NCBI GenBank assembly: GCA_021838715.1
Contig: JAKCCX010000009.1
Coordinates: 1-64,000 of the forward strand
Reading direction: 5' to 3'
Length of the DNA: 64,000 nt
Source of the DNA: Pseudomonadota bacterium
GTDB taxonomy: Bacteria; Pseudomonadota; Gammaproteobacteria; Burkholderiales; Burkholderiaceae_F
The translations under genes were made by a program, and so were the position numbers. Below, one piece after another: positions 1 to 64,000 of the stretch. Numbering within the stretch: the stretch's first letter is position 1; every line of letters begins with the position of its first letter. The notes below the pieces were generated by a model. It worked only from the letters and a program-made list of their open reading frames with translations. It ran no database searches and was not told the origin of the DNA.

Positions 1-100
1 GTATTTCAGCGATCGTGGACGGCGGAATCAGCCTGATCGCGGACGCCGTTTCAACGGGATCGTAGACGGCGTTTCACGTTGATCGTGGACGGGCACAGTT
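1..100. repeat. Four imperfect copies of a ~23-24 bp direct repeat (GATCGTGGACGGCGTTTCA-like), resembling multiple terminal repeats of an IS21-family element
   Basis: Repeat units start at 11, 35, 58 and 81 (gatcgtggacggcg / gatcgcggacgccg / gatcgtagacggcg / gatcgtggacggg), followed by an istB-like 3' end. Confidence 0.7.
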
Positions 101-244
101 GCGCGCAAGCGATCGGGGTTTATGGTAGCTGAACCGGTTTTGCAGGCTTGTCCACGGCGGCGCGTGCGGGGCGCCTGCCACGCACCAGAGCGCGCGCCGC
201 GGTGGGCAAGCCGAGCCCGTGGTGACGACGGTGGCTGGACGCGA

Positions 245-396
245 TCATGCGGCCCCGCTTTTGGTGCGTTTTGCGCGGAGCGTGTCGCCATTGAGCGGGA
301 TGCGATGCTCGCTGTGCACGAGGCGGTCGAGGATGGCGTCGGCGACGGTTGGATCGGCGATCCAGGCATGCCAGTGCTTGACGTCGAGCTGGCTGG
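245..396 (-). pseudogene. istB: 3' remnant of IS21-family istB (IS-helper ATPase)
   Basis: Minus-strand translation [49 protein letters not shown] matches the typical IstB C-terminus (..[40 protein letters not shown]). Confidence 0.8.
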
Positions 397-1034
397 ACGC
401 GGAAAAACTCAAGCTTGACGCGCTCTTTGCGCAACTCGAAGCGGCGCTGGAAGTGGCGGCTGGCGACGATATCGCCGTCCGCGTCGAGCGGTATAACCGG
501 CTCGTGGCGATGGCTGCGCAGCATGTCGATCTCCCCCACCCTGCCCTCGGCGTCCAGTTGGTGCCGGTGGAAACGGTCCAGGGAAACGACTACAACCCCA
601 ACAAGGTCGCACCGCCGGAAATGCGCCTGCTGCAACTCTCGATCGCCAAGGATGGGGTGACCATGCCGGTGGTGGTCGCCGACGATCCGGCAGCGCCCGG
701 CGAGCATGTCGTGGTGGATGGATTCCACCGCACCACGGTTTGCAAAAACGTCGCCAAGGTGCGGGAAAGCCTCGCCGGCTATCTGCCGGTGGTCAAGCTC
801 AACAAGACCATCGAGGACCGCATCACGTCCACCGTGCGCCACAACATCGCGCGCGGCAGCCACCAAGTCGAACTGACGGCGAAGCTGGTTACTGCGCTCA
901 AAAAGCACAACTGGACGAACGAACGCATCGGGATCGAACTCGGGATGGATCCGGATGAGGTTTTGCGACTCAAGCAGATTACTGGGCTTGCGGAAGCATT
1001 CGCCGACAAAGCGTTTTCCCGGGCCTGGCAATGA
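397..1034 (+). CDS. ParB/Spo0J-like nuclease-domain protein, 5' truncated by the IS remnant
   Basis: Protein has a [34 protein letters not shown]...VVDGFHR ParB-like core and an HTH-like [20 protein letters not shown]. The first ~59 codons of supplied ORF 219..1034 are antisense to istB. Confidence 0.7.
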
Positions 1035-1309
1035 CGAACCGGTATGTAACGAAGGCGGAACGCGAAGGAACCAAGCGGCGCATGGCCGCTTACCGGGAGC
1101 GCAAGGCGCGAGCGGGGATCACGCAATACAGCTTCATGCTGACCGAGCCGGAAGTTGTGACGATCCGGTTCGCGCTGGCGGTCTGGCGCGGCGAGGAACT
1201 CTCGAAGGACTTCCAGCGATTTTCCGAAGATCAACTCAAGGGGGCGAAAGTGCTTACGCCGATCTACCCCCCCAAAGAGGATGAAGGGGAACCTCCCGAA
1301 GCCTGTTAG
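1031..1309 (+). CDS. Hypothetical protein, translationally coupled to the ParB-like ORF
   Basis: ATGA overlap with the upstream ORF. Confidence 0.5.
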   Translation: MTNRYVTKAEREGTKRRMAAYRERKARAGITQYSFMLTEPEVVTIRFALAVWRGEELSKDFQRFSEDQLKGAKVLTPIYPPKEDEGEPPEAC

Positions 1310-1342
1310 CGCTAATGCCCGCCACATCACCCAGTAACGCCT

Positions 1343-1483
1343 CTACCGCCCATAGATCGCATTGGCAGCCAGGATCGCCACGATGATCACGCCGGTCCAG
1401 ACCACGGTGAAGGCCATGAACGCGCGGAACGAGATCTTGAAGGGCGGGGGCGGAGGATTCCGCAGGAACGAGGGGATTTGCAT
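1343..1483 (-). CDS. Small single-TM hypothetical protein (46 aa)
   Basis: MQIPSFLRNPPPPPFKISFRAFMAFTVVWTGVIIVAILAANAIYGR*, hydrophobic helix, absent from the supplied ORF track. Confidence 0.4.
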   Translation of the reverse strand: MQIPSFLRNPPPPPFKISFRAFMAFTVVWTGVIIVAILAANAIYGR

Positions 1484-1495
1484 GCAAACCTCCGA

Positions 1496-1711
1496 TCAAA
1501 AGCGAGTGGTGAACATGGAAAACATCGGCAGCGCGAGGTGGTGGATCGGTAGGTGCCGGACCACGACGTACAACGTCTGCGCCGCGACCAGGGCGACCAG
1601 CGGCCGCACCACCCACTTGCGGCAGGCAGGCGCCCACGATGGCTCCCGGCGCGCTTCCGCCAAAAGCGCTTGGTAGTCGACCTGGGGCTTGGGAAATGGC
1701 GGGAGCTTCAT
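1496..1711 (-). CDS. Small hypothetical membrane protein
   Basis: Internal start MKLPPFPKPQVDYQALLAEARRE... preferred over the longer ORF; one hydrophobic segment. Confidence 0.4.
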   Translation of the reverse strand: MKLPPFPKPQVDYQALLAEARREPSWAPACRKWVVRPLVALVAAQTLYVVVRHLPIHHLALPMFSMFTTRF

Positions 1712-1828
1712 GGCCGGCCTCGCAGAAGGGCGCAGGGGCGATTTTCCGGCGCGGGGGTCACCCTGGGTAGCCAGCAACCCGCAATCGGCGCTTGGCGAGC
1801 CTCCCATCGCGTCAACGGGGGCCGCCGA

Positions 1829-2260
1829 TTACTGAGCGTCATTTTCCGAGTCTGTCAGAGCGCTATCCACGGCATATGGGCACCGCACAGGCACGTCCGG
1901 TTGCTCACCGCGCACCGCCAGTTCCGCGATCGCGATCTCCCTGGCGTCACTCCATTCCGCCCCGAAAAGCGAACCGAGTTCCGCTCGCAGGCAGGGGCTG
2001 TCGCGGAGAATATTTTTGATCTCCGTGCGCTGACCGACAAGCAGCACTACCCACGACGCGCGAGGATCTGGCGAATACGCGACTTTCGTCATCAGCGAAA
2101 GCATCTCCCGGACCGCGGACCGCAGAGCCTTCCGTTCCGCCCTGCCAAGCGTCTCGATTTCCTCGGCCACGTTATCCACATCGACCAAATCGAAGCGGCG
2201 CTCACGCAACAAGCGCGCTTGCTCCTGCGCCCACGCAACGATATCGGTGTCGTACATCAC
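1829..2260 (-). CDS. DUF29 family protein
   Basis: MMYDTDIVAWAQEQARLLRERRFDLVDVDNVAEEIETLGRAERKALRS is typical of the DUF29 N-terminus. Confidence 0.75.
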   Translation of the reverse strand: MMYDTDIVAWAQEQARLLRERRFDLVDVDNVAEEIETLGRAERKALRSAVREMLSLMTKVAYSPDPRASWVVLLVGQRTEIKNILRDSPCLRAELGSLFGAEWSDAREIAIAELAVRGEQPDVPVRCPYAVDSALTDSENDAQ

Positions 2261-2262
2261 AC

Positions 2263-3225
2263 CTACCTGAAAAATCCCATGATCCGGGACCCGATCCCCT
2301 GCTCCTCCGGCTCCGGGGCCGGCTCGGGCGGGAAAACCCGTTCCGGGTCGTCGATCCGCGCCGGCGGGATTTGCCGCTCCGGCAGGAGGTTGGCGTTGTT
2401 TCGCTTCGGAGAGCCGGATACCGTCAGCCCCGCGGCGCCCTGTTGACCGCGAGCCAGGAGATTCTGAACGGACCGATCATTCACCTCGCGGCTCCCATAG
2501 TCCTTGTCGAAATTCGCCTGCGCACTCGCATCGTATTCCGCATTCTCCGCCGCAACATCCGCATCGCGCTTCGCGAGCGTCACCTGGTGCCGCATCCGCA
2601 GCGCGTCGGCCTCCGCTTTAAGTTCGGGGTGCTTCGCCACGAGGTCAGCAAGCGCGTTGTAACCCGCCTCGACCTCCCGGCGCTGTTCAGGCAATAGGTT
2701 AAGCGCCAGCAAGTTGTCGTGGATTGTTTTGTTCGCTTGTGCAAGAACTGTGTCGCGCTTGACTTTCACTGCCGGGAACTTCGCGCGCAGTTCCTCCATC
2801 TCCCGCTTCATCGCGAGTTTCTGGTCCTGACTCGTCAGGTTGTCGCGAATCGCATCCGAGAGCGTCCGATAGCGCAAATCCATCGCCGCAACCTCGCCTG
2901 CGGACACCCCAAACTCATTCGTCGTCGATATTGCTCTGCGCAGACCGATGCGAAATAGCGCATCGGCGAGTCGCCGCTCGGAACTCGCGCGAACGACCAC
3001 ATCCGCCAAGGCGGCATCGAGCGCCGCGCGGTAGGTCTGCTTGCCATTGAAATCGTCGGCGCGCGCCTTGGCAAGCGCATCGGCTTCCGCCTCCTGCTTT
3101 TCCGCTTCCGCCTTCCATGCGTACGCCTTGTTTGCGTTCGCATTCGCCACGCTGTGAGCGTAATCCGCATCCGCTTGCGCGCGATTCCGTTGGCCTATCG
3201 CGATTCCATCAGCATATGACGACAT
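2263..3225 (-). CDS. Hypothetical alanine-rich coiled-coil protein in the conjugation operon
   Basis: Long ORF with good operon spacing; heptad-like A/E/K-rich composition. Confidence 0.5.
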   Translation of the reverse strand: MSSYADGIAIGQRNRAQADADYAHSVANANANKAYAWKAEAEKQEAEADALAKARADDFNGKQTYRAALDAALADVVVRASSERRLADALFRIGLRRAISTTNEFGVSAGEVAAMDLRYRTLSDAIRDNLTSQDQKLAMKREMEELRAKFPAVKVKRDTVLAQANKTIHDNLLALNLLPEQRREVEAGYNALADLVAKHPELKAEADALRMRHQVTLAKRDADVAAENAEYDASAQANFDKDYGSREVNDRSVQNLLARGQQGAAGLTVSGSPKRNNANLLPERQIPPARIDDPERVFPPEPAPEPEEQGIGSRIMGFFR

Positions 3226-3257
3226 GAGTCCCCTCCTGACCTTTTACGAGAAATCCA

Positions 3258-5807
3258 CTACGAGCCCAACTTCTGCCCATGGCCGCCTTCCGGCATGGAT
3301 CCAGCGTCATTCGATCCGCCAGCGCCCCCAGGCCCCATGGTATTACCATCACCGCCCGCTCCGGGTGCTTTCGTACCTTCGGCAAGTTTTGCAACCGCCC
3401 TGCCGGAATGGCTCTCCGGCCCACCATCCAGCTTTCGCTTCGGAGCCTGGGTGGGCATCTGCTGCGCCAACCTGTGCAGGGCCGGACTCGGATCCACAGC
3501 CGGCGCACTGCCCTGCACGCCCGGATTGAACGTCACGTCGATCCAGGAGAGGACGGCGCGCGGCACGACGTTGATCAGCCTCGCCGATTCCGTGACCACC
3601 CATTCCGCCACCGTGAACAGCACCACGACCGCGCCAACGATCATGCACAGGTTGACCAGCCAATCCGTCCCAGTCGCGCCGGCGGACAGGTTTGCAAGCG
3701 CCGACGCGGTCGCCCCCTTGAACAACACCCAGACCACCGACATCAGTCCCTGGATGAAGAAGTACGTTCCCACCATCATCAACGGCATGAAGAGAATGCC
3801 CGTCAGGAATACGTAGCCGCGCTTCGTCGACGGATCCGATCCGATCTCCTCCCCATCCATGCCAAGGTGCAGCATGGCCCAGAACGGCACCGCGAACATG
3901 CCTTCCAACACCATCGTGAGCCAGTTCATGATGCCGGCCAGCCACTGCAGCGCAAGGATGAACGGCATCCACATGAGCACGCGCAGGGAGGAAAAGACCG
4001 CAAGGGCGCAGACCCCAGCCAGCATCAGCATGACCTCCCAGGTCATCTGCATGATGGCGGACACCGCCGGCTGGATCACCACTCCCGCAGGCTCCGCCAC
4101 CGTGATCACGAGGGTCGCCTGGAACGCCAGGATCGCCATGATGGCCGTCCCGACCCAGTGGATGACGGTCACCGCGAGGGCTCCCAGCGCCACGAGCGGG
4201 TTATCCGATGCGGTTTGCACGATGCCCGCGACCTTGGCCCCAAGCGACATCACGCGGGCCGCGATTGCTCGGTTGATCGTGTCGAGCGGGTGCTTCACGA
4301 GGTCCAGCATCGCGCCGGCCGTGCTGGTGATCTCTCGCGCTGCGGCGGACATCTCCGCAACGCTGGCGTTCGCCTTCGCGACCAGCCATTCCGCGACGCC
4401 CGCGCCCGGCCCCGCGAATTGACCTTGCTGCTGCGCGACGGCGGCGGCGGTGCTGGCGGCCTGTGCCGCCAGCGCCTGCCCGGCGCCGCCGCCCTCGGCC
4501 GATAGCGCTGGCGGGGTGCTCTTGTTCACGGCGATGGTCGGCTCCGCATCCTGTGCCGACTCGATCTCCCGAGGGATATTCGAGATCCCCTCGAAACCGA
4601 GCCCGATCCAGTCCCCCTGCTGCACCTGCCCAAGGATCGGATCGTTGTGCGCGAGCGAGGAATTGGCCGTCGCCGCGGCTTGCGTCGCGGCGTTTTGCAT
4701 CGCCTGGTTGAAGTTCGAGAAGTAGTAGCTGTAGACGCTGGACACGTTCATGTCGGTCCCCGCCTGGTGCTGCTTGCCAAACTGCGCGGCGGCGTTGCCC
4801 ATGGCCTGCGCGGCGGTGCCCAGATTGCTGAAGAACGCCTGCCGGATGGTGGTGAGCATGCCCTGGAGCGTCTGATCGCTCGACGCCGACTGCGGGAAGG
4901 CGGCGGTGATCGATCCGCAGGTGGACGGTCCCCAATCCACCGGGGATAGGGACGGATCGGCCTGAGACGCGCCGAAGTCGAGCCGCATGGTGTACGGATC
5001 GACCTGGGTGACGGTCACGCCCACCGTGACGTTGGCTTCCGGCGGGTTGTAGTTCGTCGCATTGACGTAGCTGCCGCTCGCCCCCTGGTAGTTCCCGGCG
5101 ATCCCCTGCTGGAACGCCTGGTCGGCCTGCTGGCGCTGCTGCATTTCCTGTCCGATTCGGGCGGATTTTTCCGCCATGTCGGCCATGCAGGAAAACCCGC
5201 GCTGGAGTTGCGGCGCGAAGGTGGCGATCGAGGGGATCGAGTTGGGGACGGTGTAGACCTGCGTCTGCTCCGGCCAGATCATGGAGACGCCCTTGATCCC
5301 GGCACCCGCGGCGCCGATCCCGGCGGCAGTGGCGACCAGGACCGCGACCTGTGCCATGTTGAAGCCCTTGAAGACGGGCAGGATGAGCGTGGCGCCGGTG
5401 GTCAGGCGCAGCGGCATCCATGCGTTGTGCGTGCTCTTCCCGAACCACTCCCCTTCGGTCGCGGCGCTCACGCTCTTCGACCAGATGCCGTAGCCGAAGT
5501 ACATGGATGCCGCCATCATGATGAGGACATCGGTCGTGCGCAGGATATTGAGGAGGTTCTGCACCGCGCCGGGTACTGACGATGAGGTGCAACTACCAAA
5601 GATCCCCAGCCCGAGCGGATCTCCGATCGTTCCGCAGATGAGGGCGTTGGCACTATTGCCTTGGTCGAACCACTGGTGCAGCGGCAGGTTGTTCACGTCG
5701 AGCGTGCCCGCCGTCTGCGCCCAGGCATCAGGGGTGAGAAAAACCGCGAGGGCCAGGGCGGCAAACGCAAACGTCAGCTTCAGTTTCATGGTGCGTTTCA
5801 GTTTCAT
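3258..5807 (-). CDS. DotA/TraY-like integral membrane protein of a type IVB (IncI-like) conjugation system
   Basis: Signal peptide MKLKRTMKLKLTFAFAALALAVFLTPDAWAQ; TDVLIMMAASMYFGYGIWSK, WMPLRLTTGATLILPVFKGFNMAQ and several C-terminal TM segments, as in DotA/TraY. Start chosen at 5807. Confidence 0.75.
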   Translation of the reverse strand: MKLKRTMKLKLTFAFAALALAVFLTPDAWAQTAGTLDVNNLPLHQWFDQGNSANALICGTIGDPLGLGIFGSCTSSSVPGAVQNLLNILRTTDVLIMMAASMYFGYGIWSKSVSAATEGEWFGKSTHNAWMPLRLTTGATLILPVFKGFNMAQVAVLVATAAGIGAAGAGIKGVSMIWPEQTQVYTVPNSIPSIATFAPQLQRGFSCMADMAEKSARIGQEMQQRQQADQAFQQGIAGNYQGASGSYVNATNYNPPEANVTVGVTVTQVDPYTMRLDFGASQADPSLSPVDWGPSTCGSITAAFPQSASSDQTLQGMLTTIRQAFFSNLGTAAQAMGNAAAQFGKQHQAGTDMNVSSVYSYYFSNFNQAMQNAATQAAATANSSLAHNDPILGQVQQGDWIGLGFEGISNIPREIESAQDAEPTIAVNKSTPPALSAEGGGAGQALAAQAASTAAAVAQQQGQFAGPGAGVAEWLVAKANASVAEMSAAAREITSTAGAMLDLVKHPLDTINRAIAARVMSLGAKVAGIVQTASDNPLVALGALAVTVIHWVGTAIMAILAFQATLVITVAEPAGVVIQPAVSAIMQMTWEVMLMLAGVCALAVFSSLRVLMWMPFILALQWLAGIMNWLTMVLEGMFAVPFWAMLHLGMDGEEIGSDPSTKRGYVFLTGILFMPLMMVGTYFFIQGLMSVVWVLFKGATASALANLSAGATGTDWLVNLCMIVGAVVVLFTVAEWVVTESARLINVVPRAVLSWIDVTFNPGVQGSAPAVDPSPALHRLAQQMPTQAPKRKLDGGPESHSGRAVAKLAEGTKAPGAGGDGNTMGPGGAGGSNDAGSMPEGGHGQKLGS

Positions 5808-6391
5808 GGTTTGAACAGCCCATTCAGGTAACCCATGACGCCACTCGTGGCGCCGGCCGGCTGGACCGGTTGCTGATTGATGCTCGGCGTGTAGCCTTGC
5901 TGGCTCCCCTGCATCACCTGCGCGCCACCCGCGGTCACGACCCCGACACCGGGGACCGGGACGTTGAGCATCGCAGCCTGGTTGATCTGCCCCACGGTGT
6001 TTTGCCACTGCATGTCTGCCATCGAGCAGACCGCCCCGACAATCTGGTTTTCGATCGCGGTCAGTAGCGCTCCCCAGTCCGGGGTGTTGAGGGTGGTGCT
6101 CAACTTGGCGAGCCGATCGAGGCAGGCCATCAGCTCCGCCCCCGGCGTGATCGCCGCGTGGACCATCGCCATCTGGGCATTTGCCTGGGCGGCTTGCGCA
6201 TTCGCCGCCGCCTGCCCGGCCGCCTGTGCGGTCGGGTTGTTGGGGCAATCGGACACGGCCTTGGAAATGGGCGGTGTCGGAATCGTGGGCGCGGGATCCG
6301 ATCCGGCCACTTGCGCACTTGCAAGGAGCGGGGTCGCGGTCACGGTCAGCACCGCAATCACCGCAAGATTTTTCCTCTGCGCCATGATCAC
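5804..6391 (-). CDS. Secreted hypothetical conjugation-associated protein
   Basis: Signal peptide; overlaps neighbouring ORFs by 4 bp (operon). Confidence 0.5.
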   Translation of the reverse strand: MIMAQRKNLAVIAVLTVTATPLLASAQVAGSDPAPTIPTPPISKAVSDCPNNPTAQAAGQAAANAQAAQANAQMAMVHAAITPGAELMACLDRLAKLSTTLNTPDWGALLTAIENQIVGAVCSMADMQWQNTVGQINQAAMLNVPVPGVGVVTAGGAQVMQGSQQGYTPSINQQPVQPAGATSGVMGYLNGLFKP

Positions 6392-7533
6392 TGCCCTCCC
6401 GCGCGCGTGCGCAGTTGGTCCATCACCACACTATTGGCGGAGACCCCGTTCATGTTGATCGCGGATAGCAAAAGCTCGATCCGCTCCATTCGCGCGAGTT
6501 CCTCTTCGCGCATGTGTAGATCAAGCGCCTTCATGAAGATCGCCTCGCGCTGAAGATTCGCGGGGCTCGCCGCCGCGACCTGGACGTACCAGTTCGGGTT
6601 TTCATACCGGCGTTGGACCTCCATCTGGTCGAACGCATGGGCCGAGATGTCGCTCTCCGGCGCGGCACCGCCTGGAGCGATCACGTTTGCCTGCGCTCCC
6701 CACATTTCCTGGATCAACTGCGCGCTCCCGGGGACCGGGGTCCGATCTCCCTCGATTTGGGCAAGCGCATTGGCGGACGCACTCGCGCGCGCCAGTTCGG
6801 AGCGCGTTTGCATCAGGTACACCTCGCCCGCTTCGGTGTTGAGCGCCGCGGGAGGCAAAGGCGAGGGGAGGGGCGCGTTCGCCAAGTTGAATGCGTATGC
6901 CTCCGCGGCGCTCGACGCCGCGGAATTGGCATAGGTCCCTCCGCCGAAAATCGTGTCGGCGACGACATCCGCATCGTAAAGCGGCCTTCCCGGAGCGTAG
7001 TTCTGCTGGTAGTTCTGATAGGCGGAGATCACCGCCGCGTCCTGGGACGCCGATCCGCCCTGGGTGAGCGCCCCAACGACGTTCTGTGCGCCGGCCGCAG
7101 CCGCCGCGCGCGCCCGGGTGAACAAGGTGCCGGTCCCCATGCTGCAGGGTGCCGGCATCGTGCCGATGTCATGCTGGTCCTGGGCCGAAACGATCGGCTT
7201 GGCAGTCGCCACCTGCCGGGAATGGTCCATCATCTGCGTCGCGGCGGTCTGCGTTGCTTTGACCTGAATCGCGCTCGATCCCGTCACCGTTGCGCCGACG
7301 TGGTCGATCGCCAGGATCAGAGGCGACATCGGCGAAGTGAGCGCCGCGGTCAAGGTGGTGATTCCAGAGGTGAATTGATCCATGTACCTGAGAAAGGTTG
7401 TTTCATCCACGCAATTCGCACAGGCAAACGCGTGGGCCTGGGGGGACCCCAGGGCCAGCAAGGCTGCCAAAACAGCCCAGGAGGGATTTTTTCCTGCGCG
7501 CTGGTTTGCTGGGGGGGATTGGGGGGCGTTCAT
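6388..7533 (-). CDS. Secreted hypothetical conjugation-associated protein
   Basis: Signal peptide; ATGA coupling on both sides. Confidence 0.5.
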   Translation of the reverse strand: MNAPQSPPANQRAGKNPSWAVLAALLALGSPQAHAFACANCVDETTFLRYMDQFTSGITTLTAALTSPMSPLILAIDHVGATVTGSSAIQVKATQTAATQMMDHSRQVATAKPIVSAQDQHDIGTMPAPCSMGTGTLFTRARAAAAAGAQNVVGALTQGGSASQDAAVISAYQNYQQNYAPGRPLYDADVVADTIFGGGTYANSAASSAAEAYAFNLANAPLPSPLPPAALNTEAGEVYLMQTRSELARASASANALAQIEGDRTPVPGSAQLIQEMWGAQANVIAPGGAAPESDISAHAFDQMEVQRRYENPNWYVQVAAASPANLQREAIFMKALDLHMREEELARMERIELLLSAINMNGVSANSVVMDQLRTRAGGQ

Positions 7534-8405
7534 GCGGCAACCTCCCGGTGGTACTTGTTCTCAAGGCATTTCGCGAAGCCATCGGGCGACATGAGGAAAT
7601 CGATGTCCGCGAGGAACGGGAGTCGTCCCGGCTGCGGCTTTACCCTGCCGGTGAGGAATGGCGATGTGGCGCAGCCCTGGAAAAACTTTTCCCAAGCAGC
7701 CAATCCATCCGCCTTCGTGCGGTATCCGAACGGGTTGCATCGGAGGTTTGCTGCATCGATCCAGCGCGCACGAATTGCCGCTCGTCGACGGGCGTTCAGA
7801 ACCCGGAGGACTGGGTTTCTGGGCATGTTCGCGTGGTAAAGCGCCACGATCTCCTCGACCGGACATGCCATCCGGACGCCATGGTCGCCGTTAGGCGACG
7901 AGGAACAAGAAGTGGCCTCTGCCTCTGCCTCTGCCTCTGCTATTGGTTGAGGCTGTTGAGGGGTTGTTGAGGCTGTTGAGGCGGATGTTGAGGATGTTGA
8001 GGATGTTGAGGCTATGTTGAGGGGACGTTGATCCAGCGCGCGAGCGCTCCTCTTGGCCCGATAATATTGGGCGTGATACTCTCTCCGGTCGTCCTCTGTC
8101 CTGAGGGTGCGATAGGCGTCATAATTAACCAGCTTCCATCCCCAGTCTCTATGGGGTGCGACTGGCACAATCCGCCGCCCGGCCGAGCCTGGGGTGCGAG
8201 ATCGCGGATCCGGCTGCAGCAACTCCTCTATCCCCCGTTCCAGGATATCTTGCGGGAATCCTGTGCGCGCGGCCAGCGCCTCGACTGTCATGTCCACCTC
8301 GCCATGCTTATTTGCGAGGGTGATCAAAACCATCATCGTCGCAGTTGCCTCAAAACGCCCATAAAGCGAGCCCTCAAAAATCGTCGCGAAGACCTTGCCA
8401 TACAT
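7530..8405 (-). CDS. Replication-initiator/primosomal-like winged-helix protein
   Basis: MYGKVFATIFEGSLYGRFEATATMMVLITLANKHGEVDMTVEALAARTGFPQDILERGIEEL resembles phage/ICE replisome-organizer N-termini. Start at 8405. Confidence 0.5.
   Translation of the reverse strand: MYGKVFATIFEGSLYGRFEATATMMVLITLANKHGEVDMTVEALAARTGFPQDILERGIEELLQPDPRSRTPGSAGRRIVPVAPHRDWGWKLVNYDAYRTLRTEDDRREYHAQYYRAKRSARALDQRPLNIASTSSTSSTSASTASTTPQQPQPIAEAEAEAEATSCSSSPNGDHGVRMACPVEEIVALYHANMPRNPVLRVLNARRRAAIRARWIDAANLRCNPFGYRTKADGLAAWEKFFQGCATSPFLTGRVKPQPGRLPFLADIDFLMSPDGFAKCLENKYHREVAA
7915..8030. repeat. Imperfect short tandem repeats (CTCTGC and GTTGAGGAT/GCT) inside a CDS
   Basis: ctctgcctctgcctctgc... then ttgaggctgttgagg...gatgttgaggatgttgaggatgttgagg; encodes an S/T/Q/A/E-rich linker. 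Confidence 0.85.
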
Positions 8406-8412
8406 GACACAC

Positions 8413-8673
8413 CTACGCCGCAGCTTGGGAGGTAACGACACGCGCGCGGCGTCGCAAATCAGCCGGCCGCGGAATGGATGGCAATCCCTCCCTCTGCAGA
8501 CGGATGAGCACATCGAGCCGGTAGCGGACGCTGCGGCCCATGCGGGTGTAGGGGATCATGCCGGCCCGGGTCCAGTTCCATAGCGTTGGCCGAGAACAGG
8601 CCAAAATCTCGCAAGCGCGAGCGATGGATACCAGGGTCAGAGGTTGAGGGTCTTGCAGAGTTGGTGCGGACAT
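8413..8673 (-). CDS. AlpA/MerR-like helix-turn-helix regulator or excisionase
   Basis: LVSIARACEILACSRPTLWNWTRAGMIPYTRMGRSVRYRLDVL. Confidence 0.75.
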   Translation of the reverse strand: MSAPTLQDPQPLTLVSIARACEILACSRPTLWNWTRAGMIPYTRMGRSVRYRLDVLIRLQREGLPSIPRPADLRRRARVVTSQAAA

Positions 8674-8862
8674 GGTCGACTCCAGCCGACGACCGCATGC
8701 GCGATCGTGTATGGAGTGAGTCCGCGACAGTCACCCAGAGTGCCAATCTGCCATTACCCGCGGCAGTGGTTCCGGCGCGACGGGGTGGGTACCCCTAGTT
8801 GCCCTGCGATACCCGCCGTCGCTTGGCCCCACCTCACAGATATGGGAGCAACCTAAGCTGGG

Positions 8863-8895
8863 CGCAGGGTCGATCTGCCCGGACACGACCCTGCG
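8863..8895. repeat. Perfect 10-bp inverted repeat (CGCAGGGTCG-N13-CGACCCTGCG) near the tRNA-proximal element end
   Basis: Direct reading of sequence. Confidence 0.7.
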
Positions 8896-9132
8896 GTTGG
8901 TGCGGGTGGCGTCGCTTGCCGATCCGCACCTCCTCGCCGACGCCTAGTTTGGCCCCTGGGCCCTAGGATTATTTCCGCGCCGGCGAGAACGCATTGGGGT
9001 GGGATGCTACACCGATCATCGCGGGACGCAAGAGGCAAACTCCACGCCGTTCATTTCATCCTCAACTCAATACCCAGAAAGATCGGGCAATTCTATTTTT
9101 CTTTTTATTTTCAATGAGTTGTTGATTATCGT

Positions 9133-9226
9133 TGGCGGAGACGGAGGGATTCGAACCCTCGATGCGAGTTTTTGCCCGCATGCTCCCTTAGCAGGGGAGT
9201 GCCTTCGACCTCTCGGCCACGTCTCC
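9133..9226 (-). tRNA. tRNA-Ser(GCU)
   Basis: ggagacgtggccgagaggtcgaaggcactcccctGCTaagggagc...gggttcgaatccctccgtctccgCCA; long variable arm, T-loop GGTTCGAATCC and encoded CCA. Confidence 0.95.
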
Positions 9227-9377
9227 GAATTTCGGCGGGGTCCTGCGAGAGGCGTCTCCCGTGCGAACCCGGCAGTGTAGAGCCTGCCCGGGATCGGGTC
9301 AAACTCGGGAGTCAAACCCAGGCCGCGCACGATGCGGCCCGGAACCGGCAGCCGGTCGTGCGCGAACGGGCGACGAC

Positions 9378-10637
9378 TTACGCGCCCGCGCTCTGCTCGA
9401 GCCCGAACGCCTTGTGCAGGGCGCGCACGGCAAGCTCCATGTACTTGTCCTCGACGACGCAGGAAATCTTGATTTCGCTCGTCGAGATCATCTGGATGTT
9501 GATGCCCTCTTCCGACAGCGTGCGGAACATCAGGCTGGCGATGCCCACGTGCGAGCGCATGCCGATGCCGACCACCGACACCTTGCAGATGCGCGTGTCG
9601 CCGAGCACCGCCCGCGCGCCGATATGCGCCATGAGCGGGCCGTTCAGCAGGTCCATGGTCTTGGCGTATTCGTTGCGGTGGACCGTGAACGAAAAATCGG
9701 TCAGGCCGTCGGCACCGGTGTTCTGGATGATCATGTCGACGTCGATGTTGGCGTCGGCGACCGGGCCGAGGATCTGATAAGCGATGCCGGGCCGGTCCGG
9801 CACGCCGGTGAGCGTGATCTTGGCCTCGTCGCGCGTGAACGCGATTCCGGAAATGGCGGCCTGTTCCATCTGGGTATCTTCCTCGAACGTGATCAATGTT
9901 CCCGAATCCGCCTCTTCTGCGAGCGGCATGTCGGCGTCGGTCAGGCTGGAGAGCACGCGCAGCCGCACGCGGTATTTGCCGGCGAACTCCACCGAACGGA
10001 TCTGCAGGACCTTCGAGCCCAGGCTCGCCATCTCCAGCATTTCCTCGAACGTGACCGTGCGCAGGCGCTGCGCCTCGGGAACGATGCGCGGATCGGTGGT
10101 GTAGACCCCGTCCACGTCGGTGTAGATCAGGCACTCGTCCGCCCGCAGCGCCGCTGCCAGCGCCACCGCGGAGGTGTCCGAACCGCCGCGGCCGAGCGTG
10201 GTGATGTTGCCGTGCTCGTCCTGGCCCTGGAAGCCCGCCACGACGACGACCTGACCGGCGTCGAGGTCGGCGCGGATCCGCGCTTCGTCGATGGCGACGA
10301 TGCGGGCCTTGGTGAACGCACTGTCGGTGAGCACGCGGACCTGGGCGCCGGTGTAGCTGCGCGCAGGGATCCCGATGCCCTTGAGCGCCATCGCCAGCAG
10401 GCCGATCGTCACCTGCTCGCCGGTCGAGGCGATGACATCGAGTTCGCGGGGGTCGGGCTCGGCCTGGAGTTCCTTCGCCAGGCCGATCAGGCGATTGGTC
10501 TCGCCGCTCATCGCGGAAACCACGACGACGATCTGATGCCCGGCACGGCTCCACTTGGCGATGCGGCGGGCGACGTTCTTGATGCGCTCCGTGCTGCCAA
10601 CGGAGGTTCCGCCGTATTTGTGGACGATGAGCGCCAT
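9378..10637 (-). CDS. lysC: Aspartate kinase
   Basis: [23 protein letters not shown]...; ACT domains in the C-terminus. Confidence 0.95.
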
Positions 10638-10744
10638 GAAATTCGGGAAAAAGCGAATGAAAACCCGCAATTATACGGACATGAGAACGCGGAGGAGCGC
10701 CCGGAGCGCCGCGCGGGGAACGGCGCAGCGAGCCGCGCCCGGAA

Positions 10745-12304
10745 CTACGCCGGGAGCCGCGGGGGCACTGCCGCGGGGAGGCCCGCCAGCAGGTCCGCCG
10801 CGCCGGTCCACTCGATGCGGATCCGCCCGGCGTCCGACTCGACGAAGCGGGCATCGGCACCCAGACCGGCGGCATAGATCAGCCGGTCGTCCCGCCAGAG
10901 CAAGGGCAGCGCGGCGCGGTCGAACTCCGGCACGCCGCATTCCTGATACCAGTGCTTGAGGTGCTTCGACGGGCGGGCGGGATGCAGCTTGAGCCGTTCG
11001 CCGCCGCTGCGGCCGCGCAGGTCCAGCGGCTGCGCGCGCAGCCAGTCGGCATCGAACCCCCCCTCGAAGCCGGTGCCGTCGGTCGGCAGGAACCGCAGCA
11101 CGCCGCCCCAGGAGGGGACGGCCAGTTCCGGCTCGCCCCGCCACTGCAGACGCTCCCGCCCCCGCGCGTCGCCATCGGGCGCGCGCAGGCAGAGCAGGCC
11201 GCGATGACGACGCAACTCCTGCCGGCCGAAGCGGATCCGCATGCGCCGATCCGGTGCCCCCTCGATCGCCTGCGCCAGCGCCTCCCGCAGCCGGGCGCGC
11301 GACGGCGATTCCACGCCCGCGCGCGCCAGCCACGCGCGCAGCACCAGGGCCCGGCGCGCGGGGGTCAGCGCAACGAGCCGATCGATGCGCAGCATGTCCG
11401 CCGGCGCACCGTCGGTACACCATTGGAGCAACTCCGCCCCGAGTTCCTGCATCAATTCGGCCGCATCGGCGATCAGGTCGATCGAGCGTGCCGCCGATTT
11501 GCGAACGCCGCCTCGGATCGCCGCCAGTTGCGGCAGCACGTGAGCGCGGATCGCATTGCGCGCGAGCCGCGTGTCGGCGTTGCTGGGATCGTCGATCGTT
11601 GCCAGCCCCTGCCGTGCAGCGTAATCCGTCAAGGCGCTGCGCGGTGTATCCAGGAAGGGCCGCAGAATCCGCACCGCCGCATCGCCGTCGTCCCCGTGCC
11701 CCGCCGCGCGCGCCGCGGCGATTCCGGCCAATCCGGCCGGACCGGCGCCGCGCAGCCATTGGAGCAGGAACGTTTCCAGGCGGTCATCCGCATGATGCGC
11801 GGTGAGCACGAACGCCGCGCCGCGTTCGCGCGCCACTGCGACCAGGGCGCGATACCGGGCATCGCGCGCGCCGGCCTCGACGCCGCGCGCCCGCGACGCC
11901 ACCGCGACCCGCCGCACGACGCATTCGATGCCGCGCTCGGCGCATTGCTCGAGGCAGTGCGCCGCCCACGCGTCGGCGGCATCCTGCAAGCCATGATGCA
12001 CATGGACGGCAAGCAGCGACTGGAACGCGGCATGGCCGTGGTCGCGCAGGCGGCAGGCGAGATCGAGCAGCGCGGTGGAGTCGGGGCCGCCGCTGTAAGC
12101 GATGACGAGCCCGACGCGCGCACCCTCACCCCCGCCCTCTCCCGCCGCCGCGGGAGAGGGGGAACCCACCGCGCGCCGCAAGGCGCTCAGCAGAACGCGG
12201 TCCTCGACCGATTCCGGACAAAACGTCGCGGAAACCTTCGACTGCGCGCCGGAGTTTGCCGAGCGCGGATCACGCTTCGCTGGGGGCTTCCTTGAACTTG
12301 CCAT
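10745..12304 (-). CDS. tilS: tRNA(Ile)-lysidine synthase
   Basis: PP-loop [38 protein letters not shown]. Confidence 0.93.
12123..12162. repeat. REP-like palindrome copy 1 (inside tilS)
   Basis: ccctcacccccgccctctcccgccgccgcgggagaggggg. Confidence 0.85.
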
Positions 12305-13250
12305 AGCTCATCAGACGGGCGTGCCGGGCCGCGAGCAGATCCTTGGTCTTGACGCCCTGGAATTGGCGCAGGGCATCGGCCAGGGCGCGCTTGAGCAGGA
12401 CGGCCATCTCGTCGGGATCGCGATGCGCCGCACCCACCGGCTCGGCGACGATGCGGTCGATCAGGCCGAGCGCCTTGAGGCGATTGGCGGTCAGGCCGAG
12501 CGCCTCGGCCGCATCGGACGCGCGCTCGGCGCTCTTCCACAGGATCGACGCACAGCCCTCCGGGGAGATCACCGAATAGGTCGAGTACTGGAGCATGAGC
12601 ACCATGTCGGCGACGGCGATCGCCAACGCGCCGCCCGAACCGCCCTCGCCGATGATCGTCGAAATGATCGGCACCTGCAGCTGCGACAGCACGTACAGAT
12701 TGTGGCCGATCGCCTCGGACTGACCCCGCTCCTCGGCGTCGATGCCGGGATACGCGCCCGGCGTGTCGACGAACGTGAACAGCGGCAGGCGGAATTTCTC
12801 CGCCAGCTTCATCAGGCGCAGCGCCTTGCGGTATCCCTCCGGCTTGGGCATGCCGAAGTTGCGCATCGCGCGCTCCTTCGTGTCGCGCCCCTTCTGCTGG
12901 CCGATCACCATCACCGGCTGGCCATTGAACCGCGCAAGGCCTCCGACGATGGAGGGATCGTCGGCAAACGCGCGATCGCCGTGCAGCTCATGGAAGTCGG
13001 TGAAGATCCGGTTGACGTAATCGAGGGTGTAGGGCCGCTGCGGATGGCGCGCGAGCTGCGAAATCTGCCAGGGCGTGAGCTTGGCGTAGATCTCCTGCAG
13101 CAGCCCCCGGCTCTTTTCCTGCAGGCGGGCGATTTCGTCGGAAATGTCGACGGCGGAATCGTCCTGGACGAATCGCAGCTCCTCGATCTTCGATTCGAGA
13201 TCGGCGATCGGCTGTTCGAAATCCAGAAATGCGGTCTTGGCGGGCGGCAT
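12270..13250 (-). CDS. accA: Acetyl-CoA carboxylase carboxyltransferase subunit alpha
   Basis: [18 protein letters not shown]...[35 protein letters not shown]. Confidence 0.95.
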
Positions 13251-13261
13251 GGCGTTGTCTT

Positions 13262-13936
13262 TCAATATTCGACCGGAACCGGGTCCAGGCTGCGCCAAAG
13301 GTACCAGGTCGCGACGCTGCGATAGGGCGCCCAGCGTCGGCCCAGCTGCGCAACCTTTTCCCGTCCGGCACCGCGCAGGAGATCGGCAGCCGTCTCCCCA
13401 GGAAAATAGTGCATCCCGACCGCCTTGAGCAGGCCGAGGTCGTCCAGCGGCAGCACGTCGGGGCGCAGAAGATTAAAGATCAAAAACATCTCGGCTGTCC
13501 AGCGGCCGATGCCGCGGATTTCCGTCAGGCGGCGAATGACCGCCTCGTCGTCCCAGGCGGCCATCCCGGCGACGTCGATGCGCCCGTCCGAAAAATGGCG
13601 GGCCAGATCGCGCAGGTATTCGACCTTGCGTTCCGACAGGCCGCAGGCCCGCAAGGTCGCCGCACGGCGGCGCAGCAGCGATGCCGCCGCATCCGCCGCC
13701 TCCAGTTCGGGGCAGCGCACGCAGAGCCGCTGCCATACCGAATCGGCGGCCTTCACCGAAATCTGCTGTCCGACGATCGAGCGCGCAAGCGTGAGAAAAC
13801 CATCGCCCCGGCTCGCCAGCGCCACGCGCGGGTGGCCGGCGATGATCGCGCCCAGGGTCGGATCCGCCCCGCGCAGACGGCGCTTGGCGGATGTCCAATA
13901 TTGCGGGGGAGGAGGAACCCCTAGCTCCGCCGCCAT
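13262..13936 (-). CDS. DNA-3-methyladenine glycosylase II (AlkA-like HhH-GPD)
   Basis: [22 protein letters not shown]...[33 protein letters not shown]. Confidence 0.9.
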
Positions 13937-15321
13937 GTCGTACCGCCCGGCCCGTCTTCCAGCACGATGCCGTCGGCCGCGAGTTCGGCGCGGATGCGGT
14001 CGGCGGTCGCAAAATCGCGCGCCTTCTTGGCGGCTGCGCGCGCCGCGATCCGTTCCGCAACCCGGTCCTCGACCCGTTCGCCGCCCACGCTGTCGCCGCC
14101 CGCCTCCGTCCCGCCGGGCGCCGATTGCAGGAACGCGTCGGCATCGTCCTGCAGCAGGCCGAGCACGCCGCCCAGCGCGCGCAACTGCGCTGCCGCGGCC
14201 GGCGACTTGCCGCGGTTGACCTCGCCGGCCAGATCGAACAGTTCGGCCACCGCCGCGGCCGTATTGAAATCATCGTCCATCGCCGCGGCGAAGCGCTGCG
14301 CATGCGGCTCCTGCCAGTCCACCGCGACCGGGGCGCGCGCGAAGCCCCGCAGCGCGGTGTAGAGCCGCCCCAGCCCGGCGCGCGCGTCGGCGAGCAGGTC
14401 CGGGGTGAAGGAGATCTGCCCGCGGTAGTGCGTCCGGACCAGGAAGAACCGCAGGACTTCGGGCTGGCACCGGGCCAGGGCATCGCGGATGGTAAGGAAG
14501 TTGCCCAAGGATTTGGACATCTTTTCCTCGCCCACGCGCAGCGCACCGCAGTGCATCCAGAGATTGGCCAGACGCTCGCCGAACGCGCCTTCGCTTTGCG
14601 CGATCTCGTTTTCGTGGTGGGGAAAGATCAGATCCGGACCGCCGCCGTGAATGTCGAAGGTGTGCCCGAGGGTCGCGGCGGACATTGCGGAACATTCGAT
14701 ATGCCAGCCCGGCCGACCCGGCCCCCAGGGCGAAGGCCAGTGCGGTTCGTCGTCCTTGGCGTGCTTCCAGAGCGCGAAATCGAGCGGATCGTGCTTGGCC
14801 TGGCGGACCTCGATGCGCTCGCCGGCGCGCAACTCGTCGAGCGAGCGGCCCGAGAGCTTGCCGTAGCCGGGAAACTTGCGGACCGCGAAATCGACGTCGC
14901 CGTCCTCGGCAAGATAGGCCAGCCCCTTGCGCTCCAGGGTGCCGATGAGGTCGAGCATCTGCGGGATGTACTCGGTGGCGCGGGGCTCGACGTCGGGCGG
15001 CTGGATGCCCAGCGCACCGAGGTCTTCGTGCATGGCGCGGATGTTGCGCTCCGTCACCGCGGAAATCGGCTCCCCGCGCTCCTGGGCGCGGCGGATGATC
15101 TTGTCGTCGACGTCGGTGATGTTGCGCACGTAGGTCACGCGCAGGCCGCGGGCGCGCAGCCATCGCTGCACGACGTCGAACGCCACCATCAGGCGCGCGT
15201 GTCCGAGGTGGCAAAGGTCGTAGGTGGTCATGCCGCACACGTACATGCGCACATGCCCCGGCTCGAGGGGAACGAGATCTTCGACGCGGCGGGAAAGGGT
15301 GCTGTAGATTCGGATCGTCAT
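13921..15321 (-). CDS. cysS: Cysteinyl-tRNA synthetase
   Basis: [55 protein letters not shown]. Confidence 0.95.
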
Positions 15322-15570
15322 GGAGGTCGGCAGGGAATCGCCATGCGGCCCCGCCCGAGCGGCGACCGGGTGCGCACACGACCGGCACGCCTTCGGGACC
15401 ACTTCGGGACCGCTTCGTCGGGACCCGGCGGGCAGGCAGACCGGCTGTCCGGCTGTCCGGCAGGCGGAGCGGCTGTCCGTCGCGAACCCGCGTTTCGGAG
15501 ATTCCTTAGAATGACGAATTCCAGTATATCAGCGCCCTAGCTTCCTTCGATCCCTGCACCGGATTCCGCC

Positions 15571-16209
15571 TTGTCACCCAACCCTCGTTTTTCCGACGCT
15601 CGTCTTTCCAACCGGGTCGCCGCGGCACTGATCGCCGCCGCGGCCGTCACGGCGCCCGCCGCGCATGCGCAATCGGCAAACGCCCAGGCCGCGCCCACGA
15701 TCGCCCCCACGTTCGCCGCGAAGCCGCCGGTGCCGGCGAACGACAACCCGACCGCCACCGCGATGAAGGCCATTGCCGGCGCCTTGCGCAAGGGCGATCG
15801 GACGGGAGCGTTGAAGCTTGCCGACGCATTTCTCGCCACCCACCATCGGAATCTTTCCGTGCGCTTCCAGCGCGCAGTGATTCTCGAAGACCTGAACCGC
15901 CTGCCGGATGCCGCCGCCGCGTTCGAATCGCTCACCCGGGATTTCCCGGAATTGCCCGAGCCCTACAACGATCTGGCGGTGATCCACGCCGCCCAGGGCC
16001 ATCTCGAACTGGCGGAACAGGACCTCCGCCGCTCGATCGGCGCGCAGCCGAACTACGTGACCGCGCGCGAGAACCTGGGCGACCTGTACATCGCCATGGC
16101 GATCGCCTCGTATGCGAACGGCGTCAAACTGGCGCCCGCCGACGGCGCGCTCCGCAAGAAGCTCGCGATGGCCCGCAGCCTGTCGGCCGAATTGACGAAG
16201 GCGCGCTGA
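15571..16209 (+). CDS. TPR-repeat periplasmic protein
   Basis: Signal peptide plus TPR-like repeats (LEDLNRLPDAAAAFESLTRDFPELPEPYNDLAVIHAAQGHLELAEQDLRR). Confidence 0.75.
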   Translation: MSPNPRFSDARLSNRVAAALIAAAAVTAPAAHAQSANAQAAPTIAPTFAAKPPVPANDNPTATAMKAIAGALRKGDRTGALKLADAFLATHHRNLSVRFQRAVILEDLNRLPDAAAAFESLTRDFPELPEPYNDLAVIHAAQGHLELAEQDLRRSIGAQPNYVTARENLGDLYIAMAIASYANGVKLAPADGALRKKLAMARSLSAELTKAR

Positions 16210-16289
16210 GCGCCGTATTTCGCACCGTATCCCGCAACCACCCCAGCCCCCTCCTGCAAGCGGGAAGGGGCACTTCAGGAGAATCCCCC

Positions 16290-16883
16290 GTGACACGATT
16301 CCGTAGCGCCCTCGCCCTCCTTGCCGTCGCCGCCTGCGCAGCGCTGCCCCTCCGCCCCGCGGCCGCTGGGGAAACAGCCAAGCCGGTGATCGTCACCCTC
16401 GACACCAACGTCGGCAAGATCGTGCTTGCGCTCGACCCGCAGCGCGCACCCCGGACCGTGGCGAATTTCGTGCACTACGTCCGCGACGGGTTCTACCGCG
16501 GCACGATCTTTCACCGCGTCATCCCCGGCTTCATGATCCAGGGCGGGGGCTACACGAAGGACCTGACCGAAAAGCCGACTCGCGACCCGATCCCCATCGA
16601 GAGCAACAACGGCCTCAAGAACCTGCGCGGCACCATCGCCATGGCGCGCACCAGCGACCCGAACTCGGCCACCGCGCAGTTCTTCATCAACATCGTCGAC
16701 AACGGCTTTCTCAACTACCCCGGCCAGGACGGCTACGGCTACACCGTATTCGGCCGCGTGATTTCGGGCCTGGGCGTGGTCGACCGGATCGCCGCGATCC
16801 CCACCACGTCGCAAGACGGGGCGTTCCAGAACCTGCCCTCGACGCCGGTGGTGATCGAGGACGCACATCTCGGCAACAATTGA
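16290..16883 (+). CDS. Periplasmic peptidyl-prolyl cis-trans isomerase (cyclophilin)
   Basis: Signal peptide; [32 protein letters not shown]. Confidence 0.9.
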
Positions 16884-16915
16884 CCCTTTCACCCCGCCAA
16901 CTGGAGAAAATCCCC

Positions 16916-17416
16916 ATGTCCAAAGTCATCCTGCACACCAACCACGGCGCGATCGGCATCGAACTCGACGCGGAGCGCGCTCCCCAGACCACGGAAAACT
17001 TCCTCGAATACGCCCGGTCCGGCCACTACGACAACACGGTGTTCCATCGCGTGATCGACGGCTTCATGATCCAGGGCGGCGGGTTCGAACCCGGAATGCG
17101 GCAAAAGCCCACCCGCGCGCCGATCGACAACGAAGCCGCCAATGGCCTGCGCAACGACAAGTACACGATCGCGATGGCCCGCACCTCGGATCCGCACTCC
17201 GCAACCGCGCAGTTCTTCATCAACGTCGCCGACAACGACTTCCTCAACCACACGGCGCCCACGGCGCAAGGCTGGGGCTATTGCGTGTTCGGCAAGGTCG
17301 TCGACGGCACCGACATCGTCGACCGGATCAAGGGCGTGCGGACCGGCCGCAGCGGGTTCCATGAAAACGTGCCGTCGGAAGACGTGGTCATTGAGCGCGC
17401 GGAAGTGGCGGAATAA
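16916..17416 (+). CDS. ppiB: Cytoplasmic peptidyl-prolyl cis-trans isomerase B
   Basis: [58 protein letters not shown]. Confidence 0.93.
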
Positions 17417-17427
17417 GGAGAAAGGGC

Positions 17428-18189
17428 GTGCTGCGCGACCCGGTGTTCATTTCGGATCTGCATCTCTGCGCGCAACGGCCCCGCACGCTCGCGCGCGCGC
17501 TTGCCTTCCTTGACGAGACCGCGGCGCGGCATGCGGAACTGGTCATCCTCGGCGATCTGTTCGAATACTGGCCCGGCGACGACAGCCTGGACGCGCAGAC
17601 ACCCGACGACGACGTCGGGCGCACGGTCGTCGCCGCCCTGCGGCGGCTCGCCGATCGCGGCGTCGCGGTTTCCGTGATGCACGGCAACCGCGACGTGCTG
17701 CTGGGCGCGCGCTTCGCCGAAGCGGCCGGCGCCCGCCTGCTGCCCGACCCCGTGGTCGAGCAGGTCGGCGCCGGGCCGGTCACGATCCCCACGCTGCTCT
17801 CGCATGGCGACGCCTACTGCACGCGCGACACCGCCTACCAGCAATTCCGGCTGCAGGCCCGCGACCCGCGCTTCCAGGCCGCATTCCTCGCCCGCCCGCT
17901 CGCCGAGCGCCGCGCGCTCATCGGCCAGGCCCGTGCCCAGAGCGAACAGGAAAAGCAGCGCCTCGCCGCCGAGATCATGGACGTTACGCCGGAGGCCATC
18001 GCTCAGGCCATGCGCGAAGCCGGCGCGGCGCAGATGATCCACGGCCACACCCACCTGCCCGGCCGCCATGCCTTCCCGCTCGACGGCCGCGAAGCGGTGC
18101 GCTGGGTGCTGCCGGACTGGGACCACGATACGGAACCGGCGCGGGGGGGAAGCCTGCAGGTCGTGGACGGGGTGGTGGCGCCAGGCTAA
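17428..18189 (+). CDS. lpxH: UDP-2,3-diacylglucosamine diphosphatase
   Basis: FISDLHLCAQRP...ILGDLFEYWPGDD...HGNRD...SHGD...HGHTHLPGRH (GTG start). Confidence 0.92.
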   Translation: MLRDPVFISDLHLCAQRPRTLARALAFLDETAARHAELVILGDLFEYWPGDDSLDAQTPDDDVGRTVVAALRRLADRGVAVSVMHGNRDVLLGARFAEAAGARLLPDPVVEQVGAGPVTIPTLLSHGDAYCTRDTAYQQFRLQARDPRFQAAFLARPLAERRALIGQARAQSEQEKQRLAAEIMDVTPEAIAQAMREAGAAQMIHGHTHLPGRHAFPLDGREAVRWVLPDWDHDTEPARGGSLQVVDGVVAPG

Positions 18190-18250
18190 GTGCGTCATGA
18201 AATTGCGGCGATGACGCCGGCACCACGCAGGCGAGCGGCGGCGGAACCCC

Positions 18251-19054
18251 TCAGCGATTCCGCTTCGACCCCACCCGCTCCGCCTTGGGGCGCTCCATCG
18301 CCGCCGCGATCCCGCGCAGGATGTCCACCTCGCTGCGGGTCGGCCGCGCCCGCAGCAGCAGGCGCCGCATCCGCGCCATCAGGTTCTTCGGCTGTGCCGG
18401 GTCCAGATAACCGACCGCGACCAGGGCCCGTTCGAGATGCCCGAACATCGCCTCGGTCTGCTCGACACCCGCCGCCGGATCTTCCTCGCGCGGTGCGGTT
18501 TGCGAAACGTCGCAGCGCGGCAGCGGCGCCAGGGGCGCACCTGCCTGCTGCAGCAATTCGCGGCGGCTTTCGTAGGCGGCGATCTGCGCCGCCTGCGCGA
18601 GATTGAGCGAGGCGCGCAGCGGATCCGCCGGAATCGCACAGACGGCGTGGCAGCGCTGCACGTCCTCGTTGGTCAGGCCCGTACGTTCGGTGCCGAACAC
18701 GAACGCGATCTCCGCCCCATCCCGGCACGCCGCCTGCGCGGCCTCCCGCGCCGCCTCCCGGACCTCGACCGGTTCCGGTCCGAAACCGCGCGCATACCCG
18801 CTCATGGCGTATGCCCGCTGCACCCCGTCGAGCGCCTCGGCCAGCGAGTCGCAGCGCTGCGCCCCGACGAGCACGTCCGCCGCCGAGGTGGCGAAAGCCA
18901 GCGCCTCCGGGTCTTCGCGAAAGCCCGCGGTGCGCGGCTGCACCACCACGAGCCGGGAAAACCCCATGGTACGGATCGCCCTTGCGCAGGCGCCGATATT
19001 GCCCGCATGCGCGGGCGCGACCAATACGAATCGAAATTGCGAGAAACCCGACAC
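18251..19054 (-). CDS. trmJ: tRNA (cytidine/uridine-2'-O-)-methyltransferase TrmJ-like
   Basis: FRFVLVAPAHAGNIGACARAIRTMGFSRLVVVQP; FVFGTERTGLTNEDVQRCH; GTG start inferred at 19054. Confidence 0.88.
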   Translation of the reverse strand: MSGFSQFRFVLVAPAHAGNIGACARAIRTMGFSRLVVVQPRTAGFREDPEALAFATSAADVLVGAQRCDSLAEALDGVQRAYAMSGYARGFGPEPVEVREAAREAAQAACRDGAEIAFVFGTERTGLTNEDVQRCHAVCAIPADPLRASLNLAQAAQIAAYESRRELLQQAGAPLAPLPRCDVSQTAPREEDPAAGVEQTEAMFGHLERALVAVGYLDPAQPKNLMARMRRLLLRARPTRSEVDILRGIAAAMERPKAERVGSKRNR

Positions 19055-19121
19055 CGAACACCCGTAAAATCGCGATTTGCGTCCACCGACCGCACGTGCC
19101 GCAGGGCCGTGCCCCCTCCCC

Positions 19122-19928
19122 ATGCATCCGCTACTGAATACCGCCATCAAAGCCGCCCGCAAGGCCGGCGCCATCATCAACCGCGCCAGCCTGGACGTCG
19201 ACCTGCTGAAAGTCAGCGCGAAGGGCCACGCCGATTTTGTCACGGAGGTCGACCGTGCCGCGGAACAGGTCATCATCGAGACGATTTCCCAGGCCTATCC
19301 CGACCACGGTTTTCTCGCCGAGGAGTCGGGACGAAGCCAACCGCAAGGCGCCAAGGGCGACTACACCTGGATCATCGACCCGCTCGACGGGACGACCAAC
19401 TTCATCCACGGGTTCCCGCAATACGCGGTGTCGATCGCCTGCATGCAGGACGGACAGATCACCCAGGCGGTGATCTACGACCCCTCGCGCAACGACCTCT
19501 ACACGGCGACCCGCGGCCGCGGCGCGTTCCTCAACGACCGCCGCATCCGCGTATCCAAGCGCAGCCAGATGGCCGAAGCCCTGATCGGGACCGGATTCCC
19601 CTTTCGCGACCTGGAATTCCTCGACCGCTACCTGGCGATCTTCCGCCGCGTCACCGCCGCCACCGCAGGGATCCGCCGCCCGGGCTCGGCCGCGCTCGAT
19701 CTCGCGTGCGTCGCCGCGGGCCGCTATGACGGGTTCTGGGAGTTCCGGCTGTCGCCGTGGGACATCGCGGCGGGCATCCTGCTCGTGATCGAGGCGGGCG
19801 GCCTGGTCACCGACGATCAGGGCGGCGTCGGGTACCTGGAGAGCGGCAACGTCGTCTGCGGCAATCCCAAGATCGCCCCGCAATTGCTGCAACTCGTGAG
19901 CGGCGCCGAAACGGCGCCGCGGCTGTGA
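19122..19928 (+). CDS. suhB: Inositol monophosphatase family protein
   Basis: [23 protein letters not shown]...[26 protein letters not shown]-like core. Confidence 0.92.
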
Positions 19929-19947
19929 ACGACGGATGGCTTGTCCC

Positions 19948-20481
19948 ATGAAAGGCCCCGCTTTCTGCCCCGCTTTCTGCCGAACGGCGCCGCGCGTCCG
20001 CTACGGCGCCGTCGCCGTCACGGCAGCGGCCCTGATCGGGTTCGCGATCTACCTGCAGGAAGTGAAGGGGCTCGAGCCCTGCCCGTTGTGCATCCTGCAG
20101 CGCTATGCCTATGTGGTCGTTGCAGCGGCCGCCCTGGTGGCCGCGCTGCTGCCGTCATCCGCGCCGCGAATCGCCGCGCGGATCGCGGCGTGGGTCGGGA
20201 TCGCCTTCGCGGTGGCCGGCGCGGGCGTGGGGGTGTGGCACGTCTGGCTGCAGACCCATCCGCCCAAGTTCGCCTCCTGCGGGCCGAGCCTGCAGTATCT
20301 CGTCGCCAACCTGCCCTTGGGGCGCGCCCTGCCGCGCATTTTCCAGGGCTACGCGGACTGCACGGAGGTTACGTGGCGATTCCTGGGACTGACGATCCCG
20401 GCCTGGTCGCTGCTGTGTCTGCTGGGGCTGGCGGCGGTGCTATGGGGAGCGCAGCGGCGCAACGACGCTGCGCAGCAATAA
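19948..20481 (+). CDS. dsbB: Disulfide bond formation protein B
   Basis: EVKGLEPCPLCILQRYAYV; four TM segments. Confidence 0.9.
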   Translation: MKGPAFCPAFCRTAPRVRYGAVAVTAAALIGFAIYLQEVKGLEPCPLCILQRYAYVVVAAAALVAALLPSSAPRIAARIAAWVGIAFAVAGAGVGVWHVWLQTHPPKFASCGPSLQYLVANLPLGRALPRIFQGYADCTEVTWRFLGLTIPAWSLLCLLGLAAVLWGAQRRNDAAQQ

Positions 20482-20531
20482 GAAGCGGGTTTTCTCTGCC
20501 TGCACCCGCCTCCTATTGCCGGCGATGAAAA

Positions 20532-21689
20532 TTACGCGGCGGCGGGTTCGCTCGTCGCCTTGCCGGAGTAGGTGGTCCAGCAGTGCCGCGAGAAGTCGTA
20601 GAGCTTGCAGTTGCGCGCGGTCTCGAAATACCAGCGCCAGGAGAACGGCTGGATGACGATGCGCTGGGGCAGCAGGTCTTCGAGCATCTTCTGGGCGTTC
20701 TTCAACCGGTAGAGCGGAATGCTCATGTCCAGGTGATGGGCGGTGTGTTCCATGATGTGATGCAGCACCGCGCCGAACCGCAGCGGGAAGGTCAGGTGCA
20801 CGGTCGTCGAGATGAACGGCTGCGCGCGCGCCCACGCGATGCGGTCGTCGTACCAGTTGACCTTGACGTGGGTATGGTGGACGTACACCACGAACCCGAT
20901 CATCGAATTCCAGAAGAAGAACGGCACGACCCACCCGAACACCAGCACGGGCGCGATGGCCTGGCCGGTCGCATGCGCGGCCCAGGCCAGGACCGCGGCC
21001 CAGGCCAGCCCGAATGCGCTCACCAGCACGTTGTCCCAGAAGAAGATCGGACGGCGCGTGCCCATGTACGTCTTGCTCGGGAAGAACATGCGCAGCCACC
21101 AGATCTCGAACATGTAGTACAGGCCCGGCGCCCAGCCGCTGCGATAGATCCGGTCGAGCACGCGCCGCATGGGCGGGAGCGCCTCGAATTCCTCGCGCGT
21201 GAGCGGCGCCCACACGAAGTCGAAGCCCTTGAGATTGGTGTACCCGTGATGCACGACGTTGTGCCCGATATCCCACAGGCTGTAGGGCGTGATCGACGGC
21301 AGGAACGCGATGCGCCCCAGCACCTTGTTGAGCCGGCGATGCGGCGTCAGGCTTTGGTGGCAGGCATCGTGCCCGATGATGAACAGCCGGCCGATCCAGA
21401 ACCCGGCGATCATGCCGAACAGCAGCTTGATCGGCCAGGAGTGTGCGAGCACCGTCCCGCCGAGCAGGGAAAACAGGACGAGATAGTCGAACACCAGCAG
21501 CACGATGGCGTATGCCGTCGTGCGCTCCGCCAGCGGGATGAGCCAGCGGCGCATGATCTTCCGGTGCGGCAGCGGCTCGCCGACCGGGATCGGGGCGAGG
21601 GGGAGAGAACCGGTTTCGGATGAAAGGTCCGGCGAGATTCCCGTCGGAGAAGAGGCCTCTGCGGCCGGCATCGATGATATGGACGACAT
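20532..21689 (-). CDS. Fatty acid desaturase
   Basis: Histidine boxes [24 protein letters not shown]. Confidence 0.85.
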
Positions 21690-21981
21690 ATGTTCCAGCA
21701 ATGCAGGGCCAAAACGGCCCCGGAAAAAACAACGGCCGGGGGATCCTACCTCCCGAGCGCGACCGGACTTTGACCTAAGTAAAACAAAACAAGGTATTTT
21801 ACTGTGCTTGGTGGCTTGTGGCACATCCAGCGTGCACGTCCGTCGTTCGCCGGCCGCACCCACGCCCATGGCGTCCCCATCGCGGAAGCGGTCGCGGCGT
21901 TCCGTCCCGCCCCGGGATCGGCACCTGCCGCCCCTGGACCGATGGGGGTTCCCAACCGAAGCCGGATTCACGATCAGCACA

Positions 21982-24642
21982 TTGGACACGAAACAGCATA
22001 CCCCGGTGATGCAGCAATATCACCGGATCAAGGCGCAATACCCAGAAGAACTCGTCTTTTACCGGATGGGGGACTTCTATGAACTGTTCTACGACGACGC
22101 GGAAAAGGCTGCGCGGCTGCTCGGCCTGACCCTGACCGCGCGCGGACAGTCGGGCGGCGCACCGGTGAAGATGGCCGGCGTGCCGGCCGTGAGCGTCGAT
22201 CAATACCTCGCCCGGCTCGTGCAACTGGGCGAGTCGGTTGCGATCTGCGAGCAGGTGGGTGATCCGGCGACGGCCCGCGGCCCGGTGGAACGCAAGGTCG
22301 TCCGGGTGGTCACCCCGGGAACGCTGACCGACCAGGATCTGCTGCCGAACAAGCGCGACGCGGCGCTGGCGGGGATCGCCTTCGGCCCGGCGTCGAACCC
22401 GGGCGCCGCGGGCCGGGGCGCCGCCGGCGACGCAGCGGTGGCGGTCGCCTGGCTGGTGCTGGCCAGCGGGGATCTGCGGGTGCTCGAGACGACGGCCGCG
22501 GACCTCGACTCCGAACTGGCACGCATCGCACCGGCCGAAATCGTCGCGGCGGAGGGGCAGTCGGCGCGGATCCGCGCCGCGGTTCCGGTCCGCAACGCAC
22601 CCGACTGGCACTTCGACGCCGCCCGCGGCGATCAACTACTGCGCGAGGCGCTCGGCGTGGCGAGCCTCCAGGCCTTCGACCTCGACCGGCGGCCGCTGGC
22701 TCTGGCCGCCTGCGCGGGCCTCCTCGATTACGCCCGCCATACCCAGGGCCGGCAAGCCGGGGAGCGCTTGGCCCATATCGTCACCGTGCGGGTCGAATCG
22801 CATTCCGACTACATCGGCATCGATCCGGTCACGCGGCGCAACCTCGAGATCACCGAGGCGATTCGCGACCCGGCGGCGCCGACGCTTTTTTCCACGCTCG
22901 ACCGCTGTGCGACCGGGATGGGCAGCCGGCGTCTGCGCCACTGCCTGCACCATCCGCTGCGCGATTCCCGGGCGGTGCGGGCGCGCCAGGAGACGATCGC
23001 CGCCCTGCTGCGCGCCGACGCCGCGCAGCCCATGCTGGACGCACTGTCGGCGGTGCCCGATCTCGACCGCATCGCCAGCCGCATCGCGCTGCGCTCGGTG
23101 CGCCCGAAGGAACTCGCCGCCCTGCGGGCCTGCGCGCCGGCGCTCGGCCGGGCGGCGGCGCTCGCCGATGCGCTCGACGTTCCCCGTTCCCCGGGCGGCG
23201 CGATTGCGGGCCCGCTCGCCTTGGCCGAAACGCTGGTGCGACGCCTCGCCGGCGCGCTGGCGGAGGAGCCGGCATACAGCCCGCGCGACGGCGACGTGAT
23301 GCGCACGGGCTTCGACGCGGAACTCGACGAACTGCGTGCGCTGCGCGCCAACGCCGGCGCCTTCCTCGTCGACCTCGAAGCGCGCGAGCGCGCGCGCACC
23401 GGGATTCCCAACCTGCGGGTGGAATACAACCGCGTGCATGGCTACTACATCGAAGTCACCAACGGCCAGGCGGACAAGGTTCCCGAGGATTACCGCCGCC
23501 GCCAGACCCTGAAGAACGCGGAGCGCTACATCACGCCGGAACTCAAGTCCTTCGAGGACCGCGCACTCTCCGCGCAGGAACGCGCACGCGCGCGCGAAAA
23601 GGAATTGTTCGACGCGCTGCTGCGGGATCTGGAACCGGAGATCGGGCCCTTGCTGCGCACCGCGGATGCCGTGGCGACGATGGACATGCTGAGCGCGTTC
23701 GCCGCGCATGCCCGCGCGGCGGGCTGGGTCCGGCCGACGCTGCGGCCGCAGCGCGGCATGGATGTCGACGGCGCGCGCCATGCGGTCGTCGAACAGACCC
23801 TCGAGACGTACACCCCCAACGACTGCCTCCTCGATGACACCCGGCGCATGCTCATCATCACCGGCCCGAACATGGGCGGGAAATCCACCTACATGCGCTC
23901 GGTGGCGCTCATCGCCCTCCTGGCGCACTGCGGCAGCTATGTTCCCGCGGCACGAGCGGAGATCGGACCGGTGGACCGGATCTTCACCCGCATCGGTGCG
24001 GCCGACGATCTCGCGCGCGGCGCGTCGACCTTTCTCGTCGAGATGACCGAAGCGGCGGCCATCCTGCACAGCGCCGGCCGTTGCAGCCTGGTGCTCATGG
24101 ATGAGATCGGCCGCGGCACCTCGACCTTCGACGGCATGGCGCTGGCCGGCGCGATCGCGCGCGCCCTGGTCCAGACCAACGACTGCCTGACGCTGTTCGC
24201 CACCCATTACTTCGAAATCACGGCGCTCGCGGCGCAATTGCCCGGCGTGGCGAACGTGCACGTCGCGGCGACGCAGACGCGGGGCAAACTGGTTTTCCTG
24301 CACCAGATACGGGAAGGTCCGGCCAGCCAGAGCCACGGCCTCGCCGTTGCCGCCCTGGCGGGCGTGCCCCAGGCCGTGATCGGCCATGCCCGCGAACTGC
24401 TTGCCCGACTGGAGACGAACGCCGCGGCGACGGCGGCAATCGACGCACGGCAGCCGGATCTGTTTGCCGCCGCGGAGGTTCCCGTGCCTGCGGCGCCGGA
24501 ACCGGAGATGCCGAAGGCACCGATGGCCGACCCCCTGCGCGCGCGCCTGCGGGAGATCGACCCCGACCGGCTGACGCCGCGGGAGGCGCTCGACCTGCTC
24601 TATGCGCTGCGCGAAGAAGCGGGAACGGGAGATCGGGAGTGA
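21982..24642 (+). CDS. mutS: DNA mismatch repair protein MutS
   Basis: [38 protein letters not shown]; Walker [15 protein letters not shown] start at 21982 or ATG at 22009. Confidence 0.95.
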
Positions 24643-24671
24643 ACGCGCGGGAGCCCCGTGGTGCTGCCGCC

Positions 24672-24713
24672 GCCCTCACCCCCGCCCTCTCCCGCCTCCA
24701 CGGGAGAGGGGGA
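24672..24713. repeat. REP-like palindrome copy 2
   Basis: ccctcacccccgccctctcccgcctccacgggagagggggaa. Confidence 0.85.
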
Positions 24714-24765
24714 AACCGGTCCGCTGCGCATGCGGATGCCCGGGCCCGCGCGAAGGACACGACAC

Positions 24766-26025
24766 ATGCCTGATCGGCGACCCTTTTTCGACCCCCTGCC
24801 GCCGCCGCTCGCCCGCCTGGGACCGATTCCGGTCGCGCAATTCCTGCGCCGGACCTGGCACCGCACGCCGCTGCTCGTCCGGCAGGCGATTCCCGGGTTC
24901 GCCAGTCCGGTCACCCGCGACGATCTCTTCGCACTGGCGCAGGATGAGGATGTCGAGTCGCGGCTCGTCGAGCACGGCGCCGACCGCTGGCGGCTGCGCC
25001 GCGGGCCGTTTTCCGCGCGCGCGCTGTCCGGATCCCGGCGCAAGGACTGGACGGTGCTCGTACAAGGCGTCGATCTCCACCTCCCCGCAGTGGCGAGCCT
25101 CGCTGCGCGTTTCCGCTTCCTGCCGCTGGCGCGCTTCGACGACGTGATGATCAGCTACGCCACCGATGGCGGCGGCGTGGGTCCGCATGTCGACCAGTAC
25201 GACGTGTTCCTGCTCCAGGCACAAGGCCGTCGGCGCTGGCGCATCGCCGAGCATTTCGATCCGCGGCTGCGCGAAGGGATGCCGCTGCGGCTGCTGGCGA
25301 ACTTCCATGCCGAACAGGAGTGGGTGCTCGAACCCGGGGACCTGCTCTACCTGCCGCCCGGGGTCGCCCACGACGGCGTCGCACAGGGCGAGAGCATCAC
25401 GATCTCCATCGGGTTTCGCGTCCCGACGCGCCAGGAACTGGCGGACGCCTGGGCGGAGCGGCAGGGCCGCACGGCACCGCTGCCCGGCCACCTGCCCGAT
25501 ACCGTGCGACGGCGCGCCGCCAGCCCCGCGCGCCTGCCGGAAGAACTGGTACGGGCCGCGCGCGCCGCGCTGCGCAACACCGTGCCCACCACCCGACAAC
25601 TGCGCCAGACCCTGCTCGAACACTGCACCGAACCCAAGCCCCAGGTGTTTTTCGATCCGCCGCGGCCGCCGATGCCGCCGTCCCGCTTCGCGCAGCGCAT
25701 CCGCCGCGACGGGGTTGCCGCCGATCTGCGCACCCGCATGCTCTATTCCGGCGCCGATTTCGCGATCAACGGCGAACTGCAGGAGGCGCTGTCCGCGCTT
25801 CCGGCATCGGACCGGCGTCGCCTGCGAGCACTGGCCGAACGGGGGCGCCTATCCCCCGAATCGCTGGCGGAATCCGGCGCGCCGCCCCGGAGCGCCTCCG
25901 CACTGCCCGGCCGAGGAGTCCGACGGACGCATTCCCAAAACCACGCTACCGCAGTGCAGCAACAATCCTTGGAGAGGCTGCTGTATGCGTGGTATCGCAA
26001 CGGTTGGTTGCATTTATTTCCCTAG
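24766..26025 (+). CDS. JmjC/cupin ribosomal oxygenase (RoxA/YcfD-like)
   Basis: YATDGGGVGPHVDQYDVFLLQAQGRRRWRI; LEPGDLLYLPPGVAHDGVA. Confidence 0.88.
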   Translation: MPDRRPFFDPLPPPLARLGPIPVAQFLRRTWHRTPLLVRQAIPGFASPVTRDDLFALAQDEDVESRLVEHGADRWRLRRGPFSARALSGSRRKDWTVLVQGVDLHLPAVASLAARFRFLPLARFDDVMISYATDGGGVGPHVDQYDVFLLQAQGRRRWRIAEHFDPRLREGMPLRLLANFHAEQEWVLEPGDLLYLPPGVAHDGVAQGESITISIGFRVPTRQELADAWAERQGRTAPLPGHLPDTVRRRAASPARLPEELVRAARAALRNTVPTTRQLRQTLLEHCTEPKPQVFFDPPRPPMPPSRFAQRIRRDGVAADLRTRMLYSGADFAINGELQEALSALPASDRRRLRALAERGRLSPESLAESGAPPRSASALPGRGVRRTHSQNHATAVQQQSLERLLYAWYRNGWLHLFP

Positions 26026-26202
26026 CAAATTTGCGGCAAAACACGGGGGCCGCCCTAGGAATCCCCTACAATTGCTGCGCCGCGGGAGATCCGCCTCCGA
26101 TGGAGATCGTCACCCGTCCCGCGTCGCCGGGAGCGCGCGCGCCCGCCGGGCGGTGGAAAATCGCGGCAATCGCATACCCCTATCGAACAAAAGGAACACA
26201 CC

Positions 26203-26436
26203 ATGAAAAAAATCCTCATCGCCGCCACACTGAGCATCGCTGCTCTGGCTGCATGCCAAAAATCGGAACAGCCGGCAGCGCCCGCGCAGGCGCCGGCCCC
26301 CGCGGCCGCTCCGGCTGCCCCGGCTGCCGCACCGGCTCCGGCCGCTGCCCCGGCCGCGCCCGCCAACGGTGCCGCCGCTCCGGCTGCGCCCGCGAACGGT
26401 GCCGCCGCCCCTGCCGCCAACGACAAGAAGCAGTAA
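26203..26436 (+). CDS. Alanine/proline-rich small lipoprotein
   Basis: MKKILIAATLSIAALAACQK lipobox; APANGAAAPA repeats. Confidence 0.7.
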   Translation: MKKILIAATLSIAALAACQKSEQPAAPAQAPAPAAAPAAPAAAPAPAAAPAAPANGAAAPAAPANGAAAPAANDKKQ

Positions 26437-26456
26437 GCGCAGCGCCAGGCGCCACG

Positions 26457-26488
26457 AAAAAAGGCCGGGAAATTTCCCGGCCTTTTTT
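26457..26488 (+). terminator. Rho-independent terminator
   Basis: aaaaGGCCGGGAAATTTCCCGGCCtttttt. Confidence 0.85.
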
Positions 26489-26543
26489 CGTTTTCCGCCC
26501 CCGCGGCCAGCCCGGCGAACCGGGCCGTGCGGGCGGCCCCCTC

Positions 26544-27800
26544 CTACATCGCGTCGCGCAGACGACCCAGCACGTGCTGCGCCGCCAGACTGCCATCCGG
26601 CTTGCCGTCGGGGTCCTGCACCTCGATGGTCGTGATGGTGCCGTCGGAATGCAGGGCGATCCGGAAGCGCTGAGCGGCGATCTGGGCATCGGAATTGAAC
26701 ACCCGGTTCCACCAGTTGCGTTTGGCGCGTTGCGCCGCCTCATAGCTCGGATCCAGGTAGCGGATGTGGTAGAGCCAGTGCGCCGGGTCGCGCCCCGTCA
26801 CCGTGAAGTCGACGCGATCGATCGCCGCCGCCACACGCTGCCAGACGTCGTCGATCGACTCCTGGACCTGCAGGGTCGTGATGCCGTCGACGATCACGGT
26901 ATGGACATCGGATTCCACATGCACCGTCGGAACAGCCGGCGCAGGAGCCGGTGCGGCAGCAGCCGCCGGCGCCGCGGCAACCGCGACCGGCGCCTGGGCA
27001 ACCGCGAACTTCAGCGCGATCCGCTGGAGCATTGCGGCAGCCAGTTGCGGATCGGGATGCTTGTATTGCCAGGCCGTCTGATCCCGGAACTGGGAAGTGA
27101 AAACCTCCTCCATCGCATGTTCGGAGACGGTGACTTCCGTATGTTTGCCGACGGATTGCACCAGCGCACGGTACTTCTGGCGCGTTCCGTTCGCGTCGTA
27201 GGCGCCGAACACCTTGTGCAGGCTGTCGCGCAGGATGTCCTCGTGGAGCATCGGGCGCGATTCCGCCCAATCGGTCTCGATCAGGCCCACGGCAGGCTGG
27301 TCGACCGCGACCTTGTAGCCCATCGAGATCCAGAGATCCTTGATGGCGGCATACACGGCAGCGGGCGGCGCATCGACATCGAGCCACTGATCGCGGCCAT
27401 CCTGGACGATGCGCGCATGCATCTTGGCCGGCGGCACCGCCGTCGACCCGGCGCCGGCGACCGCCGTGGCCGCCGTGGCCGCCGTCCCGCCGGCAGCCGC
27501 AGTCTGGCCCCGGCTTGCCGCCGAGCGGGCCGCCGCCGGAACCGAATAGCGGGCATCGGCCGCGACCGGACTCAGATCGGGAGGGACTTCCAGCGGTTCG
27601 AGATCGGGCTTCGCATGGTGGTAATCGTAGGTGCCGTCGTTCTGGTCCTGCGAACCGAAATGAAACCAGGACGGCGTCGAACACGCGCCCAGCATCGCGA
27701 GGGACACCGCCGCAGCGAGCGGTCGCGCGGCGCGGAGGGTACGTTGCAGGCTTCGCCTTGGGAGCACGATGGTCCTTTTACTGTTTACGTTTCGATCCAT
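26544..27800 (-). CDS. bamC: Outer membrane assembly lipoprotein BamC-like
   Basis: Lipobox LGACSTPSW; DLEPLEVPPDLSP; position downstream of dapA. Confidence 0.85.
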   Translation of the reverse strand: MDRNVNSKRTIVLPRRSLQRTLRAARPLAAAVSLAMLGACSTPSWFHFGSQDQNDGTYDYHHAKPDLEPLEVPPDLSPVAADARYSVPAAARSAASRGQTAAAGGTAATAATAVAGAGSTAVPPAKMHARIVQDGRDQWLDVDAPPAAVYAAIKDLWISMGYKVAVDQPAVGLIETDWAESRPMLHEDILRDSLHKVFGAYDANGTRQKYRALVQSVGKHTEVTVSEHAMEEVFTSQFRDQTAWQYKHPDPQLAAAMLQRIALKFAVAQAPVAVAAAPAAAAAPAPAPAVPTVHVESDVHTVIVDGITTLQVQESIDDVWQRVAAAIDRVDFTVTGRDPAHWLYHIRYLDPSYEAAQRAKRNWWNRVFNSDAQIAAQRFRIALHSDGTITTIEVQDPDGKPDGSLAAQHVLGRLRDAM

Positions 27801-27827
27801 ATCCGGCGATGATCGGTGACGCGGCAT

Positions 27828-28742
27828 TCACGCCACGCCGCCGATCCCGGCATCGCGCATCGCCTGCGCAACGATCTCCTGCCCCGACGCCGACAGCGGC
27901 ACCAGCGGCAGGCGGATGCCGGCGGGAATCCGCCCCATGCGCGCCAAGGCCCATTTCGCCGGCACCGGATTCGGTTCGACGAACAGGCGTACGTGCAGCG
28001 GCATCAGATGTTCGTTGATCGCGCGCGCCGTCGCGACGTCGCCGCGCAGCGCCGCCGCGCACATCTCGGCCATCGGGCGCGGCGCCACGTTGGCGGTGAC
28101 GGAGATCACGCCGTCGCCGCCCAGGAGCAGATAGGCGAGGCCGGTATCGTCGTTGCCGCTGTAGAGCGCGAACTCGCGGCTTCCGTTGCGCGCAACGCGA
28201 TGCTGCAGAACCCGCCGCATCTCCACGACCCGCGCCAGATCGCCGCTGGCATCCTTGATGCCCACGATGCCCGGCACCTGCGCGAGACGCATGGTGGTGT
28301 CGACGGAAAGGTCGGTGCCCGTACGCGACGGCACGTTGTAGAGGATCACCGGCAGGTCGACCGCCTCCGCGACGGCGCGGAAATGGCGATACAAGCCTTC
28401 CTGCGTCGGGCGGTTGTAGTAGGGAACGACCTGCAGCGAGGCGTCCGCGCCGACGCGCCGCGCCTCGCGGGTGAGCTCGATGGCTTCCTGGGTGGAGTTG
28501 GCACCGGTGCCAGCGATGACCTTGACCCGCCCCGCCGCCGTCTCGACGGCGATGCGGATCAGTTGCACATGTTCTTCCGGATCGACGGTGGCCGATTCGC
28601 CGGTGGTGCCGACGGCGACGATCGCGTTGGTGCCTTCGTCGATGTGCCAGTCGATCAGCTTGCGGTAGGAATCCCAGTCGAGGGATCCGTCTTCCCGCAT
28701 GGGCGTGACGATGGCGACCAAACTTCCGGTGATAGCAGTCAT
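27828..28742 (-). CDS. dapA: 4-hydroxy-tetrahydrodipicolinate synthase
   Basis: [22 protein letters not shown]...[10 protein letters not shown]...[12 protein letters not shown]. Confidence 0.95.
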
Positions 28743-28883
28743 AGGTTTCTGGCGTTCGGGCGGCACGATTGCAGGCGGATGTCCGGGCCGCGCACCTCGC
28801 GCAGCAATGGGATGGATGCCCTCCGTTCGGGCGCGGAGGAGCACGCGGCCCGGACATCCGCCCGCCTGTGAGACGCGAGGGTT

Positions 28884-30086
28884 CTAACTATAACCGAGCC
28901 CCATCGCCTCGCGAACGTCCCGCATCGTTTCCTGCGCCGCCGCCCGCGCCCGGTCGCAGCCGTCGGCGACGATCGATCGCAGCAGCGACGGGTCGTCCAG
29001 GTAGGGTTGCGCACGCTGGCGCCACGGCTCCTGCTCGGCCAGCATGGCGTCGATCACCGGCTGCTTGCAGTCGAGACAGCCGATCCCCGCGCTGCGGCAG
29101 CCCTTCACCACCCAATCCTGCACGTCCGGCGAAGAGTAGATCCGGTGCAGGTCCCAGACCGGGCAGCGTTCGGGCTCGCCGGGATCGGTGCGGCGCACGC
29201 GCGCCGGATCCGTCATCATCTTGCGGATCTTGTCGGTGAGCGTCTTGGGATCTTCGCGCATCGAAATGGTGTTGCCGTAGCTCTTGCTCATCTTCTGGCC
29301 GTCGAGTCCGGGAAGACGCGGCGACTCGGTCAGCGCATGCTCGGGCTCGATCAGGATCACCCGGCGCGCCCCCTCGAGGTAGCCGAAGAGCCGCTCGCGG
29401 TCGCCGTGCGACAGGCTTTGCGACTCCGCCAGCAGCGCGCGGCCGCGCTCCAGCGCCTCGTCGTCGCCCTGCTCCTGATAGCGCGCGCGCAGTTCGAGAT
29501 AGAGCTTGCCGCGCTTGCCGCCCAGCTTTTTGACGGCGGCGGCGGCTTTTTCCTCGAAGCCGGGTTCGCGCCCGAAAAGATGGTTGAAACGGCGCGCGAC
29601 TTCGCGCGTCATTTCGATGTGGGGGATCTGGTCCTCCCCCACCGGCACGAGGTTGGCACGGTAGATCAGGATGTCGGCCGCCTGCATCAGCGGGTAGCCG
29701 AGGAAGCCGTAGGTGGAAAGGTCGCGGTCGCGCAGCCGTTCCATCTGGTCCTTGTAGGTCGGGACGCGCTCCAGCCAGCCGAGCGGGGTCGACATGGCCA
29801 GCAGCAGGAACAATTCGGCATGCTCGGGAACGCGCGACTGGATGAACACGGTCGCCTTGGCGGGATCGACCCCGGCGGCGAACCAGTCGATCAGCATTTC
29901 CCAGACGCTCTCCTCGAGCACTTCCGGGGTGTCATAGTGGGTGGTGAGCGCGTGCCAGTCGGCGGCAAAGAAAAAGCAGGGGTGCTCGTCCTGCATGCGC
30001 ACCCAGTTCTTGAGCGCGCCGTGATAATGCCCGATGTGCAGGGCGCCCGTGGGGCGCATTCCGGAGAGGACTCGATCAGCGAACAT
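28884..30086 (-). CDS. trpS: Tryptophanyl-tRNA synthetase
   Basis: LSGMRPTGALHIGHYHGALKNW; GQKMSKSYGNT. Confidence 0.95.
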   Translation of the reverse strand: MFADRVLSGMRPTGALHIGHYHGALKNWVRMQDEHPCFFFAADWHALTTHYDTPEVLEESVWEMLIDWFAAGVDPAKATVFIQSRVPEHAELFLLLAMSTPLGWLERVPTYKDQMERLRDRDLSTYGFLGYPLMQAADILIYRANLVPVGEDQIPHIEMTREVARRFNHLFGREPGFEEKAAAAVKKLGGKRGKLYLELRARYQEQGDDEALERGRALLAESQSLSHGDRERLFGYLEGARRVILIEPEHALTESPRLPGLDGQKMSKSYGNTISMREDPKTLTDKIRKMMTDPARVRRTDPGEPERCPVWDLHRIYSSPDVQDWVVKGCRSAGIGCLDCKQPVIDAMLAEQEPWRQRAQPYLDDPSLLRSIVADGCDRARAAAQETMRDVREAMGLGYS

Positions 30087-30155
30087 CACGCCATTCTACG
30101 GGAACCGGGGCGACAAACCGCGGCGCAGCCGGGCCGCGCGGGCGCCCACGACCGA

Positions 30156-30782
30156 TCAGCCCAACCCCAGCCGTTCCAGATCCCCCCGCCCTTCCCGCAC
30201 CACCTGCGGCTCCTTGCCGGTGAGATCGATGATGGTCGTCGGCTGGACGCCGCAATTCCCGGCGTCGAGCGCCAGGTCGATCTGCCCCCGCAGGCGCGCC
30301 GCGATGGCGTCGCCGTCGTTCAGCGGCAGGTCGTCGCCGGCGAGCTGCAGGGTCGTGCCCATCACCGGCTGGCCCAGTTCCTCCAGCAGATCGCGCATCA
30401 CCGGATGATCCGGCACGCGGATGCCGATCGTCTTGCGCGACGGATGGGACAGACGCCGCGGCACCTCGCGCGTCGCTTCCAGGATGAAGGTATAGGGACC
30501 GGGGGTTGCCAGGCGCAGCAGGCGATAGGCGGCGTTGTCCACCTTCGCATAGGTCGCGATCTCGGAGAGATCACGACACAGCAGGCTCAAATGATGGCGC
30601 TCGTCGATGCCGCGCAGGCGCCGGATCCGGTCGACCGCCGCCTTGTCGTCGAGCTGGCAGATCAGGGCATAGCAGGAATCGGTGGGCGCAGCCACGATCC
30701 CGCCCTGCGCGAGCGTCTGCGCCGCGCTGCGCAGCAGGCGGCGCTGCGGATTCTGCGGATGGATCGTAAAAAAATGTGTCAC
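30156..30782 (-). CDS. Sua5/YciO/YrdC-family protein
   Basis: VTHFFTIHPQNPQRRLLRSAAQTLAQGGIVAAPTDSCYALICQLDDKAAVDRIRRLRG. GTG start at 30782. Confidence 0.88.
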   Translation of the reverse strand: MTHFFTIHPQNPQRRLLRSAAQTLAQGGIVAAPTDSCYALICQLDDKAAVDRIRRLRGIDERHHLSLLCRDLSEIATYAKVDNAAYRLLRLATPGPYTFILEATREVPRRLSHPSRKTIGIRVPDHPVMRDLLEELGQPVMGTTLQLAGDDLPLNDGDAIAARLRGQIDLALDAGNCGVQPTTIIDLTGKEPQVVREGRGDLERLGLG

Positions 30783-30800
30783 CCCGCTATGATAGAAGGT

Positions 30801-31325
30801 ATGGCCATCTACCGTCTCGGCGATCGGATCCCGCAGATCCACCCAACCGCGTACATCCATGAAAGCGCCGTCGTCATCGGCGACGTCGTCATCGGCGCGT
30901 ACGCCAGCATCTGGCCCGGCGTGGTCCTGCGCGGCGACCGCGAACCGGTCGTCGTCGGCGAGGAAACCAACATCCAGGACGGCAGCGTGCTGCATACCGA
31001 GATGGGGTCGCCGGTCGTGCTGGGAAACCGCGTGACCATCGGCCACATGGTGATGCTGCACGGCTGCACGATCGGCGACGGATCGCTCGTCGGCATCCAG
31101 GCGGTGGTGCTCAACAACAGCGTTGTCGGCCGTCACTGCCTGGTCGGCGCCGCCGCCCTCCTCACGGAAGGGAAGCGCGTTCCCGACGACAGTCTGGTGA
31201 TCGGTGCGCCGGGGCGCGTGCTGCGCGAACTGCGGCCCGAGGAGATCGCCGACCTGGAGGCGAGCGCGACGGCGTACGTGGAATACGCGGAGATGTTCCG
31301 GTCGCAATTGCAGCGGATCGGGTGA
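30801..31325 (+). CDS. Gamma-carbonic-anhydrase-like hexapeptide protein
   Basis: MAIYRLGDRIPQIHPTAYIHESAVVIGDVVIGAYASIWPGVVLRGD...NIQDGSVLH...IGHMVMLHGCTIGD. Confidence 0.9.
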   Translation: MAIYRLGDRIPQIHPTAYIHESAVVIGDVVIGAYASIWPGVVLRGDREPVVVGEETNIQDGSVLHTEMGSPVVLGNRVTIGHMVMLHGCTIGDGSLVGIQAVVLNNSVVGRHCLVGAAALLTEGKRVPDDSLVIGAPGRVLRELRPEEIADLEASATAYVEYAEMFRSQLQRIG

Positions 31326-31341
31326 GCGCGCGGGGGGCGGA

Positions 31342-31659
31342 TCAGGGCGATGGCGGGGCGCTCCCGGCGCCCCCGGATTTCCGCTGCGCCGGCGGCGCGA
31401 ACTGGAAATAGACCTCCCCCGGCTTGATCATATGCAGATCGTGGCGCGCGCGCTCCTCGATCGCCTCCGAACCGCCGTGCAGGCTCGCGATCTCCGCCGA
31501 CAGGGCCGCGTTGTGCGCCCGCAGATCGGCATTCTTCCGGTCCTGTCCCTGCAGCGTGCGCTGCAGGGACCACACCCGCAGCCAGCCCCCGTGACCGAAC
31601 CAGAGCGGCCACTGGATGGCGAGCGACAAAGCGGCCAGTACGATTGCGAGCCGCTTCAC
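31342..31659 (-). CDS. ftsB: Cell division protein FtsB
   Basis: Short N-terminal TM plus coiled coil; directly downstream of eno. Confidence 0.82.
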   Translation of the reverse strand: MKRLAIVLAALSLAIQWPLWFGHGGWLRVWSLQRTLQGQDRKNADLRAHNAALSAEIASLHGGSEAIEERARHDLHMIKPGEVYFQFAPPAQRKSGGAGSAPPSP

Positions 31660-31671
31660 GCTCGCCCGCGA

Positions 31672-36473
<4,802 letters not shown>

Positions 36474-36557
36474 GAATCAATCTCACGTAACGTCCCGCAT
36501 AAGGGCGGAATTGCGTTGTTTTTCTACGAAGAGGGTTATTCCCTCAACCCCCGTGGT

Positions 36558-36563
36558 TATAAT
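36558..36563 (+). promoter_or_regulatory. Candidate -10 box (TATAAT) for the HiPIP transcript
   Basis: Exact TATAAT; weak -35 TTATTC 16 bp upstream; implies a ~160-nt 5' UTR. Confidence 0.4.
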
Positions 36564-36727
36564 CCTTTCGGTTTGGCGCAGAGGGGCATCGCAAGAAGAC
36601 GGCACAGCAAGTCTTGAACGCGTGTCGTCGGATTGGAGAACTCACCCGTTAAGCCAGCAAGCCGCCCCCGAGCGGTCAGTTACATTGGGAAAAAAGCACC
36701 CATTGTTCATCTCATAGGAGACCTGGA

Positions 36728-37033
36728 ATGACCAACCGTCGCGAATTTATTCTCAAACTTGTTCCCCTCGCCGGCGCCGCCGCCGTTCTGCCGCGTGTTG
36801 CCATGGCTGAAGTGCCCGACCTGACCGAATCCGATCCGATGGCCATCGCCATGGGCTTCGTGCTCGACACGACCAAGGCCAACCAGGCAAAGTATCCGAA
36901 GCACACGACCGAGCAGTTCTGCCAGCGTTGCCTGCACTTCACCAAGCCGGGCGCCGACAAGGCCCGTTGCGACCTGTTCAACAAGGTCGTTCCGCACCAC
37001 GGCTGGTGCAGCGGCTTCTCCAAGCGTCCGTAA
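36728..37033 (+). CDS. High-potential iron-sulfur protein (HiPIP) with Tat-type signal
   Basis: MTNRREFILKLVPLAGAAAVLP (RR motif); CxxC...C...C spacing in EQFCQRCLHFTKPGADKARCDLFNKVVPHHGWCSGFSKRP. Confidence 0.92.
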   Translation: MTNRREFILKLVPLAGAAAVLPRVAMAEVPDLTESDPMAIAMGFVLDTTKANQAKYPKHTTEQFCQRCLHFTKPGADKARCDLFNKVVPHHGWCSGFSKRP

Positions 37034-37146
37034 TACGGCGCTTCGAGGCTGTTGAAAGCCGGCGAGCGGTTCTTTTGCCGAATCCGCGCGACAGTTTTGC
37101 AGCAGCCTGCTATCCTATTTGTGTAAATACATAGAGGGGGGTACAG

Positions 37147-37263
37147 ATGCCGATCGAACTGTTGGTGCCAATCGGGATTTTCGTGGTTGGCATGATCATT
37201 TCCGCTACCGCTTCGGGCTACGGGATCGACCTCGCAGCCCAACGCAAGAACAGCGGTCAGTAA
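37147..37263 (+). CDS. 38-aa single-TM micro-ORF downstream of HiPIP
   Basis: MPIELLVPIGIFVVGMIISATASGYGIDLAAQRKNSGQ*, purine-rich gaggggggtac upstream, terminator 24 bp downstream; not in supplied ORF track. Confidence 0.6.
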   Translation: MPIELLVPIGIFVVGMIISATASGYGIDLAAQRKNSGQ

Positions 37264-37287
37264 TCGCGGATTAGCATGTTCGCAAGG

Positions 37288-37315
37288 AAAAAAGGCCCGG
37301 ATACGGGCCTTTTTT
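37288..37315 (+). terminator. Rho-independent terminator after HiPIP/micro-ORF
   Basis: aaaaAGGCCCGgatACGGGCCTtttttt. Confidence 0.85.
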
Positions 37316-37346
37316 CTATTCCCCCGTCCTATCGGAGCTTCCGTCG

Positions 37347-37847
37347 ATGTCCTCGCAGCGCAATCCGCTAACCAAGTTTCTCCTTCTTTCCGCAGCCTCC
37401 TTCGCCATCGGCACCATCCACGGCATGCTGCAGGTGATGCCGCCGATCCGGCACTGGCTCGATTCCATCGGGAGTCCGTACGGCGGCCCGGGGCACATGA
37501 TCGACCCGCTGGCGCACGCCCACATGAACCTCGTCGGCGGCGCCGTGATGCTGGCCATGGGGGCCACCTATCACCTGTTGCCGCAGTTCGTGAACCGTCC
37601 CATTTACTCCCAGCGGCTCGTCAATCTGACGTTCTGGTGGACGGCGACCGGCGCGTACTCCTTCTATGTCGCGCTGCTTGCCTTCGGGTTCTGGGAGGGC
37701 AGTCTGCTGCACCGCGCTCCGGAACAGATCCCGGCGGTGCAGCGCTACTACGGGCCGGTCATCGCCTGCGCGGCGACGACGATGGCCATCGGCTTCGTCA
37801 TTTATTTCTACAACATCGCCAAGACGGTGCGCAGCGCGCGGCAGTAG
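37347..37847 (+). CDS. 4-TM truncated heme-copper oxidase subunit I-like (CcoN-like) protein
   Basis: LAHAHMNLVGGAVMLAMGATYHLLPQFVNRPIYSQRLVNLTFWWTATGAYSFY resembles a segment of CcoN/NorB; 166 aa only. Confidence 0.65.
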   Translation: MSSQRNPLTKFLLLSAASFAIGTIHGMLQVMPPIRHWLDSIGSPYGGPGHMIDPLAHAHMNLVGGAVMLAMGATYHLLPQFVNRPIYSQRLVNLTFWWTATGAYSFYVALLAFGFWEGSLLHRAPEQIPAVQRYYGPVIACAATTMAIGFVIYFYNIAKTVRSARQ

Positions 37848-37867
37848 TTGCGCGGCGCGCTGCGCCA

Positions 37868-37914
37868 TAAAAAAACGGGCGGAAACGGCATTTGCCGTCT
37901 TCCGCCCGTTTTTT
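37868..37914. terminator. Bidirectional terminator between convergent genes
   Basis: aaaaaaACGGGCGGAAACGGCAttTGCCGTCTTCCGCCCGTtttttt. Confidence 0.88.
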
Positions 37915-37934
37915 ATTCTCCTGGCTGTCGAGCG

Positions 37935-38000
37935 TTACTTCTTCGCCACGAAATAGATCATTCCGGCCAGCAGCAACGCGCCCAAGGTGAGTTCGATCAT
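37935..38000 (-). CDS. 21-aa membrane micro-ORF at the end of the act operon
   Basis: MIELTLGALLLAGMIYFVAKK*, preceded by AGGAAGG and followed by a strong terminator. Confidence 0.55.
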   Translation of the reverse strand: MIELTLGALLLAGMIYFVAKK

Positions 38001-38170
38001 GTTCGTTTCGCCTTCCTGTCTCGTTGAAAACAAACCGCCCCGGCAAATGCCGACACGCCCGTTGCCCGCTCTTGTTGTTCGGCCCGGGAAGCGGCAGCCC
38101 TCCCGAAGCTCCTTGCGTTCATCGCAATTCTTCCGCGGCCTTGAAAATTCGACCGGAACGCTCGGTTTTT

Positions 38171-38203
38171 GTTCCGTCCCACCGGAGAGCGGCGGGACGG
38201 AAC
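38171..38203. repeat. 10-bp perfect inverted repeat GTTCCGTCCC-N13-GGGACGGAAC between actF and the 21-aa ORF
   Basis: Direct reading; no T-tract on the minus-strand 3' side. Confidence 0.7.
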
Positions 38204-38218
38204 CCTTGCAACGCCCTC

Positions 38219-39340
38219 TTATGCCGCGCTGACCGCCGCGCCCGGCGCGTCGGCCTTCATCACGCCGTTGCGGATCAGGTTCCGACGGAGCAGGAACCAG
38301 GCGATCCCGAACGCCAGGATCGTCACCACCCAATCGAACGGCTGCGTGAACGGCATCACCGCGCGATGGAAGGCATCGGTCGGAACCGAGGCCGCCACCC
38401 ACATGTACCGCTCCAGCCAGGTTCCGATGATCATGATGATCGCAACCCGGTAGATCGACACCGGGCTATGCCGGACATAGGTCAGCACCAGCATGCTGAA
38501 CGGGATGATGAACCGGAACGCGATCACCGTCCAGAAGAACCAGTCGTAGTCGCCGGTCGCCATCCAGTCGTAGCGGTTGCGCTCCTCCGGGATGTTGCCG
38601 TACCAATAGATCATGTAGCCGGCGTAGAACGTGTAGGTCCAGAGGATCGTGAAACCCAGCATCATCTGCGCCAGATAGTTGAAGACGTTGTTGGAAACGC
38701 CCTTGATGAACCGGTGCTTCTTGCGGTCCAGGATGTAGCACATCACCACGATCACGGCCAGGGTCATGCCAAAGTTGCTGATGAAGTGGGCCATGCCATA
38801 GATCGAGCTCTCCCAGCGCGGCACCATCGTCATTTCCCAGTCCCACCCGAGCATCGTGCCGTAGAGCACGTGGACGACAGGAATCCAGCTCGCCGTGGCC
38901 TTGAAACGATCCCAGTCCTCCTGCGACCGCTCGCTGACCTCCTGCAGGCGCAGGAAGCGCCGCCACAGCCAGCCCACCAGGACCAGACCGGCGATTTCCC
39001 GCGCCATCAGGAAAACCTCGTTGTGCCAGCCGTTGAGCGGCCGCGGCCAGGGAGCAACCGCCAGCCAATAGAAGTAGCCGCTGGGGAAGCCGTTCTTCAG
39101 CGGGCCGTTCATCCACGGGAACACGCCGTGGCGGAACAGCATCAGGATGACCAGGATCGCAAACACCAGCGGATACAGACCGAAAAGTGCCGTGGCGATG
39201 TTCCGGATGGAATAGCGCCACTTCGCGCCGATCAGGGTCAGAATGGCCGTCAGCGTCACGCCGCCCATCGTCAGGTGCAGCAGGATGAGAAAGTCGGCGG
39301 TGAGCACCGACCAGCTCGTGAACGGAATCATTTGGCTCAT
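38219..39340 (-). CDS. actF: Alternative complex III subunit ActF (NrfD-like)
   Basis: Multi-TM; paralogous to ActC; position in the act operon; ATGA coupling with actE. Confidence 0.88.
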   Translation of the reverse strand: MSQMIPFTSWSVLTADFLILLHLTMGGVTLTAILTLIGAKWRYSIRNIATALFGLYPLVFAILVILMLFRHGVFPWMNGPLKNGFPSGYFYWLAVAPWPRPLNGWHNEVFLMAREIAGLVLVGWLWRRFLRLQEVSERSQEDWDRFKATASWIPVVHVLYGTMLGWDWEMTMVPRWESSIYGMAHFISNFGMTLAVIVVMCYILDRKKHRFIKGVSNNVFNYLAQMMLGFTILWTYTFYAGYMIYWYGNIPEERNRYDWMATGDYDWFFWTVIAFRFIIPFSMLVLTYVRHSPVSIYRVAIIMIIGTWLERYMWVAASVPTDAFHRAVMPFTQPFDWVVTILAFGIAWFLLRRNLIRNGVMKADAPGAAVSAA

Positions 39341-39939
39341 TTGGATGCGGTCTCCGTCGGTTTGGGATGCCACTGCTTCTCGAGCACCTTGCGCAGGTAG
39401 TTGATCACGTGCCAGCGCTCGGTCGGCGTCAGGTCATTGCCGTACACCGGCATGATCGCGCCGCCATAAGTCAGATAGCCGAAGATGAACCCGTCGGGGA
39501 TGTCGTACGCAGCCTTGCTCGTAAGGTCGAACGGCCGCACGAGGAGCTTTTCCCCAACCGTGCCGTTGCCCGTGCCCGACGTGCCGTGGCAGGGCTGGCA
39601 GTAGATCAGAAACAGCTGATGGCCCTTTTCCGCCGACTCCGCCGTGCGCGGAATCGGATCCTTCAGCGCGGTCGCCTCATCCCGGTCCTGCATTTCCACG
39701 GTCGGGGTCGACGGCACCGGCACCGACTGGTCCGGAAACGCCATCGGGTGCTGCTGCGGCTTGATCGCGATGTAGTGGCCCATGTCGCGGGACCAGGGCC
39801 ACGCGGACGAGGTGGCCGGCAGCGCCAGCGCGGCGATGCCGAGGGCGGCGGCAACCGCCGCGGCCGCCCGTCGCAGTCCCTGGTTGCGGGAACGCAACGC
39901 AGGCGCGGCAGTCTCGGAATGGAAATGTTGCGACATCAT
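39337..39939 (-). CDS. actE: Alternative complex III subunit ActE (monoheme cytochrome c)
   Basis: LIYCQPCHGTSGTGNGTVGEKLLVRPFDL; one CXXCH. Confidence 0.88.
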   Translation of the reverse strand: MMSQHFHSETAAPALRSRNQGLRRAAAAVAAALGIAALALPATSSAWPWSRDMGHYIAIKPQQHPMAFPDQSVPVPSTPTVEMQDRDEATALKDPIPRTAESAEKGHQLFLIYCQPCHGTSGTGNGTVGEKLLVRPFDLTSKAAYDIPDGFIFGYLTYGGAIMPVYGNDLTPTERWHVINYLRKVLEKQWHPKPTETASK

Positions 39940-40466
39940 TTCAGAACCTCTTCTTGTACCGACAGCACGTTGTGCTTCTCGAAGATCTTGCGGACTTCCT
40001 CGATGCAGTACTGGTCCGACTTGACCATCACCGCAACCTGGTCCTCGGACACCGCCACGTGGTAAAGCTCGCCCTCCATCTTGCGCGGCAGGCCGGCGGA
40101 GATGAGAAATCCCAGCACGGTGATGTACACGCCGCCCATGATCAGGCCTTCATACGTGAGCACGAAGTCCGCGGGGATCGGGATGATGGGCTTGCCGCCC
40201 TTCATCTGGGCGAAGAAGTTTCCCTGCGCGGTCGAGTAGCCGAGGAAGGCCAGGCTCGCGCCACCCAGGGCGCCGAACAGGCTGTACCAGCGCACCGGCT
40301 CGGGGCGCGGCCCCAGCACCTTTTCGACCTCGGGGTGTTCGATCGGCGACTTGATCGTCACGTCGTCCCAGTTCAGGTAGGGCATGTTGGCATTGCGCAG
40401 CTCGAGCAGCGCGGCCGATGCTCCGTCGAAGTCGGAGAAAAGACCCATTATGCGTTTGGTGATCAT
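39936..40466 (-). CDS. actD: Alternative complex III subunit ActD (DUF3341)
   Basis: IMGLFSDFDGASAALLELRNANMPYLNWDDVTIKSPIEHPEVEKVLG; two TM. Confidence 0.9.
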   Translation of the reverse strand: MITKRIMGLFSDFDGASAALLELRNANMPYLNWDDVTIKSPIEHPEVEKVLGPRPEPVRWYSLFGALGGASLAFLGYSTAQGNFFAQMKGGKPIIPIPADFVLTYEGLIMGGVYITVLGFLISAGLPRKMEGELYHVAVSEDQVAVMVKSDQYCIEEVRKIFEKHNVLSVQEEVLK

Positions 40467-41836
40467 GCTTCCCTCTCATGCGCGTGCAGCTTCTCATGCC
40501 GCGTGGCGTGAACCATTTCCTTGACTTCATACATCGAGACACTGGGGAAGATCTTGACGAACAGCATGAACAGCATGCCGAAGAGCCCGAAGCTTCCCAG
40601 GAGGATGCCCCACTGGATCATGGACGGGAAGAACTTGTGGTCCCAGGTCCAGGGGTAGTAGCCGTGCGAGAACGTCGGCGTGACGATCATCCAACGCTCG
40701 TCCCACATCGCGAAATTGAACACCAGCGACAGCACCAGCATGATCGGAATGCTCGTGCGCACCTTCTTGCTGATCAACACCAGCGGCAGCACCGAGCCCA
40801 GAAGGTTCATCGCCCACCACCAGGGTGCGTACGGCCCCGTGGCGCGCATGATCAACGTCTCCTTCGACACCAGGTCATTGCCATACCATACCGTCGAGTA
40901 TTCGCACAGATTGAGGTACGTCCAGACCATCGAGATCGCGAAGGTCAGGCGCGAGAGCTTTTCGAGGATCGGGATGGTCATGTATTCCTCGAAGCGGAAC
41001 ACATAACGCAGCATGATGAACAGCGTGATGATCACCGCGCAACCGGAATACAGCGCGCCGGCCACGAAGTAGGGCGGGAACGAGGTGATGTGCCAGCCCG
41101 GCTGCTGCGACGCCGCGAAGTCGCAGGACACGATGGAGTGCACCGACACCGCCAGCGGCATCAGGAAGCAGGCCATCGCCAGGTAGGTGACGCGGAAGTT
41201 GCGCCATTGCCGGTCGGTGCCCTTCCATCCCAGCGCTGCCCAGCCGTAGAAGGTCTTGCGCCAGCCCGTCGCCGCATCGCGGCAGATCGCCATGTCGGGA
41301 ATCGAGCCCACGACCAGGAACAGCACCGACGAGGTCAGGTAGGTCAGGATCGCCATGCAATCCCACGCCAGCGGCGACTGGAAGTTCGGCCACGTCCAAC
41401 GTTCGTTCGGATACGGAAGCGCGTAGTACACCTCCCACAGACGCCCGAGGTGCATGAACACGAAGCAGGCCGCGGTGATCAGCGAGAACGTCGTCATCGC
41501 CTCGGCATATCGGTACACGGGCTTGCGCCAGTCGGCATGGATGATGTGCAGCAGCGCCGAGAGCAGCGTTCCCGAGTGCCCCATGCCGATCCAGAAGATG
41601 AAGGTGGCGATGTACAAGCTCCAGACGTTCGGGTTGTTCATTCCCGAGACGCCCATGCCGCGGTTGTACTGATAGGCCTCGCAGGACAGGCCGATCACGA
41701 ACAGCCCGAAGGCGAACGCGAAGAGCAGCCAGTAGGTCGCGCGCGGCCGCTCCAGACTCGCCAGGACGTCGCGATTGATCTTCGCCCAGCCGATGTCATC
41801 GCGAATGTCCTGCTCTTTTTGAATGACGTTACTCAT
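40463..41836 (-). CDS. actC: Alternative complex III subunit ActC (NrfD/PsrC-like)
   Basis: GWAKINRDVLASLERPRATYWLLFAFAFGLFVIGL...FIFWIGMGHSGTLLSALLHI. Confidence 0.92.
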   Translation of the reverse strand: MSNVIQKEQDIRDDIGWAKINRDVLASLERPRATYWLLFAFAFGLFVIGLSCEAYQYNRGMGVSGMNNPNVWSLYIATFIFWIGMGHSGTLLSALLHIIHADWRKPVYRYAEAMTTFSLITAACFVFMHLGRLWEVYYALPYPNERWTWPNFQSPLAWDCMAILTYLTSSVLFLVVGSIPDMAICRDAATGWRKTFYGWAALGWKGTDRQWRNFRVTYLAMACFLMPLAVSVHSIVSCDFAASQQPGWHITSFPPYFVAGALYSGCAVIITLFIMLRYVFRFEEYMTIPILEKLSRLTFAISMVWTYLNLCEYSTVWYGNDLVSKETLIMRATGPYAPWWWAMNLLGSVLPLVLISKKVRTSIPIMLVLSLVFNFAMWDERWMIVTPTFSHGYYPWTWDHKFFPSMIQWGILLGSFGLFGMLFMLFVKIFPSVSMYEVKEMVHATRHEKLHAHEREA

Positions 41837-41967
41837 TGGTTTCCGACTCCATGGTTCCGTTGTATGGCATACGCCGGATCAGGTTTCCTTGGGTCAATCG
41901 TTTCGGGGCAGGCGTCGACGGATCGCGCCTCCCTGGGCCAAGCCTCTCTGGATCAATCCTCGCTGGG

Positions 41968-42822
41968 TCAAGCCTCTTCATCGCGAACGCGCTCGAGATA
42001 CATCACCGAGGGGTACGGCCGCAGGTCCTCGAGGACGCGATAGCCGCGCAGCCCGGGATGCGAGTTCGGGTCGAGATCCTTGAGCTGCCGGTCCTTGTCC
42101 ATCTCCACCCGCTGCAGCCGCCATTGCGTGGCGACGCGGGAATACGGATCGGACAGGTTGCCGAAGCTGATCGCGTTGGTCGGACACGATTGCTGGCAGG
42201 CGGTCTGGACGTCGCCGTCGCGGATTTCGCGCCCTTCCCCGCCCACCCGGTCCTTGCAGTCGACCAGACGCTGCACGCAGAACGTGCACTTCTCCATCAC
42301 GCCCTTGGTCCGCACGGTGAGATCCGGATTGAGCTGCATCGGCAGCGGATCCGGCCAGGCATGTTCCTGCTCGGGGTAGTTGTACCAATTGAAGTACCGC
42401 ACCTTGTACGGGCAGTTGGCCGAGCAGTAGCGCGAACCGACGCAACGGTTGTAGACCTGCGAATTCAGGCCGTCGTTGGTGTGGTTGGTCGCGCCCACCG
42501 GGCACACCGTCTCGCAGGGCGCCGCCTCGCACTGCTGGCACATCATCGGCAGATACTGCGCACCGCGCTCGGGCACGTTTTCGTCCCCGGGCTCCCAATA
42601 GCGCTCGATGCGCATCCAGTGCATCGCCTGACCGGCGTAGAACTTGTCCTCCCCCACGACGGGGAGGTTGTTCTCGGCGTAGCAGGCCACCACGCAGGCG
42701 TTGCAGCCCGTGCAGGCGTCGAGATCGATCGCCATCGCCCACTTGAGGTCGGGGTTCGAGCCGACGCGGGGGTGCTCGGTCCGAAACTTCGCCCAGTCAT
42801 CCGTCATTATTTCCCAGCTCAT
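41968..42822 (-). CDS. actB2: Alternative complex III iron-sulfur subunit (ActB2)
   Basis: KWAMAIDLDACTGCNACVVACYAENNLPVVG; MCQQCEAAPCETVCPVGA; CSANCPYKVRYFNWYNY. Confidence 0.92.
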   Translation of the reverse strand: MSWEIMTDDWAKFRTEHPRVGSNPDLKWAMAIDLDACTGCNACVVACYAENNLPVVGEDKFYAGQAMHWMRIERYWEPGDENVPERGAQYLPMMCQQCEAAPCETVCPVGATNHTNDGLNSQVYNRCVGSRYCSANCPYKVRYFNWYNYPEQEHAWPDPLPMQLNPDLTVRTKGVMEKCTFCVQRLVDCKDRVGGEGREIRDGDVQTACQQSCPTNAISFGNLSDPYSRVATQWRLQRVEMDKDRQLKDLDPNSHPGLRGYRVLEDLRPYPSVMYLERVRDEEA

Positions 42823-42825
42823 GGC

Positions 42826-45135
42826 TTACACCTCCGAATCGAGCTTGGCGGTCGACGCCGGCAGCGTCTTGACCGTTTCGATATGGCCGCGGGTCGTCAG
42901 ATCCCCGGACTTCCAACCCTCATCCTTGATGATGCGCGCGCTGTCGCCGGTCTTGGTTACCTTGACGCGGGTCGCGAACATCGCCAGCTCGCCGGTCTTG
43001 GCATCGAACACCGGATCGAGCATCTGGAAGGGATTCACGCCGCGGCCGCTGGCATAGCGGCCGAAGCTCTCGTGGCCCTGCCCCAGCGGCACACCGATCA
43101 CGTCGGGATGAATGCCCGGGAAGCGGTACACCGGCACGCGAACCGAACCACTGGCCGAGGCGATCTCGATGACGTCGCCGTCGGAGAGTCCCAGGCGGTT
43201 GGCCGTGCTCGGGTGCACTTCGGCCCACGACCCCCAGACGATGGTGGTGAGCGAGTCGGCGGTTTCCTGGATCCACGGCAGGCTGGCGTGGCGGCCATCG
43301 CGGAAGCGGCCGGACATCGGGGCGAGATGGAACGGATAGCCGCCGTCCTGCGCGCCGTTCGCCGATGCAAGATCGATTTCGAGGGCGGCGGGTTCGGTCG
43401 GCGCCTTCTCGGTCTTGGCGTCCGCCAGATGCAGCACGCCGTGGCTCCGGGCGTTGGTCCAGAAATGCCAGTCGCTGTCGGGCAACTGCGCATAGGCCAT
43501 CTTGTAGTCCTGGAACGCCTTGCGGTTGGCGATCACCGCCGTACGGATGTAGGCGTAGTAGTCCGGGAAGCCCTTGTAGTCGTCGGCGCGGCGCTGCTTG
43601 AGCGTCTCCAGCAGGTAATCGCCGATCGAACGCGTGCCATCCGGATAGAGCCGGTTCATCAGCGGCTGCTGCACGGTGAACTGCAATTCGCCTTCCGGCT
43701 GGACCAGCGGCACGTGCGTGCCCCAGTCCTCCATCGCGGAATCGATCGGCAGCACGAGATCGGCCTGCTTGGCGGTCTCGTCGAGATACTGCGTGAAGAC
43801 GACCTTGAAGCCGGCCTTGGCGAAGGCGTCCTTGAACTTCAGGAACGCCGGCGCGGTAAACACCGGGTTGGCGTCGTGGACGAAAACGGTGTCGAACTTG
43901 CCGGCCGCGAGATCCTGGGTGAAGGAACGCAGGGCCGCGGTGCTGCCACCGTTGGGCGCGAGTTGCGGGAAGGGCTGCTCCGAGGGCATGAGCACGGTGC
44001 TGCCCATCGCGCCCAGCACCCAGTTGAGCGCGAGGATCGCCTGCGCGTTGGCGTAGCCGTGGGCATGGCCTTCGGCCGACGGGCCCGAGAGCACCACCGC
44101 CGGATTGCGGCTCTGCATCAGCTTGACGACGCGATCGAACCATTCGCCCTGGATGCCGGTCTCGTTGAGCACGCGCGCCTTGTCGTACGCCGCCGCGACG
44201 GTGACGATCTGCGCCGGAACCTTGGACTTGTCCTTCATCCCGGCAAGCAGCGCGTTGGCGAATCCCAGCGCCAGCACGCCTTCGGTGCCCGGACGAATGG
44301 GAATCCAGCGGTCGGCGTTGGCGCCGGTGAGCGTCATCCGCGGCTCGATCTGCACCAGCGTGCCGCGCGGCTTGCCTTCGTTGGCACGGCGGAAATGCGA
44401 CCAGCGGCCGGAGTAATAGACCGGCGAGACGCCCGTGTCGAGGAAATCCGAACCGAAGGAGACGATGAGCGTCGCCTGGTCAAGCGCATAGCGCGGCACC
44501 TCGGCGCCCAACACCTGCTTCGAAGCGCTGCGATTGGTGGTGTCCGCCAGTGCGTAGTACACATAGGCACCGTTGCCGCCGAATGCTTCGACGGTGTTGT
44601 CGACGAGCACCTTGAGGTGCCCGCTCACCGGCCCGGTCAGGAAGCCGAAACGGCCGTCCTGGGTCGAGGCGGCGTGCTCGCGCAACGCGGCGATCGCTTC
44701 GGTCAGGGTCACCGGCTGCAGCGCGCCGCCCTTGCGCAGCATGGGGGTGTGCAGACGGTCCGGGTTGTAGTGGTGCTGCACACCCGCCTGGCCCAGCCCG
44801 CAGAGCTTGCCGCCGGAGACGGCCGACTCGGGGTTGCCTTCGAGCTTGAGCACCCGCCCGTCGCGGATGCGGCCCTGGATTCCGCAACGGCCGCTGCACT
44901 GGGTGCAGGTCGAGGCGTAGTACACGGCGTCGCCGGGGATGTTGAAATCCTGCGGATTGACGTACGAGTAGACGTGGCTCTTGCCCGACTCGACGTCGGT
45001 GAAGCCGCAGGCGCCGAGGGACGCGGTCGCGCCGCCCCAGCCCAGCACCTTCAAGAAGTCCCGCCGCTGCAGCGGGAGCAGCGGTGCGTCGCCTTCCGGC
45101 GCCGCCGCTGCGGGCTTATGTTTTCCGTTTTCCAT
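42826..45135 (-). CDS. actB1: Alternative complex III molybdopterin-oxidoreductase-like subunit (ActB1)
   Basis: RRDFLKVLGWGGATASLGACGFTDVE; CTQCSGRCGIQGRIRDGRVLKLEGNPE. Confidence 0.92.
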   Translation of the reverse strand: MENGKHKPAAAAPEGDAPLLPLQRRDFLKVLGWGGATASLGACGFTDVESGKSHVYSYVNPQDFNIPGDAVYYASTCTQCSGRCGIQGRIRDGRVLKLEGNPESAVSGGKLCGLGQAGVQHHYNPDRLHTPMLRKGGALQPVTLTEAIAALREHAASTQDGRFGFLTGPVSGHLKVLVDNTVEAFGGNGAYVYYALADTTNRSASKQVLGAEVPRYALDQATLIVSFGSDFLDTGVSPVYYSGRWSHFRRANEGKPRGTLVQIEPRMTLTGANADRWIPIRPGTEGVLALGFANALLAGMKDKSKVPAQIVTVAAAYDKARVLNETGIQGEWFDRVVKLMQSRNPAVVLSGPSAEGHAHGYANAQAILALNWVLGAMGSTVLMPSEQPFPQLAPNGGSTAALRSFTQDLAAGKFDTVFVHDANPVFTAPAFLKFKDAFAKAGFKVVFTQYLDETAKQADLVLPIDSAMEDWGTHVPLVQPEGELQFTVQQPLMNRLYPDGTRSIGDYLLETLKQRRADDYKGFPDYYAYIRTAVIANRKAFQDYKMAYAQLPDSDWHFWTNARSHGVLHLADAKTEKAPTEPAALEIDLASANGAQDGGYPFHLAPMSGRFRDGRHASLPWIQETADSLTTIVWGSWAEVHPSTANRLGLSDGDVIEIASASGSVRVPVYRFPGIHPDVIGVPLGQGHESFGRYASGRGVNPFQMLDPVFDAKTGELAMFATRVKVTKTGDSARIIKDEGWKSGDLTTRGHIETVKTLPASTAKLDSEV

Positions 45136-45149
45136 GACGGTTCCTCCGG

Positions 45150-45854
45150 TCACTTGTGGCACTGCCAGCAATCGTTGGGGCCATGCCCGGACATCGCTTC
45201 GACAACTTGCTCGGGATGCGTGGACATCTCCATCCGCGGATAGATCATGCGCATGCCGTTGAGGATCTTGGGATCCTTGGGCAGCGGATGATTTTTCTGA
45301 TGGCAGGAAATGCACCAGCCCATGCTCAGCGGCTTGACCTTCTGGTCCACCGTCATGTTCTCGACATCGCCGTGGCAATAGCTGCAGACCTCTTTCACCG
45401 GGCGGTGCAGTTCAAAGTAGAAGCGCTGGATATGGCGCATGTGCGGGAAACGCACGAAGTCCGGAAGGTCGTGGACCTTCATGAACGGAATCGGCTTCTT
45501 CTCTTCCCAGTACTGGAAGAGCTTCTTGATCCGTGGCTTGTTGCGCACCGAGGGGATGTAGGTGTGGCAATTGATGCACTTGCGCAGCGGAGGAATCCCC
45601 GACACCCGGCTGCGCCGGGCATAGGTGTGGCAGTACATGCAATTGATGCCCATCTTGCCCGCATGAATGTCATGCGGGAACTCGATCGGCTGCTCCACCT
45701 TGTCGCCGGCAAACGCAGTGTTGGCGATCAAGCCCAGTCCCAGAACCACCCCGAGCGCGGCGAGGGAACGCCCCAGTCCTGCAACAACCCGCGCAAAAAA
45801 GGCGTAGCCCATCCCGCCGCGATTGATCCAATCGCGTAGATTCCGCGTCTTCAT
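45150..45854 (-). CDS. actA: Alternative complex III pentaheme cytochrome ActA
   Basis: Five CXXCH: CMYCH, CINCH, CSYCH, CISCH, CWQCH. Confidence 0.93.
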   Translation of the reverse strand: MKTRNLRDWINRGGMGYAFFARVVAGLGRSLAALGVVLGLGLIANTAFAGDKVEQPIEFPHDIHAGKMGINCMYCHTYARRSRVSGIPPLRKCINCHTYIPSVRNKPRIKKLFQYWEEKKPIPFMKVHDLPDFVRFPHMRHIQRFYFELHRPVKEVCSYCHGDVENMTVDQKVKPLSMGWCISCHQKNHPLPKDPKILNGMRMIYPRMEMSTHPEQVVEAMSGHGPNDCWQCHK

Positions 45855-46293
45855 TTGACTTTGCGTTCCTCCGGATAAATTGTCACCGTTGTCGAGCCGC
45901 CTCCGCCGCCTTCCTGGCCAGAAGACATCGGTTCGGGTTCGAGCGTGCCCGGTGAAATTTGCCTTCAACGGCGTGTGGTACACCACATGCGCAACAGCTT
46001 CGAGTTCTATGGGGCTCTGATCTATGTCAAAGCCTCCGATTTTTTATCTACCTGAGACTCGTTTCGTTACACATTCGGTGAAGGCGTGGCGGATTATGCA
46101 CGGAATTCTCGGGCGGGAGTAGTCTCGTTGGGGTGTGACGCAGACGCAACAACGGGAACGCAAGCCCTGCAGCGTATGGCGCATTGCAGCAAAACGAAGC
46201 GCCCGAGGCCCGCAGACAAATCGCCATCGTGGGCCGGAGGAGACGCATCGCCACGCAGGGGGGCGGCATGGCGATGCTGTACCGCAGCAAACC

Positions 46294-47211
46294 CTACTTC
46301 ACGTCGCGCCAAAACACGTTATTGAGCCAGCGCGCAATCAGGAAAAAAACAACAAGGTAGCCCATCGCCCAGAAACCGACGTGGATGCGTTCCGTCTTTT
46401 TGGGTTCCGACATCCAGTTGAGAAAGGCGACGATGTCGGCGATGTTGTTGTCCGTCGCTTCGGCACGCGCCGGGTCCAGGGGCTGGAACCGGGCGGATTT
46501 GGTTTCCCGTCCGGTCGACAGGCCGGTTTCCGTCGACTGGACATCGCCCTGCGCGTCATAGACGCTGCGCACGCGCACCCAGGGCATTGCCGTCTGGCCG
46601 GGCTTGCGCTTGGCCGGACTTTCTCCGGCGTGCTCGTTGCGCTCGACGCGCACGACCGTGGCGATCCGCGGCCCCTGCATCTGCCAGAAGACGTTGGGCA
46701 TCGCGATGTTGTGAAACACCGCGTTGTTCCAGCCCGTGGACGTCGACCGGTCGCGGTAGAAGCTGCGCAGCAACGTATAGACGTAGTCCGCGCCGTTGTG
46801 TTCGACGGTGCTGTTGGCGCGGATGATCGTCGAGAGATCCGGCGGAGCCTTGCCGAACCACTGCGTGGCATCGCGGGGAACCATCGCGATCGTCATCATG
46901 TCGCCGATGCGCTGGTTGCCGTAGATGAGCTGGCTCTTGATCTGGGTGGCGTCGAGGCCGATCTCCTCGAGCTTATTCCAGCGCATCAGCCGGGCGCTGT
47001 GGCAGTTGAGGCAGTTGGTCACGAACAGCCGCGCGCCGTGCTGCAGGGCGGCCGGATCGTTGGCGCGTTCGCTGGGCCAGCGATCGAGATGCACTTCCGC
47101 GGCCGCGGCGCCGGCGCCAAACGCGAGCAGGGCCGTCGCCAGAAGTCCAGAGAAAATCGCGGGGGAAATCGCGGGGAGCGCCGCGGACCGGACACTACGC
47201 ATGCGAGTCAT
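46294..47211 (-). CDS. petC: Cytochrome c1 of the bc1 complex
   Basis: LFVTNCLNCHSARLMRWNKLEEIGLDATQI; C-terminal TM. Confidence 0.92.
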   Translation of the reverse strand: MTRMRSVRSAALPAISPAIFSGLLATALLAFGAGAAAAEVHLDRWPSERANDPAALQHGARLFVTNCLNCHSARLMRWNKLEEIGLDATQIKSQLIYGNQRIGDMMTIAMVPRDATQWFGKAPPDLSTIIRANSTVEHNGADYVYTLLRSFYRDRSTSTGWNNAVFHNIAMPNVFWQMQGPRIATVVRVERNEHAGESPAKRKPGQTAMPWVRVRSVYDAQGDVQSTETGLSTGRETKSARFQPLDPARAEATDNNIADIVAFLNWMSEPKKTERIHVGFWAMGYLVVFFLIARWLNNVFWRDVK

Positions 47212-47229
47212 ATCGTCGTTCCTCCGGAA

Positions 47230-48624
47230 TCAGTGGGCGGTGAACCGTACGCGGTCCGGAGCCGGCTTGAACGTCCCCATCCGGCTCCACCAGGGCATCA
47301 GCGCAAAGAAGCCGAAGTAGATCGCCATGCAGAACTGCGAGATCAGGTTGCGCATCGGGTTCGGCTCCTGCATGCCGAAATACCCCAGCACGAGGAAGGC
47401 GGCGATGAACACGAAGAGCAGCACGCGGTGCCAGGTCGGGCGGTAGCGCATCGACTTCACCGGCGAGCGGTCGAGCCACGGCAGCGCGAAGAGGATCGTC
47501 ACCGAAATGGCCATCAGGATCACCCCCCAGAGCTTGGCGTCGAGCTGCACCTTGTGCACGGTCGCGAACGAAAACGCCAGCGCCGTGAGGGCCGCCACGA
47601 ACAGGCGCACGCGCCAGCCGCGAACCGTGAAGTAGGTGAGTGCGCCCAGCGCCAGCACGGCGCCGCCCAGCCAGGGCAGGAAGTCGGCGGTGGTGGCGCG
47701 CAGGATGGTGTAGAACGGCGTGAAATACCACAACGGCGCGATGTGCAGCGGCGTCTGCATCGGATCGGCGGGAATGAAGTTGTTGCCCTCCAGGAAGACC
47801 CCGCCCATTTCGGGCGCGAAGAACACCACCGCGAAATAGATGATGAAGAAGAACGCGATGCCGTAGATGTCGTGCACCGTGTAGTAGGGATGGAAGGGAA
47901 TGCCGTCGAGCGGCTTGCCGTTGTCGCCGAGGTGCTCCTTGATCTCGATGCCGTCGGGATTGTTCGAGCCGACGTCGTGCAGCGCCATGACGTGCGCCAC
48001 GATGAGCCCGATCATCACCGTGGGCATGACCATGGTGTGGAGCGCGAAGAAGCGGTTGAGCGTCGCGTCGCCGATGACGAAGTCGCCGCGGATCCAGGTC
48101 GAAAGATCCGCCCCGATCACCGGGATGGAGCTGAACAGGTTGATGATCACCTGGGCGCCCCAGAAGCTCATCTGCCCCCAGGGCAGCAGATAGCCGAAAA
48201 AGGACTCGGCCATCAGGGCGAGGAACAGCACGCAGCCGGCGATCCAGACGATCTCGCGCGGCGTGCGGTAGCTGCCGTAGAGCATCGCCCGGAAGATGTG
48301 GAAGTAGATGACGATGAAGAAGAACGAGGCGCCGACCGAGTGCATGTAGCGGATCAGCCAGCCGCCCTGCACCTCGCGCATGATGAGTTCGACCGACCAG
48401 AACGCCAGGCGCGAGTCGGGCTTGTAGTGCATCGCCAGGAAGGCGCCGCTGACGAGCTGGATGATCAGCACGACGGCGGCGATCGAGCCGAAGAAATACC
48501 AGAAGTTGAAATTCTTCGGCGCGTAGTAGCCGGCGATGTGCGTCTCGAAGATGTCCATGATCGACGGCATGCGCGCGTCGACCCAGCCGAGCAGGCCTTT
48601 GTAGCGGGGGGTATGCAGACCCAT
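47230..48624 (-). CDS. petB: Cytochrome b of the bc1 complex
   Basis: SIAAVVLIIQLVSGAFLAMHYKPD...GASFFFIVIYFHIFRAMLYGSY; APLWYFTPFYTILRA. Confidence 0.95.
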   Translation of the reverse strand: MGLHTPRYKGLLGWVDARMPSIMDIFETHIAGYYAPKNFNFWYFFGSIAAVVLIIQLVSGAFLAMHYKPDSRLAFWSVELIMREVQGGWLIRYMHSVGASFFFIVIYFHIFRAMLYGSYRTPREIVWIAGCVLFLALMAESFFGYLLPWGQMSFWGAQVIINLFSSIPVIGADLSTWIRGDFVIGDATLNRFFALHTMVMPTVMIGLIVAHVMALHDVGSNNPDGIEIKEHLGDNGKPLDGIPFHPYYTVHDIYGIAFFFIIYFAVVFFAPEMGGVFLEGNNFIPADPMQTPLHIAPLWYFTPFYTILRATTADFLPWLGGAVLALGALTYFTVRGWRVRLFVAALTALAFSFATVHKVQLDAKLWGVILMAISVTILFALPWLDRSPVKSMRYRPTWHRVLLFVFIAAFLVLGYFGMQEPNPMRNLISQFCMAIYFGFFALMPWWSRMGTFKPAPDRVRFTAH

Positions 48625-48642
48625 GGTGTCGATGCTCCCTGG

Positions 48643-49275
48643 CTAGGCATGCACCGGCGCTTCGCCGATGCGGATCGTGTGCTCGTCGAGGAACCGGTAG
48701 GGCGGCACCGCGAGGTTGTCCGCCGCGGGCTTATTCTTGAACACCCGCCCGGCCAGATCGAAGGTCGAGCCGTGACACGGACACAGAAACCCGGGCCACG
48801 GCCCCAACGGCGCCTTCACGCCGGCGGGAAACGGCCCGTTGGGCGAGCAGCCCAGATGCGTGCAGATGCCGATCACGACCAGGAATTCCGGCCGGATCGA
48901 GCGCAGCGCCGGATCTTTCATCACATACGCCGGCGTCGGGTAGTTCTGGCGCTTCGAATCCGGATCGGCGAGCGCGGTGGTGTCCTCGTGCAGGACCCGG
49001 ATCATCTCCGGCGTGCGGTGCAGGATCCATACCGGCTTGCCGCGCCACTTGACGATGCGCATGGTGCCGGGCGGGATGCCGGACACATCGACGTCGACCG
49101 GCGCGCCCGCGGCCTTGGCGCCGTCGGTCGGCCCCCAGGACGCGACATAGGGCACCGCCAGCGCCGCGACCCCCGCCCCGCCGACGATGGCGGTGGCCAC
49201 CACCGCGGTGCGTCGTTCGACATCCGGGCCGGGGGGCGGCGGAGCGGTCGTGCTGTTGTTGGTGTTGTTCGACAT
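48643..49275 (-). CDS. petA: Rieske iron-sulfur subunit of the bc1 complex
   Basis: CTHLGCSP...FLCPCHGSTFDLAGRVFKNKPAADNLAVPPYRF. Confidence 0.95.
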   Translation of the reverse strand: MSNNTNNSTTAPPPPGPDVERRTAVVATAIVGGAGVAALAVPYVASWGPTDGAKAAGAPVDVDVSGIPPGTMRIVKWRGKPVWILHRTPEMIRVLHEDTTALADPDSKRQNYPTPAYVMKDPALRSIRPEFLVVIGICTHLGCSPNGPFPAGVKAPLGPWPGFLCPCHGSTFDLAGRVFKNKPAADNLAVPPYRFLDEHTIRIGEAPVHA

Positions 49276-49394
49276 GGTTCGTTCCTCGGCCGTTTTACAT
49301 CTCGCGATCAGGATACTGCGCTGCAGCAACCTTACTGCATCATGCCAGGGTAAAATTTCATGACAGACGCACCAATCCTGACCCGTATCAATCA

Positions 49395-49685
49395 TTGGGA
49401 GGCATTGTGCACCCCACAAAGCAGGGCGCCAAGAGAAGTACTACCCCTTCGGGGAATCCCGGAGCGGGAACGCGTGCGGACGTGACCATCACCCGCACGA
49501 GCGGAAAGCGGACCGACGGCAGGACTGACAGCAGGACCGATGGCCGGACCAATGGCAGGAAGAATCCCGGCGAATTCAACTGGGTCAAGTTCTGGATCGA
49601 GATGGGCATCTATGCGCTCATCTTCAATATCGTCGCGGGGTTCATCACCTGGTACTACATTTTCCCGAAGCTGCACCTCCGGTAA
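49395..49685 (+). CDS. Single-TM hypothetical protein with RTDGRT-like repeats, divergent from the bc1 operon
   Basis: GKRTDGRTDSRTDGRTNGRKN followed by EFNWVKFWIEMGIYALIFNIVAGFITWYYIFPKLHLR. Confidence 0.55.
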   Translation: MGGIVHPTKQGAKRSTTPSGNPGAGTRADVTITRTSGKRTDGRTDSRTDGRTNGRKNPGEFNWVKFWIEMGIYALIFNIVAGFITWYYIFPKLHLR

Positions 49686-49757
49686 ACAGTAGCGACAGGC
49701 GCGTCTCCGGCCAATATCGTTCCCGGAAACCTCCATCTGGAAAAACGGATCACCGCC

Positions 49758-50162
49758 ATGGGACTGGTCTACGCCGACGTCGAAATCGAAAACTGTTTCA
49801 ACCATCGCAGGCTGACCGTCAGCGCCGTCGTGGACTCCGGCGCGGTATTCCTATGCGTGCCCGAGCACATCGCTGTGCAACTTGGATTTGACGCCACGGA
49901 AACCGAAACGCGGGAAGTCCGGATGGCGAACGGGCACGTCCAGGCCGTGCCCATCATCGGCCCACTGCGGATCCGCTTCGCGGGGCGGCACTGCGACTGC
50001 TCCGCGCTGGTCCTGGGCGACGAAACACTCTTCGGAGCGGTGCCAATGGAGATGATGGATCTCGTCGTGCATCCGGCGACGCGGCAACTTTCCGTCCATC
50101 CCGAGAGTCCGTATGTCCCCAGGGCGCACGCCAAATCGGCACGCCGCGCAGCCACGCCATAA
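49758..50162 (+). CDS. Retropepsin-like (clan AA) aspartic protease family protein
   Basis: VSAVVDSGAVFLCVPEHIAVQLGF (D-S-G motif). Confidence 0.72.
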   Translation: MGLVYADVEIENCFNHRRLTVSAVVDSGAVFLCVPEHIAVQLGFDATETETREVRMANGHVQAVPIIGPLRIRFAGRHCDCSALVLGDETLFGAVPMEMMDLVVHPATRQLSVHPESPYVPRAHAKSARRAATP

Positions 50163-50193
50163 AAAATGGGAGCCGGTAGGCTCCCATTTTTTA
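50159..50193. terminator. Rho-independent terminator (likely bidirectional)
   Basis: taaaaaATGGGAGCCggtaGGCTCCCATttttta. Confidence 0.85.
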
Positions 50194-50251
50194 TGGGATC
50201 CGCCGGCGCCGGGTTGCGGCGCGGGCGGATTTGCTGCAGGTACTTCGGCGA

Positions 50252-51073
50252 TTACTTCAGGGACTGGACGTAGGCCGCCACATCCTTGAAATCCTGATCG
50301 CTCAGGTTGGCCACCAGGGCCGCCATCTGGTCGATCTGCCGCTGGCCGGAACGGATCGCGACCAACTGCTGATAGACGTAGTCGGCGTGCTGGCTGGCCA
50401 GGCGGGGGATCGACCCCTGTCCGGCGGCGGCCGGGCCGTGGCACATCTGGCAGGGCAGCAGGCCTTTGGACATATCGCCGTTCAGGAACAGCGATTGGCC
50501 GTGGGCGATGTTGCCGTTGACCTCTCCGGTGGCCGGAGCGGCCGGGGTCTGCTTCGAGAAGAATTCAGCCAGCGCGTTCATGGTCGGTTGATCCAGATCG
50601 CGGGCCACGCCCTTCATGAAGTCCCAGGCCTTCTCTTCGTTGCGCGGAGTGCGCTCGGACTTGTAGTCGTTCGAGTGCACGTACCCCGTGTAGGGCTTGC
50701 GCCAGCCGGTGATGTCCTTGAACCACATCTCGACGTAGCCCTCGTGGGTCACGTTCTTGGCCTGCCACGTCTCCCACTGGTTGAGGTTGTGGAAGTTGAT
50801 CAGCTGGTTGACGATGTAGTCCTTCTGCTGGCCGGCCAGGTTCGGGAAGATCGGGTTGACCGATCGCCCGCCAGGACCGTGGCAGGAGGAACACCAGGTC
50901 ACGGCCAGGTGCTGCGCGCGTGCGGGCGCGAGTTCCTGGGCCAGGGCCTTGGTGTTGGCGTCATCCAGTTCACTGGCGTTCGCAACCACTGCGAACGTCG
51001 AGGTCACCGCCAGCGCGATCCCGGTGAGGAGGCTGGCCACTCGCGGCAAGTTCCGCGTCATCTTCGTCTCCAT
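50252..51073 (-). CDS. Diheme cytochrome c (c4-type)
   Basis: Signal peptide; CSSCH and CQMCH motifs; two c4-like domains. Confidence 0.88.
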   Translation of the reverse strand: METKMTRNLPRVASLLTGIALAVTSTFAVVANASELDDANTKALAQELAPARAQHLAVTWCSSCHGPGGRSVNPIFPNLAGQQKDYIVNQLINFHNLNQWETWQAKNVTHEGYVEMWFKDITGWRKPYTGYVHSNDYKSERTPRNEEKAWDFMKGVARDLDQPTMNALAEFFSKQTPAAPATGEVNGNIAHGQSLFLNGDMSKGLLPCQMCHGPAAAGQGSIPRLASQHADYVYQQLVAIRSGQRQIDQMAALVANLSDQDFKDVAAYVQSLK

Positions 51074-51099
51074 GTTTGGTTCTCCTGCGCGGGCCACGG

Positions 51100-52536
51100 T
51101 TAGAACACCCACCAGATTGCGCCGGTCAGACGGTTGAAGTCGGACGGGTTGGTGTTTCCTGCATAACCCGGGATGCCCGACGTGTACCCATCAAGCTTGT
51201 TGAACGCCTGGTACATCAGGCTGAACCGCAAATCCTGCATCGGCAGATAGTTCAGTTCCAGCGTCCAGAAGTTGGTTGCGGCGTTTCCGGTGGCGATGTA
51301 GCCGGCGTTGGGATCCTGATACGCGGCACCCGTTCCCGTGAAGTCCGTCCAACCCAGGGTCACACCGTACTGGCGGTTGTAGTACGCGGTGCCGCGGATG
51401 TTGAACTCTTTCAGGGTGTTGTCGCCATAGCCGTTCGCTGCCTGATTGCTGTGCTCGATGATGTACGAACCCGATGCCGTGTACACCCAGGGCTCGCCCT
51501 TGTTGTACTGGTACTGGCTGTCGAGGCCGATATCGCGGTAGTAGTTGAACGCGCCGGGAGTTACGCCGGTCGAGCAGTTTTGGCTGCTGATGGCATTGCC
51601 GCTTCCGTCAACCGTGATATTGCAGGTCCGCGCGTCGGTGCCGAACAAGCCGGCCTCAAACGAGTTGTAACCCCAATCGTGGCTGTACGCGATGCGGTAG
51701 TAGGGCGCATAGTTGTCGAGCGCCTCGCCCGTCCCCTGGTTGGTGGTCGAATTTACGCTGATCGTCCCGCCCGGGTTGGCACCATTGCCCCAGTTGAACT
51801 CGTTCAAAGCGCCGTTGGTATTGCGACGCAGAGCGAATTCGGCATAGATCGTCTTATGCCACCACACATAGGTACCCAAACCGACGGTCGCACCCGGGGT
51901 GCTGAAGTTGTCGAGGAAGGTGCCCGGAACGGCCGGTCCGACGAGGGGGGACGGATAGTTGTTGTACGGGAACCAGGGGAAGCGCCAGGCGGGGACCGTA
52001 TTCCAGACGTCCTGCATCGTGTAGTCGTTGTTGACGTACACACCCAGGACCGCTTCCGGCTCCAGCGAGCTCGAGGTCGTGAACCGGTGGACATAACGGG
52101 CTTCCGTGTTGTCGACCGTCGGCGTGAAGCTTGCCGTTCCCGGCATCCCCGCATTGCTGCCGGACATCTGGCCGAACACGCCCAGGTTGTCGGTGATCCG
52201 GCCACCGAAGAAGACGCTGTACTGGGTGAGCTGGGCATGGTTCAGCCCGGCCGACGAAGCGCCGGCGCCGGACTTGACGCCCGGCATCGTGTCGTACTCG
52301 CCCATCAGCGCGAACGCCAGCGGGATCGGCTGGGCTTCGCCGAAGGTGTAACCGTTGAGTTTGAACTCGCGGCCATACGCAGTCAGCTCGGGATAGCTGA
52401 TGTGACAAGCGGCACAGTTGTGCCCCGTCTGGCGCGCGAACAGCGGAATCGCCTGCGCAGGCGCGGTCAGCCCGAGGTAGGCCGCGCCGGCAAGGAGACC
52501 GGCCGCCAGCCAACGGGCGTAGCGAATCAGAGTCAT
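51100..52536 (-). CDS. Outer-membrane monoheme cytochrome-porin fusion (Cyc2-like architecture)
   Basis: Signal peptide, IPLFARQTGHNCAACHISYPELTAYGREFKLNGYTF (CXXCH), then ~420 aa beta-barrel-like sequence ending in ...IWWVF (C-terminal Phe). Start at MTLIRYARWL. Confidence 0.72.
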   Translation of the reverse strand: MTLIRYARWLAAGLLAGAAYLGLTAPAQAIPLFARQTGHNCAACHISYPELTAYGREFKLNGYTFGEAQPIPLAFALMGEYDTMPGVKSGAGASSAGLNHAQLTQYSVFFGGRITDNLGVFGQMSGSNAGMPGTASFTPTVDNTEARYVHRFTTSSSLEPEAVLGVYVNNDYTMQDVWNTVPAWRFPWFPYNNYPSPLVGPAVPGTFLDNFSTPGATVGLGTYVWWHKTIYAEFALRRNTNGALNEFNWGNGANPGGTISVNSTTNQGTGEALDNYAPYYRIAYSHDWGYNSFEAGLFGTDARTCNITVDGSGNAISSQNCSTGVTPGAFNYYRDIGLDSQYQYNKGEPWVYTASGSYIIEHSNQAANGYGDNTLKEFNIRGTAYYNRQYGVTLGWTDFTGTGAAYQDPNAGYIATGNAATNFWTLELNYLPMQDLRFSLMYQAFNKLDGYTSGIPGYAGNTNPSDFNRLTGAIWWVF

Positions 52537-52839
52537 GAAGCTCCTCCTGGTGGATGGAAGGGTGATTTGTTGCTTGAAGTCGTGCTCCGGCTGCGGCCTC
52601 ACCCCCTTGCGACCGCAACGCGTTTCCTGCCGATGTTGCAAGCGGAATGGACGCTCTCTCCTCGCGTCCATTGCGCTCCCGAATCCTAAGAGAGAACCTT
52701 TTCCAATTGCAACTTAAAGAGTGTTAATTGTTGCAGTTGTGCGACACCCGTAAGTGGGAGTGTGCGCAAAGGGGTTGCAAAGGCGTATACCGAGCCGCCC
52801 CGCACCGCGCACCGGCGACATGGACGTTCCCGGTACCAT

Positions 52840-54501
52840 ATGCGTTTTCTCCGCTGGCCGGCTCCTCGCATGAAACCCCGCATTCCCAACGGCTTCTGGG
52901 CACTCGCAATCCTGGTCCTCTGGGGCCTGGGCGTGGTCGCTCTGCTCGATCGCTCTCCCTATGGTCTGGACGAGGCCACCGCGCGGGCGGTGCTCGTGCT
53001 CTGGTCGGCATCCGATCACGTCGCGGCGCCCGTCGTCACGCTTTCGGTTCCCGACTTCCGGGCGCTGTTCCTGCTGCCGGCGGGAATCCTGTTCTCGGGC
53101 AGCCTGGTCGCCGCGAAGCTCGCCACCCTGCTCTACCTCGTGGCGGCGGTGCTGCTGCTGTTCCTGCGGCGGCGCGCGCAAGGGGACGCCGAAACGCCGC
53201 TGCTGGCCTCCGGGCTGCTGTTGCTGTCGCCGCTGGCCATCAACGCCATCGACCGCATCGCTGTCGGGCCGTACCTCCTCGTCACCTTCCTCGCCGGCGC
53301 ATGGGCCGACGAGTCCTATCGCACCCATCGTCTGCGGTTCGGCGGCTTCTTCTTCGCCCAGCTGCTGTTCAGCATCGCGGCGATCACGCTGCATCCGGCC
53401 GGCTTGGCCTATCCGCTGGTGCTGCTGTGGTCCTGGCTGCGCAATCCGCCGCCCGAGCCGCAGGCACGGAGCGTGATTCCGGGGCGGGAGCGCACCCACG
53501 TCCTGATCGGGCTCGTCGTGGCGATGCTGCTGGGCCTTGCGCTTGCGTGGGGCTGGCCGCTGCAGCATTGGCTCGCCAACCCCGTGCGCGCCTTGGGGGC
53601 CGACGTCTTCGCCTTCCCGCGGGAGAATCTGTCCATGGGCGCAACGCCGTGGCTGCTCGGCGCCCTGGTGGCGGCCGCGCTCGCCGCCGTGGTGATCGGC
53701 GTGCGCCGGTCCCTGCGCGAGGACCGCTTTGCCGCAACGCTGGTCGTCGCAGCCGCAATCGGATTGGCGACCGGCGATTCCACCTTTGCCCTGGTCGTGT
53801 TCGTGCTCATCCTCTATTGGGGGTTTCCGCAGCTGCTGCGCGTCCATCTCGGCCATGCGCAGGGCCTGGCGACGGGATTCGCGTCGCAGCGCGGCATGGC
53901 GTTCGCCGCCCTGCTCGTGCTGTCCACGGCGTTCCTGGTGATCGACCGGGGGCACTACTCCAACCAGCGCCTGGGCCTGCAAACGTTGTCGCCGCACGAT
54001 CAATTGATCTCCGCGCTGAGCGACGCCGTGCAGGCCGAACAGGCGAAGCGGGAAAAGGAGCGCCGCCCCGGGGTCATGACGGCGGTCGACCGCGCCAAGG
54101 CGAGCGTGAAGGTCGCCAGCCAGTGGCCGGGGCGCACGATGATCGCCTGCGGCTGCAGCACCCTGCCGCTGCCGCCGGCCTCGCGGGATCTCCGCGCGTT
54201 TGCGGCCAATCTCCACGGGCTCGATTATGTGATCTTCGATCCGCGGACGCCGCAGAACCGCCCCTTGTCGCAGGACTTCGCCATGCTGGGCGGCTCGAAC
54301 AGCACGACGGTGGCGCTGCAGGAAGGGGGCGTGGTGCTACGGCTGGCGGCGGCGCGGACGCAGGGAGCACCGGCGCCGGTTGCGCCCGCGCCGGCCAAGG
54401 CGCCGGGCGGCGCCGCGAGCGCGTCCGCATTGCCGAAGCCCGCGGATTCCGGGGCAAAACCCGCCGCCGGGCCTGCGGCCACCTCGTCCTCGAAGAAGTA
54501 G
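52840..54501 (+). CDS. Multi-TM ArnT/PMT-like glycosyltransferase-type membrane protein
   Basis: Many TM helices; LLDRSPYGLDEATARAVL N-terminal loop; Ala/Pro-rich C-terminus. Confidence 0.5.
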   Translation: MRFLRWPAPRMKPRIPNGFWALAILVLWGLGVVALLDRSPYGLDEATARAVLVLWSASDHVAAPVVTLSVPDFRALFLLPAGILFSGSLVAAKLATLLYLVAAVLLLFLRRRAQGDAETPLLASGLLLLSPLAINAIDRIAVGPYLLVTFLAGAWADESYRTHRLRFGGFFFAQLLFSIAAITLHPAGLAYPLVLLWSWLRNPPPEPQARSVIPGRERTHVLIGLVVAMLLGLALAWGWPLQHWLANPVRALGADVFAFPRENLSMGATPWLLGALVAAALAAVVIGVRRSLREDRFAATLVVAAAIGLATGDSTFALVVFVLILYWGFPQLLRVHLGHAQGLATGFASQRGMAFAALLVLSTAFLVIDRGHYSNQRLGLQTLSPHDQLISALSDAVQAEQAKREKERRPGVMTAVDRAKASVKVASQWPGRTMIACGCSTLPLPPASRDLRAFAANLHGLDYVIFDPRTPQNRPLSQDFAMLGGSNSTTVALQEGGVVLRLAAARTQGAPAPVAPAPAKAPGGAASASALPKPADSGAKPAAGPAATSSSKK

Positions 54502-54508
54502 GTGCGCC

Positions 54509-54709
54509 ATGCCGATCAAGGAACTGCTGATCTACTGCTTCGTCGCGACGAGCTCGATGATCCTCATGTCGTTCGTCGCGCACATGCTCGTGGGGGGATT
54601 GGTAAGTCCGCGCACCGAGTTGTTCGTGCAGATCGGGCTTTGCGGAACCGTGGCGACGCTGATCGGTTTCATGGCGTGGGACGTGGCGAAGCGGCGGAGG
54701 AAGAAGTAG
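54509..54709 (+). CDS. Two-TM hypothetical protein
   Basis: MPIKELLIYCFVATSSMILMSFVAHMLVGGLVSPRTELFVQIGLCGTVATLIGFMAWDVAKRRRKK. Confidence 0.6.
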   Translation: MPIKELLIYCFVATSSMILMSFVAHMLVGGLVSPRTELFVQIGLCGTVATLIGFMAWDVAKRRRKK

Positions 54710-54737
54710 CGCGGCAAACCTCGCGGCTTTTCTTCGC

Positions 54738-54777
54738 GCCCTCGCCCCCGGCCTCTCCCGCAAGCGGGAAAGGGGGA
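54738..54777. repeat. REP-like palindrome copy 3 (diverged)
   Basis: gccctcgcccccggcctctcccgcaagcgggaaaggggga. Confidence 0.75.
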
Positions 54778-54826
54778 AACCGTTTCCCCCGTTGCCGTAT
54801 TCCGCCCTGCAAACGGGAGAGGAAAT

Positions 54827-55306
54827 TCAGGATTGCGCGGCGGGTTTCTCCAGGCGCTTGATCGCGTCCTGCGCGGCACGGTACTGCGCGTCGTCCTCGA
54901 ACTGCCCGCGCGCAAAGACATACTGCATGCGGTTGCCCTGCCGATCGAGTCCGGTGACGCCGAACGACTTGCCCGCGTAATCGCCGTAGAGCTTGATCGT
55001 CTTGACCAGATCGATGCGCGTACCGCTGCGCAACTCGACGACGACGATTTCCTCGTCGCCGTTGACCTCGATGTGCACGGGCGACGACGGCAGCGCCATC
55101 ATCCGCATCCGCAGCATGCGGTTGACACCGGCGAGGAAAAAGAAGGTGCCGAGAAACACCAGGACGTAGGTGACGTTGTGCTCATGGCGGAACCACTCGA
55201 CGCCGCCGAAATAGAGCAGGAAAAATACGGTGGGGACGTAGAGCAGGATGTCCCAGAGGAGCCCCTTTTCGTCCGGCTGGAGGTCGAATTTTGCGGGTTT
55301 TGCCAC
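54827..55306 (-). CDS. Hypothetical two-TM protein with a PH-like C-terminal domain
   Basis: GLLWDILLYVPTVFFLLYFGGVEWFRHEHNVTYVLVFLGTFFFLAGVNRML; last gene of the 57.4-54.8 kb minus-strand operon. Confidence 0.55.
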   Translation of the reverse strand: MAKPAKFDLQPDEKGLLWDILLYVPTVFFLLYFGGVEWFRHEHNVTYVLVFLGTFFFLAGVNRMLRMRMMALPSSPVHIEVNGDEEIVVVELRSGTRIDLVKTIKLYGDYAGKSFGVTGLDRQGNRMQYVFARGQFEDDAQYRAAQDAIKRLEKPAAQS

Positions 55307-55332
55307 GGTGTCGGTTCTTTCCTCTTTTCTCC

Positions 55333-55374
55333 ACCCTCACCCCCGCCCTCTCCCGCCGTCGCGGGAGAGGGGGA
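55333..55374. repeat. REP-like palindrome copy 4
   Basis: accctcacccccgccctctcccgccgtcgcgggagaggggga. Confidence 0.85.
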
Positions 55375-55409
55375 AGATCGGGTTTCGCTCCGGGGTTTTT
55401 CGGCTCGCG

Positions 55410-56030
55410 CTAGCCCATCGTCCCGGAATTGGCGTCGGGGAGGATTTTCTTGATCGCGTCCTGCATTTCGCCATACAGCATCTTGCCGGCCTCGGTTTCG
55501 CGGACGATGCCGTTCTTGTCGATGGCGAAAGTCCATGGATCGCCCATCACCCGGAACGCCTTGTAGGCCTGCGGGTTCATGTACTGATCCATGTGGATGA
55601 AGATGACCTGGTTGCCATACTTGTCGAGCAGTGCCTTGGCGACCTGCAACTGCTCGTCGCATTCGGTGCAGTGCCCGGGGGTCGCAAAAACGAGCAGGAT
55701 GGGCTTGTGCAACGTCAGCGCCTTGGCCACCGAGTACTGGTACATGCGCGGATCGGGCTCGCGGTAGGTCGTGACCTTCGAAAGGTCCCCTCCGGCGTCG
55801 GCGAGCGTCTTGGTATCGACCGCCGGCGCATGGGTTCCGACTGCCAGGCCACGGAAGATCCCGCCATAGCTCCCGTCATTGCTGCACGCCGAGAGGGCGA
55901 TCGTGGCCGCCACCGCCGCGCCCAGCGCGAAGCGGGACCATCCCGCCCCCGCGGCACCGCGTCCGCTTCCATCGACTGCCGCCGCCTGCCCGGAGCCGCT
56001 CGCGCCTCGCCTGCCATCCATCGGCTTCAT
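55410..56030 (-). CDS. Thioredoxin-fold lipoprotein
   Basis: Lipobox LSACSND; KPILLVFATPGHCTECDEQLQVAKALLDKYGNQVIFIHMD. Confidence 0.72.
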   Translation of the reverse strand: MKPMDGRRGASGSGQAAAVDGSGRGAAGAGWSRFALGAAVAATIALSACSNDGSYGGIFRGLAVGTHAPAVDTKTLADAGGDLSKVTTYREPDPRMYQYSVAKALTLHKPILLVFATPGHCTECDEQLQVAKALLDKYGNQVIFIHMDQYMNPQAYKAFRVMGDPWTFAIDKNGIVRETEAGKMLYGEMQDAIKKILPDANSGTMG

Positions 56031-56044
56031 GGGAACCTCCTGCG

Positions 56045-56302
56045 TCAGAAAAGGATGCCGCCCAACATTTGCAGCGCGCCGAACACCACCGCCAACAACA
56101 CTCCGACGATGATCGCCAGAAACATGATCTTTTCGCCCAGCTTCGGCTTCTCCGGCCGATTCTTGCTGAACCAGAAAATGGCGATGATGACGGTGAAGGT
56201 GATGATGCCAACCAGCAGAAACGCGAAGACCGCTTCGCTGAACTGCTGGCTGCGCATCCCTTCGATCGTGAAGTCGAGGGCGTGGGACGGCTTTTGGTAC
56301 AT
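56045..56302 (-). CDS. Two-TM hypothetical protein
   Basis: MYQKPSHALDFTIEGMRSQQFSEAVFAFLLVGIITFTVIIAIFWF...; start inferred at 56302. Confidence 0.55.
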   Translation of the reverse strand: MYQKPSHALDFTIEGMRSQQFSEAVFAFLLVGIITFTVIIAIFWFSKNRPEKPKLGEKIMFLAIIVGVLLAVVFGALQMLGGILF

Positions 56303-56337
56303 GGCGGGAGATGCCTGGAAAAATCCGGGGGACGCCC

Positions 56338-56859
56338 CTACTTCGCCATCCGTTCCCGCCACCCCATCGCGGTGCGCAGGAGGTTGTAGCCCCAGATGAT
56401 GTTGGCGAGGAGCACCAGTGTGCCGAACGGCCCGGTCAGCGCCATCATGCGGTGATAGACCTTCGACGACACATCCGGGTCGTTGGCGGCGGTGATCAGC
56501 GGCGCCATGCCCGCCAGCGTGAAGAACACCACCAGGCCGACCAGCCCGATGTTATGCATCCAGAAGTGCACCTTGACCAGCTTGACGCTGTAGATGCGGC
56601 CGTTGGTGAGCTTGGGCACGACGTAGTAGAGCGCACCGAAGATCGCCATCTCGACCCAGCCGAGAAGGTTGACGTGCGTGTGCGCGAGCACGATCTTCTG
56701 GCCGTAGGCGGAATAGTCGACGAAGTCGCGAAACGACTTCATGCCCCCCATGAATGCACCCCAACTGAATCCGATGATGCTGTACACGATGCACGCGAAC
56801 ACGAACAGCAGCGTGTACCACGTGAAATCTTCCCGTTCCTGCCGGGTCAACTCAGTGCC
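56338..56859 (-). CDS. 4-TM truncated heme-copper oxidase subunit I-like protein
   Basis: AHTHVNLLGWVEMAIFGALYYVVPKLTNGRIYSVKLVKVHFWMHNIGLVG aligns by eye with HVHAVIFGWISMAFGMAMMYITPALGNTKLWSEKLGLWNALSWNVG of the CcoN at 60411..61817. Confidence 0.7.
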   Translation of the reverse strand, partial: GTELTRQEREDFTWYTLLFVFACIVYSIIGFSWGAFMGGMKSFRDFVDYSAYGQKIVLAHTHVNLLGWVEMAIFGALYYVVPKLTNGRIYSVKLVKVHFWMHNIGLVGLVVFFTLAGMAPLITAANDPDVSSKVYHRMMALTGPFGTLVLLANIIWGYNLLRTAMGWRERMAK

Positions 56860-57436
56860 CATTATTGTGTTGCTCCCCTTCCTTGTTCCGGATGTCGTCA
56901 AATCCGATGCGCCAGCTCTCCGGCGCCCATACGCGCAGCATGTCGTCGATAAAGCTCGACTTCCCCCGCGGCGGCATCTTCGCGTCCGGCGCCCCGCGAT
57001 CGGCCGTCAACTCGGAAAGAAATACCGCAAGGTAATGCCGATCCTGCGCCGGCAGCTTCGCTACCCACGCGGCATCCTGGGTCGGACCATGATCGAAAGT
57101 CGGCGCGCCATAGTTCTTCGCCGGGTCGGCCAGAAACGCTTCGATCCACTTCTCCGAGCGCCGGGAGCCCTCGCCGTCGAGGTCGAGCACCGAACTCGTG
57201 CCGTTGCCGATCGCGCGGTGGCACTCGGTGCACCAGTCGGTGCGAAACAGCACCGAACCCTTTTTGCCGTCGGGGGAAAAATCGAAATGGGTCAGGATGG
57301 GATAGAGCGGCTTGGGAGAGTGGTAGCCGATCCACTCGAGAGAGGCGAAGTTCTGGACTACAACGAATCCAAGAAAAATCACGATGCCGAAGAGAATTTT
57401 TTCTCCGGTGCGGAGCCCTTTCCACTTCTTCCACAT
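56852..57436 (-). CDS. Membrane-anchored monoheme cytochrome c
   Basis: N-terminal TM; FRTDWCTECHRAIGNGTSS; overlaps the downstream ORF start. Confidence 0.82.
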   Translation of the reverse strand: MWKKWKGLRTGEKILFGIVIFLGFVVVQNFASLEWIGYHSPKPLYPILTHFDFSPDGKKGSVLFRTDWCTECHRAIGNGTSSVLDLDGEGSRRSEKWIEAFLADPAKNYGAPTFDHGPTQDAAWVAKLPAQDRHYLAVFLSELTADRGAPDAKMPPRGKSSFIDDMLRVWAPESWRIGFDDIRNKEGEQHNNGH

Positions 57437-57516
57437 GGTATTCCAGCCTGGAGAACCTGCCTGCTAGGGCGACCCGGATACGAGCCTCCACGAAACAGGA
57501 AGTTCCCGAATCCCAA

Positions 57517-57547
57517 TAAAAAAGGCCGCGCCGAGGTGGCGCGGCCT
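57517..57547 (-). terminator. Rho-independent terminator ending the oxidase/c4 operon
   Basis: Minus strand AGGCCGCGCCacctcGGCGCGGCCTtttttatt. Confidence 0.82.
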
Positions 57548-57581
57548 TGCATTCTACCGCAACGCAGGAGCGATATTCCGC

Positions 57582-58358
57582 TCAGCGCTTGACGTCGATG
57601 TTCGCCAGGACGGAATCCCCATGCGGCACGAACGTATCACCGATCGCGGTGAGTCGCGCGTGCGACAGGAAGGTCGCCAGGTTATTGATGTCGTCGTCCG
57701 TCAGGTGACTCGCAACCGCGCGCATCTGACCCAGCGGGTCGTTGGTGCGCTCCTTGGCGCGCCAGTGATGCAGCATGTTGACGAGATAGACGTACTTCTG
57801 CTCGGCGATCCGCGGATAGATCGGACCGGCGCCGCGGCCGTCATACTGGTGGCAGGTCTGGCAGGCCGTGATGCCGCGGCTGGGCTTGCCGTAGCGCACG
57901 ATTTCCATCCCCTTGTACGCCACCCCGACCGGGGTTCCGCTTGCCTTGAGCGCGTCCAGATCCGACAGGTCCTTCCAGTCGTCCGGAATCGTGTTCAGGT
58001 AGGCGGCGACATTGCGAATGTCCTGGTCCGTCATCTGCTGCGCGAATACGCCCATGACGCCCAGTGTCAGATCCTTGCGGGCGCCGGAACGAAAATTCGT
58101 CAGCTGTTTGACGGTGTATGCGTAGCCGAGGTTTTGATTCCGCGGCGTCTGCATCGCGTCGATACCCATACCGTGCGGTCCATGGCAGCTCTGGCAGGGC
58201 GAAACGCCCGGCTTGCCGTTATGGAAAAGATTGCTACCCGCGGCGATGTCGGCCGTGACCGGCGGTTGGTCGGCATATGCCGCACCTGCCGTCAGCAAGG
58301 CGCCGGCGATCACCAGAGACATCGGTGCGAACCGAGTCCAGCGTTTACCAAGTCGCAT
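57582..58358 (-). CDS. Diheme cytochrome c4
   Basis: CQSCHGPHGMGIDAM and CQTCHQYDGRGAGP; signal peptide. Confidence 0.9.
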   Translation of the reverse strand: MRLGKRWTRFAPMSLVIAGALLTAGAAYADQPPVTADIAAGSNLFHNGKPGVSPCQSCHGPHGMGIDAMQTPRNQNLGYAYTVKQLTNFRSGARKDLTLGVMGVFAQQMTDQDIRNVAAYLNTIPDDWKDLSDLDALKASGTPVGVAYKGMEIVRYGKPSRGITACQTCHQYDGRGAGPIYPRIAEQKYVYLVNMLHHWRAKERTNDPLGQMRAVASHLTDDDINNLATFLSHARLTAIGDTFVPHGDSVLANIDVKR

Positions 58359-58449
58359 TGACTCCCCCTATTTCGAAAATTTCTTACGTTTTGCGTTCTG
58401 ACCCGGCAGGCGGCCCGGATTGGAGCCAGCCTGCCGGAAATCGGTCGTT

Positions 58450-58560
58450 TTACCCGCGGTTCTTGCCGAACAGAATCGCGAGAATTGCGAGGATGAACGC
58501 GAACCACACTCCGTACATCGCGAACACCTGGCCAGTCGTGGTATCAGGTTCGAACAGCAT
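58450..58560 (-). CDS. 36-aa single-TM micro-ORF (CcoQ-like position)
   Basis: MLFEPDTTTGQVFAMYGVWFAFILAILAILFGKNRG*; upstream GAGAAAGGA purine tract; not in ORF track. Confidence 0.65.
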   Translation of the reverse strand: MLFEPDTTTGQVFAMYGVWFAFILAILAILFGKNRG

Positions 58561-58596
58561 ACCTTTCGTCCTTTCTCTCTACGTCCCGGAGTCGCG

Positions 58597-58722
58597 TTAG
58601 TTCTTGATCTGCGGGGTGTTCTTGTCCCACTTGTCGATGACCAGCGCGTAGAACTGCGGCGCAATCAGGACAAGCATCACGATGCAGAACAGCACGAGCG
58701 GGGGATTGTCGATATCGATCAT
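58597..58722 (-). CDS. 41-aa single-TM micro-ORF
   Basis: MIDIDNPPLVLFCIVMLVLIAPQFYALVIDKWDKNTPQIKN*; perfect AGGAGG Shine-Dalgarno. Confidence 0.7.
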   Translation of the reverse strand: MIDIDNPPLVLFCIVMLVLIAPQFYALVIDKWDKNTPQIKN

Positions 58723-58761
58723 TTGCGTTTCCTCCTAATGTTTTTCGACGCGGACACCGGC

Positions 58762-59391
58762 TCAGTGCCCGAGGTGGCGCGGCTGCCAGGAACTCGGCGG
58801 CAGACGCTTGATCGCGATCGTCGTCCCGGTGAAGAAGAACACGATGAAGAACAGGTCGATGAAGTAGCCCTTGTCCCACCATGGCTGGATGTGCAGGTGC
58901 CGCGTGACCCCGTGGTTATCGGTGATGAGGTTGCCTTCGAAGTTCGCCATCGTCACGTGATCCCCGACGATGTTGTACTCCTGCAGGTTATCCCCCGCCG
59001 CTTCCAGGGCCTTGATCTGCGGCGCGATGGCGCGCAGATCGTCCATGGTCAGCGGATGGCGTTCGCGCAACGCCTGCCACTTGCCGCCGTCGTCGCTCTT
59101 GGTCATCTGGGCGATCGCGGCCATGGCGGCCTTGTCGTCCTTCATCGCCTGGATCTGCGGCGTGTCCATCGCGGCGACATAGCCCGCATAGATCGCCGCA
59201 TTCGGGCGCTGCCCCCAGAGGGGGAAGGTGATCGCGAACGCGGTCATGACGGTCAAGACCACGAGCGCGACGATGGGCTTCGGAACGCGGTTGTTGTCCT
59301 CCGTCAGGCCGCCGAGGGCCTCACGCTCCCATAGCGCCTTGGCCTTGGCATTCAGGCCGTCGTCGCTCATCGAAACGAGAAAACTAGCCAT
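58762..59391 (-). CDS. Two-TM protein lacking CXXCH, possible heme-less CcoP-position subunit
   Basis: PKPIVALVVLTVMTAFAITFPLWGQ N-terminal TM, soluble middle, C-terminal TM; within the ccoNO-like operon. Confidence 0.6.
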   Translation of the reverse strand: MASFLVSMSDDGLNAKAKALWEREALGGLTEDNNRVPKPIVALVVLTVMTAFAITFPLWGQRPNAAIYAGYVAAMDTPQIQAMKDDKAAMAAIAQMTKSDDGGKWQALRERHPLTMDDLRAIAPQIKALEAAGDNLQEYNIVGDHVTMANFEGNLITDNHGVTRHLHIQPWWDKGYFIDLFFIVFFFTGTTIAIKRLPPSSWQPRHLGH

Positions 59392-59424
59392 ACTGATTCT
59401 CCCTGTTATGTGTTCGGACGGCCG

Positions 59425-60378
59425 TTACTTCAGACTGAGAACGAAGTCGATGAGCGAACGGATTTCCGCATCCTTCGCGTACATCGGAACGTCCGGCGGC
59501 AGCGGGCTGCGCCCCTCGTGGTAGTCGAGGTACGCCTTGCGCCACGCGTCGAAGTCGATCTTGTTGCCGTTGGCGTCCACCGAACCCCACAGATAGTCGT
59601 AGCGGGGCATGATGGAGTGCGGCTGCACCAGGCGGGGGTTGAAGAAGTGCATCATCAACCACTCGCGCGAGCTGTTGCGCGCAGCGACGTGCAGCAGGTC
59701 GGGCGCCTTTCGGTCGGAACCGAAAGCCGTCGGCGACTCGCCGTTGAAGTCGCCCAAGGACGGCGGCGCGCCGAAGTATTGCCAATCCTGCGTCTCTTCC
59801 GGAAGCAGGGTGTGGCACCACCAGCACTGCTCACGGACGAAGAGGGTCTTGCCCGCACCGACGTGGGCAATGTCCTCGTCCTTGGCCTTGCTCAGCACGT
59901 CCTCGGGACTCCACCCCTTGGTGGCGGTGAGGTCGTCGATGTAGGCGAACTGCTGGCCGTTCACGTCGCCGTGTCCGATCCCGAACACGGCGCCCTGCGC
60001 GGCATTCGCCTCCTTGACGTGGCCCAGCTGCACCGACAGCATGCCGCCGTTTTCGCCCAGCGTCACGGGGTGATCGACCCCGTTCGGCATGCGCACGCCG
60101 GGACGGTAGACGTACACCGTCATCGGCGGGTTGATCGCGGCGCCGGTCTTCGGGTCGGCATGAACCGTGACCGTCAGCGGCTTGTTGTCGCCCTGCAGGA
60201 ACGGATCCTGCAGGTTGAAGCCGGTCTCCCAACCCGCGGACAACTGCTTATGAAGCGCCATGTCCGTCGCAATCGCCTGGCGCATGTCCATCGTGGGCAT
60301 GACCAGGGTGATGAACATGGAACTGGACAGCGCGACGCCGAACATTCGCGCACCGATCTTATATTCACGAAACGCCAT
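59425..60378 (-). CDS. CcoO-like monoheme cytochrome c subunit of a cbb3-type oxidase
   Basis: FVREQCWWCHTLLPEETQDW...GSDRKAPDLLHVAARNSSREWLMMHFFNPRLVQPHSIMPRYDYLW resembles CcoO. Confidence 0.85.
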   Translation of the reverse strand: MAFREYKIGARMFGVALSSSMFITLVMPTMDMRQAIATDMALHKQLSAGWETGFNLQDPFLQGDNKPLTVTVHADPKTGAAINPPMTVYVYRPGVRMPNGVDHPVTLGENGGMLSVQLGHVKEANAAQGAVFGIGHGDVNGQQFAYIDDLTATKGWSPEDVLSKAKDEDIAHVGAGKTLFVREQCWWCHTLLPEETQDWQYFGAPPSLGDFNGESPTAFGSDRKAPDLLHVAARNSSREWLMMHFFNPRLVQPHSIMPRYDYLWGSVDANGNKIDFDAWRKAYLDYHEGRSPLPPDVPMYAKDAEIRSLIDFVLSLK

Positions 60379-60410
60379 ATTGGCTCTCCCCCTTCGTGTT
60401 TCTGGGTGTC

Positions 60411-61817
60411 TTATCGCTCGTAGGCAAGCTCTTGCGGCATGCGGCCGGCCGGAATCACCGTTCCCTCACGCGCAGTCAGCCACATGTTGATCAGCCACAG
60501 GACGTTGCCGGTGAACACCATCGTGCCACCGATCCAGCGGGCGATCATGTACGGGTGCTCGGCAATCACCACGTCGATATACGGGACTTCGTAGATCTTG
60601 CCCGCGCCCTGAATCAGGCCGGCGATCGTCATCGAAACCCAGTAGGTCGTGAAGCCGATGAGCAGCATCCAGTAGTGCACGTTGCCCAGGGTCAGCGAGT
60701 ACAGCTTGCGACGCATGATGTTCTGCAGACCGAAGTAGACCGCGGCGACTTCCAGGAAGGTCGAGAAGCCGAGCAGCGCGAGGTGCGCGTGGGCCACGAT
60801 CCAGCCGGTGCCGTGGATGTACCAGTTGATCGCGCGGGTCTGCTGGAAGCCGCCTTGCATGTTCAGCGGGATGGCCATCAGCACGCCCGTGATCGTGAAG
60901 CGGATTTCCAGGTTTTCCACGAACATGTGCCACTTGCCCTGCATGGTGAGCATCAGGTTGGACACGAACGCGATCGCGGGCACCAGGATCAGCACGCCTT
61001 CCACCGACGCGAAGGACTTGAGCCACTCCGGCAGCGGGGCGGACATCAGGTGGTGCGCAGCGGGGGTCGAGTAGAACACCACGACCGACCAGAAGTGCAG
61101 GTGGCCGATGCGGTGCGAGTACAGCGGGTTGCCCGTGACCTTCGGCACCGTGTAGTACGCGATCGCGGCGGCAACCGGGGTGATCCAGAGGCCGAGCACG
61201 TTGTGCGCGAACCACCAGGTCATGTAGCCCTCGGTCAGACCGGTCAGGTGGAAGAACTCGGGCGTGTTACCGACCAGGAACACGATGGTGACCATGAACA
61301 CGGCGGCGGCGAAGAACCAGTTCGTCGTGTAGATCCCCTGCGTGCGGCGCTGGATGACCGTCATCCACACGTTGATGCACAGCGGCAGCACCATCGCGAA
61401 CGCGATGTAGAGGTCGATGAACCACGGGAAGTCGGAGTACTCCCGGCCCGAGGTGATCCCGGCCCACAGTACCGTCAGGCCCAGGGAAAGGCCGACGTTC
61501 CAGGAGAGGGCGTTCCACAGGCCCAGCTTTTCGGACCACAGCTTGGTGTTGCCCAGGGCGGGCGTGATGTACATCATCGCCATACCGAAGGCCATCGAGA
61601 TCCAGCCGAAAATCACCGCATGGACGTGCACCTGGCGCATGTGGCCAAACGCGAAGTACATGTTGCCGGTGACGAAATCCGGGAAACCGAGCTTGGCGGC
61701 GTTGAATGAACCGAGGCCGGTCCCGATGACAAACCACAGGATGGCGGAAAAGCCCCAGTAGATGGCCGCCGCCCCGTTTGGAATGTCTTCATTACGTGCA
61801 AATAGATACTTAAACAT
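60411..61817 (-). CDS. CcoN-like catalytic subunit of a divergent cbb3-type oxidase
   Basis: HVHAVIFGW, WWFAHNVLGLWITP, HLHFWSVVVFYSTPAAHHLMSAPLPEW, HGTGWIVAHAHLALLGF. Confidence 0.88.
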   Translation of the reverse strand: MFKYLFARNEDIPNGAAAIYWGFSAILWFVIGTGLGSFNAAKLGFPDFVTGNMYFAFGHMRQVHVHAVIFGWISMAFGMAMMYITPALGNTKLWSEKLGLWNALSWNVGLSLGLTVLWAGITSGREYSDFPWFIDLYIAFAMVLPLCINVWMTVIQRRTQGIYTTNWFFAAAVFMVTIVFLVGNTPEFFHLTGLTEGYMTWWFAHNVLGLWITPVAAAIAYYTVPKVTGNPLYSHRIGHLHFWSVVVFYSTPAAHHLMSAPLPEWLKSFASVEGVLILVPAIAFVSNLMLTMQGKWHMFVENLEIRFTITGVLMAIPLNMQGGFQQTRAINWYIHGTGWIVAHAHLALLGFSTFLEVAAVYFGLQNIMRRKLYSLTLGNVHYWMLLIGFTTYWVSMTIAGLIQGAGKIYEVPYIDVVIAEHPYMIARWIGGTMVFTGNVLWLINMWLTAREGTVIPAGRMPQELAYER

Positions 61818-61857
61818 GGTATTCCCCTTCGTTACTCGAGGTCATGTCTCGAAAATT

Positions 61858-61965
61858 TCAACCGCGCTTCTGTTCCTGGTGGTTCTTCGGCGTCAGGATG
61901 TAGTAGGAAAGCAGCATGCTCGAGAACGCAAGCAGAATCCCCAGCAATCCGGCAATGGTTGCCAT
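61858..61965 (-). CDS. 35-aa single-TM micro-ORF upstream of ccoN-like gene
   Basis: MATIAGLLGILLAFSSMLLSYYILTPKNHQEQKRG*; GAGGTAAC upstream; not in ORF track. Confidence 0.65.
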   Translation of the reverse strand: MATIAGLLGILLAFSSMLLSYYILTPKNHQEQKRG

Positions 61966-62028
61966 GGTTGGTTACCTCGTTGATTCGAAATCCGTGGATG
62001 GATGGTCGTGAAACAAAGCCGCTGCCGC

Positions 62029-62334
62029 TCAGTGCGCGCCGGCGTGTGCTTCGTTGCGCTTGTTGGCGCGCTCGAGCATGTCGTGCTTCGTCAGGCCGAC
62101 GACCAGAATTCCGACGAAGGCAAAACCGAATACGAGCATGGCCCAATCGATGAATCCGGTGAACGTCGACGGATCGTAGGCCATCCCGCCGATGCCACCC
62201 CAGTTTCCAAAACCGCCGCGTCCCAGCATGCACATCATTGCCGCGCCGAACACGCTGCCGTTGCCCATGCCGGTCAGCATCCCGCCAACGATGATGGACC
62301 AGAAGGCTTTACTCGTTATCGACCTTTCTTCCAT
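62029..62334 (-). CDS. Hypothetical two-TM Gly/Met-rich protein, first gene of the oxidase operon
   Basis: MEERSITSKAFWSIIVGGMLTGMGNGSVFGAAMMCMLGRGGFGNWGGIGG... Confidence 0.6.
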   Translation of the reverse strand: MEERSITSKAFWSIIVGGMLTGMGNGSVFGAAMMCMLGRGGFGNWGGIGGMAYDPSTFTGFIDWAMLVFGFAFVGILVVGLTKHDMLERANKRNEAHAGAH

Positions 62335-63010
62335 GCTCCCCCCTAGAGGCTAGTACTTCAAAAATTCCCTTCCGGACCGGCGCCAGAAGCGCCATGGAAC
62401 CACCGGACCGAAAGCCAGAAACCACAACTGACTGTACGAACTCGCAGAAACGGTTGCCGCGTCGCGCATCTCCCTATGTGATCGGACCCCACAGTGCGGA
62501 ATTTTTCCTTTTTTCATTTTCACTGCGGAAAAGCAGGCGCGATCATAGGAAGAGCGGTCTCCCGCTGTCAAGCGCAAAGCGCGTACGCACCCGGCGCGGG
62601 TACGCGCCGCCGATACCGTGTTTGGGTTCTCCTCCTCGATTGCGCCGCATCGCCGCAGACATCGGTTCACCCGACACGGCGACATGGGCTTTCTTCTGAT
62701 AATCGGCGGATTGTGGCGGAGAAAAAACCGGGGCGCAAAGTTTTTTTCCGAGGGCGATCGACGCCGTATCGCCAGCGCAACAGATTTCGGCGGCGATGAG
62801 AACGTCTACGAATTGGCCCTGTCGACAGGGCACGAACGGCCTCCCCGTTTTGCTGCACCACGACAGGGAACATGGGGCCGAATCTCCGGACCGGCGGCGT
62901 GACGGTCCGACCGCGGCCGTCCGGAAGCCCGGGGCAGTTTGGGATACCATTGCGGACTTGTTTCCCGCACGGTGCCCGTCCCGGGAGCCGGATGCGGCCG
63001 GAGGATTGCC

Positions 63011-63304
63011 ATGAGCGGTATTGCCCAGTTTTTCCAAAACCTGCCCGACGGCTGGACGATCTATGTCTGGCTGGTTGCGGGTGGCCTGATCATCATCGCC
63101 GCCATCTTCTGGATGCGCTGGGGCTTCAAGAACGAGCAGTTCGACGAAGACATCAAGTATGTGATCTTCGACGAAGAGGACCAGGACAAGATGACCCCCG
63201 AGGAATATGCGAAGTCCCGGGAGGTCATGAAGAAGCAGATGGAAAGCCGCGAGCGGCATCTGGCGATGAAGGCCGCCGCCGAAGCGCAGAAGCGCCGGGC
63301 GTAA
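63011..63304 (+). CDS. CcoS-like cbb3 oxidase assembly protein with C-terminal extension
   Basis: One TM followed by NEQFDEDIKYVIFDEED, resembling the CcoS motif (xQFDDLExPxxRILxDD). Confidence 0.6.
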   Translation: MSGIAQFFQNLPDGWTIYVWLVAGGLIIIAAIFWMRWGFKNEQFDEDIKYVIFDEEDQDKMTPEEYAKSREVMKKQMESRERHLAMKAAAEAQKRRA

Positions 63305-63316
63305 GGAGCGGCTCGC

Positions 63317-63802
63317 GTGCGATCCGGAGAAAAAGCCCTGTGGGGCGGCATGGCCCTGTTCGTCGCAGCCGGAGTCGCCTGGAAGCTGGCGCACCCGCCG
63401 ACCAAGCGCGACGAGGAAATTCCCTACTACAGCACGGCCTCGCACGCCGTCGCGGTACGCGCCAGCGAACTGATCGACCAGTACCGGTGCAAGGACTGCC
63501 ACAGCCTGTGGACCACGCACAACATGTTCCAGTTCGTGCCGGCGCCGATGCTCGACGGGATCGGCTCGCTGCGCAGCGAGCAGTGGCTGTATGACTATCT
63601 TTCCGCGCCCAACCCCCAGGCCATCCTGAAATCGCGGCTCAAAGCCAAGTACCGCATGCCCTCCTACGCCACCATGCCGGAACCGGATCGACGCGTGCTG
63701 GTGGATTACCTGTCCAGCCTGCGGGTCAAGAACTGGTATCTGGACCAGACGCACAAGCTGGAGCAGGACAAGCTGACGGGGTCGAGTACCGCGCAGCAAT
63801 AG
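63317..63802 (+). CDS. Membrane-anchored monoheme cytochrome c
   Basis: N-terminal hydrophobic segment; LIDQYRCKDCHSLWTTHNMFQF; MPSYATMPEPDRRVLVDYLSSL. Confidence 0.85.
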   Translation: MRSGEKALWGGMALFVAAGVAWKLAHPPTKRDEEIPYYSTASHAVAVRASELIDQYRCKDCHSLWTTHNMFQFVPAPMLDGIGSLRSEQWLYDYLSAPNPQAILKSRLKAKYRMPSYATMPEPDRRVLVDYLSSLRVKNWYLDQTHKLEQDKLTGSSTAQQ

Positions 63803-63828
63803 GGCCCTCGTCGGCGCTCCTCTTCAAG

Positions 63829-63866
63829 CCCTCACCCCCGCCCTCTCCCGCCTGCGGGAGAGGGGG
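63829..63866. repeat. REP-like palindrome copy 5
   Basis: ccctcacccccgccctctcccgcctgcgggagaggggg. Confidence 0.85.
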
Positions 63867-63875
63867 TTCTCACTG

Positions 63876-64000
63876 CTACTTCCGCGCCGCAGCAGCACCC
63901 CGCGCAGTACCCCGTTTACGCGCCCGCGCGAGGCGCGCCCGCACGTTGAACACCTCGATCAGCAGCGCCACGGCGACGACGCCGTACGAGCCCCAGACGA
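63876..64000 (-). CDS. Partial CcmD-like (heme exporter D) protein, continues beyond the window
   Basis: ..VWGSYGVVAVALLIEVFNVRARLARARKRGTARGAAAARK*; not in ORF track. Confidence 0.55.
   Translation of the reverse strand, partial: VWGSYGVVAVALLIEVFNVRARLARARKRGTARGAAAARK

Follow-up and report, generated by a model that had tools for sequence, protein, structure and literature searches.

The window, by which we mean the whole stretch of 64,000 nucleotides analysed here, carries on its minus strand a cyc2-like gene followed by a gene for a diheme cytochrome, with the following features:

51100..52536, minus strand: cyc2-like gene for a cytochrome-porin of 478 aa, stop codon included, with an open reading frame and a strong ribosome-binding site.
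52453..52536, minus strand: putative signal peptide, residues 1-28, with a basic n-region, a hydrophobic core and AQA before the mature start.
52384..52452, minus strand: Cyc2 signature and heme site AIPLFARQTGHNCAACHISYPEL, residues 29-51, fitting AXPXFAR[Q/K][T/Y], CXXCH and PXL (PMC8406198).
51103..52320, minus strand: predicted 16-strand beta-barrel, residues 73-478, from an AlphaFold2 model and Foldseek.
50252..51073, minus strand: diheme c4-type cytochrome (Cyc1-like) of 273 aa, the proposed electron acceptor, with two CXXCH and Pfam Cytochrom_C matches.
50157..50196, minus strand: strong stem-loop after the c4 gene, an 18-bp stem flanked by A and T runs.

The cyc2-like reading frame runs from an ATG, with AGGAGG just 5' of it, to a TAA stop, and residues 1-28 of its product (...TAPAQA) can be read as a signal peptide. 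Behind the signal stretch ending in APAQA, the protein continues with IPLFARQTGHNCAACHISYPELTAYGREFKLNGYTF. It contains exactly one CXXCH, the CAACH at residues 41-45, which lies three residues behind AIPLFARQT (29-37) and three residues ahead of PEL, the signature reading AIPLFARQT-GHN-CAACH-ISY-PEL along the protein; 20,000 shuffles of the same protein did not once yield such a motif. At the other end, the chain closes with WWVF. Keffer et al. 2021 (PMC8406198) describe Cyc2 by the motif AXPXFAR[Q/K][T/Y], which they report as unique to the family, together with CXXCH, PXL, a minimum length of 365 aa and a porin of 16 strands, and the window protein has all of the sequence features: the motif, a single CXXCH with PXL, and 478 aa. 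Searches of Pfam, NCBIfam and PDB sequences gave no informative match, and in Pfam and NCBIfam no match to any family, as is expected because the Cyc2 family has no model there.

The predicted structure points in the same direction. An AlphaFold2 run on the protein with 64 aligned homologues gave a model with a pLDDT of 79.9 and a pTM of 0.81, in which 16 long strands span residues 73 to 477, two short ones (268-273 and 315-317) being omitted from this count. The Foldseek matches of the model were the 16-strand porins OmpF, OmpC, Omp36 and DcaP, at E values of about 1e-9, so the protein is predicted to carry a 16-strand barrel of the porin type. A viral fold library returned only weak porin matches. 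The first-pass annotation had read a signal peptide, a single CXXCH near the mature start and a region of ~420 aa ending in Phe, like that of outer-membrane beta-barrels, as the architecture of Cyc2, and had named an AlphaFold model as a check. The signal peptide fits by sequence, the lone CXXCH and the terminal Phe are as described, and the modelled barrel, the diagnostic motif and near-full-length homology to Cyc2 proteins of rus operons agree with that proposal. We are thus highly confident that this is a cytochrome-porin of the Cyc2 family, presumably located in the outer membrane; it is a new yet ordinary member of a known family.

Within that family, we compared the protein with reference Cyc2 genes taken from genomes in which cyc2 lies beside coxA and the rusticyanin gene (loci L175, L176 and L171), a c4-type cyc1 standing in between in L175 and L176 and going undetected in L171. 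The window protein aligns with these rus-operon proteins almost from end to end, at about 30% identity, and it shares with the Acidithiobacillus ferrooxidans type (Cluster 2) the motif, the single heme, the length, the porin-type barrel and an adjacent c4-type cyc1. With Cluster 1 Cyc2 (Mariprofundus, Gallionellaceae), it shares the motif, the single heme and the length class, and Cluster 1 organisms also carry a split-actB alternative complex III (ACIII) and a cbb3 oxidase; in contrast, the Cluster 1-type proteins of Gallionellaceae match it over the first ~120 residues only. In the IQ-TREE tree, these Gallionellaceae form a separate clade (100/100) that excludes the window genus, while the latter falls on the same side as the rus-operon Cyc2 proteins and those of family f223, probably the Ferrovaceae to judge from its order, its Cyc2 type, the size of its genomes and the number of its genera (compare PMC13390463), although the root of the tree is uncertain. 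A wider clade (95/89) unites the window genus with Burkholderia, Pseudomonas, Chromobacterium, Curvibacter, Methylophilaceae and family f223, whose Cyc2 forms a clade of its own; the window protein likewise stands in a subclade separate from the rus-operon Cyc2. In AU tests, trees that place the window genus beside the long branch of Cluster 1 (p 0.37) or beside f223 (p 0.33) were not rejected, and the deep branching of the Cyc2 tree is therefore not fixed. Judged by its sequence, the protein falls outside Cluster 1 of the Gallionellaceae and, over its full length, is closer to the Cyc2 of rusticyanin operons. This is also how the phylogenetic placement envisaged in the first-pass annotation turned out, and its caution that the gene might belong with functionally uncharacterised cytochrome-porin relatives holds in the sense that the protein sits in a subclade inside Cyc2 for which we found no functionally characterised member in the Cyc2 literature.

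Several further observations concern the family at large. A conserved Met, present in 37 of 58 sequences, was considered as a universal second heme ligand and discarded, as the rus-operon proteins lack it and the window protein has it displaced by two residues. A plasmid search with the cyc2-like protein retrieved distant homologues only, among them one on the A. ferrooxidans plasmid CP084173.1 (positions 49686-51053, locus L150; 25% identity, annotated as hypothetical), and a match on an Acidiphilium cryptum plasmid had scores identical to it. One metagenome-assembled contig carries a second, distant Cyc2-like gene (L091, 18347-19774, minus strand), and genome G550 of family f9 has three full-length Cyc2-like genes on contigs C146, C160 and C222.

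The c4 gene starts 26 bp after the stop of the cyc2-like gene, on the same strand. Its two CXXCH and two Pfam Cytochrom_C stretches describe two fused class I heme domains, and the best PDB match of the protein is 1h1o (cytochrome c-552; E 2.2e-23), which we take to be the A. ferrooxidans CYC41/Cyc1, with other c4 structures close behind. Li et al. 2023 (PMC10654088) describe AfCyc1 as a c4 protein encoded behind cyc2 in the rus operon, and the window c4 is homologous to the cyc1 products of the rus-operon loci L175 and L176. It thus resembles 1h1o in its two c-type heme domains and its position downstream of cyc2, but differs in being a 273-aa precursor, compared with a 183-aa chain, and in having about 50 additional residues between its two 1h1o-aligned regions. 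In 65 of 78 related loci, cyc2 is followed within about 350 bp by a c4 homologue of the same orientation (E <= 1e-8), and 3 of the 13 loci lacking the pair end at a contig end without room for it; elsewhere in the flanks of the 78 loci, c4-type matches amounted to a handful only. The cyc2-c4 pair is therefore a conserved unit, in line with the early suggestion that the diheme cytochrome downstream is a plausible partner. The stem-loop 3' of the c4 gene (z = -7.6 for the surrounding 101-nt segment) is likely to be a terminator, possibly a bidirectional one, and was not listed by a scan for consensus terminators; given its position after c4, the two genes probably share one transcript. A sigma-70 promoter scan gave no match.

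The pair is embedded in a ~24-kb block of the minus strand, 61817 to 38219, that is broken up by two plus-strand genes and consists of oxidase genes, cyc2-c4, a cytochrome bc1 complex and an actA-B1-B2-C-D-E-F cluster:

60411..61817, minus strand: CcoN-like oxidase subunit I (Pfam COX1, 245 bits; best PDB match cbb3 subunit I, E about 6e-59).
59425..60378, minus strand: CcoO-like subunit with a long N-terminal extension (FixO match from residue 175).
54827..59391, minus strand: oxidase-associated genes, their order conserved in genomes G001, G002 and G003.
48643..49281, minus strand: Rieske protein of cytochrome bc1 (TIGR01416, 194 bits; syntenic in three sister genomes).
47230..48624, minus strand: cytochrome b of bc1 (Pfam Cytochrome_B, 220 bits).
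46294..47211, minus strand: cytochrome c1-like subunit of bc1 (one CXXCH, gene order and sister-genome conservation; weak family matches).
45150..45845, minus strand: ActA of ACIII, with five CXXCH (QrcA-like; cytochrome c7/c3 matches).
42826..45141, minus strand: ActB1, molybdopterin-oxidoreductase-like (QrcB-like, 246 bits; Pfam Molybdopterin).
41968..42822, minus strand: ActB2, iron-sulfur subunit (QrcC-like, 212 bits).
40463..41836, minus strand: ActC, NrfD-like membrane subunit (Pfam NrfD, 85 bits).
39936..40466, minus strand: ActD (Pfam ActD PF11821, 88 bits, cut-off 25.7).
39337..39939, minus strand: ActE, monoheme cytochrome c (one CXXCH; Pfam Cytochrome_CBB3).
38219..39373, minus strand: ActF, NrfD/QrcD-like membrane subunit (weak QrcD match and position; ActC-like, conserved in sister genomes).

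The stretch 54827..59391 encodes diheme and monoheme cytochromes, a CcoN-like fragment, a thioredoxin-like protein and small membrane proteins; the fragment (56338-56901, minus strand; 187 aa) matches the C-terminal third of CcoN/COX1 only (Pfam COX1 308-412) and is conserved in the genus. Beside the block, at 62903-63799 (plus strand) and at 64052-66161 of contig C41 (minus strand, partly beyond the window), lie genes for a small membrane protein and for a monoheme cytochrome, followed by genes that, judged by eye, resemble ccmC, ccmB and ccmA of cytochrome c maturation. From 45845 to 38219, the gene order is actAB1B2CDEF with a split actB, the ACIII of the iron-oxidizer type: neutrophilic iron oxidizers are described with the same seven act genes and split actB (PMC4643136), and Fe(II) strongly induces ACIII in Sideroxydans ES-1 (PMC8788666). 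The early annotation had recognised the c4 neighbour but not the bc1 complex, the ACIII and the cbb3-type oxidase that share this conserved block. The contiguous arrangement of cyc2 with most of a respiratory chain is unusual; in a limited literature search, we found no description of a contiguous block of cyc2, c4, bc1, ACIII and cbb3, and in flanks reaching up to 10 kb either way, none of the 78 related loci has the other block genes of the window.

Genomes G001, G002 and G003 of the same genus have the redox genes of the block in the same order. Orthologues of the cyc2-like protein occur in four same-genus genomes, at identities of 88, 88, 59 and 49% and with no internal stops, whereas in two others (89% and 64% complete) neither the cyc2-like gene nor the oxidase was detected. 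Between sister genomes, Cyc2 is the most diverged redox gene of the block (46-87% identity vs 91-99% for CcoN), as a decayed gene or a mis-called reading frame might be. We regard this explanation as practically negligible, given that the gene is intact wherever sister genomes carry it, with motif and length conserved, and combines a strong ribosome-binding site with a coherent predicted fold.

The pathway known from rus operons does not fit this locus. No rusticyanin was found in the genome itself or in six same-genus genomes, and the block oxidase is of the cbb3 type and not aa3; where the rus-operon system has rusticyanin and an aa3 oxidase, the block has bc1, ACIII and a cbb3-type oxidase instead. 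As to the wider occurrence of this oxidase, the extended CcoO has homologues along its full length (E <= 1e-16) in only 18 of 399 sampled Burkholderiales genomes, which belong to the window genus, to families f223 and f218, and to the Gallionellaceae (f24). A Cyc2 homologue accompanied it in 16 of these 18 genomes vs 77 of the 381 others (Fisher p 2.6e-9, shared ancestry being ignored), and, counted by genus, in 7 of 8 oxidase-bearing vs 37 of 150 other genera (p 6e-4, again ignoring shared ancestry). Family f223, whose small genomes come from several genera and, in all members sampled, encode a Cyc2 of the rus-operon side, offers a close comparison: in the loci compared, its CcoN is 86-88% identical to that of the window and its extended CcoO about 61-64%, and several members have ACIII genes directly beside this oxidase. 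Unlike in the window, its cyc2 lies more than 50 kb from the oxidase in both genomes that have a full-length cyc2 and the oxidase on one contig.

From this context we infer iron oxidation, and consider it likely that the cyc2-like protein oxidizes Fe(II). A different electron source or sink, namely another reduced metal, a reduced compound or a partner cell, with c4 as the universal partner of a true Cyc2 homologue, would suit a subclade made up mostly of organisms in which iron oxidation has not been reported and the cyc2-c4 pair occurs without the respiratory block; moreover, Keffer et al. caution that distant Cyc2 homologues may differ in function. However, in the window genus the gene adjoins a split-actB ACIII, a bc1 complex and an oxidase that tracks Cyc2-bearing Burkholderiales genomes, three RuBisCO large-subunit genes are present in the genome, and Sulfuriferula strains with Cyc1 and a Cluster 2 Cyc2 have been reported to grow on Fe(II). 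As such, we hold a substrate other than Fe(II) to be unlikely, if worth bearing in mind.

The direction of electron flow may be weighed in the same way. Like MtoAB, PioAB and MtrAB, the locus combines a porin with a cytochrome to move electrons across the outer membrane, although those systems use two proteins, ten hemes and a 26-strand barrel, where a single protein with one heme and 16 predicted strands would suffice here. According to the literature, Mtr/Mto systems can run both ways, and the protein might by analogy export electrons as a terminal reductase or overflow valve. This seems very improbable to us, as one heme in the pore, the c4 partner, the oxidase in the block and the RuBisCO genes fit uptake, and iron oxidation has been reported for related Cyc2 proteins from three clusters.

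With Fe(II) oxidation as the preferred reading, we propose the following path, in which the substrate and the direction and order of electron flow are deduced from the gene content. The cyc2-like protein would be exported through Sec and receive its heme at CAACH, whereupon the 16-strand barrel would insert into the outer membrane and hold the small heme domain at its periplasmic opening. Fe(II) in solution might then enter the pore and pass an electron to the single heme, from which the adjacent c4 would take it directly, without rusticyanin, and shuttle it across the periplasm. A downhill branch could lead through the cytochromes of the block to the cbb3-type oxidase encoded with them, and an uphill branch, driven by the proton gradient, through bc1 and/or ACIII to the quinone pool and complex I, yielding NAD(P)H for CO2 fixation. 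More broadly, we tentatively suggest, at somewhat less than even confidence, that this uncultured Burkholderiales genus has gathered a rusticyanin-independent module for Fe(II) respiration, from the outer-membrane oxidase and the c4 shuttle to the two uphill complexes and the downhill oxidase, into one locus of ~24 kb, and that the cyc2-c4 pair is a general and widespread two-gene unit of electron uptake in proteobacteria presumed not to oxidize iron.

Whether Cyc2 homologues outside the known iron oxidizers oxidize iron is a question raised by the authors who defined the family, and the present locus provides one Cyc2 subclade with a strong metabolic context. It names the adjacent c4 as the likely periplasmic partner of Cyc2 and suggests that rusticyanin is dispensable. 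In addition, CcoN together with the extended CcoO might be used as a second marker by which to recognise iron oxidation in genomes.
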